A DNA stretch of 64,000 nt from a bacterium (lineage in GTDB: Bacteria > Arandabacterota > Arandabacteria > Arandabacterales > Arandabacteraceae). Positions 1 to 64,000 of this stretch are shown one piece after another. A model generated the notes under the pieces. The model was not told the DNA's origin, searched no databases, and saw only the letters and a program-made list of their open reading frames with translations. The translations under genes were made by a program, and so were the position numbers. Each line of letters opens with the position of its first letter. Position 1 is the stretch's first letter. Where the stretch lies: positions 110,452 through 174,451 of the forward strand of contig JAOZOU010000005.1 in the NCBI GenBank assembly GCA_029933125.1, written 5' to 3'.

Positions 1-332
1 ATCGTCCCCACGCGTGTGGGGGTGACCCGTCTAGTGACGTGTTAGAAGCGTGTGGCTTGCTATCGTCCCCACGCGTGTGGGGGTGACCCGTGATCACTAG
101 AAGCTAGAGTAGCCGGTTGCAATCGTCCCCACGCGTGTGGGGGTGACCCAAGCTAGGGGTATAGGGTGGTTGCAGTTTTGCGATCGTCCCCACGCGTGTG
201 GGGGTGACCCTATCACGTCCGGCCAGCCGTGTTGCTGCATGATATCGTCCCCACGCGTGTGGGGGTGACCCGATAGCATCGTCCAGCTTGATTCCTCGGT
301 TAGCATCGTCCCCACGCGTGTGGGGGTGACCC
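1..332 (+). CRISPR. CRISPR array end, six identical 28-bp repeats
   Basis: Six identical 28-bp repeats start at 1, 62, 122, 183, 244 and 305, separated by five unique spacers of 32 or 33 bp. The repeat begins ATCGTCCCC and ends GTGGGGGTGACCC; CCCCAC and GTGGGG form a 6-bp stem around a GCGT loop, which resembles type I-E repeats and suggests the + strand is the crRNA sense. The first repeat sits on the window edge, so the array (and probably leader and cas genes) continues upstream. No degenerate repeat follows 332, so this is one end, probably leader-distal. No cas gene lies in the window. Positions 333-475 hold no gene that I can support. Confidence 0.95.
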
Positions 333-475
333 AGCTCAGAACCACCGCGACGAGCGACAGCAAGAAAAGCAAGAATCCTTCAATGGTCGGCTTCGCCTGG
401 GAAGCATACATCCGTGGTCACCAGTTGGTAGCCACCTCTTTCGCATCCTCTCAAGGGTAGCGGGGGCCTTGAAAG

Positions 476-504
476 TTGACATGGTGCATTGGGTCTGATA
501 GGAT
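476..504 (+). promoter_or_regulatory. sigma70-like promoter of the HMG-CoA synthase cluster
   Basis: A perfect TTGACA (476-481) is followed after 17 nt by TAGGAT (499-504). Transcription would start near 511, about 47 nt before the ATG at 558. This argues against the longer reading frame that opens at 489, because that start would lie inside the promoter. Confidence 0.5.
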
Positions 505-557
505 TGGCCAGTGGTCTGCTACTCAGTGCTAAGAACCTGAGTCCTATGGAGGTGGAT

Positions 558-1604
558 ATGGCTGGAATAGTTGGCTATGGTGCGTATGCACCAAGGTACC
601 GCATAAAGGTAGAGGAAATTGCCAAGGTTTGGGGTACTGACGCTGAGAGCTACAAGCGCGGTCTTCGCCTTGAGGAAAAATCTGTTCCTGGACTCGATCA
701 AGATGTGATAACCATGTCGGTGGAAGCTGCAAGGAACGCTCTCAAAAGAGCCAGAATTGACCCTAAGAAGATCGGGGCAGTCTACATTGGCTCAGAATCT
801 CATCCCTACGCTGTCAAGCCGAGCGGAACCGTTGTTGGGGAAGCAATAGGAGCTACTCCAGATGTTCATTGTGCTGATTTTGAATTTGCGTGTAAGGCTG
901 GCACAGAGGGCATGTTTGTTGCTCTTGGGCTCATCGAGGCAGGCAAGATGGAATATGCTCTTGCAATTGGTGCAGACACCTCCCAGGGTGCCCCGAGTGA
1001 TGCCCTTGAATATTCAACAGCAGCTGGGGCAGCTGCATTTATCTTTGGCACGAAGGATGTAATTGCTGAAGTTACTCACACTTTCTCCTATATGACGGAT
1101 ACGCCAGATTTCTGGCGGCGTGAGTACATGCACTATCCACGGCATGCTGGAAGATTCACAGGAGCTCCGGCATACTTCAAACACATCAAAGGAGCTGCCA
1201 AAGCGATAATGGAGATTTCAGGTAAGAAGCCTGAGGACTTTGCTCATGTTGTATTCCATCAACCCAATGGCAAGTTCCCTACGACGGTGGGCAAGCAATT
1301 GGGCTTTAAGCCTCAACAGCTCGAGACGGGGCTGCTTTGTCCTCGGCTTGGCAATACGTATTCAGGCTCATCACCGATGGGCTTAACCGCTGTGCTCGAT
1401 GTTGCCAAACCAGGTGAGGAGATTCTTATGGTTTCCTATGGCTCTGGAGCAGGCAGCGATGCCTTCATCTATCGCATCACCGAAAAGATAACGGAGGTTC
1501 AGGGACTTGCTCCTAAGACCACTGACTATCTCGATCGTAACAAGGTCTACATTGATTATGGAACATACGCTAAGCTGCGAAAGAAGATAAGGATGGGAGA
1601 ATAA
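558..1604 (+). CDS. hydroxymethylglutaryl-CoA synthase, archaeal-type
   Basis: Condenses acetyl-CoA with acetoacetyl-CoA to HMG-CoA, a reversible step. The 348-residue protein has the length of archaeal HMG-CoA synthases. Visible catalytic positions are Cys112 in FEFACKAGTEG, Glu80 in IGSESHP and His234 in VFHQPNGK. The ATG at 558 is chosen because a GGAGGTGG ribosome site lies just upstream and the conserved N-terminus (MAGIVGYGAYAP) starts there; the frame is open back to 489. It is followed by thiolase, DUF35 and a LiuC-like hydratase. The thiolase/HMGS/DUF35 trio is the archaeal mevalonate arrangement, but the LiuC-like neighbour and the methylcrotonyl-CoA-carboxylase-like genes suggest that here it may work in leucine breakdown. 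Fold and reaction are well supported; the direction is inference. Confidence 0.9.
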   Translation: MAGIVGYGAYAPRYRIKVEEIAKVWGTDAESYKRGLRLEEKSVPGLDQDVITMSVEAARNALKRARIDPKKIGAVYIGSESHPYAVKPSGTVVGEAIGATPDVHCADFEFACKAGTEGMFVALGLIEAGKMEYALAIGADTSQGAPSDALEYSTAAGAAAFIFGTKDVIAEVTHTFSYMTDTPDFWRREYMHYPRHAGRFTGAPAYFKHIKGAAKAIMEISGKKPEDFAHVVFHQPNGKFPTTVGKQLGFKPQQLETGLLCPRLGNTYSGSSPMGLTAVLDVAKPGEEILMVSYGSGAGSDAFIYRITEKITEVQGLAPKTTDYLDRNKVYIDYGTYAKLRKKIRMGE

Positions 1605-1621
1605 GCTAAGGGGTGTTTGCT

Positions 1622-2779
1622 ATGCGTGATGTCGCGGTTATTGGAATTGGCATGATCAAGTGGGGTGAGCTGTGGGAGAAGTCACTCCGCACAATCTTCG
1701 TTGAGGCAGCACTTAACGCAATTGACGATGCTGGTGTCGATCACATCGATTCAATGTATGTTGGATGTATGTCATCAGGGCTTTTCGTCGGCCAGGAACA
1801 TCTTGGTGCTCTCCTGGCAGACTATCTTGGCATTGCGCCTGTATCTGCTGTGAGGGTTGAATCAGCCTGTGCTTCGGGTGGTGCTGCCTTTCGTCAGGGC
1901 TTCATAGAAGTTGCATCGGGGATGAGCGATATTGTTCTTGTCGGTGGTGTTGAGAAGATGACAGATGTGAGCGGTGGCGGTGCGACTTTTGCTCTCTCCA
2001 CAGCTGCTGATCAGGAGTATGAGGTTTACAATGGTGTGACCTTCCCGGGGCTCTATGCAATGATGGCAAGAGCTCACATGGAGCGTTATGGAACAACTCG
2101 AAAGCAGCTTGCGCAGGTTGCCGTTAAGAACCATGAAAACGGTTCAAAGAACCCTCACGCTCAGTTCCAGATGAAGATAACGGTCGACCAGGTTATCAAT
2201 TCTGTAATGATTGCCGATCCTCTTACAATACTGGATTGCTCACCCATAACAGATGGTGCAGCAGCAGCCATACTCTGCCCACTTGAGGTCGCTCGCAAGA
2301 TCTCCAAAAAGCCTGTGGTCAAGGTTAAATCCTCAAGCGCGGCTACCGATTCCATTGCAATTCATCAGCGCAAAGATATCACCCATCTTCAGGCTGCTGA
2401 AGATGCAGCTGCTAAGGCTTATAAGTTGGCTGGAGTTGAGCCATCGGACGTAGATCTTGCTGAGGTGCATGACTGCTTCACAATAGCTGAGATCTGTGCC
2501 ATTGAAGCCCTTGGATTTGTGGAGAAGGGGAAAGGTGGATCAGCAACTGAGGCTGGTGAGACAGCAATTGGTGGGCGGATTCCTATTAACCCGTCTGGCG
2601 GGCTTAAGGCCAAGGGGCATCCAGTTGGGGCGACGGGTGTTGCCCAGATATGCGAAGTCGTCACCCAGCTCAGGGGTGATGCTGGCGAAAGACAGGTTGA
2701 GAATGCAAGAATTGGGTTAACCCAGAATATGGGTGGTACATGCGCAAGTTGTGTCGTTCACATACTGGAGGTAGCTTAG
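1622..2779 (+). CDS. acetyl-CoA acetyltransferase, archaeal/SCP-x-type thiolase
   Basis: Thiolase-superfamily enzyme of 385 residues that would make or cleave acetoacetyl-CoA. The nucleophile is Cys83 in ESACASGG; the histidines are in [10 protein letters not shown] and [14 protein letters not shown]. This is the thiolase type that in archaea binds HMG-CoA synthase through a DUF35 protein, and all three genes are adjacent here. I use the ATG at 1622 (GGGG ribosome site 8 nt upstream) instead of the GTG at 1613. It starts 17 bp after the synthase gene and its stop abuts the DUF35 start, so one transcript is likely. Substrate is inferred from neighbours. Confidence 0.88.
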
Positions 2780-3178
2780 ATGTCAACTTCAGCAAGATAC
2801 TGGCGCGAGATACCTCAACGTTATCGGCTTGAGGCTGGTAAGTGCTCAGGTTGTGGTGCCATATGGTTTCCACCCAGACTTGTCTGTAAAGAATGTGGCA
2901 AACGTGAATTTGAGGTGGTTAATCTGCCTGATAGAGGTAAGGTCCAGACATTTACGGTGATAAGAGTTCCACCCAGTGAATTTTGTGATCAGGCACCGTA
3001 CGCATTAGGGGTGATTGAGCTTGAAAATGGTGTGTTGCTGCAATGTCAAATAGCCGATTGTTCACCAGATGAGCTCTCAGTCGGGATGCCGGTGAGGATC
3101 GAGTTTCGCAAGATAAAAGAAGAGGGTGAGGCAGGCATTATCTGCTACGGATACAAGGCTGTGCCCGTTAGAGAATGA
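2780..3178 (+). CDS. DUF35 / OB-fold Zn-ribbon acyl-CoA-associated protein
   Basis: A 132-residue protein with an N-terminal zinc ribbon (Cys22, Cys25, Cys36, Cys39 in KCSGCG and VCKECG) followed by an OB-fold. In the known archaeal complex, a DUF35 protein holds the CoA arm of the intermediate so that acetoacetyl-CoA passes from thiolase to HMG-CoA synthase. The gene starts directly after the thiolase stop codon, consistent with that scaffolding role. It has no catalytic function of its own that can be read from sequence. Confidence 0.88.
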   Translation: MSTSARYWREIPQRYRLEAGKCSGCGAIWFPPRLVCKECGKREFEVVNLPDRGKVQTFTVIRVPPSEFCDQAPYALGVIELENGVLLQCQIADCSPDELSVGMPVRIEFRKIKEEGEAGIICYGYKAVPVRE

Positions 3179-3187
3179 GGCTGAGAG

Positions 3188-3970
3188 ATGGGGTTTGAGA
3201 CAATTGAAATTGTCGAAGATAGGCGTGTTGCCTGGATAACTCTCAACCGCCCTGATGTAAGAAATGCTTTCGATGACTTGATGATAAAGGAGCTTGTTTC
3301 TGCTCTTGCTGAGATTGCTGCGAATCCCAATGTCAGGATTGTTGTTCTTACGGGCAAGGGCAAGGCTTTCTGTGCGGGTGCGGATCTTAACTGGATGAAG
3401 CGGATGAAGCAGTTCACATATGGAGAGAATCTGGAAGATGCCCTTGCTCTCGCCAGGCTCATGTATAATCTCTACCACCTGCCCAAACCTACGATTGCCA
3501 TGGTAAATGGTGCTTCAATCGGGGGAAGCAATGGGCTGGTTGCTGCCTGCGACCTCGCAATAGCTTCTCATCGTGCAGAGTTCAGCCTGAGCGAGGTTAA
3601 GATTGGACTTGTGCCTGCCTGCATAGGTCCATATCTCCTCAGAAAAATTGGCGAGCGCGCCTGTCGTAAGCTCTTTCTTACAGGTGAGCGCATCTCCGCC
3701 GATGAGGCCAAACGCCTTGGACTTGTTAGCGACGTTGTTACGCATACCCACCTGAGGAGGCGGGTTGAAGAGCGCATTGAAAGTCTCTTGACGAGCGGTC
3801 CTCATGCATTGGCAGTCAGCAAGCAGCTTATCTCGACGATAAGTGAGATGCCGCTTGAGGAAGCACGGGATCATACTGCAAAGGTGATCGCTGAGCTAAG
3901 ATGTGGTGATGAGGCACAGGAGGGCATGACAGCCTTCTTCGAGAAACGTAAGCCCAACTGGGCCAATTGA
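3188..3970 (+). CDS. liuC: methylglutaconyl-CoA hydratase, LiuC-like crotonase
   Basis: Crotonase-fold protein of 260 residues. The oxyanion region FCAGADLNWMKRM, the segment GGSNGLVAACDLAIA and LSEVKIGLVPACIGPYL match the LiuC/AtuE subgroup better than ordinary enoyl-CoA hydratase: the first crotonase glutamate position carries Gly and the second glutamate is kept in LSEVKIG. LiuC hydrates 3-methylglutaconyl-CoA to HMG-CoA in leucine catabolism. Its position behind HMG-CoA synthase and thiolase, and near biotin carboxylase, carrier and carboxyltransferase genes on the other strand, supports this. Exact acyl substrate is inference from motif and context. Confidence 0.78.
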   Translation: MGFETIEIVEDRRVAWITLNRPDVRNAFDDLMIKELVSALAEIAANPNVRIVVLTGKGKAFCAGADLNWMKRMKQFTYGENLEDALALARLMYNLYHLPKPTIAMVNGASIGGSNGLVAACDLAIASHRAEFSLSEVKIGLVPACIGPYLLRKIGERACRKLFLTGERISADEAKRLGLVSDVVTHTHLRRRVEERIESLLTSGPHALAVSKQLISTISEMPLEEARDHTAKVIAELRCGDEAQEGMTAFFEKRKPNWAN

Positions 3971-4055
3971 GAATCTTGGCTTCCTGGTGGAGATGCTGCG
4001 AGACTTCAAGGCCAATTGGGCATCAAAAGCTCAGATGCATAAAGGGAGGTAGCCT

Positions 4056-4517
4056 GTGAGTAAAGTTGAAGTTGGAAGTGTTGCACCTGACTTTACACTT
4101 AAGGACCACCATGGCAAGGATGTAAATCTTGCTAGCTTCAGGGGCAAGCGAGTTATACTGGGCTTTCATCCGCTTGCCTGGACTAAAGTATGTGCTCAAC
4201 AGATGAAAGACCTTGAAAAGAATGCTGAAAGGTTTGACAAGCTCAATGCCGTTGCCCTCGGCTTAAGTGTAGACAGCAGCTTTACAAAGAAGGCCTGGGC
4301 TCAAGATCTTGGCATTACCAAGACACCTCTTCTTGCAGACTTCTGGCCTCATGGAGAGATTGCAAAAACTTATGGCATATTTAGAGAAAAAGATGGCGTC
4401 AGTGAACGGGCTGTCTTTGTGGTGGATACCGAGGGCAAAGTTACCTTCAAGAAGATCTATCCTATGAGTGAAGTGCCTGACATTGAGGAAATAATCAATC
4501 ACCTTGAAGCTACATAG
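4056..4517 (+). CDS. peroxiredoxin, 1-Cys type (AhpC/TSA family)
   Basis: A 153-residue thioredoxin-fold peroxidase that would reduce H2O2 or organic hydroperoxides. The active-site block FHPLAWTKVCAQQM carries the family's Pro, Thr and peroxidatic Cys. No second cysteine is present, so it should act as a 1-Cys enzyme needing an external thiol. GTG start with a GGGAGGT ribosome site. It lies between the hydratase and an oxygen-sensitive 2-oxoacid:ferredoxin oxidoreductase, where a protective role would make sense; that link is inference. Confidence 0.88.
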   Translation: MSKVEVGSVAPDFTLKDHHGKDVNLASFRGKRVILGFHPLAWTKVCAQQMKDLEKNAERFDKLNAVALGLSVDSSFTKKAWAQDLGITKTPLLADFWPHGEIAKTYGIFREKDGVSERAVFVVDTEGKVTFKKIYPMSEVPDIEEIINHLEAT

Positions 4518-4534
4518 CCTAAGGAAGGGCTTGC

Positions 4535-6181
4535 ATGCCTGAGTGTTCATTTATTTTAGGCGGTAAAGCCGGTGATGGTATAAGGCAAGCTGGCAATTTC
4601 CTTGCTCATCTTCTGGCAGAGCTTAATTACAGAATCTACTTCTGGGACGACTATCCCTCACTGATAAGGGGTGGACACAACTTCAGCATAGTAAGAGCAA
4701 GCGATTCCTTGATAGGAGCCTACAGGGACAAAGTCGATGTGCTTGTTGCCCTCAATGAGGAAACGGTACACAAGCACAGGGAGAAGCTTAAGCCCGATGG
4801 ATTGCTCATCTACGACAGTGATGTTTTCGAGATCGAGGGAATAGGCATCGGGTTTGGAAGTATCGTAAAGCGGCAAGGCGGCAAACCTGTAATGAGAAAT
4901 GTTGCAGCTGTTGGCTCAATAGCCCGCATTGCTGGTATTGACTGGAAGATTGTCGAGAGAGTAATCTCCAAGGCAACTCCACGTGATACAGAGCTCAACA
5001 TCAAGATTGCTAGAGCTGGCTACGAGGAAGCCAAGGCTTCGTACTTTGAGCTTGAGAGACTCGAGCAGGGACCCCTGCCACTTGTTCAGGGAAATGAGGC
5101 TATTGCTCTTGGGGCGGCAAAAGCCGGGCTCAAACTTTACATCGCCTATCCCATGACACCAGCCTCAAGCATCCTCCACTTTCTTGCCCGCTATGAGGAT
5201 GAGCTCGGGCTCGTCACATATCATCCTGAGAATGAAATAGCTGCTGTCATAACTGCAATTGGAGGAGCTTATGCTGGTGCCAGGACAATGGTCGGAACAT
5301 CGGGCGGGGGGTTTGCCCTTATGACAGAGGGAGTTAGCCTTTGTGCTCAGAGTGAGACCCCGGTTGTTTTCGTCGTATCCCAACGTCCTGGACCAAGCAC
5401 GGGGGTGCCAACCTACACTATGCAGGCTGATCTTCACTTTGTACTTAACTCGGGGCAGGGGGATATCGTTAGACTTGTCGTTGCTCCAGGTGATCCCGAT
5501 GAGGCATTCATCTGGACTGGGAAGGCAATGAATCTTGCATGGAAGTACCAGATTCCAGCTTTTGTCCTTACAGACAAGAATCTTAGTGAGAGTACTTATT
5601 CCTTCGAGAGTAAAGGTGATGAGGTAGGACGTGAGGAAGCCTGCCTGTGGGATGGTGAGGGAGATTACAAGCGCTACCTTTTCACGCGTGATGGTGTCTC
5701 GCCGCTTGCTTTTCCAGGTACAGAGGGTGCAGTTGTTAAGGCAACGAGCTACGAGCATGATGAATTTGGCATAACAACAGAAGAAGCAGGTGCAATTGCA
5801 AGCATGCAGGCTAAGAGACTTAAGAAAAGGGATTACCTTAATGTCAACAAGCTTGAAGCTGTCAAAATCTACGGTAGTTCTCGAGCCGAGACAGCACTTG
5901 TCTGCTGGGGTTCGACCAGGGGCGCCTGTGTGGAAGTGGGATCTGAACTCGGTCTTAGGGTGGTTCAACCAATTGTGCTTGAGCCCTTCCCTGAGGAGGC
6001 TATGACAACCGCACTTGATGGCTGCACCGGGGTAATCGCAGTTGAAGCGAATGCCACGGGAGCTCTAGCCCGCCTCCTTAGAGGTTATGGAGTCGGTGTC
6101 GATGAGATGATACTCAAGTATGATGGGAGACCTTTTAGCGTAGATGGCCTGAAGCGTGAGGTCACAAAGGTGATGGCATGA
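4535..6181 (+). CDS. 2-oxoacid:ferredoxin oxidoreductase, fused gamma-alpha subunit
   Basis: A 548-residue fusion. Residues 1 to about 175 are the gamma domain (LGGKAGDGIRQAG), and about 185-548 the alpha/pyrimidine-binding domains (YPMTPASSILH, SGGGFALMTEG). With the beta subunit that overlaps it by 4 nt (ATGA), it would oxidatively decarboxylate a 2-oxoacid to acyl-CoA, reducing ferredoxin. Neighbouring leucine-pathway genes make branched-chain 2-oxoacids a reasonable guess. No ferredoxin-like delta subunit is adjacent, unlike the second such enzyme at 32776-35680. Substrate cannot be read from sequence. Confidence 0.88.
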   Translation: MPECSFILGGKAGDGIRQAGNFLAHLLAELNYRIYFWDDYPSLIRGGHNFSIVRASDSLIGAYRDKVDVLVALNEETVHKHREKLKPDGLLIYDSDVFEIEGIGIGFGSIVKRQGGKPVMRNVAAVGSIARIAGIDWKIVERVISKATPRDTELNIKIARAGYEEAKASYFELERLEQGPLPLVQGNEAIALGAAKAGLKLYIAYPMTPASSILHFLARYEDELGLVTYHPENEIAAVITAIGGAYAGARTMVGTSGGGFALMTEGVSLCAQSETPVVFVVSQRPGPSTGVPTYTMQADLHFVLNSGQGDIVRLVVAPGDPDEAFIWTGKAMNLAWKYQIPAFVLTDKNLSESTYSFESKGDEVGREEACLWDGEGDYKRYLFTRDGVSPLAFPGTEGAVVKATSYEHDEFGITTEEAGAIASMQAKRLKKRDYLNVNKLEAVKIYGSSRAETALVCWGSTRGACVEVGSELGLRVVQPIVLEPFPEEAMTTALDGCTGVIAVEANATGALARLLRGYGVGVDEMILKYDGRPFSVDGLKREVTKVMA

Positions 6182-7029
6182 GTGAAGTCAATCTTGAAAC
6201 ATATGCTGAGAACACATGGTGCAAGGGATGCGGTAATTTCGGGATACTTTCAGGATTCACGCAGGCCCTTAAGGAATTGAATGAAGAGGGTCTTAGACTC
6301 GAAAATGTTGTGATCGCGTCTGGGATAGGTTGCCATGCCAAGATAGTTGACTACTTAAATGTTAATTCCTTCTATTCCATCCATGGCAGGGTACCACCAA
6401 CCATAACGGGTATAAAATTGGCAAATCCTACCTTGACAGTTGTAGGCTTCGCCGGTGATGGCGACGCCTATGGTGAGGGTCTTTCGCACCTCATTATGTC
6501 AGCCAAGCGCAATGTGGATATCACAATGGTCATCCATGATAACCGCGTCTATGGACTGACCACAGGTCAATTTACTCCAACAAGTCCCCTGGGTTTTCGG
6601 GGTCGTTCGACACCAAAAGGGAGCCTTGAGGAGCCTCTCAATCCCATAGAGCTGATGCTCGCCTCGGATGCGACTTTTGTCGCAAGATGTTATTCAGGCA
6701 AGGTGGATCATCTTGTCAGTGTTGTCAAACAAGCGATAAAGCATAAGGGTTTCTCATTCATTGACGTGCTGCAGCCATGTTTTACTTTCTTCAATACTTA
6801 TGGGCTCTACAATAAGGCGACGTACATTATGGAGGATCACGATCCTTCTGATATAGAGGCTGCCTACAGAAGAGCTCGCGAATGGCTTGGGGGAACAGAG
6901 ACAAAGATCCCTCTTGGAATCTTCTACCAGAGGACTAAACCAACTTTCGATGATCTTCTTCTCAAGAAGCAAATTCCGGCAAAAGACTTATCCGTTCCAG
7001 ATATCTCTTCGCTTCTTGGAAACAGGTAG
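6178..7029 (+). CDS. 2-oxoacid:ferredoxin oxidoreductase, beta (TPP) subunit
   Basis: A 283-residue thiamine-diphosphate subunit. WCKGCGNFG supplies cluster-binding cysteines and AGDGDAYGEGLSHL is the GDG motif for Mg-TPP. The start codon overlaps the alpha-gene stop (ATGA), indicating translational coupling and a stoichiometric complex. It completes the enzyme encoded upstream and passes electrons to a free ferredoxin. Confidence 0.9.
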   Translation: MSEVNLETYAENTWCKGCGNFGILSGFTQALKELNEEGLRLENVVIASGIGCHAKIVDYLNVNSFYSIHGRVPPTITGIKLANPTLTVVGFAGDGDAYGEGLSHLIMSAKRNVDITMVIHDNRVYGLTTGQFTPTSPLGFRGRSTPKGSLEEPLNPIELMLASDATFVARCYSGKVDHLVSVVKQAIKHKGFSFIDVLQPCFTFFNTYGLYNKATYIMEDHDPSDIEAAYRRAREWLGGTETKIPLGIFYQRTKPTFDDLLLKKQIPAKDLSVPDISSLLGNR

Positions 7030-7047
7030 GGGCAAGGAGCCGATCGA

Positions 7048-7533
7048 ATGGAAGAGGTTGTTTATAGACCCATTGGTGTGATCCACACGCCATACAAAGA
7101 CCCTCAAGGCATTCCGATTCAGCCTAAGGGTGGTAGCGACATCGAGGGATTTGTTGAGCTAGATCCGGCTTATGGAGAGGCTTTGAGTGATCTTGACGGC
7201 TTCTCTCATGCCTATCTCATATATCACTTCCACCTGTCGAAAGGATATTCACTTAAGGTTGTGCCATTCATGGATGACCGAGAGCGAGGACTCTTTGCAA
7301 CGCGAGCCCCCAGGCGTCCCAATCCAATTGGGATATCTGTGGTAAAGATAAAGGCGATACAGGGCAATAGATTATACTTTTTCGGTGTTGATATGGTCGA
7401 TGGTACTCCCCTGCTTGATATAAAGCCCTATGTCCCCGACTTCGGAGCGCTCGAAGATGTGAAAATTGGGTGGCTCAAGAATCATGTGCATAAGTCGAGG
7501 CATTTCAAGGCAGATGGGCGCTTCAAGGAATAA
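7048..7533 (+). CDS. trmO: tRNA (N6-threonylcarbamoyladenosine-37) N6-methyltransferase TrmO
   Basis: A 161-residue protein of the TrmO/TsaA (YaeB) beta-barrel family, which uses S-adenosylmethionine to methylate t6A37 in some tRNAs. Family signatures include the N-terminal PIGVIHTPYK, FATRAPRRPNPIGIS, and DGTPLLDIKPYVP near the C-terminus. AAGGAG lies 8 nt before the ATG. It is the last gene of the + strand run and converges with the carboxylase operon 13 bp away; a metabolic link to its neighbours is not evident. Not an annotation of the older 'VirR/ TsaA unknown' type: motifs are clear. Confidence 0.87.
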   Translation: MEEVVYRPIGVIHTPYKDPQGIPIQPKGGSDIEGFVELDPAYGEALSDLDGFSHAYLIYHFHLSKGYSLKVVPFMDDRERGLFATRAPRRPNPIGISVVKIKAIQGNRLYFFGVDMVDGTPLLDIKPYVPDFGALEDVKIGWLKNHVHKSRHFKADGRFKE

Positions 7534-7545
7534 GAGGAATCCCCT

Positions 7546-8184
7546 TTAGGCGGGCTCTATGACAAAGAGCACGGAGCCATGCTTGACCTCGGTTGCATCT
7601 TGTGGAACTATGCGAACTATCTTGCCAACAGCGGGGAATTCAGGTTCACCTGGATAGACAATCGGGTTGAAACACTTCATTACCTCGACGAGTGCTAATA
7701 TGCTTCCCTGCTTTACCTCTGAGCCAATCTCGACATAGGGTGGTGACTGAGGATTGGGGCGTCTGTAGAAGATACCATCGGTAGGTGATAGAAGCGCAAA
7801 TGCACCCTCGGGGAGATCCTGATCTGCTGCCTTCTCGGTTCCACTTGCCTTAAACTCTTCGACAAGACCTGTCTCAGCTCTTGGGCTAACAGTGAAAAGA
7901 ATCTGGCCATATTCTACACGTTGTTTGCGGCTGTCAACATGAACATGGGTAACAACGCCATGGTGGCCCTCGGGTATGAGCAAATGATAGTAGCGGCGCA
8001 TTACAGTCAGATAGCCAACAAAACTGCCTGGTGTAACGTAAGTGCCAGGGGCAGGAGGCATATCATAAAGACCAACACCTGGCGAGAGAATGTCAAAATG
8101 CCCGTCCCTATCCTGGGAATCTCTTACGAGACACTTCTTCGGTTCTCCAATCAACCTTCTAAACTCAATCTCTCTTTGCTGCAT
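7546..8184 (-). CDS. biotin carboxyl carrier protein, two-barrel form
   Basis: A 212-residue carrier subunit. The C-terminal biotinyl domain carries the target Lys170 in VEVMKCF, where the usual EAMKM is altered to EVMKC. The N-terminal half (about 30-100) looks like a second biotinyl/lipoyl-type barrel with no lysine motif. It is the last gene of a three-gene operon after the carboxyltransferase and biotin carboxylase (3-bp spacing to the carboxyltransferase), so it should shuttle CO2 between these. AccB-like carriers are usually shorter, so the extra barrel may dock the unusual partner. Biotinylation of the variant motif is assumed. Confidence 0.8.
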   Translation of the reverse strand: MQQREIEFRRLIGEPKKCLVRDSQDRDGHFDILSPGVGLYDMPPAPGTYVTPGSFVGYLTVMRRYYHLLIPEGHHGVVTHVHVDSRKQRVEYGQILFTVSPRAETGLVEEFKASGTEKAADQDLPEGAFALLSPTDGIFYRRPNPQSPPYVEIGSEVKQGSILALVEVMKCFNPIVYPGEPEFPAVGKIVRIVPQDATEVKHGSVLFVIEPA

Positions 8185-8187
8185 AGG

Positions 8188-9921
8188 CTATATCTCAGTC
8201 AATGTGTGTAGATCGTGGATTGCCCAGATTCTTGGATTCTTGATCCTGCGGTATCCGATTGCTTGATAGCACATCTCAACTACAGCTCGAAGATATTTTC
8301 GTAGCTCACCCATAAAGACAACTTCATCGGTGTCCATCTGGGATGCTGACTTTACTGGATCCATATCTCTCGTTATGCGATTCTCAACTTCCTCCATTCC
8401 TCGCTTTATCTTTTCATACTCTTCCTTTGTTGTGTAGATTATCTCGAAATTGTCATCGAGTTTTGTTCGAAATGCCCCAATTGCGAGCGTGCGCCCTTCC
8501 ATCACTGCTAGTCGCGTTATGGGAGTCGAAAGCTGAATAACAGGATCGTAAGCAATGCCCGACATTGCATAGTAACCAGCTCCTGAGGCTTTGCGGAGTA
8601 GTACAGTAATCATTGGAACCGTATTTGTCGAATTTGTGTAGATGAGATTTGAACCATATCCAAGGAGACCTTCCTTCTCAGCTTCGGTTCCAATGTCGAA
8701 TCCAGAGATATCCTGGAGCCAGATAATAGGGATGCCATCGTCATTGCATGTGCGTGAGAACTGAGATATTTTGGCAATACCTTCGCGATAGAGGATGCCA
8801 CCCGGCCGCTTCTGGTCTGGATGTTCAGGGTGCCTTATGAGAAATTGATTGTTAGCAATTATGCCAACATAGAGTCCTCCAATTTTGGCAATACCCGTGA
8901 TCATCTCCTCACCCTTACCTGGCAGGATCTCCCAGAAAAGACTCGAATCCACTAGACGCGCTATCACTTGACGCATATCATATGACATCCTATGGTCACT
9001 CGGGAATATCCCCTTAAGCTCATGAGTGTCATAGGCTGGGTCACTTGCATCGCCACCATAGCGGTAGTACTCGGCCGCTGAGGTTGGGAGCATGGCAACG
9101 TCCCTTCTTATCATCTTTATGACTGACTCGTCATCGGGACCTCTGAAATCAGCACAGTTGGATATGTGAACATGGACGTCAGCGCCTCCAATCGTAAGAG
9201 AGGTTATGTTCTGTGATTTGCCTCCCTTTATAAGAGCAGCACCTGCAATCACCATATAGGCTTGTTCAGTCATATATACCCTATCGCTGATTATGGGCAT
9301 GTAGCCCCCGCCGGCGATGCAGTCGCCAAAAACAGCAGCTATCTGGGGGACGCCACTAGCACTCAGAAGACTGTTCATCTTGAAGATGTAACCAGCACCG
9401 GTCGGACCGGGGAAGGATTTACTCTGCTCGGGCAGATAGAGTCCACTGCAATCGACGAGGTAGATAACAGGTAGGCGAAGACGACGAGCGATGTGCTGGG
9501 CTCGTTCTATCTTCTCTGGCGTCTTGGGCCACCACGCACCCGATGCAACCGTGTTATCGTTGGCAATAACCATTGTATAGCGATTTTCGATACGCATGAA
9601 AGCCGTAACAACACCCGCACCAGGACTCTTCTTCTTATTCTTCCCCTCACCGAATTCAATGCCATAGTTAACGAATGTGCCAATAGGAAGGATCTCTGTG
9701 CCTGGATCCTTCAGTATCTCAAGTCTCTCCCATGTGGTAAGTTTGCCTTTGGCGTGAACGCGCTTAACATATTCAGGGCCCCAGCCAGCCTTCACTTCTT
9801 CACGTTTAGCTGCGATTGCTCTTTCCAGTTCCTCCATCGTCCTGGCATTGGCTTCCCATTCCTGCGGTTTCATAAATTCTTCAAGGTTTGAGCCAATAGG
9901 TTGCAAGAGAACCTTAGCCAT
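8188..9921 (-). CDS. acyl-CoA carboxylase carboxyltransferase subunit (probable methylcrotonyl-CoA type)
   Basis: A carboxyltransferase of about 577 residues with both crotonase-like halves. [13 protein letters not shown] and [16 protein letters not shown] in the N-domain and [16 protein letters not shown] with GAGYYAMSG in the C-domain bind acyl-CoA and carboxybiotin. The length and the LVDCSG block place it near methylcrotonyl-CoA carboxylase beta and glutaconyl-CoA decarboxylase alpha; no membrane sodium-pump subunit is nearby and a biotin carboxylase is, so carboxylation is favoured. ATG at 9921 is preferred to GTG at 9930. With LiuC and HMG-CoA synthase on the opposite strand, 3-methylcrotonyl-CoA is the likely substrate (inference). 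Confidence 0.82.
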
Positions 9922-11278
9922 TTTTCTCACGCTCCCATGCTTCCAGAAGTTCGGGAATGAATCGTGTGCTATAGGAGCCCTCCTGGAAGGCAGGGCTTGA
10001 TAGAATAGCGATGTGCAGGGGTACGGTCGTTTTTATGCCTGAGATTGTGAAATTCTCAAGTGCTCTTCTGACTCTTTCTATTGTCTCTTTTCTTGTTGAG
10101 CCATGCCCTATGAGCTTGCAGATCAAGGAATCGTAGAAAGGTGGGATGGTGTAGCCAGTTCTAACGTGAGTATCGATTCGAACGGAATCAAAACTCGGAG
10201 GCTCGAACTTTTCCACTTTCCCTGGATCTGGTTTGAAGCCATTCTCAGGATCTTCAGCATTTATGCGGCATTCAATGGCATGGCCGGTGAGATTCACCTC
10301 GTCCTGATTGATACTCAACGTACAATTAGCTGCAACGCGTATTTGTTCCTTAACTATGTCGAAACCTGTTACCATCTCTGTTACGGGATGCTCAACCTGC
10401 AAACGCGTGTTCATTTCCATAAAGTAGAGATTTCCATCTTCATCCCTAAGGAATTCGACTGTGCCAGCATTGACATAGCCTATTGCAGCTACAGCCCTGG
10501 CAACGCGGGACCCCAATTGGTTGCGTGTGCCTGCATCGATGACAGGCGAGGGTGATTCTTCAAGGAGCTTCTGGTGACTCCTCTGGATAGAGCACTCGCG
10601 TTCACCTAGATGGATAGCATTTCCGTAGGCATCTGCGATAACCTGAAACTCTATGTGCCTTCCATTCACTATGTACTTTTCGAGATAGAGAGATGGATTA
10701 CCGAAAGCCTTCTCTGCCTCAAGGCAAGCCTCGTTGAAGGCATGCTCGAGATCTCTCTCGCTCTCAACTACGCGCATTCCCTTGCCTCCACCACCAGCAC
10801 TCGCCTTAAGCAAAACAGGATAGCCGATGGCTGAAGCTGCCTCTTTGGCTTCCTCAACGCTCCTTACAACTCCTTCCGATCCCGGTATGGGGTCGAGGCC
10901 CAGTTCCTTCATTGTACGGCGAGCACGAGCCTTGTCACCCATAAGGCGTATCGCATGGGGTGGCGGACCTATGAATGTGATCTTGCTTTGTGCGCAAAGG
11001 GCTGAGAAAAGGGCATTTTCGGCAAGAAAGCCATAGCCTGGATGAAGTGCCTGGCACTCCTTCTGCAAGGCAGCCTGTATGATTGCCTCCATGTTGAGAT
11101 AGCTTTCACTGCTGCGTGCACCTCCTATGCAGACAGCTTCATCGGCTGCTTCAAGGTGAGGAGACGATCGATCAGCCTCGGAATAGACAGCAACGGCCCT
11201 GACCCCAAGATCATGGCATGCCCTTATGATGCGAAGAGCGATTTCACCACGATTTGCAACCAAGATAGATCTAAACAT
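9914..11278 (-). CDS. accC: biotin carboxylase subunit of acyl-CoA carboxylase
   Basis: ATP-grasp biotin carboxylase of 454 residues that carboxylates the carrier biotin with bicarbonate. It begins with the canonical [16 protein letters not shown], has the glycine-rich [14 protein letters not shown] loop, [19 protein letters not shown] and the catalytic [14 protein letters not shown] block. The start at ATG 11278 matches the family N-terminus; the frame is open to a GTG at 11323, which would add 15 unsupported residues. It overlaps the carboxyltransferase gene by 8 nt. It is the first gene of the operon and complements a second, longer biotin carboxylase at 61626-63140. Confidence 0.88.
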
Positions 11279-11363
11279 TGCTCCTAACTTTCTTTCTGAC
11301 ATTATGTAACCCAGGATTGTCACATGACATTCCCGGGTTCAAGACGAGTTCCAATCCTTAGCC

Positions 11364-11392
11364 AGTCTACCACCGCCTCACCTCCAAATCAA
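11364..11392 (-). promoter_or_regulatory. possible promoter of the acyl-CoA carboxylase operon
   Basis: Reading the minus strand, TTGATT is followed after 17 nt by TAGACT; each hexamer matches the sigma70 consensus at four of six bases. It would give a leader of about 80 nt before the biotin carboxylase start. The evidence is spacing and weak consensus only. Confidence 0.28.
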
Positions 11393-11418
11393 GCCATTGC
11401 AGCAAAAAATGCATTCAA

Positions 11419-11432
11419 CGCCATCTATGGCG
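11419..11432. promoter_or_regulatory. inverted repeat, possible operator between divergent genes
   Basis: CGCCAT and ATGGCG flank a 2-bp centre (CT), a 14-bp dyad in the 256-bp divergent region between the carboxylase operon and the coiled-coil/UbiB genes. Position between two candidate promoters suits a regulator site, but a single dyad of this size can occur by chance. Confidence 0.25.
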
Positions 11433-11467
11433 CATACTGCTCAAAACCATAGGTCTTGCTTCACCTC

Positions 11468-11496
11468 TTGAAATGGGCAGCTCTATACGGTAATTT
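11468..11496 (+). promoter_or_regulatory. possible promoter of the coiled-coil/UbiB gene run
   Basis: TTGAAA (five of six consensus bases) and TAATTT (weak, AT-rich) are separated by 17 nt and lie about 39 nt before the GTG start at 11535. Support is moderate for the -35 and poor for the -10. Confidence 0.35.
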
Positions 11497-11534
11497 TAGT
11501 TGAGTCAATGAATGGAGAAAGGAGGGATGGTGAG

Positions 11535-11846
11535 GTGTCGGTGATCAAGAACATATTCCTTCTGGGTTGGGGTGTTGCAAGTCTCACCAAGGAGAAGGTT
11601 GAAGAAGCAGTTGAAGAGCTTATCAAGCGGGGTGAGGTCGCAAGTTCCGATCGTGGAAAGGCAATAGAAGAGCTTCAGCAGAAAGCTCAAGCTGCCGCGA
11701 GTGAGATCAAACGTATTGTAGATGAGCGCATAGATGCTTTTCTCAAGAGGCTGCAGTGGCTCGAGCAAATCAAAAAGCTCCAGCAGGATGTTGAAGACCT
11801 CAAAAAGCGGCTTGAGAAGCTCGAGCAGGCAAGAGGGAGCGAATAG
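11535..11846 (+). CDS. small phasin-like coiled-coil protein
   Basis: A 103-residue, highly charged, almost wholly helical protein. A short hydrophobic N-terminus (IKNIFLLGWGVASLTKEKV) is followed by heptad-rich helices ending in KKLQQDVEDLKKRLEKLEQ, which should form a coiled coil. This pattern is typical of the small phasin/polyhydroxyalkanoate-granule-associated family that often precedes UbiB-like kinase genes, as here. The GTG at 11535 is chosen because AGGAGGG lies 8 nt upstream; an ATG at 11508 would put that ribosome site inside the gene. Function is not established. Confidence 0.7.
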   Translation: MSVIKNIFLLGWGVASLTKEKVEEAVEELIKRGEVASSDRGKAIEELQQKAQAAASEIKRIVDERIDAFLKRLQWLEQIKKLQQDVEDLKKRLEKLEQARGSE

Positions 11847-11882
11847 AGATTGCGTCTTGCTTAGCGAGAAAGGCGGGCGCCA

Positions 11883-13535
11883 TTGCCATCAAGGATCCAT
11901 CAAAGGCTCCAGAGTATACGCCGCTTCAGGCAGATAACACTTATCCTGGCCAAGTATGGATTTGACGAATTTCTTGCCCGAATACATCTCCCGCTTCATC
12001 TGAGAGGTATATTTGCAAAGCGCCTTCGCCAGCGCGTTGCTGGACCCGAAAGATTAGTCCTTGCTCTTGAAGAACTTGGACCTACGTTCATTAAGTTTGG
12101 TCAGATCCTGAGCACGCGCTCCTACCTGCTTTCCCCTGACTATGCTGCCGCTCTTGCGAGGCTTCAAGACAAGGTAACCCCATTCCCAACCTCAGTAGCT
12201 ATGGAGATCATAAGAGACGAGCTTGGCAGAGATCCCCATGAGGTCTTTGCGGAATTTGATGAGAAGCCACTTGCATCAGCCTCGATAGCCCAGGTCTACA
12301 GGAGCAAGCTCCACTCTGGCAAGGACGTTTGCGTAAAGGTTCAGCGGCCCAATGTGCGCCAAACCCTCGAGCTCGACATAATGATACTCAAGGAACTAGC
12401 TCGTCTTCTTGATACCTATGTGCCTGAGTCACGCCAGTATGATCCTTCAGGCATGGTTGCAGAATTTGAGCGAACAACCCGAAGAGAGATTGACTTTACC
12501 ATCGAGGCTGCCAATCTTGAGGTTTTCAAGGAGAATTTCAGGGAATCAAACGATATCTATATCCCTGAAGTCTACAGTGACATCTCCACCTCAAGAGTAC
12601 TCGTGACCGAATACATCGAAGGCATCAAGATATCTGACGTTGAGAGATTGAAACAGGCCAATCTTGATGTCGCAGCCATTGCGCGCGCTGGTGCCCGCGC
12701 AGTTTTCAAGCAGATCTATGAGGATGGTCTCTTTCATGCTGATCCTCATCCCGGAAATCTCTTTGTCCTGCCTGATGGAAGAATTGCACCTGTTGACTTT
12801 GGTATTGTTGGAAGGCTCACCCGTAACGAGATTGAAGGGCTAACCGATCTCACAATTGCCTATATGCGAAGGAATCCTGAGAAGGTAATGGATGTCCTTG
12901 ATCATCTCGGTCTTATTCCTAAGGATGTTGATCGCAGGAGTGCAACTGAGGATCTTATGCTTTTCATTGACAAGTATAGGCATAGGAAGATTGGTCAGAT
13001 CAACTTCAAGGATGTCTTCGAGGAGTTCATTTCTTTCATTCGGCGCTATCGCATCCGTATCAAGACTGAGTTCATGCTCTTGGGAAAAGCCCTCAGCATA
13101 TATGAAGAAGTTGGAAGGTATCTCGACCCCGATTTCAATATTCTTGAGGAGGCCGGCCCCCTTGTCAGGCGCATAATCCGAAGGAAATATGGAGTTGCAC
13201 GCCTCCTGGCAGGAACCTCGATAGGTGACACCCTATCAACTCTCTCATCCATTCCGTCTGACATAGCTCAAATCATATCGCTGGCAAAGGAGGGTAAGCT
13301 CAAGATTGATTTTGAACATATTGGCCTGGAAAAGGTTACAAGTGAGCTCGAAAGATCGAGTAACCGAATATCCTTTAGCCTACTCGTTGCGGCACTGATT
13401 GTTGCCTCATCCCTGATTCTGGTACTAGGCGGGCAGCAAAGTACATATCACTTCTTCGGATTGGCTGGCTTTGGCCTTGCAGCAGTTGTTGGCGCCTGGC
13501 TGCTCATAAGCATCATAAGGTCCGGCAGGGTATGA
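11883..13535 (+). CDS. UbiB/ABC1-family atypical kinase-like protein, membrane-anchored
   Basis: A 550-residue ABC1/UbiB-family protein. It shows the KFGQILSTR signature, the nucleotide-binding segment ASASIAQVYRSKL with the lysine in VCVKVQRP, and FHADPHPGNLFVL with VDFGIVGRL. Two hydrophobic helices at about 495-545 should anchor it in the inner membrane. Family members support isoprenoid-lipid (ubiquinone) metabolism through an ATPase activity. In an apparent anaerobe ubiquinone itself is unlikely, so another prenyl lipid may be the target. Start is TTG. The stop overlaps the radical SAM start. Confidence 0.85.
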   Translation: MPSRIHQRLQSIRRFRQITLILAKYGFDEFLARIHLPLHLRGIFAKRLRQRVAGPERLVLALEELGPTFIKFGQILSTRSYLLSPDYAAALARLQDKVTPFPTSVAMEIIRDELGRDPHEVFAEFDEKPLASASIAQVYRSKLHSGKDVCVKVQRPNVRQTLELDIMILKELARLLDTYVPESRQYDPSGMVAEFERTTRREIDFTIEAANLEVFKENFRESNDIYIPEVYSDISTSRVLVTEYIEGIKISDVERLKQANLDVAAIARAGARAVFKQIYEDGLFHADPHPGNLFVLPDGRIAPVDFGIVGRLTRNEIEGLTDLTIAYMRRNPEKVMDVLDHLGLIPKDVDRRSATEDLMLFIDKYRHRKIGQINFKDVFEEFISFIRRYRIRIKTEFMLLGKALSIYEEVGRYLDPDFNILEEAGPLVRRIIRRKYGVARLLAGTSIGDTLSTLSSIPSDIAQIISLAKEGKLKIDFEHIGLEKVTSELERSSNRISFSLLVAALIVASSLILVLGGQQSTYHFFGLAGFGLAAVVGAWLLISIIRSGRV

Positions 13536-14638
13536 CCAGAGTTGTACGCTGCAAATCATGCAGCAAGGAATCCGTGACGATCTCTTCATATCTCGGACTT
13601 TGTGGAGATTGTATCAGGACTGACTTCGACTCCTGGTCGCCTGAGATTCTCTCACTGCATAGGCGTCTCAGGGAAACCGATGGACTCCCTGGTGAACCTG
13701 CCTGCACAGAGGGTGGTGTTGTCTGCAAGATATGTGGCAACCATTGCTCCCTCGGTATCGGGGATATAGGCTACTGTGGTTTGAAAGCTGGTGAGGCCAA
13801 TAGGGTGAACTTCATCAGCGGAACACCAAAGCGAGCTCGCGTTTCCTGGTATCTCGATCCCCTTCCCACCAACTGTGTTGCCGATTGGGTTTGCGCAGGT
13901 TGCTCGAGCAGCGGCTTTCCAGAATATTCCTGTGCTCAAGGCCCTGAATATGGATACTACAACCTTGCAGTCTTCTATGAAGCCTGCTCATTTGATTGTC
14001 TTTTCTGCCAAAACTGGCACTACCGTAGCGAAAGCCATCATGAGCATAGTGTTCAGGAAGTGGTCTCAGCAGTCTCGGAGAAGGTCAAGTGTGTATGCTT
14101 CTTTGGTGGTGATCCAGGACCTCAACTGATCCATGCTCTTGCAACGGCTCGGCTTGCGAGAAGAAAGCAAGCCGTGAGGATATGCTGGGAAACCAATGGC
14201 AACCTTTCTGAGAAGTATTTGGACGCAGTAATTGAGGAGTCACTTGCAAGTGGTGGAACAATAAAGGTTGATGTTAAGGCATGGAGCGAATCCATAAGTT
14301 ATGCCCTTTGCGGAGTTTCCAATTCAAGGACACTCGCAGTTGTCGAAAAACTACTAAAAGTCGCCAGAGAGCGCCCCGATCCACCGCTTGTTGTCATCAG
14401 TACACTGCTCGTTCCGGGTTATGTCGATGATGGGGAAGTGAGATCCATAGCCAGCTTCATAGCGTCCTTCGATGCAAACACGCCTTACTCACTGCTTGCT
14501 TTTGGACCAAGTTTCATGATGACTGATATGCCGCCGACTTCAATCAATCATGCTCAGAGATGTTTGGAGGTGGCCAGAGAAGCTGGCTTACGCAGAATAA
14601 ACATAGGTAACAGGCATCTTCTTGGCAGGGATTACTGA
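13532..14638 (+). CDS. radical SAM protein, pyruvate-formate-lyase-activase-like
   Basis: A 368-residue protein with an N-terminal cysteine-rich region (CKSCSK, CGDC, CKICGNHCSLG) and a radical SAM cluster motif CSFDCLFC (CxxxCxxC) near residue 155, followed by FFGGDPGPQ. The organisation resembles PflA-like radical SAM enzymes of the AmmeMemoRadiSam group, but no AMMECR1 or Memo partner is in the window. It overlaps UbiB (upstream) and LysE (downstream) by a few bases, so it sits in a co-translated run. Substrate unknown. Confidence 0.78.
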   Translation: MTRVVRCKSCSKESVTISSYLGLCGDCIRTDFDSWSPEILSLHRRLRETDGLPGEPACTEGGVVCKICGNHCSLGIGDIGYCGLKAGEANRVNFISGTPKRARVSWYLDPLPTNCVADWVCAGCSSSGFPEYSCAQGPEYGYYNLAVFYEACSFDCLFCQNWHYRSESHHEHSVQEVVSAVSEKVKCVCFFGGDPGPQLIHALATARLARRKQAVRICWETNGNLSEKYLDAVIEESLASGGTIKVDVKAWSESISYALCGVSNSRTLAVVEKLLKVARERPDPPLVVISTLLVPGYVDDGEVRSIASFIASFDANTPYSLLAFGPSFMMTDMPPTSINHAQRCLEVAREAGLRRINIGNRHLLGRDY

Positions 14639-15288
14639 TGCTAGGTTTTTTTGCAATCTTCTGGATGTCATTCCTCATCGGTTTCTCGGGTGCCCTTGTG
14701 CCAGGTCCTGTCCTTAGTGTTACTATCAAGGAGGCTGCCACGCGTGGTCCAAGAGCCGGACCCCTTGTCGTGATTGGGCATGGGCTTGCTGAGATAGGCA
14801 TTACTGTCGCTTTAATTCTCGGCATTTCGTCTCTTCTCGAGGATGCCCGCATAAAAGCAATTGTTGCCAGTGTGGGAGGGCTTTTCCTTATGATAATGGG
14901 GTTATCGATGCTTCTTAAGACCAGAAATCCTGCTCGATTGGAAATAGCTCATGTCAAAACTGACAAGCGAAGAACAAGGATGCCTATACTGCTTGGTATG
15001 ACTACGACGCTTTCAAATCCATACTGGTTTGGATGGTGGGGAAGCATTGGTGCCACACTGCTCGTTGCTTCATCGTCTTTGGGCTATGTTGGGATAATCG
15101 CTTTTGTTACAGGTCACGTTGCCTCTGATCTTGTCTGGTATACGCTTGTTTCCTTCCTCGTTGCTTTAGGGCTGAGCTACAGCAAAGGACTTTGGTACAG
15201 GATAACCTTTGGAGTCTGTGGAGGTTTTCTGGTCGTTGTTGGTATTCTCTTTATGCGCTACAGTCTTGCTCTCGCTGGAAAGCTATGA
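14638..15288 (+). CDS. LysE/RhtB-family exporter
   Basis: A 216-residue membrane protein with about six hydrophobic segments. The N-terminal FSGALVPGPVLSVTIKEA and the central TLSNPYWFGWW are characteristic of the LysE/RhtB amino-acid exporter family. It starts within the stop codon of the radical SAM gene and overlaps the deacetylase-like gene at its end. The exported solute cannot be predicted. Confidence 0.82.
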   Translation: MLGFFAIFWMSFLIGFSGALVPGPVLSVTIKEAATRGPRAGPLVVIGHGLAEIGITVALILGISSLLEDARIKAIVASVGGLFLMIMGLSMLLKTRNPARLEIAHVKTDKRRTRMPILLGMTTTLSNPYWFGWWGSIGATLLVASSSLGYVGIIAFVTGHVASDLVWYTLVSFLVALGLSYSKGLWYRITFGVCGGFLVVVGILFMRYSLALAGKL

Positions 15289-16184
15289 AACTTGTATGGT
15301 CACCAAGATATCAGGTGAATCTTTTCGGACATGTGTTTCCTGTTGAGAAGTATCGCCTTGTACGTGACTGGCTGGTTTCACAAGGTATCTTCACCCGCGA
15401 TGACTTTGTTGAGGCTGAGCCAGCAAGTGAGAGTGATTTACTTCTAGTTTATACAAAAGCCTACATAGATGATCTCTTGAATCTCAGGTTGACCCATCGC
15501 ACAATTCGTTCTGAGCTTCCCCTTACTCGCGAGATAGTCAATGCTTACATCATCGCAGCCGGTGGAACGCTTAAGGCAGCTGCCTTAGCCCTTGAGGACG
15601 CCATTTGTGTTCATATCGGAGGCGGTTATCATCATGCCTATCCGGACCATGCAGAGGGCTTCTGCTACATAAACGATGTTGCAGTTGCCATAGAAAGCTT
15701 AAGGAAGAGAGGGAGCATCAAGCGTTCGATCATAATAGATTGTGACCTCCACCAGGGAAATGGCACAGCCTTCATATTCTCGCAGCAGCCTGACGTCTTT
15801 ACCTTCTCTATACATCAAGAGAACAATTATCCCCCAAAGGAGAAGAGTGATCTTGATATAGGTCTGCCCGATGGTGCTGGCGATGGCCTCTATCTTAGCA
15901 AGCTAAGTGTGATCCGAGACATTCTTTCAAGCCACAACTTTGACTTGGCATTCTACCTTGCAGGGGCTGACCCCTTCGAGCGTGACTTGCTGGGAGGGCT
16001 TTCAGTTTCACTGGAAGGCCTTCAAAGGAGGGATGAGCTTGTATTTAGCGAATGTCAGGCACACAATCTACCCGTATGTGTAGTCCTTGCAGGCGGTTAT
16101 GCTGAGGATATTATGGATGTTGTGCGCATCCATGTGAACACAATTATGACGGCAAGAAAGTACTCGAAGACAGCCTCAAGATGA
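15285..16184 (+). CDS. histone-deacetylase-superfamily hydrolase
   Basis: A 299-residue arginase/deacetylase-fold protein. The catalytic His pair is in GGGYHHA (His116, His117), zinc ligands are Asp154 and His156 in DCDLHQGNGT and the Asp in AGADPFERD; LAGGY near the C-terminus closes the pocket. Bacterial members deacetylate small molecules such as acetylpolyamines or acetoin-pathway proteins. The ATG at 15285 overlaps the LysE stop; the frame is open further upstream, but that part only covers the LysE gene. Substrate unknown; polyamines are one option given the deoxyhypusine-synthase-like gene at 24643. Confidence 0.85.
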   Translation: MKLVWSPRYQVNLFGHVFPVEKYRLVRDWLVSQGIFTRDDFVEAEPASESDLLLVYTKAYIDDLLNLRLTHRTIRSELPLTREIVNAYIIAAGGTLKAAALALEDAICVHIGGGYHHAYPDHAEGFCYINDVAVAIESLRKRGSIKRSIIIDCDLHQGNGTAFIFSQQPDVFTFSIHQENNYPPKEKSDLDIGLPDGAGDGLYLSKLSVIRDILSSHNFDLAFYLAGADPFERDLLGGLSVSLEGLQRRDELVFSECQAHNLPVCVVLAGGYAEDIMDVVRIHVNTIMTARKYSKTASR

Positions 16185-16245
16185 GGAACTCAGAGTTTAG
16201 CGAAGTGTTAAAATATTTGCCAGATCAGGAGAAAGGAGATTCCCC

Positions 16246-17235
16246 ATGGAGCTAGACATTCTTGCGCTCAATGAACGCATTCGAGGCGAAGGTGCATTTG
16301 TTAGCGAAATGCTCGAACAGATCGAGAGTGTTATAGTTGGTCAGAAGCACATGGTTGAACGCCTTCTCGTTGCTCTTCTTTGTCAGGGCCATGTGCTAAT
16401 TGAGGGTGTTCCCGGACTTGCCAAGACACTGGCGGTTAAGACACTTTCCGACACAATCCAGACGAAATTTCAACGTATCCAATTTACGCCTGACCTGCTT
16501 CCGGCAGACCTAATCGGTACGCTTGTCTATGACCAGAAGGAGGGGACTTTTAAGGCACGCAAAGGTCCGATATTCGCAAATCTCATACTTGCTGATGAGA
16601 TCAATCGCGCACCCGCGAAGGTCCAAAGTGCACTCCTTGAGGCAATGCAAGAGCGTCAGGTCACCATAGGTGATAGAACTTTCCAGCTTGAGGAACCCTT
16701 CCTTGTGATGGCGACTCAAAACCCAATCGAGCAGGAGGGTACGTATCCCTTGCCCGAAGCCCAGGTTGACCGCTTCATGCTCAAGGTTGTAATAGATTAT
16801 CCCAATCGCGATGAGGAGCTTGAGATACTGCGCAGGATGACAAAGGGCACGTTTCCTTCAGCAAAGCCAGTTACTGATCCTCAGAGAATACTTCAGGCTC
16901 GCAAAACGATTTATGAGATCTATGTTGATGAAAAGATTGAGAACTATATTGTCGATATAGTTATGGCTACAAGGAAACCCTCACTTTTTGGTCTGGAAGA
17001 GCTTGATTCCCTTATCGAATATGGGGCTTCACCACGAGCGAGCATATATCTAACCTTGGCTTGTAAGGCCCTTGCTTTTCTACGTGGCCGTGGTTATGTG
17101 ACCCCTGAAGATGTGAGGGCAATTGGTATGGATGTTCTCAGGCACAGAATCATTCCATCATACGAGGCCGAGGCAGAGAATGTTACCCCTGAAAATATCA
17201 TAACCAGGATATTCGATACTGTGGAGGTTCCCTAG
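16246..17235 (+). CDS. MoxR-family AAA+ ATPase
   Basis: A 329-residue AAA+ chaperone-like ATPase. Walker A is GVPGLAKT at 54-61, Walker B is in LADEINRAPAK, and sensor motif TQNPIEQEGTYPLPEAQVDRF follows. MoxR ATPases typically sit with DUF58 and von Willebrand A proteins, as here, and are thought to help insert metals or assemble complexes. It opens the eight-gene Bat operon with a 3-bp gap to the DUF58 gene and a GGAGAAAGGAG ribosome site. Confidence 0.92.
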   Translation: MELDILALNERIRGEGAFVSEMLEQIESVIVGQKHMVERLLVALLCQGHVLIEGVPGLAKTLAVKTLSDTIQTKFQRIQFTPDLLPADLIGTLVYDQKEGTFKARKGPIFANLILADEINRAPAKVQSALLEAMQERQVTIGDRTFQLEEPFLVMATQNPIEQEGTYPLPEAQVDRFMLKVVIDYPNRDEELEILRRMTKGTFPSAKPVTDPQRILQARKTIYEIYVDEKIENYIVDIVMATRKPSLFGLEELDSLIEYGASPRASIYLTLACKALAFLRGRGYVTPEDVRAIGMDVLRHRIIPSYEAEAENVTPENIITRIFDTVEVP

Positions 17236-17238
17236 TAC

Positions 17239-18126
17239 ATGCTTTCACGTGAGATCCTTCGCAAGATAAGACGTATTGAGATTACAACGAGATCCATGGT
17301 CAGGGAGACCTTTGCAGGACGTTATGAAAGTGTCTTTAGGGGTCGTGGGATGGAATTCGATGAGGTACGTGAATATCAACCCGGTGACGATATCCGAACA
17401 ATTGACTGGAACGTTACAGCAAGAACAGGGATGCTCCATGTAAAGAAGTTCATTGAGGAACGTGAGCTGAGCGTCCTAATTGCTTTTGATGCTAGTGGTT
17501 CCTTTGACTTTGGTACAAGGTATCGGTTCAAGCGTGAGCTTGCAGCTGAAGTTGGAGCTGTACTCGCTTTTTCAGCGTCCCGCAACAATGACAGAGTCGG
17601 TCTTCTTGTCTTCACAGACGAGGTTGAGACCTTTGTTCCTCCTCGCAAAGGGAGCAAGCATGTTCTGAGAATCATCAGAGAGATTCTCGAATTCAAACCT
17701 CAGAGGAAGGGGACAAACATCAGTCGGGCGCTTGAGTATGCTATGCGGCTGCTTAGACGCCACAGTGTTATCTTCACTATATCGGATTTTCGAGATAACA
17801 ACTACGAGAGTGCTCTAACCATAGCCAACCGCAAGCACGACGTTGTTGCTATAACAATAACTGATCCGCATGAGGTGGAGATCGAGCCCCTTGGCCTGAT
17901 TGAAGTTGAGGACAGTGAGACCGGCGGACGTGTCATTCTCGATTTTCGTGACAAACGATTTACCCGAGACTTCAGGCGCATAAATCTTGAAAAGATTGAA
18001 GAACGGCACCAGATCTTTAAGAGGGCTAAGGTAGATCACATTGATTTGCGAACTGATAGCGACTATGTAGAGCCGCTCATAAGATTTTTTCAGGAGCGAA
18101 GGCGCAGAATGAGATGGCACTATTAA
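17239..18126 (+). CDS. DUF58 protein with vWA-like domain
   Basis: A 295-residue soluble protein. The N-terminal signature FAGRYESVFRGRGMEFDEVREYQPGDD-IRTIDWNVTAR is diagnostic for DUF58 (motif shown in two parts). A vWA-like fold follows (FDASGSFDFG). DUF58 proteins work with MoxR ATPases and Bat proteins; their biochemical function is unsettled. Overlaps the next gene by 13 nt. Confidence 0.9.
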   Translation: MLSREILRKIRRIEITTRSMVRETFAGRYESVFRGRGMEFDEVREYQPGDDIRTIDWNVTARTGMLHVKKFIEERELSVLIAFDASGSFDFGTRYRFKRELAAEVGAVLAFSASRNNDRVGLLVFTDEVETFVPPRKGSKHVLRIIREILEFKPQRKGTNISRALEYAMRLLRRHSVIFTISDFRDNNYESALTIANRKHDVVAITITDPHEVEIEPLGLIEVEDSETGGRVILDFRDKRFTRDFRRINLEKIEERHQIFKRAKVDHIDLRTDSDYVEPLIRFFQERRRRMRWHY

Positions 18127-19187
18127 GGTCTGCATTTGTGAAAATTGCATGCGCTGGATTTTTCGCTGTCTGGATGGGTATCTCTGTCTCAGTAGCAAAT
18201 GCCGCTTTTGAAGCGAAGGCTTGGGTTGGCAGAGATCAAATTGCTATTGGCGACACCGTAAGTTTCCACATCGAGGTCTCGTATAGTCCTGGGGCAAGGA
18301 TGAAGCCTCTGGCTCTTGGAGATGCACTTGGGGAATTCATTATCAGGGACATCAGAGAATCTCGAGGGAAGGTCGGCGAGAGGGAAATAAGCAAGAGTTT
18401 CGACGTCCTTCTGACAATATTCTCGCTTGGGAAGCATACAATTCCTGAGGTGCCGATCATTTTCGTTGATCATGGCAAAACCTTTACAGTTTCAACCCAG
18501 CCGATTGATATCGAAGTCAAGAGCATCCTTCCTGACAATGCTTCTGAAATACGCGACATAAAGGGGCCGCTAAGCGTAGCCAAGCGCTGGCGTGACATTC
18601 TCCTGAGCTATGCCCTGCTAATAGGTTTGATTGCAGGTTCAGCTGCTAGCATTCTTTTCTCGATGAAACACCGCTCTAGGGTGCAACGCCTCATAGAAGC
18701 CCTACTCAAGCCATTGCGCGTTTTGATTGCCTTTGTGTCTCGTATCCTTAGGCTTAGACGCGCTCACGGGCCTCAGGAGCTCGGCTTTGAAATCTCGGTC
18801 AATGAACCCAATCTCACACCCCATGAAGCGGCTCTTAAGGAGCTCGAGAGGATAGAAGCGCTCAACCTGATTGAGAGGGGCATGATCAAAGAGCATTATA
18901 GCCTGGTTTCAGAAACCATACGAAGGTACTTAGAGCGTAAGTACGGCATTCTGGCTATGGAACAGCCAACAAGTCATACCCTTGAAGAAATGGGAGAGTG
19001 TGAGATCAGTGATGCAGCCTATAGCAAGATTGAAGCATTGCTGAGAGAAAGCGATCTTGTGAAATTTGCGAAATACATTCCTCCTGAGGATGTGTCATCA
19101 GGTCTGATATCTAGAGCAAGGGAAATAGTTGAAATCACAACGGAAGCAGTTGGGGTTTCCCAGGGGGTTGGCGATGGTCTTGGCTAA
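18114..19187 (+). CDS. BatD-like / DUF4381-type membrane protein
   Basis: A 357-residue protein with an N-terminal signal segment (to about residue 30, ending VANAAFEAK), a periplasmic beta-rich BatD-like domain (EAKAWVGRDQIAIGDTVSFHIEV), one membrane helix at about 165-185 (LLSYALLIGLIAGSAASILF) and a cytoplasmic helical domain. The middle and C-terminal pattern, in which HEAALKELERIEAL and YLERKYGI appear, resembles DUF4381 tails of Bat operons. It overlaps DUF58. Together with the longer BatD at 21970 it gives this operon two BatD-like proteins. Confidence 0.72.
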   Translation: MALLRSAFVKIACAGFFAVWMGISVSVANAAFEAKAWVGRDQIAIGDTVSFHIEVSYSPGARMKPLALGDALGEFIIRDIRESRGKVGEREISKSFDVLLTIFSLGKHTIPEVPIIFVDHGKTFTVSTQPIDIEVKSILPDNASEIRDIKGPLSVAKRWRDILLSYALLIGLIAGSAASILFSMKHRSRVQRLIEALLKPLRVLIAFVSRILRLRRAHGPQELGFEISVNEPNLTPHEAALKELERIEALNLIERGMIKEHYSLVSETIRRYLERKYGILAMEQPTSHTLEEMGECEISDAAYSKIEALLRESDLVKFAKYIPPEDVSSGLISRAREIVEITTEAVGVSQGVGDGLG

Positions 19188-20178
19188 TCCTCTTTTCCTC
19201 TTTACCCTGGCTCTTGTACCGCTGCTCTATCGCTACATGTTGCGTGAAGGTCCAGAAAGGACTGCTGCACTTCGGTATTCTGACATAGGGTATGTGGCTG
19301 GTGCGGTTAGGGTGAAGCGCAATTACTTTGCCACAATTTTTGGACTTCGAACCCTTTGCATTGCAATTCTTGCTTTTGCCCTGGCCAGACCCCAGCTCGA
19401 GCATGGATTCGAAACCATAACGGGTGAGGGTATAGACATTATGCTTGCCCTTGACATATCTGGAAGTATGCAGGCAGAGGACTTCAAGCCCAACAATCGT
19501 CTCTACGTTGCAAAGCAGGTTGTCTCGGACTTTCTATCACGCGTTGAGAACGATAGGGTTGGGCTGGTTGTTTTTGCAGCCAAAAGTTTTACACGCTGTC
19601 CCTTGACTCTCGACTATGATGTCTTGAAGTCAATGTTAAAGGATGTGGATATTGGAATGATTGAGGATGGAACAGCCATAGGACTTGCCCTGGCCAACTG
19701 CGTCGCTCGTCTTAGAGATTCTCGGGCTAAGAGCAAGGTCATTATACTTCTTACCGATGGAGTTAACAATCGTGGTGAGATCGATCCTCTTACCGCTGCA
19801 TCGCTTGCTAAAGCTGCTGGCATAAGGGTCTACACGATAGGGGTGGGGAAGGAAGGGGGTGCTCCAATCCCTGTAATCGACCGTTTGGGAAGGAAAAGAT
19901 ATGCTCGAAATCCAGATGGGAGCCTTATCCTGACCAAGCTTGACGAAGACACATTGAAACGTATTGCTGAAATAACAGGGGGGCACTATTACAGGGCAAC
20001 TGATGAACGTGCCCTAGACGAGATTTACAAGAAAATACTTAAGATGGAAAAGACGGCTTTTGAAATCAGGCACTTCAAACATCGCAAGGAGATTGCACAC
20101 TATGTGCTACCCCTGGCTGTGATAGCTCTGTTAGTGGAAGTGATACTGGTTAACGCTTTTTGGAGGAAGATACCTTAA
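19174..20178 (+). CDS. batA: BatA-like von Willebrand factor A membrane protein
   Basis: A 334-residue protein with two N-terminal membrane helices (about 3-22 and 54-72), a vWA domain with the MIDAS DISGS motif at 94-98 and a C-terminal helix (about 308-328). This topology matches BatA, placing the metal-binding vWA domain in the periplasm between helices. The ATG at 19174 is preferred over 19129 because it has an AGGGGG ribosome site and the typical ANPLFLFTLALVPLL start. Overlaps the preceding gene by 14 nt. Confidence 0.85.
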   Translation: MVLANPLFLFTLALVPLLYRYMLREGPERTAALRYSDIGYVAGAVRVKRNYFATIFGLRTLCIAILAFALARPQLEHGFETITGEGIDIMLALDISGSMQAEDFKPNNRLYVAKQVVSDFLSRVENDRVGLVVFAAKSFTRCPLTLDYDVLKSMLKDVDIGMIEDGTAIGLALANCVARLRDSRAKSKVIILLTDGVNNRGEIDPLTAASLAKAAGIRVYTIGVGKEGGAPIPVIDRLGRKRYARNPDGSLILTKLDEDTLKRIAEITGGHYYRATDERALDEIYKKILKMEKTAFEIRHFKHRKEIAHYVLPLAVIALLVEVILVNAFWRKIP

Positions 20179-21195
20179 GTGACAATGGGAATCGAATTCG
20201 GGAATCCTGAGGGTTGGTATCTTGCGATAGGTTTGGCTGTCGCAGTTGTGGCTATCATATATGGCAGCTTGCTCTGTCGCAGGGCAATGAGGCGCTTTGC
20301 GGATTCTTCGCTTCTTGCGAGATTACTTGAGAACCACTCGAGACGAAGAAGGCTACTAAAACGTATTCTCATCGTTTCAGCCTTCATGCTTCTTGTACTG
20401 GCCATAACAATGCCACGCATGGGTCGAGGAACACGCATTGTCAAGCGGGAAGGGGCTGACATTGTCGTAGCTCTCGACGTTTCACTTAGCATGTTGGCTG
20501 AGGATGTTGAGCCAAGCAGGATGGAGGTCGCAAAACAAGCGGTCAGAACATTGATTTCAATGTTGCCAGATGATCGTTTTGCACTTGTTGGTTTTGCCGG
20601 GGACAGTTTCATTCACTGTCCGCTTACTCTCGACAAAGGTGCAATCGCAATGTTCTTAGACTATCTTGAACCTGGCTCTGTCCCTGTCCAGGGAACGGAC
20701 ATCGGTAGAGCTATAGAGACGGCAACGCAGGCTCTCAAGGCCAGCAAGGGTAGGGGTAAGGCAATAGTGCTCATTACCGATGGGGAGGATCATGGTGATG
20801 ATCTTGATAAAGCCCTCGAAGCAGCAAAATCGCAGGATATCAAAATATTCGCAGTGGGAATTGGAACTCAATCTGGGGAGCCTATTCCGATCCGCGATAG
20901 TCAGGGCAATGTAATCATGTACAAGAAGGATGAGAAGGACAAGGTTGTCGTATCTAAGCTCAATGCGAGTCTTCTCAAACGGATTGCTACAGAGGCGGGT
21001 GGCGAAAGTTTTGTCATCACTGCTAGCAACAAGGGTGTCGGGAAGCTTGCGAGAGCGCTTGCCCACGTGGAGAAAGGTCTGATTGAAGAGCAAAGTTACG
21101 AGAACTATCAAGAGCTCTTCCAGGTTCCCTTAGTGTTCGCTCTTGCACTCCTTATTATCGAGGCGATGATCGCTGATGGTAGAAAAAATGCTTAA
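20179..21195 (+). CDS. batB: BatB-like von Willebrand factor A membrane protein
   Basis: A 338-residue vWA protein. Membrane helices lie at about 13-32, 62-78 and near the C-terminus (VPLVFALALLIIEAMI). The MIDAS is DVSLS at 100-104, a conserved DxSxS. It follows BatA with no gap (stop TAA then GTG start) and precedes a TPR protein, the classic batA-batB-batC order. Role by family: envelope-associated stress tolerance; no enzyme activity known. Confidence 0.85.
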   Translation: MTMGIEFGNPEGWYLAIGLAVAVVAIIYGSLLCRRAMRRFADSSLLARLLENHSRRRRLLKRILIVSAFMLLVLAITMPRMGRGTRIVKREGADIVVALDVSLSMLAEDVEPSRMEVAKQAVRTLISMLPDDRFALVGFAGDSFIHCPLTLDKGAIAMFLDYLEPGSVPVQGTDIGRAIETATQALKASKGRGKAIVLITDGEDHGDDLDKALEAAKSQDIKIFAVGIGTQSGEPIPIRDSQGNVIMYKKDEKDKVVVSKLNASLLKRIATEAGGESFVITASNKGVGKLARALAHVEKGLIEEQSYENYQELFQVPLVFALALLIIEAMIADGRKNA

Positions 21196-21964
21196 GATTT
21201 TTGCAACACTTGCATTTCTTATTCTCGCAGTATCCCAATGTTCAGGCTTGACTTTTCGCGATAAGCTTCATGACTTTATAAGCAAGGGAAATACCTGCTA
21301 TCATTCCAACAAGCATGAAGATGCTCTCAGATATTACGAGTCAGCTGTTGAGGTTGATTCAAGCAAGGCTGTACCTCATTTTAATGCTGGTGATGCACTT
21401 TATAGGCTGGGTAAATATGAGCAAGGCGCCAGAGAATTCTCGATGGCTGTTGGCTCCCAGAGCGACAGCATTGCTGCAATGAGCTATTACAACCTTGGTA
21501 ATGCTCTCTTTAAGGCAGGCAATATCCCTGGAGCGGTTGAGGCTTACAAAAGATCGCTTCTTATAGACCCAGGCGATGAGGATGCCAAGTACAATCTTGA
21601 GCTTGCGCTCAACCTGCTTGAGCAACAGAAGCAGCAAGAGAAGCAGGAACAAAAGGAGCGGCAAAAGGAGAACGAACAGAAAGGCCAGCAGGGCAAGAAT
21701 GAGCAGCAAGACAAGCGGAAGCAAGAGCAGCAAAACAAACAGAATGAGCAACAGCAAGGTGGGCAGAACCGTGCCCAGGCTGATAGTAGCCAGGCTCGTG
21801 AGAAGCGCGAACCCCAGCTGAGTGAGCAAAACAAGCAGATGCAGATAAGTCAACAGGAGCTTAAGAGAATTCTTGCAGCGATTGAGGCTAGCGATAGGGA
21901 AGTCCAACAGGAGCTCCTCAAGAAGAAAATGCGAATTCGCAAGATAACAGGTAAGGATTGGTAA
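21176..21964 (+). CDS. batC: BatC-like TPR protein with Gln/Lys/Glu-rich linker
   Basis: A 262-residue protein with a hydrophobic N-terminal signal, TPR repeats over about 30-140 (HFNAGDALYRLGKYEQGA, YYNLGNALFKAGNIPGA) and a low-complexity Gln/Lys/Glu stretch at about 145-215 before a short helical tail. The order TPR then charged linker is typical for BatC. Two starts are possible, ATG 21176 and ATG 21188; the second gives a cleaner signal sequence. The biased composition explains a leucine-rich open frame on the opposite strand, which is not a gene. Confidence 0.82.
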   Translation: MVEKMLKIFATLAFLILAVSQCSGLTFRDKLHDFISKGNTCYHSNKHEDALRYYESAVEVDSSKAVPHFNAGDALYRLGKYEQGAREFSMAVGSQSDSIAAMSYYNLGNALFKAGNIPGAVEAYKRSLLIDPGDEDAKYNLELALNLLEQQKQQEKQEQKERQKENEQKGQQGKNEQQDKRKQEQQNKQNEQQQGGQNRAQADSSQAREKREPQLSEQNKQMQISQQELKRILAAIEASDREVQQELLKKKMRIRKITGKDW

Positions 21965-21969
21965 TAACT

Positions 21970-23733
21970 ATGGGAAGATTTGTTTTCTGGGGAATACTTC
22001 TGATTGTCTCGAGTACTGCTCTTGCAAAGGATGCTCAGGTAGAAGCAGTTGTTGACAGAACCAGCTTGGCTGTTGGTGATGTTCTAACACTTTCGATCAC
22101 CATCTATGGAGGTGGTAACGTTGGCGAGCCCAATGTTAGCCAGATCGATGGCTTTGACATCGTAAGTGTCTCCACCTCTCATAGTGTAAGCATCGTGAAC
22201 ATGAGAGTTTCGAAGTCCATGACGTATGAATATCGTCTCATGGCGGTTAGCGAGGGCCAATATACGCTGGGGCCCTTTGAAGTTAAGGTGGATGATGCGT
22301 TGCTTCAAACTGAGCCCATAAAAGTTGTGGTAACGAAAGGGCGACCAGCACAAAGAAGACACGTGAGACAACCTCACGAGAGGGAGGTTACCGCTCAAAG
22401 TGATGATGTCCTTCTCATTGCCTCGGTTGATCGCAAGCGTGCTTATGTCGGACAGCAGGTAACCTATACTCTTAAGTTCGCCTACAGAGTAAATCTTCTC
22501 GGAGATACTGAATACATCCCCCCTGAGCACAGTGGTTTCTGGTCTGAGGATATGGGCCAGACTGGTCCAACCGTCGAGACGATAAATGGTGGAAGATATT
22601 ATGTAATAAGGCGAAGGATTGCACTTTTCCCAATATCCAGTGGGAAGCTCACCATAGGGGAAGCTGCCGTCAGATATGTTGCAGAGGAGCCTCTCTTCTC
22701 CGAAGATCCATTTGCAATCTTCAAGAGAAATCCGTTTCAGATGTTTGGTGGAACCGAGGGAATAGCTCGCAGTAAACCAATCGAGGTAGATGTACTGCCA
22801 TTGCCCGGAGGTGCACCTGCGAATTTCAGCGGTGCTGTTGGGAGATTCAATGTCTCTGTTGAGCCAAGCTCGCACCAGGTCAAAGTAGGGGAATCACTTA
22901 CCCTATCACTCAAAGTCGATGGTGAGGGCAACCTCAACTCGGTTGGTGACATTCCCTTGCCCGAACCAGTGGGTTTTAAGGTTTTTGCTCCGAAGGCGAA
23001 GGAAAGCAAAAGGGTGGAGGGCACAAAGATCTACGGAACGAAAATCTATGATCTTGTTCTTGTGCCGCAGCATGCGGGTAACTATCAAATTGGATCATTT
23101 TCATTTTGCTACTTTGATCCGTATAAGGAGCAATATGTCACAGCCAAGGCAGGACCTGTTGAAATAAGTGTGCTTCCTGGTGGTGAGGTCACACAGGAGG
23201 CTCCAGCTGGCGCAGGTATAGTGGTTTCGCACAGAGACATCCGCCATATTAGAAAGAGCCTCGAGGATTGGGATGATGTAAGGCTTAATCTGAGTCGCGG
23301 TAGAGAGATTCTGGTCCGAGTTGCTCCCATTGCCATTGCTCTTATTGGACTCCTTATGAACGCTATTCATAGAAGATCTGTACGTACAGGGCGTGCAATT
23401 GCAGGGCGCGCCTTGAAAAACTCCCTGAAGGAACTGAAGCGAGCAAGTGAGATTCTCAGGCGGGAGGGCAAGAGCGCGGAGGCTGCAGCCATAGCCTCCC
23501 AGGCGATAAGAAGTTACATTGCGACGCGTATGGGGCGAGGAGTTGCCTCAATCCAGATCTCAACCCTTGAGAATCTTGACAAACTCAAGGTCGACACGCG
23601 CAAGGAGCTCGTTCATCTCATCAATTCACTTGACGAGGTGCGCTTTGCTCCAGTTGGTCTCGAGAAAGACAGAACAAGCGAATTGCTCGAAAGAACAGCC
23701 ATTCTGCTGAAAAAGGTTGATCGCGAATGGTAA
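21970..23733 (+). CDS. batD: BatD-family oxygen-tolerance membrane protein
   Basis: A protein of 587 residues with a signal peptide (GRFVFWGILLIVSSTALAKD), repeated immunoglobulin-like beta domains (starting QVEAVVDRTSLAVGDVLTLSI, a BatD hallmark that recurs around VDRKRAYVGQQVTYTLKF and SSHQVKVGESLTLSLKV), one membrane helix near 450-470 and a cytoplasmic helical tail. ATG at 21970 is preferred to the TTG at 21958. The tail domain starting SLKELKRASEILRREG resembles that of the shorter BatD-like protein at 18114. Overlaps the next gene by 7 nt. Confidence 0.85.
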   Translation: MGRFVFWGILLIVSSTALAKDAQVEAVVDRTSLAVGDVLTLSITIYGGGNVGEPNVSQIDGFDIVSVSTSHSVSIVNMRVSKSMTYEYRLMAVSEGQYTLGPFEVKVDDALLQTEPIKVVVTKGRPAQRRHVRQPHEREVTAQSDDVLLIASVDRKRAYVGQQVTYTLKFAYRVNLLGDTEYIPPEHSGFWSEDMGQTGPTVETINGGRYYVIRRRIALFPISSGKLTIGEAAVRYVAEEPLFSEDPFAIFKRNPFQMFGGTEGIARSKPIEVDVLPLPGGAPANFSGAVGRFNVSVEPSSHQVKVGESLTLSLKVDGEGNLNSVGDIPLPEPVGFKVFAPKAKESKRVEGTKIYGTKIYDLVLVPQHAGNYQIGSFSFCYFDPYKEQYVTAKAGPVEISVLPGGEVTQEAPAGAGIVVSHRDIRHIRKSLEDWDDVRLNLSRGREILVRVAPIAIALIGLLMNAIHRRSVRTGRAIAGRALKNSLKELKRASEILRREGKSAEAAAIASQAIRSYIATRMGRGVASIQISTLENLDKLKVDTRKELVHLINSLDEVRFAPVGLEKDRTSELLERTAILLKKVDREW

Positions 23734-24491
23734 GATCCGGCGTCATAGTTGGGCTTTGTTTGCTCCTCACGAGTTCTCTTTGCAGAGCTGGGGCTGGAGT
23801 GAGCGGGGCTCAGGAGCTTTTTGAGCATGGCTGTGATCTTTATGAGAGTGGCCAGTTTGATGAGGCTGCTCAGGCTTTTGAATCGCTCATCAAGATGGGT
23901 TTAAAGAACTCAACGCTCTATTACAACCTTGGTAACTCCTATTTCAAACAGGGAAATCTTGGCAAAGCTGTTGTCAACTACAGGCGTGCCCTCTTGCTAT
24001 CCCCGAGAGATAGAGATGTCAAAGCAAATCTTGAGCTTGTAAGATCCATGGTCGGACTTAGAGATACAACCGCCTCCTTCGATCTCAGTGGGCTTGCCAC
24101 TTTTCCCCTGAGGACTCTTTCGCCAGAGGAAATCGAGCTTGGCTTCTATATCTTTGCCTACGCTTTTGCCTTTTGCTTTGTAGGCTGCCTCTTCTCTGGT
24201 GGTCAGGCAAAGAGGGTTCTGACAAGGGTGTTGATTGTTTGCGCCATCGTGACAGCTGTATTTCTCACTCTTGAGGCAGCCAGCAGCAATCGTCTAACCA
24301 GCCATAACGAAGGCGTGATCGTTGCGGATTGTTCCCTGATGTCTGGTCCAGGTAAGGCCTTCGAGCAAATCGGTCATTTGCGCCAAGGAGTGGAAGTGAA
24401 GCTTGGCGCGCGCAGCGGAGTATGGCTTGAGGTCCGCTTACCGACCGGACAGATAGGCTGGGTTGAAGAAGAAGCTGTCGAATTAATTTAG
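23727..24491 (+). CDS. BatE-like TPR and SH3-domain membrane protein
   Basis: A 254-residue protein with a signal segment (to about residue 25), TPR repeats at about 28-110 (YYNLGNSYFKQGNLGKA), two membrane helices at about 137-155 and 165-185, and a C-terminal bacterial SH3 domain (about 195-254, GPGKAFEQIGHLRQGVEV, ending WVEEEAVELI). TPR plus SH3 is the BatE arrangement. It closes the Bat operon; 151 bp without a gene follow. Confidence 0.8.
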   Translation: MVRSGVIVGLCLLLTSSLCRAGAGVSGAQELFEHGCDLYESGQFDEAAQAFESLIKMGLKNSTLYYNLGNSYFKQGNLGKAVVNYRRALLLSPRDRDVKANLELVRSMVGLRDTTASFDLSGLATFPLRTLSPEEIELGFYIFAYAFAFCFVGCLFSGGQAKRVLTRVLIVCAIVTAVFLTLEAASSNRLTSHNEGVIVADCSLMSGPGKAFEQIGHLRQGVEVKLGARSGVWLEVRLPTGQIGWVEEEAVELI

Positions 24492-24525
24492 GTGGCTGTC
24501 AAGAGCAGCTTGTGTGAGCTTCCCA

Positions 24526-24555
24526 TTGACGCCTTCTCGCTATTTGTGCTATTAA
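24526..24555 (+). promoter_or_regulatory. sigma70-like promoter before the deoxyhypusine-synthase-like gene
   Basis: TTGACG (five of six consensus bases) and TATTAA (four of six) are separated by 18 nt, 88 nt before the ATG. It lies in the gap after the Bat operon, where a new transcription unit would begin. Confidence 0.42.
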
Positions 24556-24642
24556 GGAAATGCCTGCCTGTTTAGTCAACGGCCGGGTTTCTTGGGGGTA
24601 TGCAGGGTTTCACCGTAGACAGCCAGGGGGTGATGGCTGGCG

Positions 24643-25683
24643 ATGCGCAAGCGTGAGGAACTAGCTGACGGACATAAGCATGGCTTCGAACCACTTGAGA
24701 GGATAGATCCAACCAGGGTGTCAACCTTTAGTGATCTGGTTAACCAGATGGCAAGGACTGCCCTGGGGGCTAGACAGGTGGGATTGGCTGCAGACATAAT
24801 GACCACCATGTTCTCAGATCCAGATTGTACCGTGGTAGCAACCTTCTCAGGTCCAATGACCATTGCCAAGCAGGATTTGATCATTGCAGAGATGATTGCA
24901 CAGGGCTGGCTTGATGCTATTGTGACGACGGGTGCGATAATTGTCCATTCTCTTGTTCAGGACCTTGGGAAAGCACATTTCAAATATGATCCTTCCTGGG
25001 ATGATACTTCACTTTATGAGGCTGGATATAATAGGGTTTACGATACAGTTGAACTTGAAAGAAGCCTTGACGAGTCTGAGGAGCTCGTGCGGAAACTCTT
25101 GGATGAGAGAGCTTCAAGAAACCCCCTCTCGAGTGCTGAACTCTGTCGTATGCTAGGAGAGGTTCTCTTGGCAAGAGGATCGCAGCGAGGCATACTCCAG
25201 GAAGCCTACAGGCGCAACGTTCCAATTTTCATACCAGCATTCACTGATAGTGAGCTTGGACTTGATTTCGCTATATATAACCTTCGGGCAGGGGAGGAGA
25301 AGCGTGTCACCTTTGATCCTTTTCTTGATCTTGATGCTTATACAAAGCTCGTAAGCGAAGCAAACGAGCTTGGCATCTTCACAATTGGCGGAGGTGTGCC
25401 TCGCAATTGGGCACAGCAAGTTGGACCCTATGTTGATTCCATCGTTCGGCGGGGTGTTGCCCAAAGTAAGAAGATTGTAAAATTCAAATACGGTGTGAGG
25501 ATTTGTCCCGAGCCAGTCCACTGGGGTGGGCTATCGGGTTGCACCTATTCAGAAGGAGTTTCCTGGGGAAAATTTGTTTCATCTCAAGAAGGTGCACGCT
25601 TCGCAGAAATCTATGCCGATGCCACCATTGTGCTGCCGATACTCACGCTTGCTATTCTTGAGAGACTTGGTGAAAGATCCTGA
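24643..25683 (+). CDS. deoxyhypusine-synthase-family protein
   Basis: A 346-residue member of the deoxyhypusine synthase family: NAD-binding segments such as ATFSGPMTIAKQDLI, TTGAIIVHSLVQDLG and ITF-like FTIGGGVPRNWAQQ, and the catalytic lysine in SEGVSWGKF (Lys310). In archaea and eukaryotes the enzyme transfers aminobutyl from spermidine to eIF5A/aIF5A. Bacteria lack that target; bacterial homologues have been linked to homospermidine or related polyamine synthesis. It stands alone between the Bat operon and the convergent Hdr operon. Family membership is clear, reaction unknown. Confidence 0.85.
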   Translation: MRKREELADGHKHGFEPLERIDPTRVSTFSDLVNQMARTALGARQVGLAADIMTTMFSDPDCTVVATFSGPMTIAKQDLIIAEMIAQGWLDAIVTTGAIIVHSLVQDLGKAHFKYDPSWDDTSLYEAGYNRVYDTVELERSLDESEELVRKLLDERASRNPLSSAELCRMLGEVLLARGSQRGILQEAYRRNVPIFIPAFTDSELGLDFAIYNLRAGEEKRVTFDPFLDLDAYTKLVSEANELGIFTIGGGVPRNWAQQVGPYVDSIVRRGVAQSKKIVKFKYGVRICPEPVHWGGLSGCTYSEGVSWGKFVSSQEGARFAEIYADATIVLPILTLAILERLGERS

Positions 25684-25697
25684 TCGAGAACTTAGCA

Positions 25698-28109
25698 TTA
25701 GCCAGCTTTAACCTTCTTGGCTTCAGCTTCTTCAAGAATTCGCTTTGTCTCTTCAACCTCTTCAGGGGTAACAGTCTGACGGATCTCTTCCATAAGCTCC
25801 ATAACCTTTCTGAAGCGCTGTCCTTCGGATGCACTGATCCACCAGAGCTGGAGTCTTTCAGAACGTATCCCTAATTTTTCAAGCCTCTTCTTGAGCTTCT
25901 CAATGCGCTTGGCAGTCCAGTGATTGGCATCGATATAGTGACAATCGCCAAAGTGGCAACCTGAGACTAGCACGACAGGTGCTCCCTTCCTAAAGGCGTG
26001 CAAAACGAATTTCGAATCAACCCTTCCGCTGCACATTGTCCTGATGAGGCGAGGGCTTGCTGGATACTGAAAACGTGACGTTCCGGCAAAATCAGCGCCG
26101 GCATACGAGCACCAATTGCATGCAAAGACAACCACCTTGTCCATTGGATTGGTCTCCAGCATGGCATCGATCTGAGCAAGGATTTGCTCATCTGTGAAAT
26201 GGCGCATCACAATGGCATCGAATGGGCATTCTGCACCGCAAGTTCCACAGCCAGCACAGGCGGCCTCAACAACTTTTGGATATTGCTTCTTTGATTTATC
26301 GAAGATTATGGCATTGTATGGGCATACTTTTGCACAGATCCCGCACATACGGCATTTAGACTCGATAATTCTCGAAGTTATCGCCTCAACTGTAATCTCA
26401 CCTTTATTGAGGAGGATACCAGCTCGAGCAACAGCCCCTGATGCCTGAGTGACTGAGTCCTTTATATCTTTGGGTGCTTCAGCACAACCGGCAAAATAGA
26501 TGCCTCGAGTTGGTGCGTCGACAGGTTGAAGCTTCGGATGAGCTTCCATGAGAAAACCGTCAGCTGTCTTTGAGAGACTTAGTTTCTGTCTGAGGTCCTC
26601 AAGGGTCTCATCAGGTTCAAGTCCTATTGAAAGAACGACCATGTCGTATTCATGGCTTTCAACTGAGCCATTTTCCTGGTTCTCGACTATGAGTTCAAGA
26701 TTCCCCGAGCTATTGGATCTTATCTCACCCGGCAGACCTCGAATGTAGCGCACCCCATAGGACTTGCTTCTCATATAGAGGCTCTCGAATCCCTTGCCAA
26801 ATGCTCTTATGTCTATGTAGTAGACACTGACTTCGATATCTGGCCAGTGCTCTTTTATGAGAATCGTATCCTTAACTGTATTCATGCAGCAGACATTGCT
26901 GCAATAAGGCATCCCTCTGCGCTGAGCCCTTGAACCTACACATTGAATAAATGCAACACGATGGGGTCGCTTGTGATTGTCAAGACGAATGAGCTCTCCC
27001 CCTGTTGGCCCACTGGCGTTGATGAGACGCTCAAATTCCATGCTCGTTATCACATTGGGGTAACGCGTGTAGCCATATTCGGTGAGCGAGGTTGGGTCAA
27101 ATACCTTCATCCCTGTTGCAACAATTATAACACCAACCTTGACTTCAACCTCCCTATCCATCATATCGTAGTCAATGCATTTCTTCTCGCATGCCTGGTA
27201 GCACTTCTCACAAGCAAGCGGCATGTTCCCCAAACAGGCATCGATATCGATGACATAGGCAGGTGGTATTGCCTGTGGGAAGGGGCTATAGATCGCCTTG
27301 CGTGTTGAAAGGCCAAGCTCAAACTCATTTGGTCTTATAACAGGGCAGACATCAGCACAATCGCCGCAAGCGGTGCACTCCTTTTCATCCACGAAGCGAG
27401 CTCTTCGCAAAATCGTGACCTCGAAATTACCAACATAGCCACGGACATTCTTGACCTCACTATAGGTCATGAGTTCAATCAGAGGATGTCGACCGACATC
27501 CGTCATCTTAGGCCCGAGTATTCATATAGAGCAATCCATCGTGGGGAAGGTCTTGTCGAGCTGTGCCATAATGCCGCCAATTGATGGAGCCTTCTCCACA
27601 AGGTAGACCTTGTAACCATTCTCTGCGAAATCAAGGGCTGCCTGAATGCCTGCTATACCACCACCGATAACAAGAGCTGCCCGTGTGACTGGAACCTTGG
27701 TTTCAATCTGAGGTTCAAGTTGGCCAGCCCTTGCCACAGCCATTTTTACGAGATCTTTTGCCTTCTCTGTTGCGCCTTCGCGATCATGGAGGTGAACCCA
27801 GCTACAATGTTCTCTGATATTTGCCATCTCGAGGAGATACGGGTTGAGCCCCGCTTCTTCGATAGCCTTTCTAAAAGTTGGCTCATGCATGCGTGGTGTA
27901 CACGAGGCAATGACAACCCTGTCAAGCCTGTACTCCCCAATTGCTTTCTTTATCTCCTCCTGCCCCGGCTCAGAGCATGTGTAGCGATTAACGGTTGCGA
28001 AGGCAACCCCAGGCAGGCTTTGGGCAAATTCCTTTACACTCTCGCAATCGACAGTAGCTGCGATATTGAGTCCACATTCGCAGATGAAGACGCCTATCCT
28101 CCTATCCAA
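25698..28109 (-). CDS. hdrA: selenocysteine-containing HdrA-MvhD fusion, read through in-frame UGA
   Basis: Flavin-containing HdrA fused to MvhD, 803 residues, read through a UGA at 27522-27524 as residue Sec196. The two halves are in the same frame with no other stop; Cys193-Ser-Ile-Sec196 replaces the CSIC found in the neighbouring HdrA at 29659, so this is a conserved Cys position. A perfect hairpin follows (see 27484-27501). Layout: N-terminal cysteine-rich extension 1-140, FAD GGGIAG at 149-154, ferredoxin-like cysteines from Cys245, a second flavin part, two further 4Fe-4S motifs (CRMCGICAKVCP, CAGCGTCGAECP), then MvhD-like domain 656-803. The TTG start has GGGGGTG upstream and overlaps the previous stop. 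HdrA sites are the known place of flavin-based electron bifurcation. Confidence 0.88.
27484..27501 (-). promoter_or_regulatory. bacterial SECIS hairpin following the hdrA UGA
   Basis: On the minus strand, 20 nt after the UGA (27522-27524), GGATGTC pairs perfectly with GACATCC around a GGTC apical loop. The loop G-U sits 28-30 nt behind the UGA, inside the range of bacterial SECIS elements, and GGUC matches the E. coli fdhF loop core. SelB would bind it and deliver Sec-tRNA. The 7-bp perfect stem is at the same time coding sequence. Confidence 0.8.
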
Positions 28110-29292
28110 GATTATTCACCCCCTTTCTGTAAAGGAAGGACAGTATGTTTTCGGTTCTTATAGTCTCATTGAGAAACCCATTTTCAAGCTGAGCACATGC
28201 AAGATGGATTCTACATTTATCGCAAGGGCAGACAAGGACACCTGCGCCAGTTTGTATGGCTTGGTCAAGACAAGCGTTTTGGAGCTTCTTAGAAATTCCA
28301 TCACAGTTTATCCAGAGATTGCTACCGCAGCAAGGCGCATTTTCTCGATTCATTTCCATCTCGACAAGATCGACACCTGCGATGTTCTTCAAAAGCAACC
28401 TCGGCTCGTCATAGATTCCTCCATATCTTCCCATACGGCATGAATCAAGATATGTAACGCTTACTTTCTCAATTTTCGTAGGTTGAAATTCCAATCTTTC
28501 GGCAAGGAACTTGACAGTGTTAATAACCTCAAATGGAAAGTCAAAGTGGTCAGGATAGACAGTGCTCAGTGTATGATATCCCTCAGGACAGGAGACAAAG
28601 ATCCTCCTCGCTCCAATGCTGCGCCAAAGCTCGACATTGATACTTGCAAGCCTCATAAAAAGCTCAGTGTCACCAGACCACAGGGCATCATGTCCGCAAC
28701 AGCGCTCATCGCGGAGTACATATGGCTTAACTCCACACAGTCTCAGGAGCTCAAGAGCGCTAAGGTGGGTATCCAGTAGAGAAAGATTGAAATGCTCAAA
28801 GATTGTCTCCAGATATGGAGAACACCCAACAAAATAGATGTCTTCGACTTTTTGCCCGCTTTTGCCATCTATTACAGGAACCCAGTCAGATAGCCATGAG
28901 GTGCGCTGGGGTTTAGTCTCTGGCTTAGCCAGTATTCTCATCACCTCTTGAATGGTCTCGCTATGGGTGGGATGGGGCATCTTTCCTTGCTCAATAGCCT
29001 TGCTCCTCAGCTCCCTTATGAAAACAGGAAAGTCAACATCTGAAGGGCAACGCTCGTGGCATAGTCCGCATGTGAGGCATCGCCAAAGAGAGGCTTCATC
29101 CGGACCCTCATCATTGATAAGCAAGTGTTGGACGAAGGATCTTGGTGAATATGTTACTCCAAGACGACCCAGAGGGCAGCTGGCTGTGCACTTGCTGCAG
29201 TCAAGGCAGAGATAGGCTCTTGTCTTCTGAGCCAATTCCTTAGGACTCAGACTTGATAGGGCTTCTCCCAAGCTTTCTAATCCTTTCGACAA
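28102..29292 (-). CDS. HdrC/HdrB-like iron-sulfur protein (HdrD-type)
   Basis: A 396-residue protein. An HdrC-like N-part binds two 4Fe-4S clusters (CLDCSKCTASCP near 29-40 and CLTCGLCHERCP near 75-86); the C-part has two CCG domains (ERCCGHDALWSGD and APCCGSNLW), as in HdrB/HdrD and BamD-like proteins, which hold non-cubane clusters. It should accept electrons from the HdrA proteins encoded beside it. The start is uncertain: TTG at 29292, 29271 or 29235; the first overlaps mvhD by 53 nt. No membrane segment is seen, so it is soluble. The redox partner (disulfide, quinone or enzyme) is unknown. Confidence 0.82.
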   Translation of the reverse strand: MSKGLESLGEALSSLSPKELAQKTRAYLCLDCSKCTASCPLGRLGVTYSPRSFVQHLLINDEGPDEASLWRCLTCGLCHERCPSDVDFPVFIRELRSKAIEQGKMPHPTHSETIQEVMRILAKPETKPQRTSWLSDWVPVIDGKSGQKVEDIYFVGCSPYLETIFEHFNLSLLDTHLSALELLRLCGVKPYVLRDERCCGHDALWSGDTELFMRLASINVELWRSIGARRIFVSCPEGYHTLSTVYPDHFDFPFEVINTVKFLAERLEFQPTKIEKVSVTYLDSCRMGRYGGIYDEPRLLLKNIAGVDLVEMEMNRENAPCCGSNLWINCDGISKKLQNACLDQAIQTGAGVLVCPCDKCRIHLACAQLENGFLNETIRTENILSFLYRKGVNNLG

Positions 29293-29653
29293 ACTCTGTT
29301 ACCGAGCTTGCAAACTTTTCACCCTCGGTTGCTGAGATCCATTCAAGTTTCAATCTCTCGGGTTCAATTCCAAGAAGGCTGATGAGTTTGCGTGCCTTCT
29401 CAACCTGATGTTCGGCTCTGCGATTACCAAAGGAGTAGTGACAGTCGCCTATATGGCAACCTGAGACGAATACTCCGTCAGCACCCTTTTCAAAAGCCTT
29501 AAGGATCAGACCGGGACTGATTCTCCCCGAACACATAACTCTTATGGTTCGAATATTGGGCGGATATTGCAGACGTGAGACACCTGCAAGGTCTGCGCCT
29601 GCGTAGCTACACCAGTTACAGGCAAATGCGACTATTCTGGGTTCAAATGCCAT
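29240..29653 (-). CDS. mvhD: MvhD-like iron-sulfur subunit
   Basis: A 137-residue MvhD/DUF-type protein that carries a [2Fe-2S] cluster and wires an electron donor to HdrA. It has FACNWCSYAGADLAGVSR, the IRVMCSGRISP and SGCHIGDCHY motifs that define the family. It is very similar in layout to the C-terminal domain of the Sec-HdrA at 25698, so the operon encodes both a free and a fused MvhD. It lies 5 nt from the tandem HdrA gene and is translated with it. Unlike BamF of benzoyl-CoA reductase, no Sec codon is seen here. Confidence 0.88.
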   Translation of the reverse strand: MAFEPRIVAFACNWCSYAGADLAGVSRLQYPPNIRTIRVMCSGRISPGLILKAFEKGADGVFVSGCHIGDCHYSFGNRRAEHQVEKARKLISLLGIEPERLKLEWISATEGEKFASSVTEFVERIRKLGRSPIKSES

Positions 29654-29658
29654 GTATT

Positions 29659-32600
29659 CTATTCCTTAAAAAGCATTTCAATCATTGCTGTAATCTGTTC
29701 ATCTGTGAAGTGTCTTGCTGTGATAGCATCTGCTGGACAGTGCGACGCACATGTACCACATCCTTTGCAGAGTGCTTCGTTTATAGATACATAGACTCTC
29801 TCACCATCTGCAACGAGATTGGGCGCATTGTATTCACAGATTTCAATACATGTTCCGCACGCACGGCAGAGGTTCTTATCGACGCTTGCAGTTGCAGGCT
29901 CGAGCTCAACATATGATCTGGAAAGGAGGGCTCCAACCTTAGTGGCTACTCCAGCAGCCTGAGCAAGTGTATCACTTATGTCCTTTGGATATTGCGAGCA
30001 GCCACATATGAAGATGCCCTCAGTATTGGTCTCAAGAGGTCCAAGCTTTACATGCTTTTCGAGAAAGAACCCATCACTTCCCAAAGGAACTCTTAACATT
30101 TCACTTAAGTGACGTGCTGAAGCAGCTGGAACAATTGGTATGGCAAGCACAACATAGTCGGTGACGAGGGAGATTTGAGATGAAAGCCCGGCATCAAAGG
30201 TCTCAATCTCTATGCTACCATTTTTGAGATTGATGCGAGGCATATGATGCTCATCTGTGCGAAGAAAAACAACTCCTGCCCGACGGGCTTCAGCATAGAG
30301 ATCCTCACCATAACGACTGAAGGATCGCACATCACGATGTACTATTGTCACCCGTGAACGCATCTTGGTTGCGTCAAGTGCTTGCTTAAGTGAGACATGG
30401 CAGCAAAATCTTGAACAACCTGTGTAGCCGTCGGATTCCCTTGCTCCAACGCACTGGATGAAGGTCACTCGGGAGTTCTCGGGAAGCCCATTTCTGGCGA
30501 GCAAATCTTCGAATTCAAGCGAAGTGAGGATGTTAGGGTGTTTGCCGTAGCAGAAGCCGCCTTCGGGAATCCTGACATCGCCTCCAACCGCGATAACGAT
30601 CGCTCCGACCTTAAGATCTTTGCCCTTTACTTTGACTTTGAAATTGCCAACGAATCCATCAACGCTTTCGACCGTTGCTCCTGTTATGACCTCTATGGGT
30701 AGTTTGTCAATCTCTGTCAGTTTTGCCTTAAGCAGCTCTTTTGCTGGTTTAGCAAATGGAAAAAGGTCATGAAGGTTAAGGAGCTTTCCACCCAATCTAT
30801 CTAGCTTCTCTATGAGAAAAACCTCTATTCCGAGCTTTGCGATGGCAATCGCTGCCTCGATTCCAGCGATTCCAGCACCAACAACAAGGGCTTTCTGCTC
30901 GACAGGAACATGCTTGCGCTGAAGTGGTCTCAAGAGGCGTGCACGCGAAACCGCCATGCGGACAAGATCCTTTGCCTTCTCAGTAGCATCCTGAGGCCTG
31001 TCCGAATGAACCCAGGAGCACTGATCCCTTATATTAGCCATTTCAAAAAGGTAAGGATTTAGTCCAGCCTTAGCGCAGGTCTGTCTGAAAATTGGCTCAT
31101 GCGTGCGGGGAGTACATGCTGCTACGACAACTCGATTGAGATTCTCTTGCCTGATTGCATCTTCAATCTTGCGCTGAGTGTCATCGGAGCATGTGTAGAG
31201 ATTGTCGGTTGCATAGACAACGTTAGGAAGTGATTTTGCGTACTCTGCAACACCTCTGCTGTCAACAACACCGGCAATGTTGAGCCCACAGTGGCATACG
31301 AAGACCCCGATTCTTGCCTGCTCATCTGGATCATTCATGGGAAGAGGTGGTTCGTCCTGTAGGATCCTTTCGCCAAGATATGAAAGAGCTCTAGCTGCTG
31401 CAGCTGATGCCTGGGCTACTGAATCCGGAATATCTTTAGGACCAGATGCGCATCCGCACACAAACACTCCTTCGCGTGTCGAGGCAGTTGGATCGATGAG
31501 AGGGTCCTGAATCTTGAAGAAGCCATCAGTGTCAACTTCCACACCTAGGGCTTCTGCGAGCTCCCTTGTTCCCTTGCTCGGAACCATGGCACATGAGAGA
31601 ACGACCATATCAACCGCAAGTTGTGAAGGTTTGCAGGTGCTGGGATCTTCATACCTGATGGTGAGACCTCCATTCGAATTACTTACAATGCTCGAGGGCG
31701 AGGATTTTATGTAGGTGATGCCTGCCTGATCCCCTCCTCTCCGGTAGTACTCTTCGAAGCCTCTGCCATAGGCTCGCATATCTCTGTAGAAGTAATAGAA
31801 ATTGGATATCTCAGGCTCATGATCTTTTGCAACCATGCATTGCTTAATTGAATAAACGCAGCAGACGCGCGAACAGTAGGAGTTGTATCGGCTATCGCGT
31901 GAGCCTACACACTGAACGAAAGCAATTGACTTCGGGACTTTCCCATCTGAACGCCTAAGAACATGGCCACCTGTAGGTCCTGCTGCATTTAGCAATCTTT
32001 CGAATTCAAGCCCAGTAAGGATATCTTGAGATGAACCGTAGCCGAGATTGCGAATCTCGGTAGGCCGCATCTCATCGAAGCCTGTAGCAACAATCACACC
32101 TGCGACAGCAATTCTTATCTCTTCCGCTTCCATTTCGAAGTTGATAGCACCTCGCTGGCAGACCTCGATGCACTTACCACATCTGTTCTTGTAAGGCTTC
32201 TTGCGAAGATTGAGGCAGGCAGTCCCATCTATGGTGTAAACAAGCGGCGTTGCCTGGCCGAAGGGCACATAGATAGCCGCTCTGTCAATCAGTCCCATAT
32301 CGAATTCATTGGGTATCTTGACAGGGCAAACCTGGGCGCACACTCCGCAACCTGTGCACATTGTCTCGTCTACATAGCGCGGTTTCTTGAGTATTGTAGC
32401 AACGAAGTTGCCCGGTTCGCCCTCAAGACCTTTGACCTCACTATACGTCATCATCTGGATTCTTGGATGGCGAAGAGCTTCAACTAGAAGAGGAGAAAGG
32501 ATGCATATGGAGCAATCATTTGTAGGGAGGGTCTTATCGAGTTGAGCCATACGCCCACCCACCGATGGACTACGCTCAACAAGATAAACTTTAGCTCCAG

Positions 32601-32703
32601 CCCTGGCGAGATCAAGCGCAGCCTGGATACCAGCCACGCCTCCGCCAATAACGAGGATGCCTTTCTCAGGAGTCTCTAGGCTTTTGTTTTGCCTGCTCAC
32701 CAT
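29659..32703 (-). CDS. hdrA: tandem HdrA-HdrA flavoprotein
   Basis: A 1014-residue duplicated HdrA. The first copy (about 1-455) starts directly at the FAD motif ILVIGGGVAGIQAAL, keeps TNDCSICIL and an internal ferredoxin (CTGCGVCAQVCP). The second (about 460-1014) has the cysteine-rich N-extension (FVCHCGLNIAG, TCSDDTQ), a second FAD motif VVGAGIAGIEAA, no CSIC segment (replaced by FPFAKPAKELL) and two C-terminal 4Fe-4S motifs. Known HdrA2-like and BamE-like proteins also carry duplicated parts. It lies 72 bp after korC on the same strand, hinting that ferredoxin from the 2-oxoacid enzyme feeds this complex. Confidence 0.85.
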   Translation of the reverse strand: MVSRQNKSLETPEKGILVIGGGVAGIQAALDLARAGAKVYLVERSPSVGGRMAQLDKTLPTNDCSICILSPLLVEALRHPRIQMMTYSEVKGLEGEPGNFVATILKKPRYVDETMCTGCGVCAQVCPVKIPNEFDMGLIDRAAIYVPFGQATPLVYTIDGTACLNLRKKPYKNRCGKCIEVCQRGAINFEMEAEEIRIAVAGVIVATGFDEMRPTEIRNLGYGSSQDILTGLEFERLLNAAGPTGGHVLRRSDGKVPKSIAFVQCVGSRDSRYNSYCSRVCCVYSIKQCMVAKDHEPEISNFYYFYRDMRAYGRGFEEYYRRGGDQAGITYIKSSPSSIVSNSNGGLTIRYEDPSTCKPSQLAVDMVVLSCAMVPSKGTRELAEALGVEVDTDGFFKIQDPLIDPTASTREGVFVCGCASGPKDIPDSVAQASAAAARALSYLGERILQDEPPLPMNDPDEQARIGVFVCHCGLNIAGVVDSRGVAEYAKSLPNVVYATDNLYTCSDDTQRKIEDAIRQENLNRVVVAACTPRTHEPIFRQTCAKAGLNPYLFEMANIRDQCSWVHSDRPQDATEKAKDLVRMAVSRARLLRPLQRKHVPVEQKALVVGAGIAGIEAAIAIAKLGIEVFLIEKLDRLGGKLLNLHDLFPFAKPAKELLKAKLTEIDKLPIEVITGATVESVDGFVGNFKVKVKGKDLKVGAIVIAVGGDVRIPEGGFCYGKHPNILTSLEFEDLLARNGLPENSRVTFIQCVGARESDGYTGCSRFCCHVSLKQALDATKMRSRVTIVHRDVRSFSRYGEDLYAEARRAGVVFLRTDEHHMPRINLKNGSIEIETFDAGLSSQISLVTDYVVLAIPIVPAASARHLSEMLRVPLGSDGFFLEKHVKLGPLETNTEGIFICGCSQYPKDISDTLAQAAGVATKVGALLSRSYVELEPATASVDKNLCRACGTCIEICEYNAPNLVADGERVYVSINEALCKGCGTCASHCPADAITARHFTDEQITAMIEMLFKE

Positions 32704-32775
32704 CCTCGCAATCTTAGGGTATAAACTGCCCTTCGGGTTAGAGCCCTCTTTTTTGAAACTGCAAAAGGCGTAAGG

Positions 32776-33360
32776 TCAGCCTTGGCTGCTTAATGCAGAC
32801 CCTTCTCTGATCTGTTCAGCGTAAGCTCGACCTTTGTCGAAGGCTTTCAAGTTGAGATCGATTGTTCCCTTAGGAACCGAATCCCGAACAGCCTTTCTAA
32901 GAGATTCCTCGCTTACAAAGTCTGCAAAAGCGGAGAAGAAACCAAGCATTACGATATTGGCTACGATCTTCCTTCCCAGCTCCTCAGCAAAGCGTGTTGC
33001 AGGGATCTTATAGATTCTCTTGGTCTTCTCATCGGGTGCTGTCACAACCAAGTCTTCGTCAATAAGCAGAATTCCATCAGGTTTGATATTGTGCCGATGT
33101 TTCTCATATCCCTCTTGAGACATCCCTACGAGAATGTCACACTCTATGACGTAGGGATAGAAGATTTTTTCCGGTGATACTATAACCTGAGTGCTCGAAG
33201 CACCACCTCGAGCCTCAGGACCGTAGGATTGGGTCATTGTGGCGTTGTTGCCGTCATAGACAGTTGCAGCTCTACCGAGTATATAACCCATAACGACCAT
33301 TCCCTGACCACCAAAACCCGTGAACCGCACTTCCTTTCTTGAAGAGGTAGTGCCTGCCAT
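32776..33360 (-). CDS. korC: 2-oxoacid:ferredoxin oxidoreductase gamma subunit
   Basis: A roughly 194-residue gamma subunit, typical of 2-oxoglutarate-type enzymes (KorC). VRFTGFGGQGMVVMGYILG is the family start and TQSYGPEARGG follows. A GGGAGG site lies 5 nt before the ATG at 33360; another ATG at 33363 overlaps the korB stop (ATGA) and the frame opens at 33384. It is the fourth gene of korDABC, transcribed right to left. Electron acceptor should be ferredoxin, via KorD. Confidence 0.87.
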   Translation of the reverse strand: MAGTTSSRKEVRFTGFGGQGMVVMGYILGRAATVYDGNNATMTQSYGPEARGGASSTQVIVSPEKIFYPYVIECDILVGMSQEGYEKHRHNIKPDGILLIDEDLVVTAPDEKTKRIYKIPATRFAEELGRKIVANIVMLGFFSAFADFVSEESLRKAVRDSVPKGTIDLNLKAFDKGRAYAEQIREGSALSSQG

Positions 33361-34223
33361 CATTTCCTCCCTATCTTTGGCCAAACATTTTCTACAAGAA
33401 AGTCTCTAAAGGTCGGTCGTTCAATATCGAGGAATTTTCCAACGATTATCTTACCAGTCATTCCTATATCAGCTTCCCTCGGATCAGCTCCATGCTTGAT
33501 TATGCTATTGTCGTGATAGTATTTCATGAGATCAAGACCTGTTCCCAGCCTGTTTCTTCTTGCAAAAGCCGTCGGGCAGGGGCAAATAATCTCAATGACT
33601 CGGAAACCCTTCTTGGGAAGCGCTTCCGCAATTGAATTCTTAAGTCTCCGCATGTGCAGTGCTGTCCATCTCGCAACATATGTAGCACCACTTGCAATCG
33701 AAAGGTAGGGGATGTTGAAGGGGTATTCGTAATTGCCGTAGGGAGCTGTGGTAGCTCTTGCTGAAACTGGCGTTGTCGGTCCTGCCTGGCCACCCGTCAT
33801 ACCGTAGTTGAAGTTGTTAACACAGATTACAAGTATGTCCATGTTTCTTCTCGCAGCATGGATGAAGTGATTGCCTCCGATTGCAACCAGATCACCGTCG
33901 CCTGAATAGACGACTACCCTTAGCTCGGGATTGGCTAAGGCAAGGCCAGTTGCAAAGGGAATTGCTCTGCCATGTGTCGTATGGAAGGAGTCAAGGTTGA
34001 TGTAACCTGCTACTCTTCCGCTACATCCAATCCCTGAAACAACTGCGATTTTCTTTTCGTCTATGCCTGATTCCCTCACTGCCATGATGAAGCAGGTTAG
34101 TGTTGTCCCAAGACCACAACCGGAGCACCAGATATGGGGCATCCTGTCCATGCGGAGCAAGTCGGACATGGGATGGGATTGCTTATCGACAACATCGGTC
34201 GTTGAGCTTGCCGACCTGTTCAT
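33360..34223 (-). CDS. korB: 2-oxoacid:ferredoxin oxidoreductase beta (TPP) subunit
   Basis: A 287-residue TPP-binding subunit. IWCSGCGLGTT provides cluster cysteines, VVYSGDGDLVAIGGNHFIHAARR is the Mg-TPP motif and NNFNYGMTGGQ is the conserved Asn block. The start overlaps the korA stop (ATGA) with a GGAGG site upstream. Substrate is not determinable; 2-oxoglutarate or branched-chain 2-oxoacids fit the pathway neighbours. Confidence 0.9.
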   Translation of the reverse strand: MNRSASSTTDVVDKQSHPMSDLLRMDRMPHIWCSGCGLGTTLTCFIMAVRESGIDEKKIAVVSGIGCSGRVAGYINLDSFHTTHGRAIPFATGLALANPELRVVVYSGDGDLVAIGGNHFIHAARRNMDILVICVNNFNYGMTGGQAGPTTPVSARATTAPYGNYEYPFNIPYLSIASGATYVARWTALHMRRLKNSIAEALPKKGFRVIEIICPCPTAFARRNRLGTGLDLMKYYHDNSIIKHGADPREADIGMTGKIIVGKFLDIERPTFRDFLVENVWPKIGRK

Positions 34224-35374
34224 TTTGCAGCCTCCTTAATTACTTGATAAATATCATCAGGATTGTGAACTTCACCACCTGCGTGGGGAACCAGATAAGT
34301 TCCTGCCTTTCCGCAAGCGCATCTTTCGACCTCGAGGGCAACCTGTCCCATGTTCATTTCCACCGTAACGAAGGCTTTCACTCTTTCCGCTAGTTCTCGT
34401 ATCTTCTCATCACAGAAAGGCCATACGGTTATGAGCCGTAGCATGCCTGCCTTGATGCCATCTTCTCTTGCAAGATCCATAGCACGGTGAGCAACACGAG
34501 AAGAGATTCCATAGGAGACGAGAACAACCTCGGCGTCGCTTAGATTAATCTCCTCGAGCTGGATGATTCTGTGTTTGTTCTTAAGTATCTTGTTGATGAG
34601 ATGACGTACCATCCAGTCCTGGGCTTCAGCATTTATTACCGGGTAACCACGTCGGTCATGCGTCAAGCCTGTGATATGAATGCGGTAGCCATCACCGGCC
34701 GTAACCATCTCCGGTATTTCATCTTCCCCAAAATCAAACGGAAGGTACTCACCGGGTTTTTTCTTCGTATAGCGCCTTGGAGTGATCTCAAGCTCATCCT
34801 TTGGTGGAATAACAACCTTCTCAGTCATATGCCCGACGCACTCATCACTCATAACAAGCACGGGAGTACGAAATTCTTCAGCCAGGTTAAAAGCTCTAAC
34901 CGTGAGATCGAAAATCTCCTGAGGTGAGTTGGGAGCAAGGGCTATTATTTCATAGTCACCATGCGAACCCCATCTGGCTTGCATCATGTCTGCCTGCCCA
35001 GGCAATGTTGGCAGTCCAGTTGATGGTCCACCTCGCTGGATATTCACTAGAACTGTCGGTGTTTCAAGGACTATCCCGAGGCCTAGGTTTTCCATCATAA
35101 GGCTGAAACCTGGTCCTGAGGTGCACGTCATCGACTTCCAACCACCCCAGGCAGCCCCCAGGATGGCATTCATCGAACCCAGCTCATCCTCCATCTGGAT
35201 GAACATGCCACCAACCTCAGGCAAGCGTTCTGACATCCTCTCGGCAATTTCGGTTGATGGGGTTATCGGATAGCCAGCAAAAAAAGAGCAACCTGCTGCT
35301 AGACCACCTTCAGCACAGGCATGGTCCCCACTCATGAAATGCTCACCCGTGAGCACTCTTCTGTCCTCAGCCAA
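34220..35374 (-). CDS. korA: 2-oxoacid:ferredoxin oxidoreductase alpha subunit
   Basis: A 384-residue pyrimidine-binding/transketolase-like alpha subunit. It shows AGYPITPSTEIAE, SGPGFSLMMENLG and RGGPSTGLPT, all typical of KorA. Start is a TTG with GGAGG 8 nt upstream; it lies 3 bp after korD. In contrast to the enzyme at 4535, gamma and alpha are separate genes here, so the two oxidoreductases belong to different subfamilies. Confidence 0.9.
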   Translation of the reverse strand: MAEDRRVLTGEHFMSGDHACAEGGLAAGCSFFAGYPITPSTEIAERMSERLPEVGGMFIQMEDELGSMNAILGAAWGGWKSMTCTSGPGFSLMMENLGLGIVLETPTVLVNIQRGGPSTGLPTLPGQADMMQARWGSHGDYEIIALAPNSPQEIFDLTVRAFNLAEEFRTPVLVMSDECVGHMTEKVVIPPKDELEITPRRYTKKKPGEYLPFDFGEDEIPEMVTAGDGYRIHITGLTHDRRGYPVINAEAQDWMVRHLINKILKNKHRIIQLEEINLSDAEVVLVSYGISSRVAHRAMDLAREDGIKAGMLRLITVWPFCDEKIRELAERVKAFVTVEMNMGQVALEVERCACGKAGTYLVPHAGGEVHNPDDIYQVIKEAAK

Positions 35375-35377
35375 TTC

Positions 35378-35680
35378 CTATACCTCCGCCTTCTGAGTTT
35401 CCTGGGAATCCTTTTGTTTTTCCTCCTCAACGAGCTCCGCGTAGATCGCGAATTCGGGACAAATGAGCTCGCATAGGCCACAGCTAACGCAATCTTCTTC
35501 TCTCGCTGCGACAGGTGGGTGATATCCTTTCTTGTTAAATTCCTGGGAAAGCTCGAGGACATTCCTCGGGCAATACTGTACACAAAAGCCACAGCCTTTA
35601 CACTGATCCTTTATTATGTAGATCCTTCCTCTCGGCACTTTGACCGTGTCCGCATCAAGAGGCTTCCTCCAGAGTTTCAC
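35378..35680 (-). CDS. korD: ferredoxin-like delta subunit of 2-oxoacid oxidoreductase
   Basis: A 100-residue 2[4Fe-4S] ferredoxin subunit with CKGCGFCVQYCP and CVSCGLCELICP, followed by a charged tail. It starts with GTG and heads the korDABC operon. As internal electron carrier it links the TPP centre to soluble ferredoxin or perhaps directly to the Hdr complex encoded downstream (inference). The first gene of a 10-kb run of minus-strand redox genes. Confidence 0.88.
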   Translation of the reverse strand: MKLWRKPLDADTVKVPRGRIYIIKDQCKGCGFCVQYCPRNVLELSQEFNKKGYHPPVAAREEDCVSCGLCELICPEFAIYAELVEEEKQKDSQETQKAEV

Positions 35681-35716
35681 GTCAATATCCCCCGTGTTTA
35701 GCCAAGCTGACCTCAG

Positions 35717-35745
35717 ATGATACCAATTTTCCAGTGGAAATTCAA
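35717..35745 (-). promoter_or_regulatory. promoter of the kor-hdr operon with internal dyad
   Basis: On the minus strand TTGAAT (35740-35745) and TATCAT (35717-35722, five of six consensus bases) are 17 nt apart. The spacer holds the dyad TTTCC-AGT-GGAAA (35728-35740), a location where a bound repressor would block RNA polymerase. A leader of about 30 nt would precede korD. No regulator gene is nearby to assign. Confidence 0.45.
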
Positions 35746-35831
35746 TCTCTTGAACATTAGCATATGGCTATGGATGTATGCAAGCCCAAATTGAGTGAGA
35801 CCAGTCGATGGCGCTCTTAAGGGGAGATGAG

Positions 35832-37565
35832 TTGAAATTCAGGATTTCATTCATCCTAGCCATGATTTGCGCCTCCTTTGGATTTTCCCACTCAAGCCCT
35901 GTAAAGCCAAATTTCACTTTTGCAGTCGTTGGAGATCGTACAGGCAGGGCAAATGATGAGATTTTCTATCAGGTCATATCCGATCTAGACTTCATTCAAC
36001 CTGATCTTGTCTTCACAGTTGGCGACCATGTCGAAGGTTACAGTACTGACTCGCTTGCAGTCTGTGATGAGTGGGATAGGGTACTTGCAGAGCTTAGAAG
36101 CACAGGCAAACCCTGTTTCTGTACGCCTGGTAATCATGACATCTGGGATGAGACAAGCCGTGAGATCTTCAGGGAAAAGGCTGGTCCTGCAGATACTGCT
36201 TTCAGCTATCAAGGTTGTCTCTTCGTTATCCTTGATGTTTCCATGGACTATACGGCTGAGAGGCTTCCTCAGGAGAGGCTAACCTGGCTTGAGGAGCACC
36301 TTAAGATGGCAGGCAAAGGACGGAAGTTTGTCTTCTATCATAAGCCCTTTTGGTGCGAAGATTTTTCGAAGAATGCTACTAACAAGCTCCATGAGATCTT
36401 CAAGCATTATGGCGTAACAGCAGTTTTCACAGGACACTATCACATCTATTTTGAATCCCGGGTTGACGGAATAAGTTACTACTGCGTGCCCAGTTCGGGT
36501 GGTGGGCTTCCTGGCTGGGCTCTTCCTCAGAGCACTTTCTATGGATACTTCCTTGTACGAGTAAGACCTGATACCGTGATTGCCAGACCATTTGAAGTCG
36601 GTATTAGCAGACATGAGGTTGTCACCTTTGATGATATGATGCGATTCAACTCTCTTAAGAGCAGAATGATCAAGATCGACGAGATTGAACCCGTAATCAA
36701 TGGGCATATCGATGAGGCTGCGGTCAAAGTTACAATTGAGAATGTAACATCATCTATCCTTGAGGATACACTTGTATGGAGCCTGCCTCAGCCATGGAGG
36801 GTTGAACCGCCAAAAGACTACATTGAGATACCATCTGGAGAGATTGCCACTCTCAATGCCCTGGTTTCATGTCAGGGGCAACTCTTTCCAGCCCCAAGTC
36901 TTAAAATGTGCTTCAGTGATGAAGGTAGCAATCTCTGCCTGGTTAAGCCTCTTAAGGTAAGAAGGCAAGTCGTTGCACCGGTCAGCCAAGGGGTTGTTGA
37001 AATAGATGGTACCCTTGGAGACAACGAATGGAAGTATGCCGGCCTCATCACACATCTTTACAATTTTGAGAATCGAGGCGTGAAATCGGATTCCACTCGC
37101 ATCCTCGTGCTTCACGATTCTAGTAGGTTGTATATTGCGTTTGAGTGCTTTGATTCAGATCCTCCTCGCCTTAAGGCAGGTCAAAGTGAAAGGGATGGCT
37201 TTGGGGGTTCGGATGATCGTGTGACTTTGCTTCTTGAGCCCGAGAGAGGTAAAACAATCTTCTACGAGATATCTTTCAATCCTAAGGGTGTTGTTTCCGA
37301 CCGTATGATTGAGATCTGTCCGTTTGGTAGCTATGTCATGCATCCGGAGTGGGATGCTTCGCTTAGGGTTGAGGGTAAGATCACTGACTGGGGTTATTTG
37401 CTCGAATGTAGCATTCCCCTGGCTGATATTGGAATCTCCTCTGCGAATGTGCCTGCTATGGGCCTAAACCTTGCTCGATGGCATTCAGGCAGCGGTCTAT
37501 TCGAGGCTTTCCAGCTTCCTTACCGTTATGACCCTGACAGGTTGGGAATTCTGGTTGTGAGGTAG
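35832..37565 (+). CDS. exported metallophosphatase with C-terminal CBM9/DOMON-like domain
   Basis: A 577-residue protein if it starts at TTG 35832, which has GGGGAG 5 nt upstream and opens with a clean signal peptide (KFRISFILAMICASFGFSHS); an ATG at 35808 lacks a ribosome site. Residues about 25-265 are a calcineurin-like phosphoesterase: VVGDRTGR, TVGDHVEG, TPGNHD, YHKPFW and TGHYHIYFES bind two metals. About 395-577 form a beta-sandwich of the CBM9/DOMON type (VEIDGTLGDNEWKYA). It should act in the periplasm or outside; substrate unknown. It stands divergent from the kor operon, with no pathway link visible. Confidence 0.82.
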   Translation: MKFRISFILAMICASFGFSHSSPVKPNFTFAVVGDRTGRANDEIFYQVISDLDFIQPDLVFTVGDHVEGYSTDSLAVCDEWDRVLAELRSTGKPCFCTPGNHDIWDETSREIFREKAGPADTAFSYQGCLFVILDVSMDYTAERLPQERLTWLEEHLKMAGKGRKFVFYHKPFWCEDFSKNATNKLHEIFKHYGVTAVFTGHYHIYFESRVDGISYYCVPSSGGGLPGWALPQSTFYGYFLVRVRPDTVIARPFEVGISRHEVVTFDDMMRFNSLKSRMIKIDEIEPVINGHIDEAAVKVTIENVTSSILEDTLVWSLPQPWRVEPPKDYIEIPSGEIATLNALVSCQGQLFPAPSLKMCFSDEGSNLCLVKPLKVRRQVVAPVSQGVVEIDGTLGDNEWKYAGLITHLYNFENRGVKSDSTRILVLHDSSRLYIAFECFDSDPPRLKAGQSERDGFGGSDDRVTLLLEPERGKTIFYEISFNPKGVVSDRMIEICPFGSYVMHPEWDASLRVEGKITDWGYLLECSIPLADIGISSANVPAMGLNLARWHSGSGLFEAFQLPYRYDPDRLGILVVR

Positions 37566-37623
37566 CCTAGCGGGTGGAGGAGCAGGTCACAAGCCATCTC
37601 ATACGCTTGTCACAGTTCGAACG

Positions 37624-37645
37624 GGATGCCTTCAGCACGGCATCC
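37624..37645. repeat. 7-bp inverted repeat in the gap before cobO
   Basis: GGATGCC and GGCATCC flank an 8-nt loop. There is no T-tract after it, so a rho-independent terminator is not well supported, and it does not fit a cobalamin riboswitch. The 250-bp gap from 37566 to 37815 holds otherwise only the promoter at 37741. Confidence 0.3.
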
Positions 37646-37740
37646 AGCGCATCTACCCCAGGCTTTGCGCTTTCGTTATCTGCTCTTGATGCTATGCATT
37701 TTCAAGCCACAAGGGCAGCATGACTGCACACCGAAAGCGA

Positions 37741-37770
37741 TTGACACGTGCCTTGAGGATAGGCTAAACT
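37741..37770 (+). promoter_or_regulatory. sigma70-like promoter of the cobO-meaB-mutase operon
   Basis: A perfect TTGACA (37741-37746) is followed after 18 nt by TAAACT (37765-37770, four of six). It lies 46 nt before the GTG start of cobO. A single upstream promoter fits the tightly spaced genes that follow. Confidence 0.48.
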
Positions 37771-37815
37771 ATGCGTTTGGTTAGCCGATCGAAGACCCTT
37801 CAGCGGGAGTGAGGT

Positions 37816-38343
37816 GTGTCACTTAAGAAGGGCACTGTCCAGGTTTATACGGGTAATGGCAAGGGCAAGACAACCGCAGCCCTCGGTCAGGCTCTGCGTG
37901 CATGCGGGCATGGACTCAGGGTGATAATGATACAATTCATGAAAGGCTCCAAGAACTATGGGGAGATTGCGATTGCACCCAGGATCCCGGGTTTCGAAAT
38001 CATCCAATCGGGCTTACCAACCTTTGTGGAGAAGGGTAATCCAAGCGATGAAGACTTAAGGATGGCTCGCCAGGGTATGGAACTTGCACGCAAAGCTATA
38101 ACTCAAGCAGAGTACGACGTAGTAATCCTTGACGAGATAAACTGTGCAGTTGACTACGGTCTTGTAGATGTCAAAGATGTGCTTGAGCTTGTGAATCTCA
38201 AACCAACCCAAATGGAACTTATACTAACAGGCAGGTATGCTCCGGATAAGGTGATTGAAGTAGCTGATCTTGTCACCGAGATGAAGGAGATCAAACATCC
38301 CTATCAAGCTGGACTGGAGATGCGCGAGGGCATTGAGTACTGA
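37816..38343 (+). CDS. cobO: cob(I)alamin adenosyltransferase, CobA/BtuR type
   Basis: A 175-residue ATP:corrinoid adenosyltransferase that makes adenosylcobalamin, the cofactor of the mutase encoded three genes on. The P-loop is VYTGNGKGKTTAALG near the N-terminus; IQFMKG and VVILDEINCAVDYGLV are family motifs. GTG start with GGGAG 6 nt upstream. Its position just ahead of meaB and the B12-dependent mutase shows it supplies and repairs that cofactor. Confidence 0.92.
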   Translation: MSLKKGTVQVYTGNGKGKTTAALGQALRACGHGLRVIMIQFMKGSKNYGEIAIAPRIPGFEIIQSGLPTFVEKGNPSDEDLRMARQGMELARKAITQAEYDVVILDEINCAVDYGLVDVKDVLELVNLKPTQMELILTGRYAPDKVIEVADLVTEMKEIKHPYQAGLEMREGIEY

Positions 38344-38348
38344 AGCCA

Positions 38349-39308
38349 ATGGGAATAGACCTGAAAGAATTACTTGAAAGATTTGGGAGGGGTGATCGTT
38401 CAGCCCTTTCGAGGGTGATTACACTTGTTGAGAATCGATCGAGTCTGGCTCCTGAGATTCTTGATGCCCTTTATACCAAGACAGGCAGAGCATATCGCAT
38501 CGGCATAACGGGTCCTCCGGGAGCTGGCAAGAGCACATTGGTTTCGGGCCTCGTTCAGGTACTCAGGTCTAAGAATAAGCTTGTTGGGGTGATTGCTGTC
38601 GATCCGACAAGTCCTTTTACTGGGGGGGCACTTCTTGGCGATCGCATCCGCATGCAGGAGATTGGTCTCAACGAGGGCGTTTTTGTAAGGAGTATGGCTA
38701 CGCGAGGATCCCTCGGAGGACTTGCTGAAGCTGCCACTGATGTCGCTGACATAATGGACGCTTTTGGCAAGGATTTTGTCGTCACTGAGACGGTTGGGGT
38801 GGGTCAGTGCGAGCTCGATGTTGCTGAGGCCTGCTACACTACTGTTGTTGTCATTGTACCCGAATCAGGCGATAGCATTCAGGCTATGAAGGCTGGGCTT
38901 ATGGAGATCGCAGACATTATTGTAATAAATAAGAGCGATCGCGAGGGGGCTGATAACATCGCACGTCAGACGAGAGCCATGCTTGAGCTCAGGGGTGAAC
39001 GCAATGGATGGATGCCGCCGGTGATCCCGACAATAGCCTCTCAGTCGAAAGGTCTTGATGACCTCTATGAGATGATTGATAAGCATCGCCAGTTCCTTGA
39101 AGCATCAGGCCTTCTTGCCAAGCACAGGAGAACGAACATAGAGCGGACTATTAGGGCGCTTGTGGAATCGGAAATCTACAGAACGATCTGGAATGAATCC
39201 ACAATGCACCACCTCGAGAAATTGGTTGATGAGGTGATGGCTGGCAGGATTTCACCTCGAAGAGCATCGAGGCAACTACTGGAGAGACTTCAGGAGGATG
39301 GTGAATAA
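38349..39308 (+). CDS. meaB: MeaB-type G-protein chaperone of B12-dependent mutase
   Basis: A 319-residue MeaB/ArgK GTPase. The P-loop is [12 protein letters not shown], followed by [29 protein letters not shown]-type switch and [10 protein letters not shown] base-recognition motif. MeaB gates adenosylcobalamin loading and protects B12 mutases from inactivation. It sits between cobO and the mutase large subunit, 5 and 2 bp away. It probably serves the isobutyryl-CoA mutase, and possibly the methylmalonyl-CoA mutase at 59424. Confidence 0.92.
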
Positions 39309-39310
39309 CA

Positions 39311-40984
39311 GTGGGTGGACTCTTTGATAAGGAAAGGTTTGAAGAGCTCAGGAAGAAGAATGCTGAGTGGGAGAGCAAGTTTCGTGAGGCTTGCCTACCT
39401 TTTGAGGTTACCAACAGATCGGGTCGCGCAATCAAGCCCCTCTACACACCACTGGATGTAGCCGATCTCGACTATGAAAGGGATCTTGGATTCCCCGGCG
39501 AGTTTCCTTTCACACGCGGTATCTATACAACAATGCATCGGGGTAGATTGTGGACGATGCGCCAGTTTTCAGGCTATGGAACCGCCAGGGATTCTAATAG
39601 AAGGTACCATTTTCTCCTGGATCGTGGTCAGACAGGTCTTTCTGTTGCCTTCGACATGCCGACGATAATGGGCTATGACTCTGATCATCCACGTGCGCAT
39701 GGTGAGGTTGGCATGTGTGGAGTGGCTATCGATTCTCTCAAGGACATGGAGATCCTCTTCGAGGGGATACCCCTCGATAAGGTTTCGACATCGATGACAA
39801 TAAATGCACCAGCTGCTATCTTGCTTGCTTTCTACATATGTGTTGGTGAGAAACAGGGTGTTCCCAGTGAGATGCTGCGGGGAACCATCCAGAATGATAT
39901 CCTCAAGGAATACATTGCTCAGAAATCCTGGATCTTCCCTCCAGAGCCTTCCATGCGCATAATAACTGATATTCTTGCCTTTTGCGCAGATCATGTTCCC
40001 AAGTGGAATACCATCTCCATAAGCGGCTATCATATCCGTGAGGCTGGCTCAACTGCGGCTCAGGAGTTGGCTTTTACGCTTGCCGATGGCTTTGCATATG
40101 TTGAAGCTGGCATAGCTAGCGGCCTAGATGTTGACAGATTCGCACCTCGCCTTTCCTTCTTCTTTAATGCCCATCTGGATTTCTTCGAAGAGATTGCAAA
40201 GTATAGAGCCGCACGACGCATATGGGCGAGAAAGATGAAGACAAAGTACGGCGCCAAAAGGAAGGAATCGCTTTTGATGAGATTTCACACCCAGACAGCT
40301 GGTTGCACTCTAACGGCCCAGCAGCCAGAAAACAATATTGTCAGGACAGCATATGAGGCTATGGCTGCAGCCTTAGGTGGTACGCAATCGCTTCATACAA
40401 ACTCGATGGATGAAACACTTGCACTTCCAAGTGAGAAGGCAGTTCAGATTGCCCTGAGGACTCAACAGATACTTGCTTTTGAGACGGGCGTTACTCAGAC
40501 TATCGATCCTCTGGCTGGATCTTACTACGTAGAGTACCTTACAAACAGGCTTGAGGAAGAGGCCGAGGCTTACTTCAAGAAAATCGATGATTTAGGTGGT
40601 GTGATAAAGGCTATCGAGGCTGGCTTTTTCCAAAAGGAGATTTCAGATGCAGCCTACCGATATCAGAGGGAGATCGAAAAGAAGGATAAGATAGTTGTTG
40701 GGGTAAATGAATTTGTGATTGAAGATGAGAAACTCGAAATCGAAATTCTCAAGATTGATCCCCGTGTTGAAAAGGAGCAGACCAGGGCTCTTAAGAGACT
40801 AAGGGAGGAGCGCGATAACGATGCTGTTAGAAGAGCCCTTGAAGATCTCAAACGAGCTGCAGCTGGCAATGATAATCTTATGCCAAAGATCCTTACATGC
40901 TCAAGAACATACTGTACATTGGGTGAGATGATAGGAGTGCTAAAGGAGGTTTTCGGCGAGTACAAGGAACCCATAATCTACTGA
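39311..40984 (+). CDS. icmA: isobutyryl-CoA mutase large subunit (IcmA-like)
   Basis: A 557-residue B12-dependent acyl-CoA mutase. Overall it is methylmalonyl-CoA-mutase-like ([32 protein letters not shown] with the catalytic His241), but the two carboxylate-binding residues of methylmalonyl-CoA mutase are changed: Tyr89 is Phe86 (in LWTMRQFSG) and Arg207 is Gln204 (in EYIAQKSWI). Phe plus Gln is the known isobutyryl-CoA mutase pair; 2-hydroxyisobutyryl-CoA mutase has Ile instead of Phe. It would interconvert isobutyryl- and butyryl-CoA. GTG start. The mutase at 59424 keeps Tyr and Arg. Confidence 0.82.
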
Positions 40985-40998
40985 TTTTGGAGGCCTTT

Positions 40999-41403
40999 AT
41001 GGAGAGAAAGATACGTGTGCTTGTTGCCAAGCCTGGGCTTGACGGTCACGATCGTGGCGCTAAGGTTGTCGCGAGTGCCCTTCGGGACGCCGGCATGGAG
41101 GTTATCTATACCGGGCTCCACCAGACTCCCGAAGTGATAGTTGAAGCTGCCGTTCAGGAAGATGTTGATGTTATTGGGTTAAGTATTCTTTCAGGTGCTC
41201 ATATGGCTCTTTTCCCAAGGATTCTCGAGTTGCTGCGGGAGCGCGGTGCGGACGACAAGCTGGTTGTAGCTGGCGGAATCATACCTAAGGATGATATCGA
41301 AGAGTTGAAGAGGATGGGTATCAGTGAAATCTTTGGTCCTGGCACTCCAACGTCGCAGATAGTCGACTATATCAAGCGAGAGGTGGAAGCCCGAAGGGCT
41401 TGA
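40999..41403 (+). CDS. icmB: B12-binding small subunit of the acyl-CoA mutase
   Basis: A 134-residue cobalamin-binding domain protein. The lower-ligand motif DxHxxG is Asp15-Gly-His17-Asp-Arg-Gly20 in [19 protein letters not shown] and VVAGGIIP complete the B12 site. The ATG at 40999 is used, with GGAGG upstream, since a TTG at 40987 would swallow that site. It starts 14 bp after the large subunit, so both should form one enzyme. It may also have to serve the second mutase at 59424, which has no small subunit beside it. Confidence 0.88.
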
Positions 41404-41475
41404 AGCCATTTTTTCCAGCAGTAATTGCCTGAGAAACCGTAGTGGTGTGCTAAGGCGAAGTTGAGGAGGTAGCAA

Positions 41476-42612
41476 ATGGAGCTTTCCGGCGAGCATAAGA
41501 TGATAAGAAAGATGGTTCGGGAATTTGCAGAGGCTGAAGTCAAGCCACTCGCAAGCGAGATAGACGAGACAGCTGAATTCCCGTGGAAGACAATTGAAAA
41601 GATGAGAGAGCTAAGGCTGCTTGGCATGCCCTTCGATGAGAAGTGGGGTGGTGGTGGCACTGATACGTTGGGCTATACAATAGGTGTTGAGGAGATCTCG
41701 CGGGTTTGTGCAGCAACTGGAATTACAATGGCGGCCCACACCTCCCTCGGAGTTTCCCCTATATATGAATTTGGTAATGACAAGCAGAAGGAGAAGTATC
41801 TCCCCGACATAGTGAGTGGGCGCAAGCTTGCTGGTTTTGGACTCACAGAGCCCAATGCTGGTTCAGATGCTGGTGGAACAGAGACGACAGCCGTAAGGAA
41901 GGGCGATTATTACATAGTCAATGGTACAAAGTGTTTCATTACCAATGGAAGCGTGGCTGAAACCTTTGTGATAACTGCCATGACCGATAAGCAAGCTAGG
42001 ACGAAGGGTATAACGGCTCTCATCGTCGAGAAAGGAATGCCGGGATTCAGAATTGGCAAGAAGGAAAATAAGATGGGGATCAGGGGATCAGATACAGCAG
42101 AGCTCATCTTTGAGGATTGTGAAGTGCCCGTTGAGAATAGGCTTGGTGAGGAAGGTCAGGGATTCAAGATCTTCCTCCACACGCTCGATGGCGGAAGGAT
42201 ATCGATCGGTGCGATGGCTCTCGGCATCGCTCAAGCTGCTCTTGAGGCGAGTATCAAGTATGCAAGGGAGAGAAAGCAATTCGGAAGGCCCATTGGCAAG
42301 TTCGGAGCAATTCAAGCTATGATAGCAGATATGGCTACCGATGTGGAGGCTGCACGCCTGCTTGTATATGATGTCTCAATTGCAAAGGACAAGGGTGAAG
42401 ATATTATAAGGCGAGCTGCTATGGCGAAGCTCTTTGCCTCTGAAGTCGCCATGAGAGCAACCAAGAATGCCATACAGATACACGGTGGCTATGGCTATAT
42501 GAAGGAGTACGAAATAGAAAGGCTTTACAGGGATGCAAAGATAACCGTTATCGGTGAGGGAACCTCTGAAATCCAGAGGCTTGTTATCGCCAGGGATCTC
42601 CTAGGACTGTGA
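41476..42612 (+). CDS. acyl-CoA dehydrogenase, probably butyryl-CoA dehydrogenase
   Basis: A 378-residue FAD-dependent dehydrogenase that makes the enoyl-CoA and passes electrons to ETF. FGLTEPNAGSDAG and FITNG bind FAD, RKQFGRPIGKFGAIQ and QIHGGYGYMKEYEIERL are family blocks, and the catalytic base is the glutamate in GEGTSEIQR, the short-chain-type position. Downstream of isobutyryl-CoA mutase the likely substrate is butyryl-CoA. A second such enzyme at 53903 has the usual YEGTSE; here Gly precedes the base. Confidence 0.85.
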   Translation: MELSGEHKMIRKMVREFAEAEVKPLASEIDETAEFPWKTIEKMRELRLLGMPFDEKWGGGGTDTLGYTIGVEEISRVCAATGITMAAHTSLGVSPIYEFGNDKQKEKYLPDIVSGRKLAGFGLTEPNAGSDAGGTETTAVRKGDYYIVNGTKCFITNGSVAETFVITAMTDKQARTKGITALIVEKGMPGFRIGKKENKMGIRGSDTAELIFEDCEVPVENRLGEEGQGFKIFLHTLDGGRISIGAMALGIAQAALEASIKYARERKQFGRPIGKFGAIQAMIADMATDVEAARLLVYDVSIAKDKGEDIIRRAAMAKLFASEVAMRATKNAIQIHGGYGYMKEYEIERLYRDAKITVIGEGTSEIQRLVIARDLLGL

Positions 42613-42621
42613 GGTGAAGAG

Positions 42622-43638
42622 GTGACTGGCATAGAAAGAGTCAAAGCAGCTTTCAAGAGACAGAAGCCAGATCGTGTGCCTGCATACCCAATCGTCAGTG
42701 GGCTGGCAGCCAAAGTGATAGGTGCAAGTGCAAAGGACTACTATACCAATTTTGAAAATCTTGCCAGAGCACATCTTGCTCTTTATGAGGACCTCAGGCA
42801 GGATATAGTCGCCCTTATGCCTGACCTTTTTATGGAAGTTGAGGCCATGGGAGCTCAAGTTGAATTCCCTGAGGATGACGTACCAAGATTGAGATCCTAC
42901 CTTCTCAGTGATCCCAAGAACCTTACTTCGCTCACGATGCCTGAGCCCAATTCATCAGGGAGGATCCCAGCTTACCTTGAGGCTTGCAGGAAGGTGAGAT
43001 CCGAGGTTTCAGAAAGTGCAGTTGGTGGAGTGATTTGCGGCCCGTGGACGATAGCAGCGAATCTCAGGGGTGCCGAGAATCTCATAATGGATACCACAAC
43101 AGATCCGGACTTTGTTCACGAGCTTATGAGATTTGCGGTAGAGATTCCCATAAGGCTTGGAGAAGCCCTCAAGCAAAGTGGCGTTGGTGTAAGCCTGAGC
43201 GAGGCACCCGCATCAATCAGTCTTATATCTCCTAAGATCTACAGGAACTTCGTGCTTCCATATCATAAGGAGATTATCTCTCGTTTGAGAGAAAAGAAGA
43301 TAAGCGTTACGCTTCACATCTGCGGCTATATCGATCCTATCATGGAGGATATTGCCTCAACCGGTGCTATAGCTGTGAGCATGGATGAGCCTTCATCACT
43401 CGAGAAGATGCTTGAGGTCAGCGAAGGAAAGTGTGTTGTTATTGGTAATGTCTCGACAGGTGTCTTTGTGAAAGGAACGAGGGAGGATATTGAGGCTGAA
43501 GTAAGGCGGTGTGTTAACGCCGCAAGATCTCACTACGGTTACATCCTGGCAACAGGTTGTGAGATCTCGCCACGCGGTGACTTGGAAAAACTAAGGTGGT
43601 TCTGTGAGACTGCTGCTCGGGTTGGTCAATATCACTAG
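42622..43638 (+). CDS. uroporphyrinogen-decarboxylase-fold methyltransferase, MtaA-like
   Basis: A 338-residue protein of the UroD/MtaA/CmuC group. ICGPWTIAANLRG is a family block; LHICGY and the later ATGCEISPRGD give the His-x-Cys...Cys zinc site of methylcobamide:thiol methyltransferases, which true uroporphyrinogen decarboxylases lack. GTG start. It sits inside a B12-dependent mutase and beta-oxidation operon, with no methyltransferase corrinoid protein beside it. A role in corrinoid or methyl-group chemistry is possible; function unknown. Confidence 0.75.
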   Translation: MTGIERVKAAFKRQKPDRVPAYPIVSGLAAKVIGASAKDYYTNFENLARAHLALYEDLRQDIVALMPDLFMEVEAMGAQVEFPEDDVPRLRSYLLSDPKNLTSLTMPEPNSSGRIPAYLEACRKVRSEVSESAVGGVICGPWTIAANLRGAENLIMDTTTDPDFVHELMRFAVEIPIRLGEALKQSGVGVSLSEAPASISLISPKIYRNFVLPYHKEIISRLREKKISVTLHICGYIDPIMEDIASTGAIAVSMDEPSSLEKMLEVSEGKCVVIGNVSTGVFVKGTREDIEAEVRRCVNAARSHYGYILATGCEISPRGDLEKLRWFCETAARVGQYH

Positions 43639-43657
43639 CAGGAAAGGAGAGTGAAGA

Positions 43658-44848
43658 ATGGCTGGGAACAAAGATGTCGTGATTGTCAGTGGTGCAAGAA
43701 CACCGACTGGTGCTTTTCTTGGAAAGCTTTCACCTCTCAGGGCTCCTGAACTTGGTGCCGTAGCAATCAGGGAGGCCGTCTCAAGGGCAGGTATCAAGCC
43801 TGAGGATGTCGAAGAGGTGATAATGGGCAATGTTGTTAGTGCAGGCATAGGGCAGGCTCCAGCCCGCCAGGCTGCAATCAGGGCTGGTATACCTGATTCT
43901 ATTGGCTCGACGACAATAAATAAGGTTTGTGGCTCAGGCCTTAAGGCAGTTGTTTTTGCAGCTCAGGCGATTAAGGCTGGTGACTACAGCTGCATTGTTG
44001 CGGGTGGCATGGAAAGCATGAGCCAGTGCCCGTATCTTCTTCCCAAGGCGAGAACAGGCTACCGCCTGGGAAATGGTGTTCTGGTTGACTCTATGGTTTA
44101 TGATGGCTTGTGGTGCGCATTTAATGACTTCCACATGGGTATAACTGGAGAGCTCGTTGCAGAAAAGTATGGACTCTCACGGCAGGAGCTTGACGAATAT
44201 GCTCTCAATAGCCATCGCAAGGCAGTTGCTGCAATAAAGGCAGGCAAGTTTAAGGATGAAATTGTTCCAGTTGAGGTTCCTCAGCGCAAAGGTGATCCAA
44301 TAATTGTTGATGTTGACGAAGGGCCAAGAGAGGATACGAGTCTTGAGAAACTGGCCAGGCTCAGGCCAGCTTTCAAAAAAGATGGTGTGATAACAGCTGG
44401 CAACGCACCTAGTGTCAATGATGGTGCATCAGCAGTGGTTGTGATGTCGCGTGAGCGTGCTGAGAAGCTTGGTGTAAAGCCGATGGCGAAGATTACAGGC
44501 TATGCAACTGGTGGTGCTGAACCTAAGTGGGTAATGCTTGCACCAATCTACGCTGTGAGAAATCTTCTCAAGGTAACCGGTTATAAGATTGAGGACTTCG
44601 ACCTTGTTGAGCTCAACGAGGCTTTCTCATCGCAGGCGATTGCCGACATAAGAGAACTCGGAATCGATCCTGAGAAGGTCAACGTCAACGGCGGAGGGAT
44701 TGCTCTTGGCCATGCAATTGGCTCAACAGGCTGTCGTATACTGGTAACCCTGATGTATGCACTCAAGGATAGAGGACTCAAGCGTGGACTTGCGGCTCTT
44801 TGCCTTGGTGGAGGAAATGCTGTAGCAATGTCCATAGAGATGGAATAG
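43658..44848 (+). CDS. acetyl-CoA C-acetyltransferase (thiolase)
   Basis: A 396-residue biosynthetic/degradative thiolase. The nucleophilic Cys lies in [11 protein letters not shown], the second Cys in [11 protein letters not shown], and the histidine in [23 protein letters not shown] is a further family motif. A strong AGGAAAGGAGAG site precedes the ATG. With the next gene it completes beta-oxidation of butyryl-CoA to two acetyl-CoA. It belongs to a different thiolase class from the archaeal-type protein at 1622. Confidence 0.92.
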
Positions 44849-44860
44849 GAGGGGACGAAA

Positions 44861-45712
44861 ATGGACATTAAGAAGATCGGTGTTGTTGGGGCAGGAACCA
44901 TGGGGAATGGCATTGCTCATGTTTGTGCTATGAGTGGCTTTGAAGTTGTGATGGTTGACGTGAAAGATGAGTTCCTTGAGCGTGCCATAGCAACAATAGG
45001 TAAGAATCTGGATCGCATGATAAAGAAGGAGAAGATAACCGAAGCGGACAAGGAGGCCACGCTTAAGCGAATAAGGAAAACCACAAATCTTGAAGATGTT
45101 GCAGAGTGTGATGTTGTTGTCGAGGCTGTTGTTGAGGATGTTGCAACAAAGATCGATGTATTCAGGAAGCTCGATGCGACTTGTAAGAAAGAGGCCATTC
45201 TTGCAAGTAACACCTCTTCAATCTCCATAACAGAGCTTGCAGCAGCAACATCCAGACCAGATATGGTCATAGGTATGCACTTCATGAATCCGGTTCCTGT
45301 TATGAAACTTGTTGAGATTGTCAAGGGGCTTCAAACATCGGATAAGACCTATGAAATAACTCACAGTCTTGCTGAGAAATTGGGCAAGACTCCTGTTCTT
45401 GTTAATGACTACCCAGGCTTTGTGTCAAACAGGGTGCTCATGCCCATGATAAATGAAGCCTGCTGGGCACTCATGCAGGGGGTTGCCACCAAGGAGGCAA
45501 TTGATACCGTCATGAAGCTCGGTATGGCACATCCTATGGGACCATTTGAGCTTGCCGATCTCATTGGACTCGATGTCTGTCTTGCCATCATGGAAGTGCT
45601 TTATGAAGGTTTCAGCGATTCCAAGTACCGCCCATGTCCACTTCTAAGGAATATGGTGAAGGCGGGTTATCTTGGGAGAAAGACCAAACGGGGCTTTTAT
45701 ACTTACGATTGA
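44861..45712 (+). CDS. 3-hydroxybutyryl-CoA dehydrogenase
   Basis: A 283-residue NAD-dependent dehydrogenase with Rossmann motif [31 protein letters not shown] and [16 protein letters not shown] are the signature; the catalytic His is in MHFMNP. It oxidises 3-hydroxybutyryl-CoA to acetoacetyl-CoA, feeding the thiolase just upstream. The end overlaps by 10 bp the end of the convergent HdrD-like gene. No crotonase gene is in this operon; the LiuC-like protein is a different subgroup, so a crotonase must be elsewhere. Confidence 0.92.
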
Positions 45713-46929
45713 TCTTCAGGTAGGATGATTGGGCCGGGATCCTCCAGACATGAATACGCGAGGATCTCGGCCACATCCATAACCGGTATTTCACTATCGA
45801 GTGACTTGGTTGTCTCCTCAATCATCTGGAGACAGTATGGGCAGGCGACAGCAATCACATCAGCTCCCGTCTCGGTGAGCTGCTTTGCGCGCACGCTTGC
45901 AATTCTTTCATCCCTGTCCCATTCCATCCAGAGACCACCGCTTCCAGCTCCGCAGCAAACACTCAGTGAACGGCTGAAATCCTCAACTTCCACGAGCTCA
46001 ATACCTGGTATGCTCCTCAGGATACTCCGTGGCTCGTCATAGATGCCATTCTGGCGGCCCAGGACACAGGGATCATGATAGACGACCCTGTACTCAAAGG
46101 GCCTCTTGGGCTTGAGTTTGCCCTCTTCAATAAAGTCAAGGAGATATTGACTTGAATGGAGAACTTCAAACTTGCTACCCAGGTCAGGATATTCGTTCTT
46201 GAAGGAATCATAGCAATGGGGACAGGTCACGAAGATTCTCTCAACACCAGCTTTGAGAAATGCCTCGATATTTGCACTTGCCAGTTCCGTGAAAACACCT
46301 TCGGCACCTATTCGACGGACTATCTCACAACAACAATTTTCAGCAGTCCCGAGGGTTCCAAAGGGAACTTCAGTTGCAAGGAGAAGCCGAGCTGTTGCCT
46401 GTGCCACACGTCTGGCTCTTAAATCAAAGGCAGGGATACACCCAGCGAAGTAAAGGAATTCCATAGAGGGATCAAAATGCTTTATGCCAATTTCCTTAGC
46501 CCATTCAGGACGCTTATCCTTCGGCTCACCAAAGGGATTGCTCGTCTCGCGAATCCTTCTAACAGTTGCCTTGAGAACCTCAGGATATGAGCCAAAGTCC
46601 ACAAGAAGGCGTCTTGCAGCTCTAAATATCTTAGGTATATCAACACCGTGAGGACACTGATCGACACAGGCCTCGCATCCAACGCATCTGTAAACCTTAT
46701 CGATCTCGCGTGCGAGCTCTTCCTTGTCTTCCGATGCTGCCAACGTGCCAAGGGCGGCTTCTAAAGCTACTCGAAAAACTGGGAAGTCGTAAGTCCCAAC
46801 CTGGAACCAGGGACACGCACTACCGCATTTGCCACATTGGTAACATTTAAAGATGTCCTCGGCTCCCATCTCTATGAGGACATCCCTTATCTCAGGATTG
46901 ATCTCATCTATTAGGTTCTTGCGTTCCAA
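45703..46929 (-). CDS. HdrD-like iron-sulfur oxidoreductase
   Basis: A 408-residue soluble protein: two 4Fe-4S motifs (Cys29/32/35/39 in [12 protein letters not shown]; Cys82/85/88/92 in [12 protein letters not shown]), then two CCG-type domains. The second CCG ([10 protein letters not shown]) is normal, the first reads Cys199-Cys-Cys201-Glu ([10 protein letters not shown]), with Cys in place of Gly. TTG start with a GAGGTGATCT site, overlapping the NuoG-HdrA gene by 26 nt. It is the last gene of the etf-hdr operon and is the likely terminal electron acceptor module of the complex. No membrane segment. Its reductant partner is unknown. Confidence 0.82.
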
Positions 46930-48679
46930 AGATCACCTCGACCATCTTGATTACCTGCTGGTCAAAGAGATTTCGCTGCTGGGTAGCTCCCGTCGGGCAG
47001 GCGACGACGCATGCCCCACAACCCTGACAAAGTATTTCATTTACGATTACAATGTCTTTTTCCTCATCATAGAGCCTTGCCTCATAGGGGCAGGTTTCGA
47101 TACAGACCCTGCAGCTTATGCAAAGGTCATCATTGACCGTTGCCACAAGTGGCTCTGATGTAAGCTCACCACTGGAAAACATCTCAAGGGTTTTGGCTGC
47201 AGCTGCTGAGGCTTGAGCAATGGATTCAGGAATGTCCTTTGGACCATGAGCACAACCTGCAAGGTAGAAGCCCCTGACAAGTGACTCAACAGGTCGCAGC
47301 TTTGGATGCACTTCGGAAAGGAAGCCATATTGGTTCGTTGGGATTCTCAAGTCTTTTGTTAACTTGAGAGTTTCCTTTGTCGGAACAATTGCCATTGAGA
47401 CAACTACCATGTCACAATGCACTCGAACCTGCTTGCCTGTCAATGTGTTGACGGCCCAGATCATTAAGCCATCGCCATCCTTGATTATCCTTGAAGGTTT
47501 ACCTCTAATATAGAGAACATTTGCCTCCTGTTTAGCTCTCGTATAGAACTCCTCATAGTCTTTGCTGGATGTTCGCACATCTATGTTGAAGATTATGGCT
47601 TCGCCATCTGGAACATGTTCCTTGTAGAGCAAAGCATGCTTAGCCATGTACATACAGCAGATTTTTGAGCAATAGGCCATGTGATGCTCTGGATCACGAG
47701 AACCAACGCAAGATATGAAAGCAACTCGCTTGGGGATCTTGCCATCCGACGGCCTTCTTATCTCGCCCTGGGTTGGGCCCGAGGCTGAGAGCAAGCGTTC
47801 GAATTGAAGACCATCAATAACGTCCGCATACTTGCCACCACCATATTCAGGTATCTCTGAAATGGGATAAAGTTCATAGCCTGTAGCAATAATAACGGCA
47901 CCAACGTTTTCTTCGATTACCTCATCCTTTTGGTCATAATCAATCGCCCCAGGCTGACAGACCTTCTTGCAAACCTGGCAAGTCCCTGCCTCAAAGTACA
48001 TGCAATTTGAGCGGTCAATTACCGGCTTGTTTGGCACAGCCTGAGGGAATGGAAGATAGATGCATGGTCGGCTTGCTAGTCCTTCGTCAAACTCCGAGGC
48101 AATAGGCTCAGGAGGTTCACCTGCGATGTCTTCGATCCTTATGCAATTGGTTGGACAGACACTCACGCATGCGCCACACTTTGTACAGACATCACTTCTT
48201 ATGGAATAGGGGGTTGTCACTTCGCGTTCTATTCCTCTTCTGGCAAATGATATCGCTCCCACACCCATAATCGTGTTGCACATCTCAACACAAAGGCCGC
48301 AAAGTATGCATTCGATCTCACGACGCTTGGCGAATCTTGGCTTCTCTATCCCAAGGTCCTGTGCAAGTGCCTGAACGCGTTTGGAGTTGGGGGCTTGAGC
48401 AAGGATGAGTTCAACGATAGTCTTTCGGCGCTTTAGAACGCGCTCACTTCTCGTTAGAACCTCAATTCCATCCTCGACCTTGTATCCACAGGATGGTACA
48501 AGCTTTGATGTTGTCCCTTTCCTTACCTCTACAAGGCAGACTCTGCAGACTTGATAGGGTTCGATAGCTGGATGATAGCATAATGTTGGAATTTCTATCC
48601 CTAGCTGGTTCGCAGCTTGAAGTATAGTCGTCCCTTCATCAACCTCAATTGTCTGTCCATCAATCGTGAGTTTGACCAT
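46904..48679 (-). CDS. NuoG-like N-terminus fused to the C-terminal half of HdrA
   Basis: A 591-residue fusion. Residues 1-190 are NuoG/HydA-like: [2Fe-2S] Cys34/45/48/64, then 4Fe-4S Cys124/127/130/134 and Cys165/168/171/175; the NuoG His-ligated cluster segment is absent. From about 193 (SEFDEGLASRPCIYLPFPQAV) it aligns with HdrA from the middle of its internal ferredoxin to the end, with two C-terminal 4Fe-4S motifs (CISCRVCIETCP, CQGCGACVVACP). The first half of HdrA, with the FAD GxGxxG and CSxC, is missing here and is encoded at 50540. The two halves join without overlap, so they should assemble into one HdrA. Confidence 0.85.
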   Translation of the reverse strand: MVKLTIDGQTIEVDEGTTILQAANQLGIEIPTLCYHPAIEPYQVCRVCLVEVRKGTTSKLVPSCGYKVEDGIEVLTRSERVLKRRKTIVELILAQAPNSKRVQALAQDLGIEKPRFAKRREIECILCGLCVEMCNTIMGVGAISFARRGIEREVTTPYSIRSDVCTKCGACVSVCPTNCIRIEDIAGEPPEPIASEFDEGLASRPCIYLPFPQAVPNKPVIDRSNCMYFEAGTCQVCKKVCQPGAIDYDQKDEVIEENVGAVIIATGYELYPISEIPEYGGGKYADVIDGLQFERLLSASGPTQGEIRRPSDGKIPKRVAFISCVGSRDPEHHMAYCSKICCMYMAKHALLYKEHVPDGEAIIFNIDVRTSSKDYEEFYTRAKQEANVLYIRGKPSRIIKDGDGLMIWAVNTLTGKQVRVHCDMVVVSMAIVPTKETLKLTKDLRIPTNQYGFLSEVHPKLRPVESLVRGFYLAGCAHGPKDIPESIAQASAAAAKTLEMFSSGELTSEPLVATVNDDLCISCRVCIETCPYEARLYDEEKDIVIVNEILCQGCGACVVACPTGATQQRNLFDQQVIKMVEVIFGTQEPNR

Positions 48680-48689
48680 CTTACCTCAG

Positions 48690-50543
48690 CTACTCTACCA
48701 CTACAGCCTCGAACTTACATACCTGTTTGCAGATTCCGCACTTTGTGCATTTTTCAGGGATTATCATGTGGGGCTTTCGCGCTTCGCCTTCGATTGCACC
48801 AGCAGGGCAGGCCTTGAGGCATGCTGTGCAACCTGTGCATTTTTCAGCATCAATGCGATATGTTATAAGCGACTTGCAAACACCAGCAGGGCATCGCTGT
48901 TCTCGAACATGGGCCAGGTATTCATCCTTGAAGTACCTGAGAGTAGTAAGGACAGGGTTCGGAGCGGTCTTGCCGAGCTGACAGAGGGATCCATCAGCAA
49001 CTGCCTCAGCAAGCTCCTCGAGTGTCTCAAGATCCACCTCACTTGCCTTACCATCACAAATACGCTGCAGGATCTCAAGCATATAGGCATTGCCTTCACG
49101 GCATGGTGTGCATTTACCGCACGATTCTCCAACGGTAAACTCCAGAAAGTAACGGGCAACATCTACCATGCACGTTTCTTCATCCATGACAACACAGCCG
49201 CCTGAGCCCATCATCGAACCCAGCTTGGTGAGCTCCTCATAGTCAACAGGGGTGTCAATGTAATCTAGAGGGATGCATCCACCCGAGGGACCACCAGTCT
49301 GAACAGCTTTAAGCCTCTTGCCGCCCCTTATTCCACCGCCTATTTCAAAGACCAACTCTCTCAAAGTTGTTCCCATCGGGATTTCAACGAGTCCCGTGTT
49401 ATTGACCTTCCCAACAAGGGAGAAGATCATTGTCCCCTTGCTACTCTCAGTACCTATGCTGCCAAACCATCGAGATCCCCTGACAATGATGTAAGGAACA
49501 CAGGCCCATGTCTTGACATTGTTGATCACGGTGGGCTTATTCCACAATCCACTTCGGGTTGCGTGGGTTTGTTTGGGTCGGGGCTCACCAGCTCGACCTT
49601 CGATCGACGCAATGAGGGCGCTACTTTCGCCGCAGACGAAAGCCCCAGCTCCTTTCTTAATGGAAATGTCAAATGAGAAGTCGGTTCCAAGGATATTCCT
49701 GCCGAGCAAACCACAATCGCGAGCATCCTCAATAGCACGTGAAAGATGTTCACAGGCGAGAGGATATTCGGCTCTCACATAGATAAAGCCTTGCTCCGCA
49801 CCAATAGCATAAGCACCGATAATCATTCCCTCGATAATGAGGTGAGGATTGCCCTCACAGAGACTTCGATCTTGAAATGCACCCGGGTCGCCTTCGTCAG
49901 CATTGCATATCACATACTTGGGGGTCACCGGCTCGAAGAAAGCACTTCTCCACTTTCTGCCAGTTGGAAATCCAGCTCCCCCACGTCCTCTCAAGCCCGA
50001 CTTCTCAATCTCAACAATTACATCCTCCGGGGAAAGCGAGCTTAAGGCCTTAGCAAGAGCCTCATAGCCGCCAACTCTGATGTAATCGTCAATGCTTGTT
50101 GGATCGATGTATCCATTGTGCTCCATCAGGATGCGTTGCTGCTTTGCGTAGAAGGCAACTTCGTCTTCACGCTGTACCGCTGTGCCTGTTTGGGGATCTC
50201 TATAAAGAAGTCTCTCTATAGCTTTGTCTTCGAGGATTGTCTTTCCGATGATCTCATCCACATCCTTTGAAGTTACGCCCTGATAGAAAATGTTCTGAGG
50301 GCGGATAACAACCAGAGGACCTCTTTCACAGAAGCCATGACAACCTGTTGGCTTTGCGATCACCTTGGATTTAAGGTCATGTGATACGATTGCCTCATTG
50401 AATCTGGCAAGTACATCGCGTGCACCTGAGGCTGTGCAACCTGTTCCACAGCAAATATTGACAATCGTCTTTGAGGGATCTTCTGACATTGCCAGGTTTT
50501 TTCTGTATTTCCGCAAGTCCTCTATGTTCTTTATGCGTCTCAT
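48690..50543 (-). CDS. NuoF/HydB-type NADH-oxidising flavoprotein subunit
   Basis: A 617-residue subunit: N-terminal thioredoxin-like [2Fe-2S] domain (CCGTGCTASG, GCHGFCERGPLV), NuoF domain with the NADH/FMN motifs GRGGAGFPTGRKW and NADEGDPGAFQDR and cluster ligands in GESCGKCTPCREG, then a C-terminal 2[4Fe-4S] domain (CTGCTACLKACP, CTKCGICKQVCK). This is the layout of bifurcating hydrogenase HydB and HndC-like proteins. Starts in the stop of the HdrA-NuoE gene (ATGA). It oxidises NADH or reduces NAD+ for the complex. Confidence 0.92.
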   Translation of the reverse strand: MRRIKNIEDLRKYRKNLAMSEDPSKTIVNICCGTGCTASGARDVLARFNEAIVSHDLKSKVIAKPTGCHGFCERGPLVVIRPQNIFYQGVTSKDVDEIIGKTILEDKAIERLLYRDPQTGTAVQREDEVAFYAKQQRILMEHNGYIDPTSIDDYIRVGGYEALAKALSSLSPEDVIVEIEKSGLRGRGGAGFPTGRKWRSAFFEPVTPKYVICNADEGDPGAFQDRSLCEGNPHLIIEGMIIGAYAIGAEQGFIYVRAEYPLACEHLSRAIEDARDCGLLGRNILGTDFSFDISIKKGAGAFVCGESSALIASIEGRAGEPRPKQTHATRSGLWNKPTVINNVKTWACVPYIIVRGSRWFGSIGTESSKGTMIFSLVGKVNNTGLVEIPMGTTLRELVFEIGGGIRGGKRLKAVQTGGPSGGCIPLDYIDTPVDYEELTKLGSMMGSGGCVVMDEETCMVDVARYFLEFTVGESCGKCTPCREGNAYMLEILQRICDGKASEVDLETLEELAEAVADGSLCQLGKTAPNPVLTTLRYFKDEYLAHVREQRCPAGVCKSLITYRIDAEKCTGCTACLKACPAGAIEGEARKPHMIIPEKCTKCGICKQVCKFEAVVVE

Positions 50544-51823
50544 GCCTTGCTCGTGCGGTAGGTTTCGATGAGGCTTGCAACCGAGGTTGAATCGAGCCTA
50601 CCATGATAATCGCTATCAACAACAACGAGGGGTCCGAGGGCACATGCTCCCAAGCAGTTAACCGTTTCAAGCGTGAAAAGGCCATCAGGCGTTGTCTCGC
50701 CAGGGGAGATTCCCAAATCCTTCTTTAGCTCCTCGAGAATGCGTGGAGCTCCCCTTACGAAGCAGGCTGTGCCCATGCATACCTTTATAAGATGCTTGCC
50801 TCTTGGCTCTAAGCTGAATTGGGTATAGAATGAGGCAATCCGATAGACATAGGAAAGGGGTAGATCGAGTCTTTCGGCAACATAGCTTAGGGCATCCTTT
50901 GGGAGCCAGTTGAAACGGTCATTTATATCTTGAAGGATTGCTATGATATTGTCTTTCCTACACTCGTTGGCCTCAATGATTTCATCAACAACTTTGCGAA
51001 GACCATCTTCCATGTGATCTTTGACTGAAGGTTTTGGTCTTATCTTTGGCCTGTATCTTACAGGGCAGTAAGTCCAGCAATCACCACAACCTGTGCACTT
51101 CTCAACATCAACAAAGCGTGGCTTTTTTCTGATCTTAACCATGAAGTTGCCAGCATAACCTGTGATTTCTTCAATTTCCGAGAAGGTGTGAAGGCGAATT
51201 TTCTCATGCTGGCTTGCCTCCACCATCTTGGGTGTGAGGATACATTGTGAACAATCGAGGGTAGGGAAGGTCTCGGAGAGCTGAGCCATGTGCCCTCCTA
51301 TTGAGGGTTGCTTCTCTACTAGGACAACCTCGTAGCCAGCATTGGCAATATCAAGTGCAGCCTGGATTCCAGCTATGCCTCCACCTATCACAAGTGCCCG
51401 TTGTGTCACAGGTATTCTTGACGGCTTGATCGTCTCATTGAGATTGGTCTTCTCGATAATCGTTGTGATTATCGTAATGGCTTTTGACGTGGCAGACGCG
51501 ACATCGGTATGCACCCAGGAGCACTGCTCCCTTATATTTGCTATCTCAAGGAGAAAACGATTAAGTCCCACCGATTCAGCAACCTTCCTGAAGGTCTCTT
51601 CATGGAGCGACGGGGAGCAGCAGGCAACAACAACTGCCTCGAGATTTTTCTCCTTGATGCGTGATCTTATCAGGCGCTGGCCGGGCTCTGAGCACATGTA
51701 TTTGTAGTCTTCACAGTGCTCCACACCAGGATATGAAGTGATGGCTTTGACAACTGCGGGAATGCTGACTGTTCCACTGATGTTTCTGCCGCAGTGGCAG
51801 ACGAAAACCCCTGTTCGCTTCAT
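50540..51823 (-). CDS. HdrA N-terminal half fused to NuoE-like thioredoxin-fold subunit
   Basis: A 427-residue fusion. Residues 1-140 are the HdrA cysteine-rich extension, 147-152 GGGIAG binds FAD, CSQC is at 191-194 and internal ferredoxin cysteines are 243/246/249/253; the HdrA similarity stops at about 260, exactly where the NuoG fusion picks it up. About 275-427 is NuoE-like with [2Fe-2S] Cys349/354/390/394 (KVCMGTACFVRG, VNCLGACALGP). The gene follows etfA with no gap and overlaps the NuoF gene. Two halves of HdrA on opposite sides of one NADH subunit imply an interlocked complex. Confidence 0.87.
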   Translation of the reverse strand: MKRTGVFVCHCGRNISGTVSIPAVVKAITSYPGVEHCEDYKYMCSEPGQRLIRSRIKEKNLEAVVVACCSPSLHEETFRKVAESVGLNRFLLEIANIREQCSWVHTDVASATSKAITIITTIIEKTNLNETIKPSRIPVTQRALVIGGGIAGIQAALDIANAGYEVVLVEKQPSIGGHMAQLSETFPTLDCSQCILTPKMVEASQHEKIRLHTFSEIEEITGYAGNFMVKIRKKPRFVDVEKCTGCGDCWTYCPVRYRPKIRPKPSVKDHMEDGLRKVVDEIIEANECRKDNIIAILQDINDRFNWLPKDALSYVAERLDLPLSYVYRIASFYTQFSLEPRGKHLIKVCMGTACFVRGAPRILEELKKDLGISPGETTPDGLFTLETVNCLGACALGPLVVVDSDYHGRLDSTSVASLIETYRTSKA

Positions 51824-52798
51824 CTAGCCTTTTATCTCTGATATTTTCTCTTTGAGAACCGGTAGCACCTTGAAAAGATCATCTACTATCCCATAGTCGG
51901 CTTCATTGAAGATTGGGGCATTGGGATCCTTGTTGATAGCGATGATTGTCTCGGCTCCTTTCATTCCTGCAACATGCTGAAAAGCCCCAGATACACCAAC
52001 GGCAATGTAGAGCTTGGGCTTTATTGTTTTTCCAGACGAGCCTATCTGCCTGTCCTTGGGGAGCCACTCGGCATCAACAATGGGTCTTGTGCAGCCTACG
52101 ACACCTCCAATCGCCTTGGCAAAATCCTCAACCAATGCGATGTTTTCCTTTTCCTTAATACCCCTGCCAACCCCGACAACGACATCGCTCTTCGTAATAT
52201 CGATTTCACCTACAACTGGTTCGATGTATTCAATGAATCTGCGATAATCTGGTTCGCCTGCTAGGGCAAGATCAAGATTGACAATCTCAGCATTCAGCTG
52301 AGCCTGGTCATCAGTGAAGGTACCTGACCTGAGAGTAAGCAGGTAGGATGGATGCTTGCGCAATTTCACCCTTGCGTTGAGCTTGCCATCGTACATCTGG
52401 CGGGTAACCTTCAGTATCCCATCGTGGAAGTCGACTGCCAGGCAGTCGGTCATCAAGGGAATGCTGAGAGAGGTTGCGAGGGAAGGTGCGAGATCCATGC
52501 CGAATGCTGAATGTCCCATGAGAACAATTGTAGGATTCTCGCTACGAATGATTTGGCTCAATGCTTCCTGATAGCATTCTGCATTGAAATTCTTAAAAAC
52601 AGGGGAGTTGACAAGGATAAGACGGTGGGCATGGCTCTTGAGTTGTTCCGCAAATTCATCTGGATTCTCAGCAAGAATGACACCTGTGAGGCTTTCACCA
52701 AGCTGCTGAGCAAGCAATCTGCCGCAGGCAAGGGTTTCAAAAGTAATGTCTCTCAAGGTGCCTTGGCGATGTTCAACGAGAGCGAGAATTCCAGCCAT
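51824..52798 (-). CDS. etfA: electron transfer flavoprotein alpha subunit
   Basis: A 324-residue ETF alpha subunit. The C-terminal FAD domain carries VGVSGAFQHVAGM and NKDPNAPIFNEADYGIVDDL, family signatures. With EtfB it accepts electrons from acyl-CoA dehydrogenases. Gap to etfB 9 bp; gap to the HdrA-NuoE gene zero, so ETF and the NADH/Hdr module are expressed together. Whether it is a simple or bifurcating ETF cannot be read with certainty. Confidence 0.92.
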   Translation of the reverse strand: MAGILALVEHRQGTLRDITFETLACGRLLAQQLGESLTGVILAENPDEFAEQLKSHAHRLILVNSPVFKNFNAECYQEALSQIIRSENPTIVLMGHSAFGMDLAPSLATSLSIPLMTDCLAVDFHDGILKVTRQMYDGKLNARVKLRKHPSYLLTLRSGTFTDDQAQLNAEIVNLDLALAGEPDYRRFIEYIEPVVGEIDITKSDVVVGVGRGIKEKENIALVEDFAKAIGGVVGCTRPIVDAEWLPKDRQIGSSGKTIKPKLYIAVGVSGAFQHVAGMKGAETIIAINKDPNAPIFNEADYGIVDDLFKVLPVLKEKISEIKG

Positions 52799-52807
52799 CT
52801 CAGCCTC

Positions 52808-53581
52808 CTATATCAGACCTTTCTCTTTAATTATTGTTGCAACCCTTGTTGAAACCTCTTCAGCATCTCCCTCGATTATCTCAGCCCTCTTTGTTACAGG
52901 TGGAGTGAAGAGTTCTTCGATTTCGGCATTCAGGGTGAGGGAAGTGTCAGAAATCTCATCCTTGCCAATTGTCTCTATTTGTTTTGATGCTGCTCTTCGA
53001 ATGGCAATCAAGGAAGCATAACGAGGAACGTTGATGCCAGTTTGAACAGTAATAACGGCAGGTAAAGCCATTTCGAGATGTTCAAGTAAACCACCTTCGA
53101 GTTCACGATACACATGTGCCTTACCTTCTTGAGCTTCTACTTTGGTGACAAGCGTCGCATGAGGTATGCCAAGGAGTTCAGCCAGGATTACGCCAACCTG
53201 GGAATAAGCATCGTCAGTTGCCATACACCCTGAAAAAATAACATCGTAGGGCTTGCTCTTGATGGCAAGAGCAAGGAGCTGGGCTGTCTTATAAGCATCG
53301 ATTTCACCCAATTCCTCCGCTTTGATCCTGACAGCATTGTCAGCTCCTTTTGCAAGTGCAATTCTCAGGGTTTCCTCAGCGTCTGGTCCACCAAGCGATA
53401 TAGCAGTGACATTGCCACCAAATTTTTCCTTGAAGATGACAGCCTCTTCAAGTGCATATATGTCCGCTTCGTTCATGTCGAAGGATAATCTCTGCCTTTC
53501 TATATCCTTGCCGGAGGAATCAACTCGCACATCTGCATCTGCTGTCTGTGGTACTCGCTTGATGCAAACTATGATGTTCAA
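52808..53581 (-). CDS. etfB: electron transfer flavoprotein beta subunit
   Basis: A 257-residue ETF beta subunit: NIIVCIKRVPQTADADVRVD at the N-terminus, VTAISLGGPDAEETLRIALAKGAD and MATDDAYSQVG are characteristic. TTG start with GGGGTGAG upstream. First gene of the etf-hdr-nuo operon (8 kb), preceded by a 321-bp gap and the acyl-CoA dehydrogenase at 53903, its likely electron donor. Confidence 0.92.
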   Translation of the reverse strand: MNIIVCIKRVPQTADADVRVDSSGKDIERQRLSFDMNEADIYALEEAVIFKEKFGGNVTAISLGGPDAEETLRIALAKGADNAVRIKAEELGEIDAYKTAQLLALAIKSKPYDVIFSGCMATDDAYSQVGVILAELLGIPHATLVTKVEAQEGKAHVYRELEGGLLEHLEMALPAVITVQTGINVPRYASLIAIRRAASKQIETIGKDEISDTSLTLNAEIEELFTPPVTKRAEIIEGDAEEVSTRVATIIKEKGLI

Positions 53582-53902
53582 CTCTGCTCACCCCACTTTC
53601 CGTTGTGTCACATCTTGCCGCATCAATACATCTCCTGTCTATTGAGTGCCAATATGGCGGCAGTTTGACCCTGCCCAAAATGTAGTGACCTAAGTTGCCA
53701 CATCTAAGGCTGGCAAACCAGGTATGCGACATAATTCCTCTGCTTTGCTAACCTCTTGGGCATAACCAATATAGTCTACGCCGTAAGAATATGGGAGTCA
53801 ATCGAATTGTTGGCTCGGTAGCACTCGGACTTGCTTAGGCTTGGCTACCTCAAGTCACCAGGGTTAGCGTTACATCGAGGTAAAGAAGGCGGACACTCCG
53901 TA
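53582..53902. other. 321-bp gap without a gene
   Basis: No protein-coding frame with a plausible start, tRNA arm pattern or T-tract terminator was found. It separates the acyl-CoA dehydrogenase from etfB; both read leftwards. It contains only a weak promoter candidate, listed separately. Confidence 0.55.
53623..53652 (-). promoter_or_regulatory. possible promoter of the etf-hdr-nuo operon
   Basis: On the minus strand TTGGCA (five of six) is followed after 18 nt by TATTGA (weak). It ends about 42 nt before the etfB start codon. Support comes mainly from the -35 and its position. Confidence 0.33.
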
Positions 53903-55045
53903 CTATCCCTTGAGCAGGCTGGCAGCAATGACAAGCCGCTGAACCTCAGAAGTCCCCTCATAGATTTCCGTCAGTTTTGAGTCTCGGAAATATCTTTCAA
54001 CATCGTATTCCTTCATGTAGCCATAACCACCATGGATCTGAACAGCATTAGTAGCAGCCCTTACCACGGCTTCAGATGCCAAAAGCTTTGCCTGAGCAGC
54101 CTCCTTGCTAAAGCGGATGCCTTTGTCCTTAAGATATGCAGCGCGATAGGTGAGATACCTGGCTGCCTCAATCTCAGTTGCCATATTAGCTATCATCCAC
54201 TGGATTGCCTGGAATTCGCAAATGGGTCTCCCAAACTGCTTTCGCACCTTTGAATATTCTATTGAGGCTTCAAGGCATGCTTGCCCTATGCCTACCGCCT
54301 GAGCTGCAATTCCAATACGTCCCCCGTCAAGGGTCGCAAGAGCGATCCTATAGCCCTTCCCTTCCTCGCCAAGTAGATTCTCCTTAGGAACCTTGCAATC
54401 CTCGAAGATAAGCTCGGAAGTATCAGCTGCCCGCATTCCCATCTTGTTTTCCTTTTTGCCGACCCTGAATCCTTGCATTCCCTTCTCGATTATGAATGCA
54501 CTTATCCCTTTGGCCTTAGCCTCGGGGTTGGTCGAAGCAAAGAGAATTATTATGTCAGCCTTTCCTCCATTTGTTACGAATATCTTCGTGCCATTGATGA
54601 CGTAGTGGTCACCATCGAGAATTGCCCTTGTCTGGACATTCCCGGCATCCGAGCCCGCCTCAGGTTCTGTTAGGGAGAAGGCACCAAGTTTTTTCCCTTG
54701 AGCCAGATCGGGCAAGTACTTCCGCTTCTGTTCCTCCGTTCCGTAGTCGAGAATTGGTTGGCAGGCAAGTGAATTGTTGACAGACATGCTCACGCCAGTC
54801 GAGGCATCGCCACGCGAGATCTCTTCAACAGCAATAGCATAGCTCACGCAGTCCATACCAGAGCCACCATACTCCTCAGGCACCATCATTCCCATGAAAC
54901 CTAGTTCGCCAAGCTTAGAGATGATCTCTGACGGAAATTTCGCTTCCTGGTCTAGCTTGCTCGCTATGGGTTTGATCTCCTTCTCAGCGAATTCGCGGGC
55001 AGCCTTTCTTATCATCTGTTGCTGACTGTCGAGACCAAAATCCAT
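53903..55045 (-). CDS. acyl-CoA dehydrogenase, short-chain type
   Basis: A 380-residue dehydrogenase with SLTEPEAGSDAG, FVTNGGKAD, RKQFGRPICEFQAIQ, IHGGYGYMKEYDVERY and the catalytic Glu in YEGTSEVQRLVIA. ATG at 55045 follows a GGGGG site; GTG at 55048 is also possible. It lies directly ahead of etfBA, so it is the probable feeder of the Etf/Hdr system. Specificity could be isovaleryl-, butyryl- or 2-methylbutyryl-CoA; sequence alone does not decide. Confidence 0.88.
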   Translation of the reverse strand: MDFGLDSQQQMIRKAAREFAEKEIKPIASKLDQEAKFPSEIISKLGELGFMGMMVPEEYGGSGMDCVSYAIAVEEISRGDASTGVSMSVNNSLACQPILDYGTEEQKRKYLPDLAQGKKLGAFSLTEPEAGSDAGNVQTRAILDGDHYVINGTKIFVTNGGKADIIILFASTNPEAKAKGISAFIIEKGMQGFRVGKKENKMGMRAADTSELIFEDCKVPKENLLGEEGKGYRIALATLDGGRIGIAAQAVGIGQACLEASIEYSKVRKQFGRPICEFQAIQWMIANMATEIEAARYLTYRAAYLKDKGIRFSKEAAQAKLLASEAVVRAATNAVQIHGGYGYMKEYDVERYFRDSKLTEIYEGTSEVQRLVIAASLLKG

Positions 55046-55194
55046 CACAATCCCCCTTTCAACCTTCGGTACTAGGCTTGGCAGATACTTGTCAAAAAAC
55101 TCCGTGCCATGCTACCACTGAGGCTTCGTCTAGTCAAGCGTGAATGGTGAGGATTCATTTGAGAGAGCATAGCAAGAGGGGAGAGGATTGGTGC

Positions 55195-56481
55195 CTAAGA
55201 GGTTCTCTTCGCAGGCTTAGGCAGCTCTATGCCAACAACTTCTGCCAGCAATGCGCAAAGGGTTGCGTCAAGTTCATCACCTGCCCTTTCACTTATCATG
55301 GCGAGAGCTTCGGCTTTAGAGAATGCTTGGGTACGATAAATTCGGGCTGAGGTAAGCGCATCAAATACGTCGGCAATTCTGACGATTCTGCTTATGGCGT
55401 CAGGCTTTATCTTGCGCTTTGTCTCGGGATAGCCTGTTGAATCAATGTTGAGATGATGACTAAAGGCAACTATCATCGATCGCAAGGTGGTGCTATCAAT
55501 CTTCTTAAGGTGTGTGAGCTGCTTCACGCCTGCTATTGTATGTTTCTGGAGGATCTTTCGCTCCTCTTCACTTAGATTTCCTGTCTTGTTGAGGATTCCC
55601 TGGGGTATATCAGTCTTGCCAATATCATGGAAAAGGGCTGCGGTGCCTATTTCAGCTAAGATTTTTCGAGGAAGGCTCAGACGATTGGCAAGAGCGACTG
55701 AATAGATGCAAACATTCAAGCTATGATGATAGGTATATTCGTCATAATTGCGGATTGCTGTGAGGGCTAGCATGGAATGTTCGTCTGAGAGGATTGAATC
55801 AACGATTGACTCAATGACCCGCTTTATCTTACGAGGGTTAATCCTTCCTTGCACTATACCATCTTTCACAGCCTCTTTTACAAGGTGCATGGCTGAAATG
55901 AATGATTTTCTCGCTTGCTCTTTGGGTTGGCATGGAATTTCACCCTCGAGTTCATTGGTCTCGTCACTTACCATTCGGCTGATCTTTATGCCGGCTATAC
56001 CTTCCAGAGCCATGAGTCTTAATATCTCATCGTATGGGGCAGCGCCATCTTTCCCAGTTCGGGCAAATACGAAGGCAAAACTCACCAGATCTTCAGGCTC
56101 AGCGGTTTCATCGAAGATAATCGAACCCAGATTTCTGCTTCTCATCTGTTTGACCATGTATTCAAGGATGTCATATCCTGTCGCGCCCGCAGCAAGACGG
56201 GCAGCGTTAAAGTAGATGCTGCCATTTACGAGATCAAACCTCGCCTGATTTACTTCACTGAGGAGCTCTATAAAAACTGAATAGAGAGCCTCGGTTGCAT
56301 CCTGAACAGCCTGGTTGTGGCGCTCATGGGTCTGGGCGAGCTTGATAAGAACATGGAACCGACTGAGGAATCCGATCGCCCGCTTAAGCAATGCGACTTC
56401 ATCTGTATCCCACAAAACCTCTGAAGTCAGCTGGCTTCTCTTCTGTCCTGTCATCGCCTCAGGATTCATTGGCTTGCTCAT
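55195..56481 (-). CDS. HD-GYP-type phosphodiesterase domain protein with altered motif
   Basis: A 428-residue protein with a C-terminal HD-GYP fold: LFHDIGKTDIP is the HD motif and HHLNIDSTGYPETKRKIKP the GYP region. Canonical HHExxDGxGYP is changed (Leu for Glu, DS for DG), so c-di-GMP hydrolysis may be reduced. The N-terminal half is helical without recognisable motif. The start overlaps the stop of the HEAT-repeat gene (ATGA), implying a functional pair. Signalling role is inferred from family. Confidence 0.8.
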   Translation of the reverse strand: MSKPMNPEAMTGQKRSQLTSEVLWDTDEVALLKRAIGFLSRFHVLIKLAQTHERHNQAVQDATEALYSVFIELLSEVNQARFDLVNGSIYFNAARLAAGATGYDILEYMVKQMRSRNLGSIIFDETAEPEDLVSFAFVFARTGKDGAAPYDEILRLMALEGIAGIKISRMVSDETNELEGEIPCQPKEQARKSFISAMHLVKEAVKDGIVQGRINPRKIKRVIESIVDSILSDEHSMLALTAIRNYDEYTYHHSLNVCIYSVALANRLSLPRKILAEIGTAALFHDIGKTDIPQGILNKTGNLSEEERKILQKHTIAGVKQLTHLKKIDSTTLRSMIVAFSHHLNIDSTGYPETKRKIKPDAISRIVRIADVFDALTSARIYRTQAFSKAEALAMISERAGDELDATLCALLAEVVGIELPKPAKRTS

Positions 56482-58145
56482 GGAGAAATCGTAGCAAGTG
56501 CTTCAAGTGCTGCATATCTAATAGGTCCGTCGTAATTGCTCGCAAGCGTTCTCAGTATCTTTTCAACCTCCGGATCTCTTATCATTGAAATTCCATAGAC
56601 AGCCAGGGCTCGGGTTTTCTCATCGAATTGACCTACTGAGCCCTCGACTATGTCGAGAAGGAAGGCGAGGCTTTCACCTCCAAGGCTCCCATACGTCCGC
56701 AGGAATTCACGTTTCTCATCAGGAGAGAGCTTAGCAAAGCTCCTATCTGTAATCATCGGTTTGAGAATTTCTCTAGCCTCGGGGGATGCTATCTGGCGCA
56801 TCGAAGTCAAGGCTGCCATTCTCACCATCTTGTTGGGATCAGTTATGAGATCCTTAAGAATTCGGATACCTGCTCGTGAACCTATGCGTCCAATTGACCG
56901 TGCGACTTCACGTCGTACTCTTGCCTCAGGATGTGAAACCGCTTGATACAGCAAGGGTATGGCTTCCGGATTACCTGTCATTCCAAGAATCATGGCTATG
57001 TTTCTTACAAAAAACCAGCGTTTGTCGCCCAGGAAAGGCTTGAGTCTTTCGGGTTCATCTTTGGCTATGACAGAGATTGCGCGACAAAGCAAATAGCGTA
57101 TCCTCCTGGTTTCGCATTCAGCAAGGATCTCACAAAGGGGCTCGACTGCATTAGGAGCAAGCAGCGTAAGATAAGCATAAATCTCCTCAGTCCTGTGCTC
57201 AGAAATATGTTCGAGGTAGGCATCTATGGTTTGAAGTTTTCTCTTTTCGCCGAGTTTTTCAATCGTCTGAGTAATGCTAGCCTTACGCTGTTCGGAAAGG
57301 GAGTCATCCTCGTAGAGTCTCCTGAGATCTGAAAGTATGTTGCAGGTCGTGAGGAAATCCTCCTCACGAATCAACGAGTCGCATATCCTTCCAAGGAAGC
57401 CAACAACTCTACTGAAGGTCTCATCGTCGACATCGCGGCTCAGGAGCTCGAGGCAAATTGTGCTGCAGCGCCGGAGAATTGCTCCATAGTCTTGAGCAAG
57501 AATTTCCCTCGCCAGCCGCTTCATGTCAGATTCGCTCAAGCGCTTGTGAAGCCTCACTGGATGGTGAATCTTTTCCCTGAGCCCAAGTTCCCTGAGGAGA
57601 CACTCTGGTTTCGCTTGCTCACCCTGGATTTCCTTGAGGGGAGAAGGAACATTTGCAAGATCCTCAAGGTTGGAAATTTCTTCGCTTTCGAGAAAGATAT
57701 CCACGGCTCTATAGGAGATGTATGAGAGATCCTTCTCCCAGAGGATTGTGACGAGATCGGATTCATACGGGTCTGCGTCTCTAGCTTCGTTGAGAGCAAT
57801 CATGAATCTCATAAGCTCACGCCTTGGCAAACCTTCCCTGAAGCTGATAAGCCTGATTCCATCTTTGTAAAGATTGAAGGCAAGGCTCTCGCCTTTTGCT
57901 TCAGATGAATAGACCACAGCTGATCCATAGAAGAGCTCAGATTCCTTGACGAGAAGCGTAAGCAGACCGTGAACGTCAAGGAATTGTTTAAGATCTCTGT
58001 AGAGTAGGTTTAAGGAATCCTGAAGCACCGGGTTGTTGAGGTCATAGGTACGAAGATTCTTATAGACGATGACCATCTTCTTGACAATTGCTGCTACCTC
58101 AGCCTCTTTCTTTCTCGCTACAGTGCTCACAGCAGGATCGCGCAT
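56478..58145 (-). CDS. HEAT-repeat protein
   Basis: A 555-residue, soluble, helical protein. Its C-terminal third (about 365-555) has HEAT-like repeats (RWFFVRNIAMILGMTGNPEA, VRREVARSIGRIGSRAGI, VRMAALTSMRQIASPEA, PIRYAALEALATI). The N-terminal part is of unknown fold. Gene pairs of HEAT-repeat and HD-GYP-like proteins occur in bacteria, and the ATGA overlap supports partnership. No catalytic motif is visible; a scaffold role is inference. Confidence 0.78.
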   Translation of the reverse strand: MRDPAVSTVARKKEAEVAAIVKKMVIVYKNLRTYDLNNPVLQDSLNLLYRDLKQFLDVHGLLTLLVKESELFYGSAVVYSSEAKGESLAFNLYKDGIRLISFREGLPRRELMRFMIALNEARDADPYESDLVTILWEKDLSYISYRAVDIFLESEEISNLEDLANVPSPLKEIQGEQAKPECLLRELGLREKIHHPVRLHKRLSESDMKRLAREILAQDYGAILRRCSTICLELLSRDVDDETFSRVVGFLGRICDSLIREEDFLTTCNILSDLRRLYEDDSLSEQRKASITQTIEKLGEKRKLQTIDAYLEHISEHRTEEIYAYLTLLAPNAVEPLCEILAECETRRIRYLLCRAISVIAKDEPERLKPFLGDKRWFFVRNIAMILGMTGNPEAIPLLYQAVSHPEARVRREVARSIGRIGSRAGIRILKDLITDPNKMVRMAALTSMRQIASPEAREILKPMITDRSFAKLSPDEKREFLRTYGSLGGESLAFLLDIVEGSVGQFDEKTRALAVYGISMIRDPEVEKILRTLASNYDGPIRYAALEALATISP

Positions 58146-58216
58146 ACATTTCTCCCAAAGAGTGCTCCACCTTTGTTATCGGCGACGCTAGCTTGAAACT
58201 TAGGCAGAAAGTTGAA

Positions 58217-59023
58217 TTAGTGGGGGATCGCAAAGAGGATCACGCTTAGTAAGACACCCACAAGATAGACATAGGGAATAGTACGAATGGGAAGGGCATC
58301 GAGGCTTGGGTCCTGTCTGAGAGCAGATCCCTTATAGAGGATTGTTGAAATTAGGAAATAGAGGAAAATTGCAAGTGACTTGTTGTCTGTAATATCATTT
58401 CCTATGGGGAATCCTGCCCATGCTTTTCCATAGGTCTGATATGCCACTACTGCTCCAAGGACAAAGCTCGCTATGAAGAAGACACCCGTGGCAAGCAAAG
58501 CCAAGCGCGGTACATGCAAGGCGATCTGTCTTTTCTTGAAAGCCCTCAAAGAAAGCAGACCGACGAGGAGGAGAAGAGCGAGAGATAAAAACATGAGCAA
58601 GACATGGGCAATTAAGAGTGCTCTGTTAGGTATTCCCTCATATACGAGATGGAAACCTCCTCCGTCGCGAGGCAATCTTGCTATGAGATCGCTGTCACCT
58701 CTTACCTCTATATAGTACTCGACATTTGTTCCGCGTGGTTGGGAGGGGATTGTGGCATAGTAACCGTTGGTCTCAATTGGCTCCATTGGCTCAATATTGA
58801 AGGTTGCTTCCCCAGCCTTGTAGGAGAGAAAAGCCTGGGTTTGCTTTACACCTTTTGAGGCTACCTCAATCTGGATGACTGCCCGGCTTCCTGTTTTGAC
58901 TTCCTCCACAGGCTGATGCTTAATCTCGATCCATCTTGCCGTTTTCCTTTCAACAACCTCGCCTGATTTGCAGCCTAGACACAGCACAAGAAATGTGCAT
59001 GTAACCCAAAATAGATGCCTCAT
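58217..59023 (-). CDS. membrane lipoprotein with several transmembrane helices
   Basis: A 268-residue protein with a lipobox at its N-terminus (VLCLGC, Cys18 lipidated), a beta-rich extracytoplasmic domain of about 19-135, and then four or five hydrophobic helices (ALLIAHVLLMFLSLALLLLV onwards). It starts inside the stop codon of methylmalonyl-CoA epimerase (ATGA), so it is co-expressed with propionyl-CoA genes. I recognise no family. The helices hold several His residues, but no clear haem or quinone motif; function unknown. Confidence 0.7.
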   Translation of the reverse strand: MRHLFWVTCTFLVLCLGCKSGEVVERKTARWIEIKHQPVEEVKTGSRAVIQIEVASKGVKQTQAFLSYKAGEATFNIEPMEPIETNGYYATIPSQPRGTNVEYYIEVRGDSDLIARLPRDGGGFHLVYEGIPNRALLIAHVLLMFLSLALLLLVGLLSLRAFKKRQIALHVPRLALLATGVFFIASFVLGAVVAYQTYGKAWAGFPIGNDITDNKSLAIFLYFLISTILYKGSALRQDPSLDALPIRTIPYVYLVGVLLSVILFAIPH

Positions 59024-59427
59024 TCAACTTGCTCACTGAGTTCAATAAGAAAGCCACAAGTGGATTTTGGAGACAGAAAAGCAACCTTCTTGCCGTGGGC
59101 ACCCCTACGAGGCTCAGAATCGATGAGCTCGATGCCTTTAGCCTTGAGTGCGGCAAGCCACCCTTCTATGTCCTCAACATCAAGACAGATGTGGTGAATG
59201 CCATTTCCTCTCTTGCTGAGAAAGACTGAGATGGGGCTCGCATCGGAAGTCGGCGTTACGAGTTCGATCTGTGTCGTCCCACATTCAAAGAAGACTACTT
59301 CGACATTGCTTGCCTCAATTCTTTCACGGTGAGATTCCTTGAGTCCAAATGTCTTCTTTAGTGTTGCGATGCATTCACCCAGGTTGGTGATTGCAATTCC
59401 AATGTGCTCAACTCCTTTGATTTTCAT
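59020..59427 (-). CDS. mce: methylmalonyl-CoA epimerase
   Basis: A 135-residue vicinal-oxygen-chelate enzyme. [12 protein letters not shown] carries the metal ligand His8, [14 protein letters not shown] a second, and LIELSEQ the Glu. It interconverts R and S methylmalonyl-CoA between propionyl-CoA carboxylase and mutase. Both flanking genes overlap it (ATGA on each side), in line with its pathway position. Confidence 0.92.
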
Positions 59428-61094
59428 GTCCTTACCTCACTGAAAGTTCCATAGATCTCTCTAAGGGTTGCACATATCTCTCCTAGTGTCACCCTGTTTC
59501 TGGCAGCACTTATGATTGGCTCAATGATGTTTCCACCCGCAAGAGCAGCTTCTCTTATTTCCTTGAGACTCTTCTCAACCATGCGGTGCGACCTCTGGGT
59601 TTTGACCATTGCCAAACGTTGCTTTTGCTCCTTCTCGACAGCCTCATCGATCTTGAGAATCCTCGGTTGTTCGTACTCTTCGGCAAATCTGTTAACACCA
59701 ACAACCGTTGTCTCACCACTTTCCACTTGTTTTTGGTAGGCATAAGCACTTTTCTCAATTTCATCCTTGATGAAGCCGTTCTCAATCGCTGTGATCACCC
59801 CACCCATCTTTTCAATCTTCTCTAAGTACTCTTTGGCTTTCTCCTCAATTTGATCAGTCAAGTATTCAATAAGATAGGATCCACCCACAGGATCAACCGA
59901 ATCCGTCACTCCACTTTCATAAGCGATTATTTGCTGGGTTCTCAAAGCAACGCGTACGGCTTCCTCCGTTGGTAAGGAAAGGGCTTCATCAAAGCTATTC
60001 GTATGCAGGGATTGGGTTCCTCCAAGTACGGCAGCCAGTGCCTGGAGGGTTACCCTAATTATGTTATTAAGCGGCTGCTGAGCTGTGAGGGTAGAGCCCC
60101 CAGTTTGGGTGTGGAAGCGCATCATGCATGAACGCTCATTCTTTGCTCCAAATCTTTTGCGGACAGTTTCAGCCCACATCCTTCGAGCTGCTCTGAATTT
60201 GGCTATTTCCTCAAAGAAATTGTTGTGTGCATTGAAGAAGAAAGATATGCGAGGAGCAAATTCGTCGACATCTAGACCTGCTTCGATAGCATGTTCAACG
60301 TAGGTTGTGGCATTAGCCAGTGTAAAGGCAACTTCCTGAACAGCTGTTGCACCCGCTTCGCGGATGTGGTAGCCACTAACCGAGATTGTATTCCATCTTG
60401 GCATCTCTTTACTGCAGAAGGAGAAAATGTCGGTTGTGATCTTAAGTGAAGCCTTTGGTGGAAAGATGTATGTTCCCCGTGCTACATACTCCTTAAGAAC
60501 ATCGTTTTGAACTGTACCCGAGAGATTTCTACGGCTTATTCCTCTGTTCTCAGCTACACCGATAAACATGGCAAGGATCACACAGGCAGTCGAGTTTATA
60601 GTCATTGAGGTGCTTACCCTATCCAGCGGGATGCCTTCAAACAGCCTCTCCATATCGTCTATGGTATCAATGGCAACACCTGCTCTACCCACCTCACCAA
60701 GACATATGGGGTGATCTGAGTCGTAGCCCATCTGGGTTGGCAGATCAAAGGCGACGGAGAGACCTGTCTGGCCACGATCAAGGAGATACTTGAATCTCCG
60801 GTTCGTTGCCTCGCATGTTCCATAGCCTGCGTATTGCCTGAATGTCCAAAGTCTTCCGCGGTACATGTTAGGATAGACACCACGGGTGAAGGGGTATTCA
60901 CCAGGAAAGCCAAGCTTCCTCAGATAGTCACTCTGAGAGAGGCGAGGAAAGTGAACTGTTGAAATCTCTATTCCTGACGAAGTTTTGCGCTGGGGCTTGC
61001 TTTCGGGGTGCTTGCTAAGATGAGGCTCAAGGATTTGCTTTTCCCAGCGTTCAATCTGGCTTGCAAGCTCCTCGGCTTGCTTCTTATCATCCAT
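59424..61094 (-). CDS. mcmA: methylmalonyl-CoA mutase large subunit
   Basis: A 556-residue TIM-barrel mutase. The two residues that bind the substrate carboxylate are kept: Tyr88 (in LWTFRQYAG, Tyr89 of the Propionibacterium enzyme) and Arg206 (in EYVARGTYI, Arg207). [15 protein letters not shown] and [12 protein letters not shown] are family blocks. It thus differs in specificity from the mutase at 39311. It lacks its own B12-binding domain and none is in the operon, so the small subunit at 40999, or another elsewhere, must supply it. It is flanked by epimerase and carboxylase genes. Confidence 0.9.
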
Positions 61095-61106
61095 GATGTC
61101 CGATCT

Positions 61107-61616
61107 CTATGCTCTATCGATTACCACAAGGGTCTGTCTGGAATCTACAACATCTCCTGGTTTAACCAGGACACTCTTAACTCTTCCGCCAGAGAGTGAA
61201 GAAATCTCATTTTGCATCTTCATCGCTTCGACTATGACAACTGGTGCTGATGGTTCGATAACCTGCCCTTCGGTTACCTCAACTGAGACGACGACCCCTG
61301 GCATTGGTGCCTTTATCTCCTCGCTCGTGCCTTCAGGTTCATCACCTGCAGAGGCTTTTCGGTGATATTCAAGCTGGCTCTTGAGCTCGATTTCGAATTC
61401 CTCACCACCCGTTGCTACGTGCATGACGCTGCCAGAGTTGGTCACAGCAACTTCATAGCACTTGTTATCGACTATAAGCGACATTGTTGTTGGCCCATCA
61501 AGGAGTTTGGCATCCACCACATAGGGCTTGCCATCAATAACAACTCTGTAGGTATCCCCGGATCTATCCACTTCAACCTCGTGTTCGCTATCCTTTAACC
61601 TAGCGTAATATATCAT
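61107..61616 (-). CDS. biotin carboxyl carrier protein of propionyl-CoA carboxylase
   Basis: A 169-residue carrier. An N-terminal beta domain (1-85) precedes a flexible stretch and a C-terminal biotinyl domain with the canonical VEAMKMQNEI; the biotinylated lysine is Lys133. It sits 12 bp upstream of the mutase and 9 bp after the biotin carboxylase gene. Together with these and the carboxyltransferase it forms a decarboxylase-type split enzyme that makes methylmalonyl-CoA. Confidence 0.9.
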   Translation of the reverse strand: MIYYARLKDSEHEVEVDRSGDTYRVVIDGKPYVVDAKLLDGPTTMSLIVDNKCYEVAVTNSGSVMHVATGGEEFEIELKSQLEYHRKASAGDEPEGTSEEIKAPMPGVVVSVEVTEGQVIEPSAPVVIVEAMKMQNEISSLSGGRVKSVLVKPGDVVDSRQTLVVIDRA

Positions 61617-61625
61617 ACTACTAGC

Positions 61626-63140
61626 CTACCTTGCCCAGGACCGTGCAGCCTCCCTGCGAGAGACATCTCGCCAGCGGGAGCGGCTATGACCGTCTTTTTT
61701 CTGTGGCTGGCTTTCGATGGCGCTTATGCAGGCAGCTATCACTGCCACCTCAGGTGGTGTCTTGCGCCGCTTACGTCTGCTATCCCCAACATAGTGTCTG
61801 TCTATATAAGAGGTATCAAAATCCCCAGCAAGGAAATGGGGATCACGCATAACCCACATATGGAAGGGAATGGTCGTCTCTATGCCTTCAATTATGTATT
61901 CACTGAGAGCTCTTCTCATGCGAGCTATGGCTGACTTGCGATCCGCTCCCCATGTTATCACCTTGGCAATAAGGGGATCATAGTAAACCGGTACCTCATA
62001 GCCACTGTAGACATAGTTTTCGACCCTCACCCATGGTCCCTCAGGATTTCTCACTCGTTTTATTCTGCCAAGCGATGGCAGGAAGTCATTCATCGGATCT
62101 TCAGCGTATATGCGGCATTCGATTGCTGAACCTCGCCAGGATATCTCATCCTGCGTATATTCGAGACGTCTGCCTGCAGCTATCTTTATCTGATTTATGA
62201 CTATGTCAATCCCTGTTACAAACTCGGTTACAGGGTGCTCAACCTGGAGACGCGTATTCATCTCGAGAAAATAGAAATTACCCTTCTGGTCCATTATGAA
62301 TTCCACTGTACCAGCATTGCGATAGTTTGCGGCTTTGGCGGCAAGTACAGCAGCCGCACCGATCTGTTTCCTTGTCTCTGAATCGATTGCTGGTGAAGGA
62401 GACTCTTCAATAAGCTTTTGATATCTTCTCTGTATCGAACACTCGCGCTCGCCGAGGTGGATGACATTGCCGTGATTGTCAGCCAGAATCTGCACTTCAA
62501 TGTGACGCGGGCGTTCTATAAGTTTTTCGATAAAGATCTCTGGATTCCCAAAGTAGGACTCAGCCTCGCTTCTGGCTGTGCGGAAAGCCTGGTCGAGCTC
62601 TTCTCGGCTCCGCACGATCCTCATACCCTTGCCCCCACCGCCTGCAGAAGCCTTTAGCATTATTGGATAGCCGATCTCTGCTGCAAGCTTCTCTGCCTGT
62701 TGAATATCTGTTACACCGGCCAGACAACCCGGAATCACAGGTACACCTGAGTCTTTCATTATTTTCTTGGCTTTTGTCTTAAAGCCCATCGCTTTTATTG
62801 ATTCTGGCGACGGACCTATGAAAACCAATCCGGCATCCTCACATGCCTTCGCAAATTCATGGCTTTCAGCCAGGAAGCCATAACCAGGATGGATGGCTTC
62901 GCAGCCTGCCTTCTTGGCGGTGGCAATTATCCTTTCTATGTTGAGATAGCTTTCCGATGGCGCAGCTCCACCGATGAGGTAGGCTTCATCAGCATATTTT
63001 AGGTGGGCTGAAAGGCGATCAGCCTCACTGTATACACCTACTGAGCCTATACCCATTTCACTTAAGGCACGGAATACACGAATGGCGATTTCGCCGCGGT
63101 TTGCTACAAGCACTTTCTTGAAAAGTTTACCTTCTGTCAT
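61626..63140 (-). CDS. accC: biotin carboxylase of propionyl-CoA carboxylase
   Basis: A 504-residue ATP-grasp biotin carboxylase. It begins [19 protein letters not shown], contains [37 protein letters not shown] and [14 protein letters not shown]. It has a C-terminal extension of about 55 residues, basic and not part of the usual fold (RRKRRKTPPE onward), in contrast to the 454-residue copy at 9914. 9 bp separate it from the carboxyltransferase gene, which starts beyond the window. Confidence 0.9.
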   Translation of the reverse strand: MTEGKLFKKVLVANRGEIAIRVFRALSEMGIGSVGVYSEADRLSAHLKYADEAYLIGGAAPSESYLNIERIIATAKKAGCEAIHPGYGFLAESHEFAKACEDAGLVFIGPSPESIKAMGFKTKAKKIMKDSGVPVIPGCLAGVTDIQQAEKLAAEIGYPIMLKASAGGGGKGMRIVRSREELDQAFRTARSEAESYFGNPEIFIEKLIERPRHIEVQILADNHGNVIHLGERECSIQRRYQKLIEESPSPAIDSETRKQIGAAAVLAAKAANYRNAGTVEFIMDQKGNFYFLEMNTRLQVEHPVTEFVTGIDIVINQIKIAAGRRLEYTQDEISWRGSAIECRIYAEDPMNDFLPSLGRIKRVRNPEGPWVRVENYVYSGYEVPVYYDPLIAKVITWGADRKSAIARMRRALSEYIIEGIETTIPFHMWVMRDPHFLAGDFDTSYIDRHYVGDSRRKRRKTPPEVAVIAACISAIESQPQKKDGHSRSRWRDVSRREAARSWAR

Positions 63141-63148
63141 CTCTCAAA

Positions 63149-64000
63149 CTACAAGGGTATGTTTCCATGCTTTTTGGCTGGTAATCCTTGCCTCTTGTCC
63201 ATGAGCATCTCCAGGGCTCGGATTATGCTCGGTCGAGTCTCCTCAGGAATTATGACGTCATCAAGATAAGCCAGAGAAGCGGCAATATAAGGATTTGCGA
63301 ATTTCTCTTCGAAATCCTCCACGAAAGCCTGTCTCGCCTTCTCAGGGTCAGGAGCTTTTTCTATCTCCTTTCGGTGAATTATGTTGACGGCTCCATCAAC
63401 GCCCATGACTGCAAGCTCAGCCGTTGGCCAGGCGATATTATGGTCGCCCCTTATGTGTCTTGAAGACATGACATCATAAGCGCCGCCGTAAGCCTTTCGT
63501 GTTATCACCGTAATCTTGGGCACGGTTGCCTCACAAAAGGCGTAGAGGAGCTTGGCTCCGTGTTTGATGATTCCTCCCCATTCCTGTTCGGTTCCTGGTA
63601 GAAAGCCAGGCACGTCCTCAAAAGTCACGAGGGGCATGTTAAAAGCATCACAGAAGCGTACGAAGCGTGCCCCCTTTATTGATGAGTTGATGTCTAAGGT
63701 ACCTGCAAGCACCTTGGGTTGATTGGCAACGATGCCCACAGGGATCCCGTTGAGTCGAGCAAAGCCTACTATTATGTTTCTTGCAAAGTGCTCATGCACC
63801 TCAAGGAAGTCACCATCGTCAACGACGAGTCTTATTACCTCATGCATGTCATATGGCTTGTTAGGCGAATCTGGTATTATTGTGTTCAAGCGGGATTCGC
63901 AACGTTTGGGATCGTCTCGTGATTCAATCCTCGGGGGATCATCAAGGTTGTTCTGAGGGAGATAGCTCAGGAGCTTTTTTATCTTGGCAAAACAGTCGTA
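63149..64000 (-). CDS. pccB: propionyl-CoA carboxylase carboxyltransferase subunit, 5' end cut off by window
   Basis: C-terminal 283 residues of an acyl-CoA carboxyltransferase, open to the window edge. NGIPVGIVANQPKVLAG, LVTFEDVPGFLPGTEQEWGGIIKHGAKLLYAF and ITRKAYGGAYDVMSSRHI are the PccB signature. A start near 63889 would leave out the first half of the protein, and the frame is open without stop to 64000, so the true start lies beyond. It completes propionyl-CoA carboxylase with the carrier and biotin carboxylase. Confidence 0.92.
   Translation of the reverse strand, partial: YDCFAKIKKLLSYLPQNNLDDPPRIESRDDPKRCESRLNTIIPDSPNKPYDMHEVIRLVVDDGDFLEVHEHFARNIIVGFARLNGIPVGIVANQPKVLAGTLDINSSIKGARFVRFCDAFNMPLVTFEDVPGFLPGTEQEWGGIIKHGAKLLYAFCEATVPKITVITRKAYGGAYDVMSSRHIRGDHNIAWPTAELAVMGVDGAVNIIHRKEIEKAPDPEKARQAFVEDFEEKFANPYIAASLAYLDDVIIPEETRPSIIRALEMLMDKRQGLPAKKHGNIPL

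Follow-up and report, generated by a model that had tools for sequence, protein, structure and literature searches.

An ETF-linked HdrA split between two Nuo fusions by an inserted nuoEFG cassette

Can an HdrA that is encoded in two pieces, each fused to a subunit of an NADH module, still work as one enzyme, and what would it then connect? The question is raised by an operon in the window, by which we mean the whole 64-kb stretch of DNA analysed here, where three genes are nested within another gene; both outer products would be required to rebuild one enzyme. Annotation is likely to miss such HdrAs or to label them as fragments.

An operon with a nuoEFG cassette inside hdrA

All six open reading frames described in the first-pass annotation are where it put them, on the minus strand and in the order EtfB, EtfA, fusion 1, NuoF, fusion 2 and a CCG protein. 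The genes etfB (52808..53581, 257 aa; PF01012) and etfA (51824..52798, 324 aa; PF00766 and PF01012) are followed by fusion 1 (50540-51823), in which residues 1-256 of HdrA are joined to NuoE; by NuoF/BfuB (48690..50543, 617 aa); by fusion 2 (46904-48679), which joins the N-terminal part of NuoG to HdrA from residue 260 to its end; and by a 408-aa CCG iron-sulphur protein (45703..46929), first labelled HdrD-like and here called EtfD-like. Upstream of etfB, at a distance of 321 bp and in the same orientation, lies an acyl-CoA dehydrogenase gene (53903..55048), which is a neighbour in split and intact relatives. From etfB onwards the junctions are a 9-bp gap, a 0-bp gap, a 4-bp overlap, a 10-bp gap and a 26-bp overlap. 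Gaps of 11 bp or less had thus been read correctly; of the three overlaps counted, only two lie in the operon, beside one abutting pair, and the third is a 10-bp stop-to-stop overlap of the EtfD-like gene with a convergent 3-hydroxyacyl-CoA dehydrogenase gene. The architecture is that of an acd-etfB-etfA-hdrA-etfD operon with an in-frame nuoEFG (bfuCBA) cassette in hdrA.

The two HdrA pieces are complementary. NCBIfam matches fusion 1 to positions 1-258 of the HdrA2 model (360 bits) and then, from residue 268, to NuoE/HoxE, whereas in fusion 2 residues 1-182 match NuoG/HydA/HoxU and residues 185-585 match HdrA2 positions 249-642 (435 bits). Against PDB 5odc_A the N-half covers 5-259 and the C-half, outside the common ferredoxin motif, about 258-650; NCBIfam, Pfam and PDB searches are concordant on the split point. 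One HdrA is therefore common to the two Nuo fusions and neither half repeats the other's part, as had been claimed from the sequence. The break falls inside the internal ferredoxin domain, also as claimed, in the loop between its two cluster motifs. The N-half (51056..51823, minus strand, like every feature given in this section) comprises the N-terminal domain and the FAD Rossmann motif and closes with ferredoxin motif I, CTGCGDCWTYCP. The C-half (fusion 2 residues 196-585; 46925..48094) begins with SEFDEGL and contains motif II, the remaining FAD domain and the C-terminal ferredoxin domain. Between them lies an insert of 2,961 bp, by its coordinates (48095..51055), made up of NuoE, NuoF, the NuoG N-part and linkers; in the alignment, intact relatives have 3-4 residues at this site.

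Residues kept across two chains

We asked which HdrA residues the two chains keep between them. Glu356 and Lys409, which hold and stabilise the bifurcating flavin of HdrA (PMC12054007), align with Glu294 and Lys347 of fusion 2, and Cys197, a ligand common to two HdrA protomers (PMC9012536), aligns with Cys194 of fusion 1. These three residues are invariant wherever an aligned split protein covers them, and likewise in the aligned intact HdrAs. The split proteins also keep the FAD and cluster-ligand residues that they cover, except that in lineages with a double (delta-N) HdrA the N-terminal domain is missing. All HdrA domains are present, but over two chains rather than on a single polypeptide, and judged by its conserved residues the split HdrA looks functional.

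The halves could in principle act separately, as independent HdrA-N/NuoE and NuoG/HdrA-C carriers or paired with the cell's intact HdrAs, which are indeed encoded elsewhere in the genome. We consider this very unlikely: one chain has the FAD Rossmann motif, the other the flavin-coupling Glu and Lys, and both are kept. Where an operon or a tree allowed an intact HdrA to be placed, it fell in a different operon; every residue checked is kept in the split halves. Single-chain AlphaFold models of the two fusions, with mean pLDDT of 71 and 67 and pTM of 0.36 and 0.39, are poor also far from the break; with Foldseek they confirm homology at low confidence and say nothing on docking of the halves.

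The split recurs in other genomes

The window's phylum is represented by eight genomes in our set, and a wider survey took in 386 genomes, whose candidate loci were then inspected. The ETF-linked split occurs in the window's genome and in three further genomes of its family (G001, G003 and G004). In another family member, G002 (locus L130), the operon has an uninterrupted hdrA up to the contig end, and G006, from the same taxonomic order, has an intact hdrA and an EtfD-like gene on a contig that starts inside hdrA. The arrangement acd-etfB-etfA-hdrA with intact hdrA, followed by an EtfD-like gene, is also found at L132, in WOR-3 (L013) and in Cloacimonadota (L071).

Other splits lack ETF. An ETF-free order hdrCB-[HdrA-N+NuoE]-NuoF-[NuoG+HdrA-C] occurs in G008, at a second locus of G004 and in G290, the last two with mvhD and flx-like genes, and double-HdrA forms without the N-terminal domain occur at a third locus of G004 and in G002, G153 and G109. 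HdrA-N and NuoE are separate genes, with NuoG-HdrA-C fused, in G062, G128, G136, G170, G303 and G008. In the 386-genome survey, splits were present in at least nine family codes (f1, f4, f58, f105, f124, f132, f149, f158 and f228), that is, eight besides the window's own, and outside the window's family they sit mostly in HdrABC-type operons. At split loci L148 (5706-8798), L151 (4714-7908), L152 (11868-14906) and L156 (11381-14626), NuoF is fused to a GltD-like domain (1,013-1,082 aa).

That the N-half can stand unfused to NuoE in one set of lineages is a point for independently acting halves, and it shows that a split HdrA does not need the HdrA-NuoE fusion, against the idea that HdrA forms only when both Nuo fusions assemble. 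The order of N-half, NuoEF and NuoG-HdrA-C is nevertheless the same wherever seen, which argues against separate roles.

Recurrence also bears on whether the split is an assembly error, a chimera or a decaying gene without function. The assemblies are metagenomic and several contigs end near the locus, but order and junctions are identical in G001, G003 and G004 and, more distantly, recur in G008 and G290, and a chimera would not leave both reading frames intact in several genomes. The three split-locus proteins show saturated pS (0.75-0.85) with low pN (0.10-0.20) among relatives, a mark of strong purifying selection. Recurrence in independent genomes together with this pattern shows that the split is neither chance nor misassembly; misassembly or frameshift is ruled out on these comparative data, and a functionless split of any kind is extremely improbable.

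Candidate partners of the split HdrA

To which electron carriers might this HdrA connect? The NADH side is formed by NuoE/BfuC (fusion 1 residues 276-424; 50552..50998, minus strand; PF01257, 2.8e-50; HydC/HoxE-like), by NuoF, with a thioredoxin-like [2Fe-2S] N-domain, an FMN/NADH domain and a C-terminal double ferredoxin, and by NuoG-N/BfuA (fusion 2 residues 1-182; 48134..48679, minus strand), with a [2Fe-2S] and two CxxCxxCxxxC motifs. The best PDB match of NuoF is the bifurcating HydB 8a6t (1e-235), over nearly its full length and with all cluster motifs aligned, which places it in the Bfu family (PMC9304861). Alignment to HydB structures finds the thioredoxin-like [2Fe-2S] site, the B1 motif, the double ferredoxin and the RCPAGVC cysteine pair all present, with BfuC present as well. 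The NuoG N-part aligns without net gap to its nearest match, BfuA of the bifurcating tungsten aldehyde oxidoreductase WOR-Bfu (9mqx). Motif inspection saw no His-Cys cluster motif in it and, with the 9mqx_A match, gives A1, A2 and A4 only, without A3 and A5, in cluster names of our own assignment. The module is of the bifurcating Bfu type and is consistent with Type 2 (HydABC homologues), with which it shares the BfuBC core motifs and a BfuA with A1 and two cubane motifs; it differs in carrying one half of HdrA fused to BfuC and the other fused to BfuA. The first-pass annotation had recognised an NADH-using module, rightly, but missed its Bfu-type identity, through which the system would have two candidate bifurcation centres.

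On the other side, EtfB is closest in the PDB to the ETF of trimethylamine dehydrogenase (TMADH; 1o94, 6.7e-43), with bifurcating EtfBs at about 1e-29, and by this nearest match the ETF may be non-bifurcating. Its hits to the NCBIfam AcrA/AcrB models score far below the cut-off. The 408-aa CCG protein, which had been taken for an HdrD acceptor, best matches M. smegmatis EtfD (9ojn, 5.1e-55), itself an acceptor of ETF electrons, with HdrC at 2e-8 and HdrB at 3e-5. The ligands of the EtfD clusters, among them the histidine of CPHC and the cysteines of the CCG motifs, are conserved in it. Unlike EtfD/EMO-type ETF acceptors, it is soluble, without the membrane b-haem domain (the match begins after the membrane part of EtfD), and an additional CC is present in its first CCG motif, as it is in Hdr. 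Mycobacterial EtfD receives electrons from ETF, and its family acts in fatty-acid oxidation (PMC13083937). Given this closest relative, the protein probably links ETF to HdrA, as electron entry rather than final acceptor, and the case for an HdrD-type disulphide reductase is weaker than that for an EtfD relation.

The surrounding genes favour the proposed tie to acyl-CoA metabolism. They include the acyl-CoA dehydrogenase, a thiolase, the 3-hydroxyacyl-CoA dehydrogenase, MeaB, a biotin carboxylase/carboxyltransferase pair, two methylmalonyl-CoA mutases and a 2-oxoacid:ferredoxin oxidoreductase adjoining another Hdr cluster; the simplest reading of this context is oxidation of branched-chain or propionyl-type acyl-CoAs. 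The split HdrA is probably tied to the breakdown of fats or amino acids. The two mutase loci are separate (39311-41403 and 59424-61094).

A proposed electron path and its direction

On balance, we favour a soluble system that couples acyl-CoA dehydrogenation to NAD(H) and ferredoxin, in which the halves are reassembled, HdrA serves as the coupling flavoprotein and net oxidation yields NADH. The halves would reassemble around one FAD. In a 2[4Fe-4S] ferredoxin fold the fourth cysteine of each cluster comes from the other motif, and by this geometry both internal [4Fe-4S] clusters of HdrA should be ligated by both chains. The NADH module would be placed at the HdrA port that serves ferredoxin in methanogen HdrA. 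A GltD insert has been proposed to turn this ferredoxin port into an NAD(P)H port (PMC12054007), and by analogy the same logic fits the nuoEFG insert. Electrons would pass from acyl-CoA through the acyl-CoA dehydrogenase, ETF and the EtfD-like protein to the HdrA FAD, be combined there with low-potential electrons of ferredoxin and exit via NuoG, NuoE and NuoF as NADH, roughly acyl-CoA + Fd(red) + 2 NAD+ <-> enoyl-CoA + Fd(ox) + 2 NADH. This would be the reverse of Bcd-EtfAB, with HdrA in place of ETF as the coupling flavoprotein. As the operon has no MvhD gene, the site for free ferredoxin is assumed and would be the C-terminal ferredoxin of HdrA or the ferredoxin of NuoF; if the Bfu module exchanged ferredoxin too, the stoichiometry would change. 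One complex linking ETF, NADH and ferredoxin, as first suggested, fits this reading, with co-assembly predicted and an EtfD-like protein in the place given to HdrD.

We prefer the oxidative direction; the system should be reversible. By textbook standard potentials, butyryl-CoA oxidation balances at an unfavourable +40 kJ/mol or so and needs a low enoyl-/acyl-CoA ratio. If the same complex ran the opposite way, NADH would enter via NuoEFG and HdrA would bifurcate its electrons, one branch going to ferredoxin and the other through the EtfD-like protein and ETF to an enoyl-CoA. This direction would be thermodynamically easier; it would be an HdrA-based analogue of Bcd-EtfAB, the precedent for such a reaction (PMC9304861), and could supply reduced ferredoxin to, for example, Rnf. 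The genome encodes RnfC (above cut-off), along with a [NiFe]-hydrogenase-family and a [FeFe]-hydrogenase-family protein, and the best NCBIfam model of the acyl-CoA dehydrogenase is the acryloyl-CoA reductase AcrC, of a reductive family, below cut-off (539 of 640 bits). Set against this, the neighbouring genes look catabolic and the EtfD family belongs to fatty-acid oxidation, neither of which is decisive, and we hold the reductive direction to be rather unlikely.

A quite improbable alternative is a plain wire, in which a chain of clusters joins ETF and NAD(H) (or ferredoxin) while the flavins of HdrA and NuoF couple no two potentials. Coupling is inferred here from homology alone, and bifurcation by the single FMN of Bfu is itself still a proposal (PMC9304861); yet the HdrA Glu/Lys pair, Cys197 and the Bfu-specific NuoF cluster motifs are kept, and plain transfer from ETF to NAD+ would be uphill.

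If net oxidation coupled to NADH and ferredoxin is correct, anaerobes would have a soluble acyl-CoA/NADH/ferredoxin route that needs neither a bifurcating ETF nor an ETF acceptor in the membrane, and this would bear on how energy is coupled when syntrophs oxidise fatty acids and amino acids.

Relation to known HdrA complexes

In the class II benzoyl-CoA reductase BamBCDEFGHI (Bam-Bfu), BamD is HdrD-like, BamF is MvhD-like and HdrA is a single intact subunit. The window's operon shares with Bam-Bfu an HdrA module combined with a BfuABC (NuoGFE-like) module (PMC9304861), whereas the substrate subunits of Bam are the tungsten BamBC and an ETF is absent there. In the window the Bfu genes interrupt HdrA, whose partner is of ACD-ETF-EtfD-like type, and no BamBC subunits were found in the operon or the neighbouring genes scanned. 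HdrABC-MvhAGD has the same HdrA domains and bifurcation residues, but the operon is without HdrB, HdrC and Mvh subunit genes and its internal ferredoxin is interrupted.

Type III HdrA (HdrL, HdrA9-11; GltD- or NfnB-inserted) likewise has an NAD(P)H module between the halves of the internal ferredoxin domain (PMC12054007, PMC9012536). It differs in having one inserted domain, about 35 residues further on, in a single polypeptide, against three genes (NuoE-NuoF-NuoG) and a broken chain in the window. Type III HdrA is described in methane-metabolising archaea, and HdrL, a similar HdrA-glutamate synthase fusion, in one sulphate reducer (PMC2702500). A GltD/NfnB-like NAD(P)H domain about 35 residues further on in the same HdrA loop of an ETF operon occurs in WOR-3 (L016, L017 and L019), Neomarinimicrobiota (L018) and G143, and L015 has the same GltD-like insertion with acd and etf genes on a contig that ends early. 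Bacterial ETF-operon HdrAs with such an inserted domain are seen at L016, L017, L018, L019 and L155.

In the literature found, which covers few subscription papers, there is no account of HdrA being split by a three-gene insert or of the ETF-linked form of this split. The first-pass annotation knew no described enzyme with such a split: it is undescribed in that literature, but with nine family codes it is not unique, and its closeness to Bam-Bfu and type III HdrA argues against calling the complex novel as a whole. Pairing of HdrA with BfuABC and inserts in the HdrA loop are already known; the three-gene split and the ETF link are apparently new.

Possible exchange of the cassette between HdrA backbones

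How did splits come to be so widespread? In a tree of 54 HdrA rows, split HdrAs are scattered. The ETF splits group with the intact HdrA of G002 (100/97), in a clade almost wholly of ETF-operon HdrAs; its deepest row, L014, comes from a locus without ETF genes. The G008 split HdrA is sister to an intact HdrABC-MvhD HdrA, L160 (97/97), L123b and L146 lie elsewhere, and six splits with an unfused N-half intermix with type III and intact HdrA. A single HdrA clade of NuoE-fused, full-length splits was rejected (AU p 5.5e-64), as was one of the ETF splits with L127 (p 2e-6), although the groups were picked after the similarity pattern had been seen and these and the following p-values are optimistic. 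The inserted nuoEFG parts are scattered among free-standing nuoEFG operons; a single clade holding every inserted cassette was rejected (p 8e-7), and one of the ETF cassettes with L127 was not (p 0.052).

Wholly independent insertions are also not clear-cut, since the NuoG-HdrA linker has 13 residues in all fused forms except L147 (15) and L127 groups with the ETF splits near the junction. In the 141 columns nearest the junction L127 joins the ETF splits (100/95) and L127 with L160 is rejected (p 0.007), whereas in the other 503 columns L127 joins L160 (99/98) and the grouping with ETF splits is rejected (p 2e-39). Our reading is that, at least in the case of L127, recombination exchanged the cassette and the ferredoxin that flanks it between HdrA backbones; alternatively, the ferredoxin may have adapted to its partner convergently. 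The uninterrupted HdrA of G002 (L130, 6232-7860) goes with the ETF splits away from the junction and with the intact L136 near it; possibly its insert was removed by recombination.

We tentatively extend this to a wider model, possible though somewhat doubtful, in which the internal ferredoxin loop of HdrA is an exchangeable socket, nuoEFG and the flanking ferredoxin recombine between backbones, the HdrA FAD and the Bfu FMN-FeS centres work in series within a single interlocked complex, and a [4Fe-4S] cluster requires two chains to come together. That NAD(P)H modules, the Bfu cassette as well as GltD, recur in a single loop of HdrA would then amount to a testable statement on how HdrA complexes gain new electron ports.

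Further Hdr loci in the genome

A second Hdr cluster lies at 25698-29635 of the window. It encodes an HdrA-MvhD whose frame contains a TGA at 27522-27524, probably read as selenocysteine, as well as a further CCG protein (28102-29292) and MvhD (29267-29635), and beside it are a double-HdrA open reading frame (29659-32703) and the 2-oxoacid:ferredoxin oxidoreductase (32776-35374). On another contig of the same genome (G000:C176), nuoEFG adjoins several unsplit HdrA-like genes, one with a TGA, and an HdrD-like gene (L134, 4202-18542); an [FeFe]-hydrogenase-family match starts at C176:197570, at the end of the L134 stretch.
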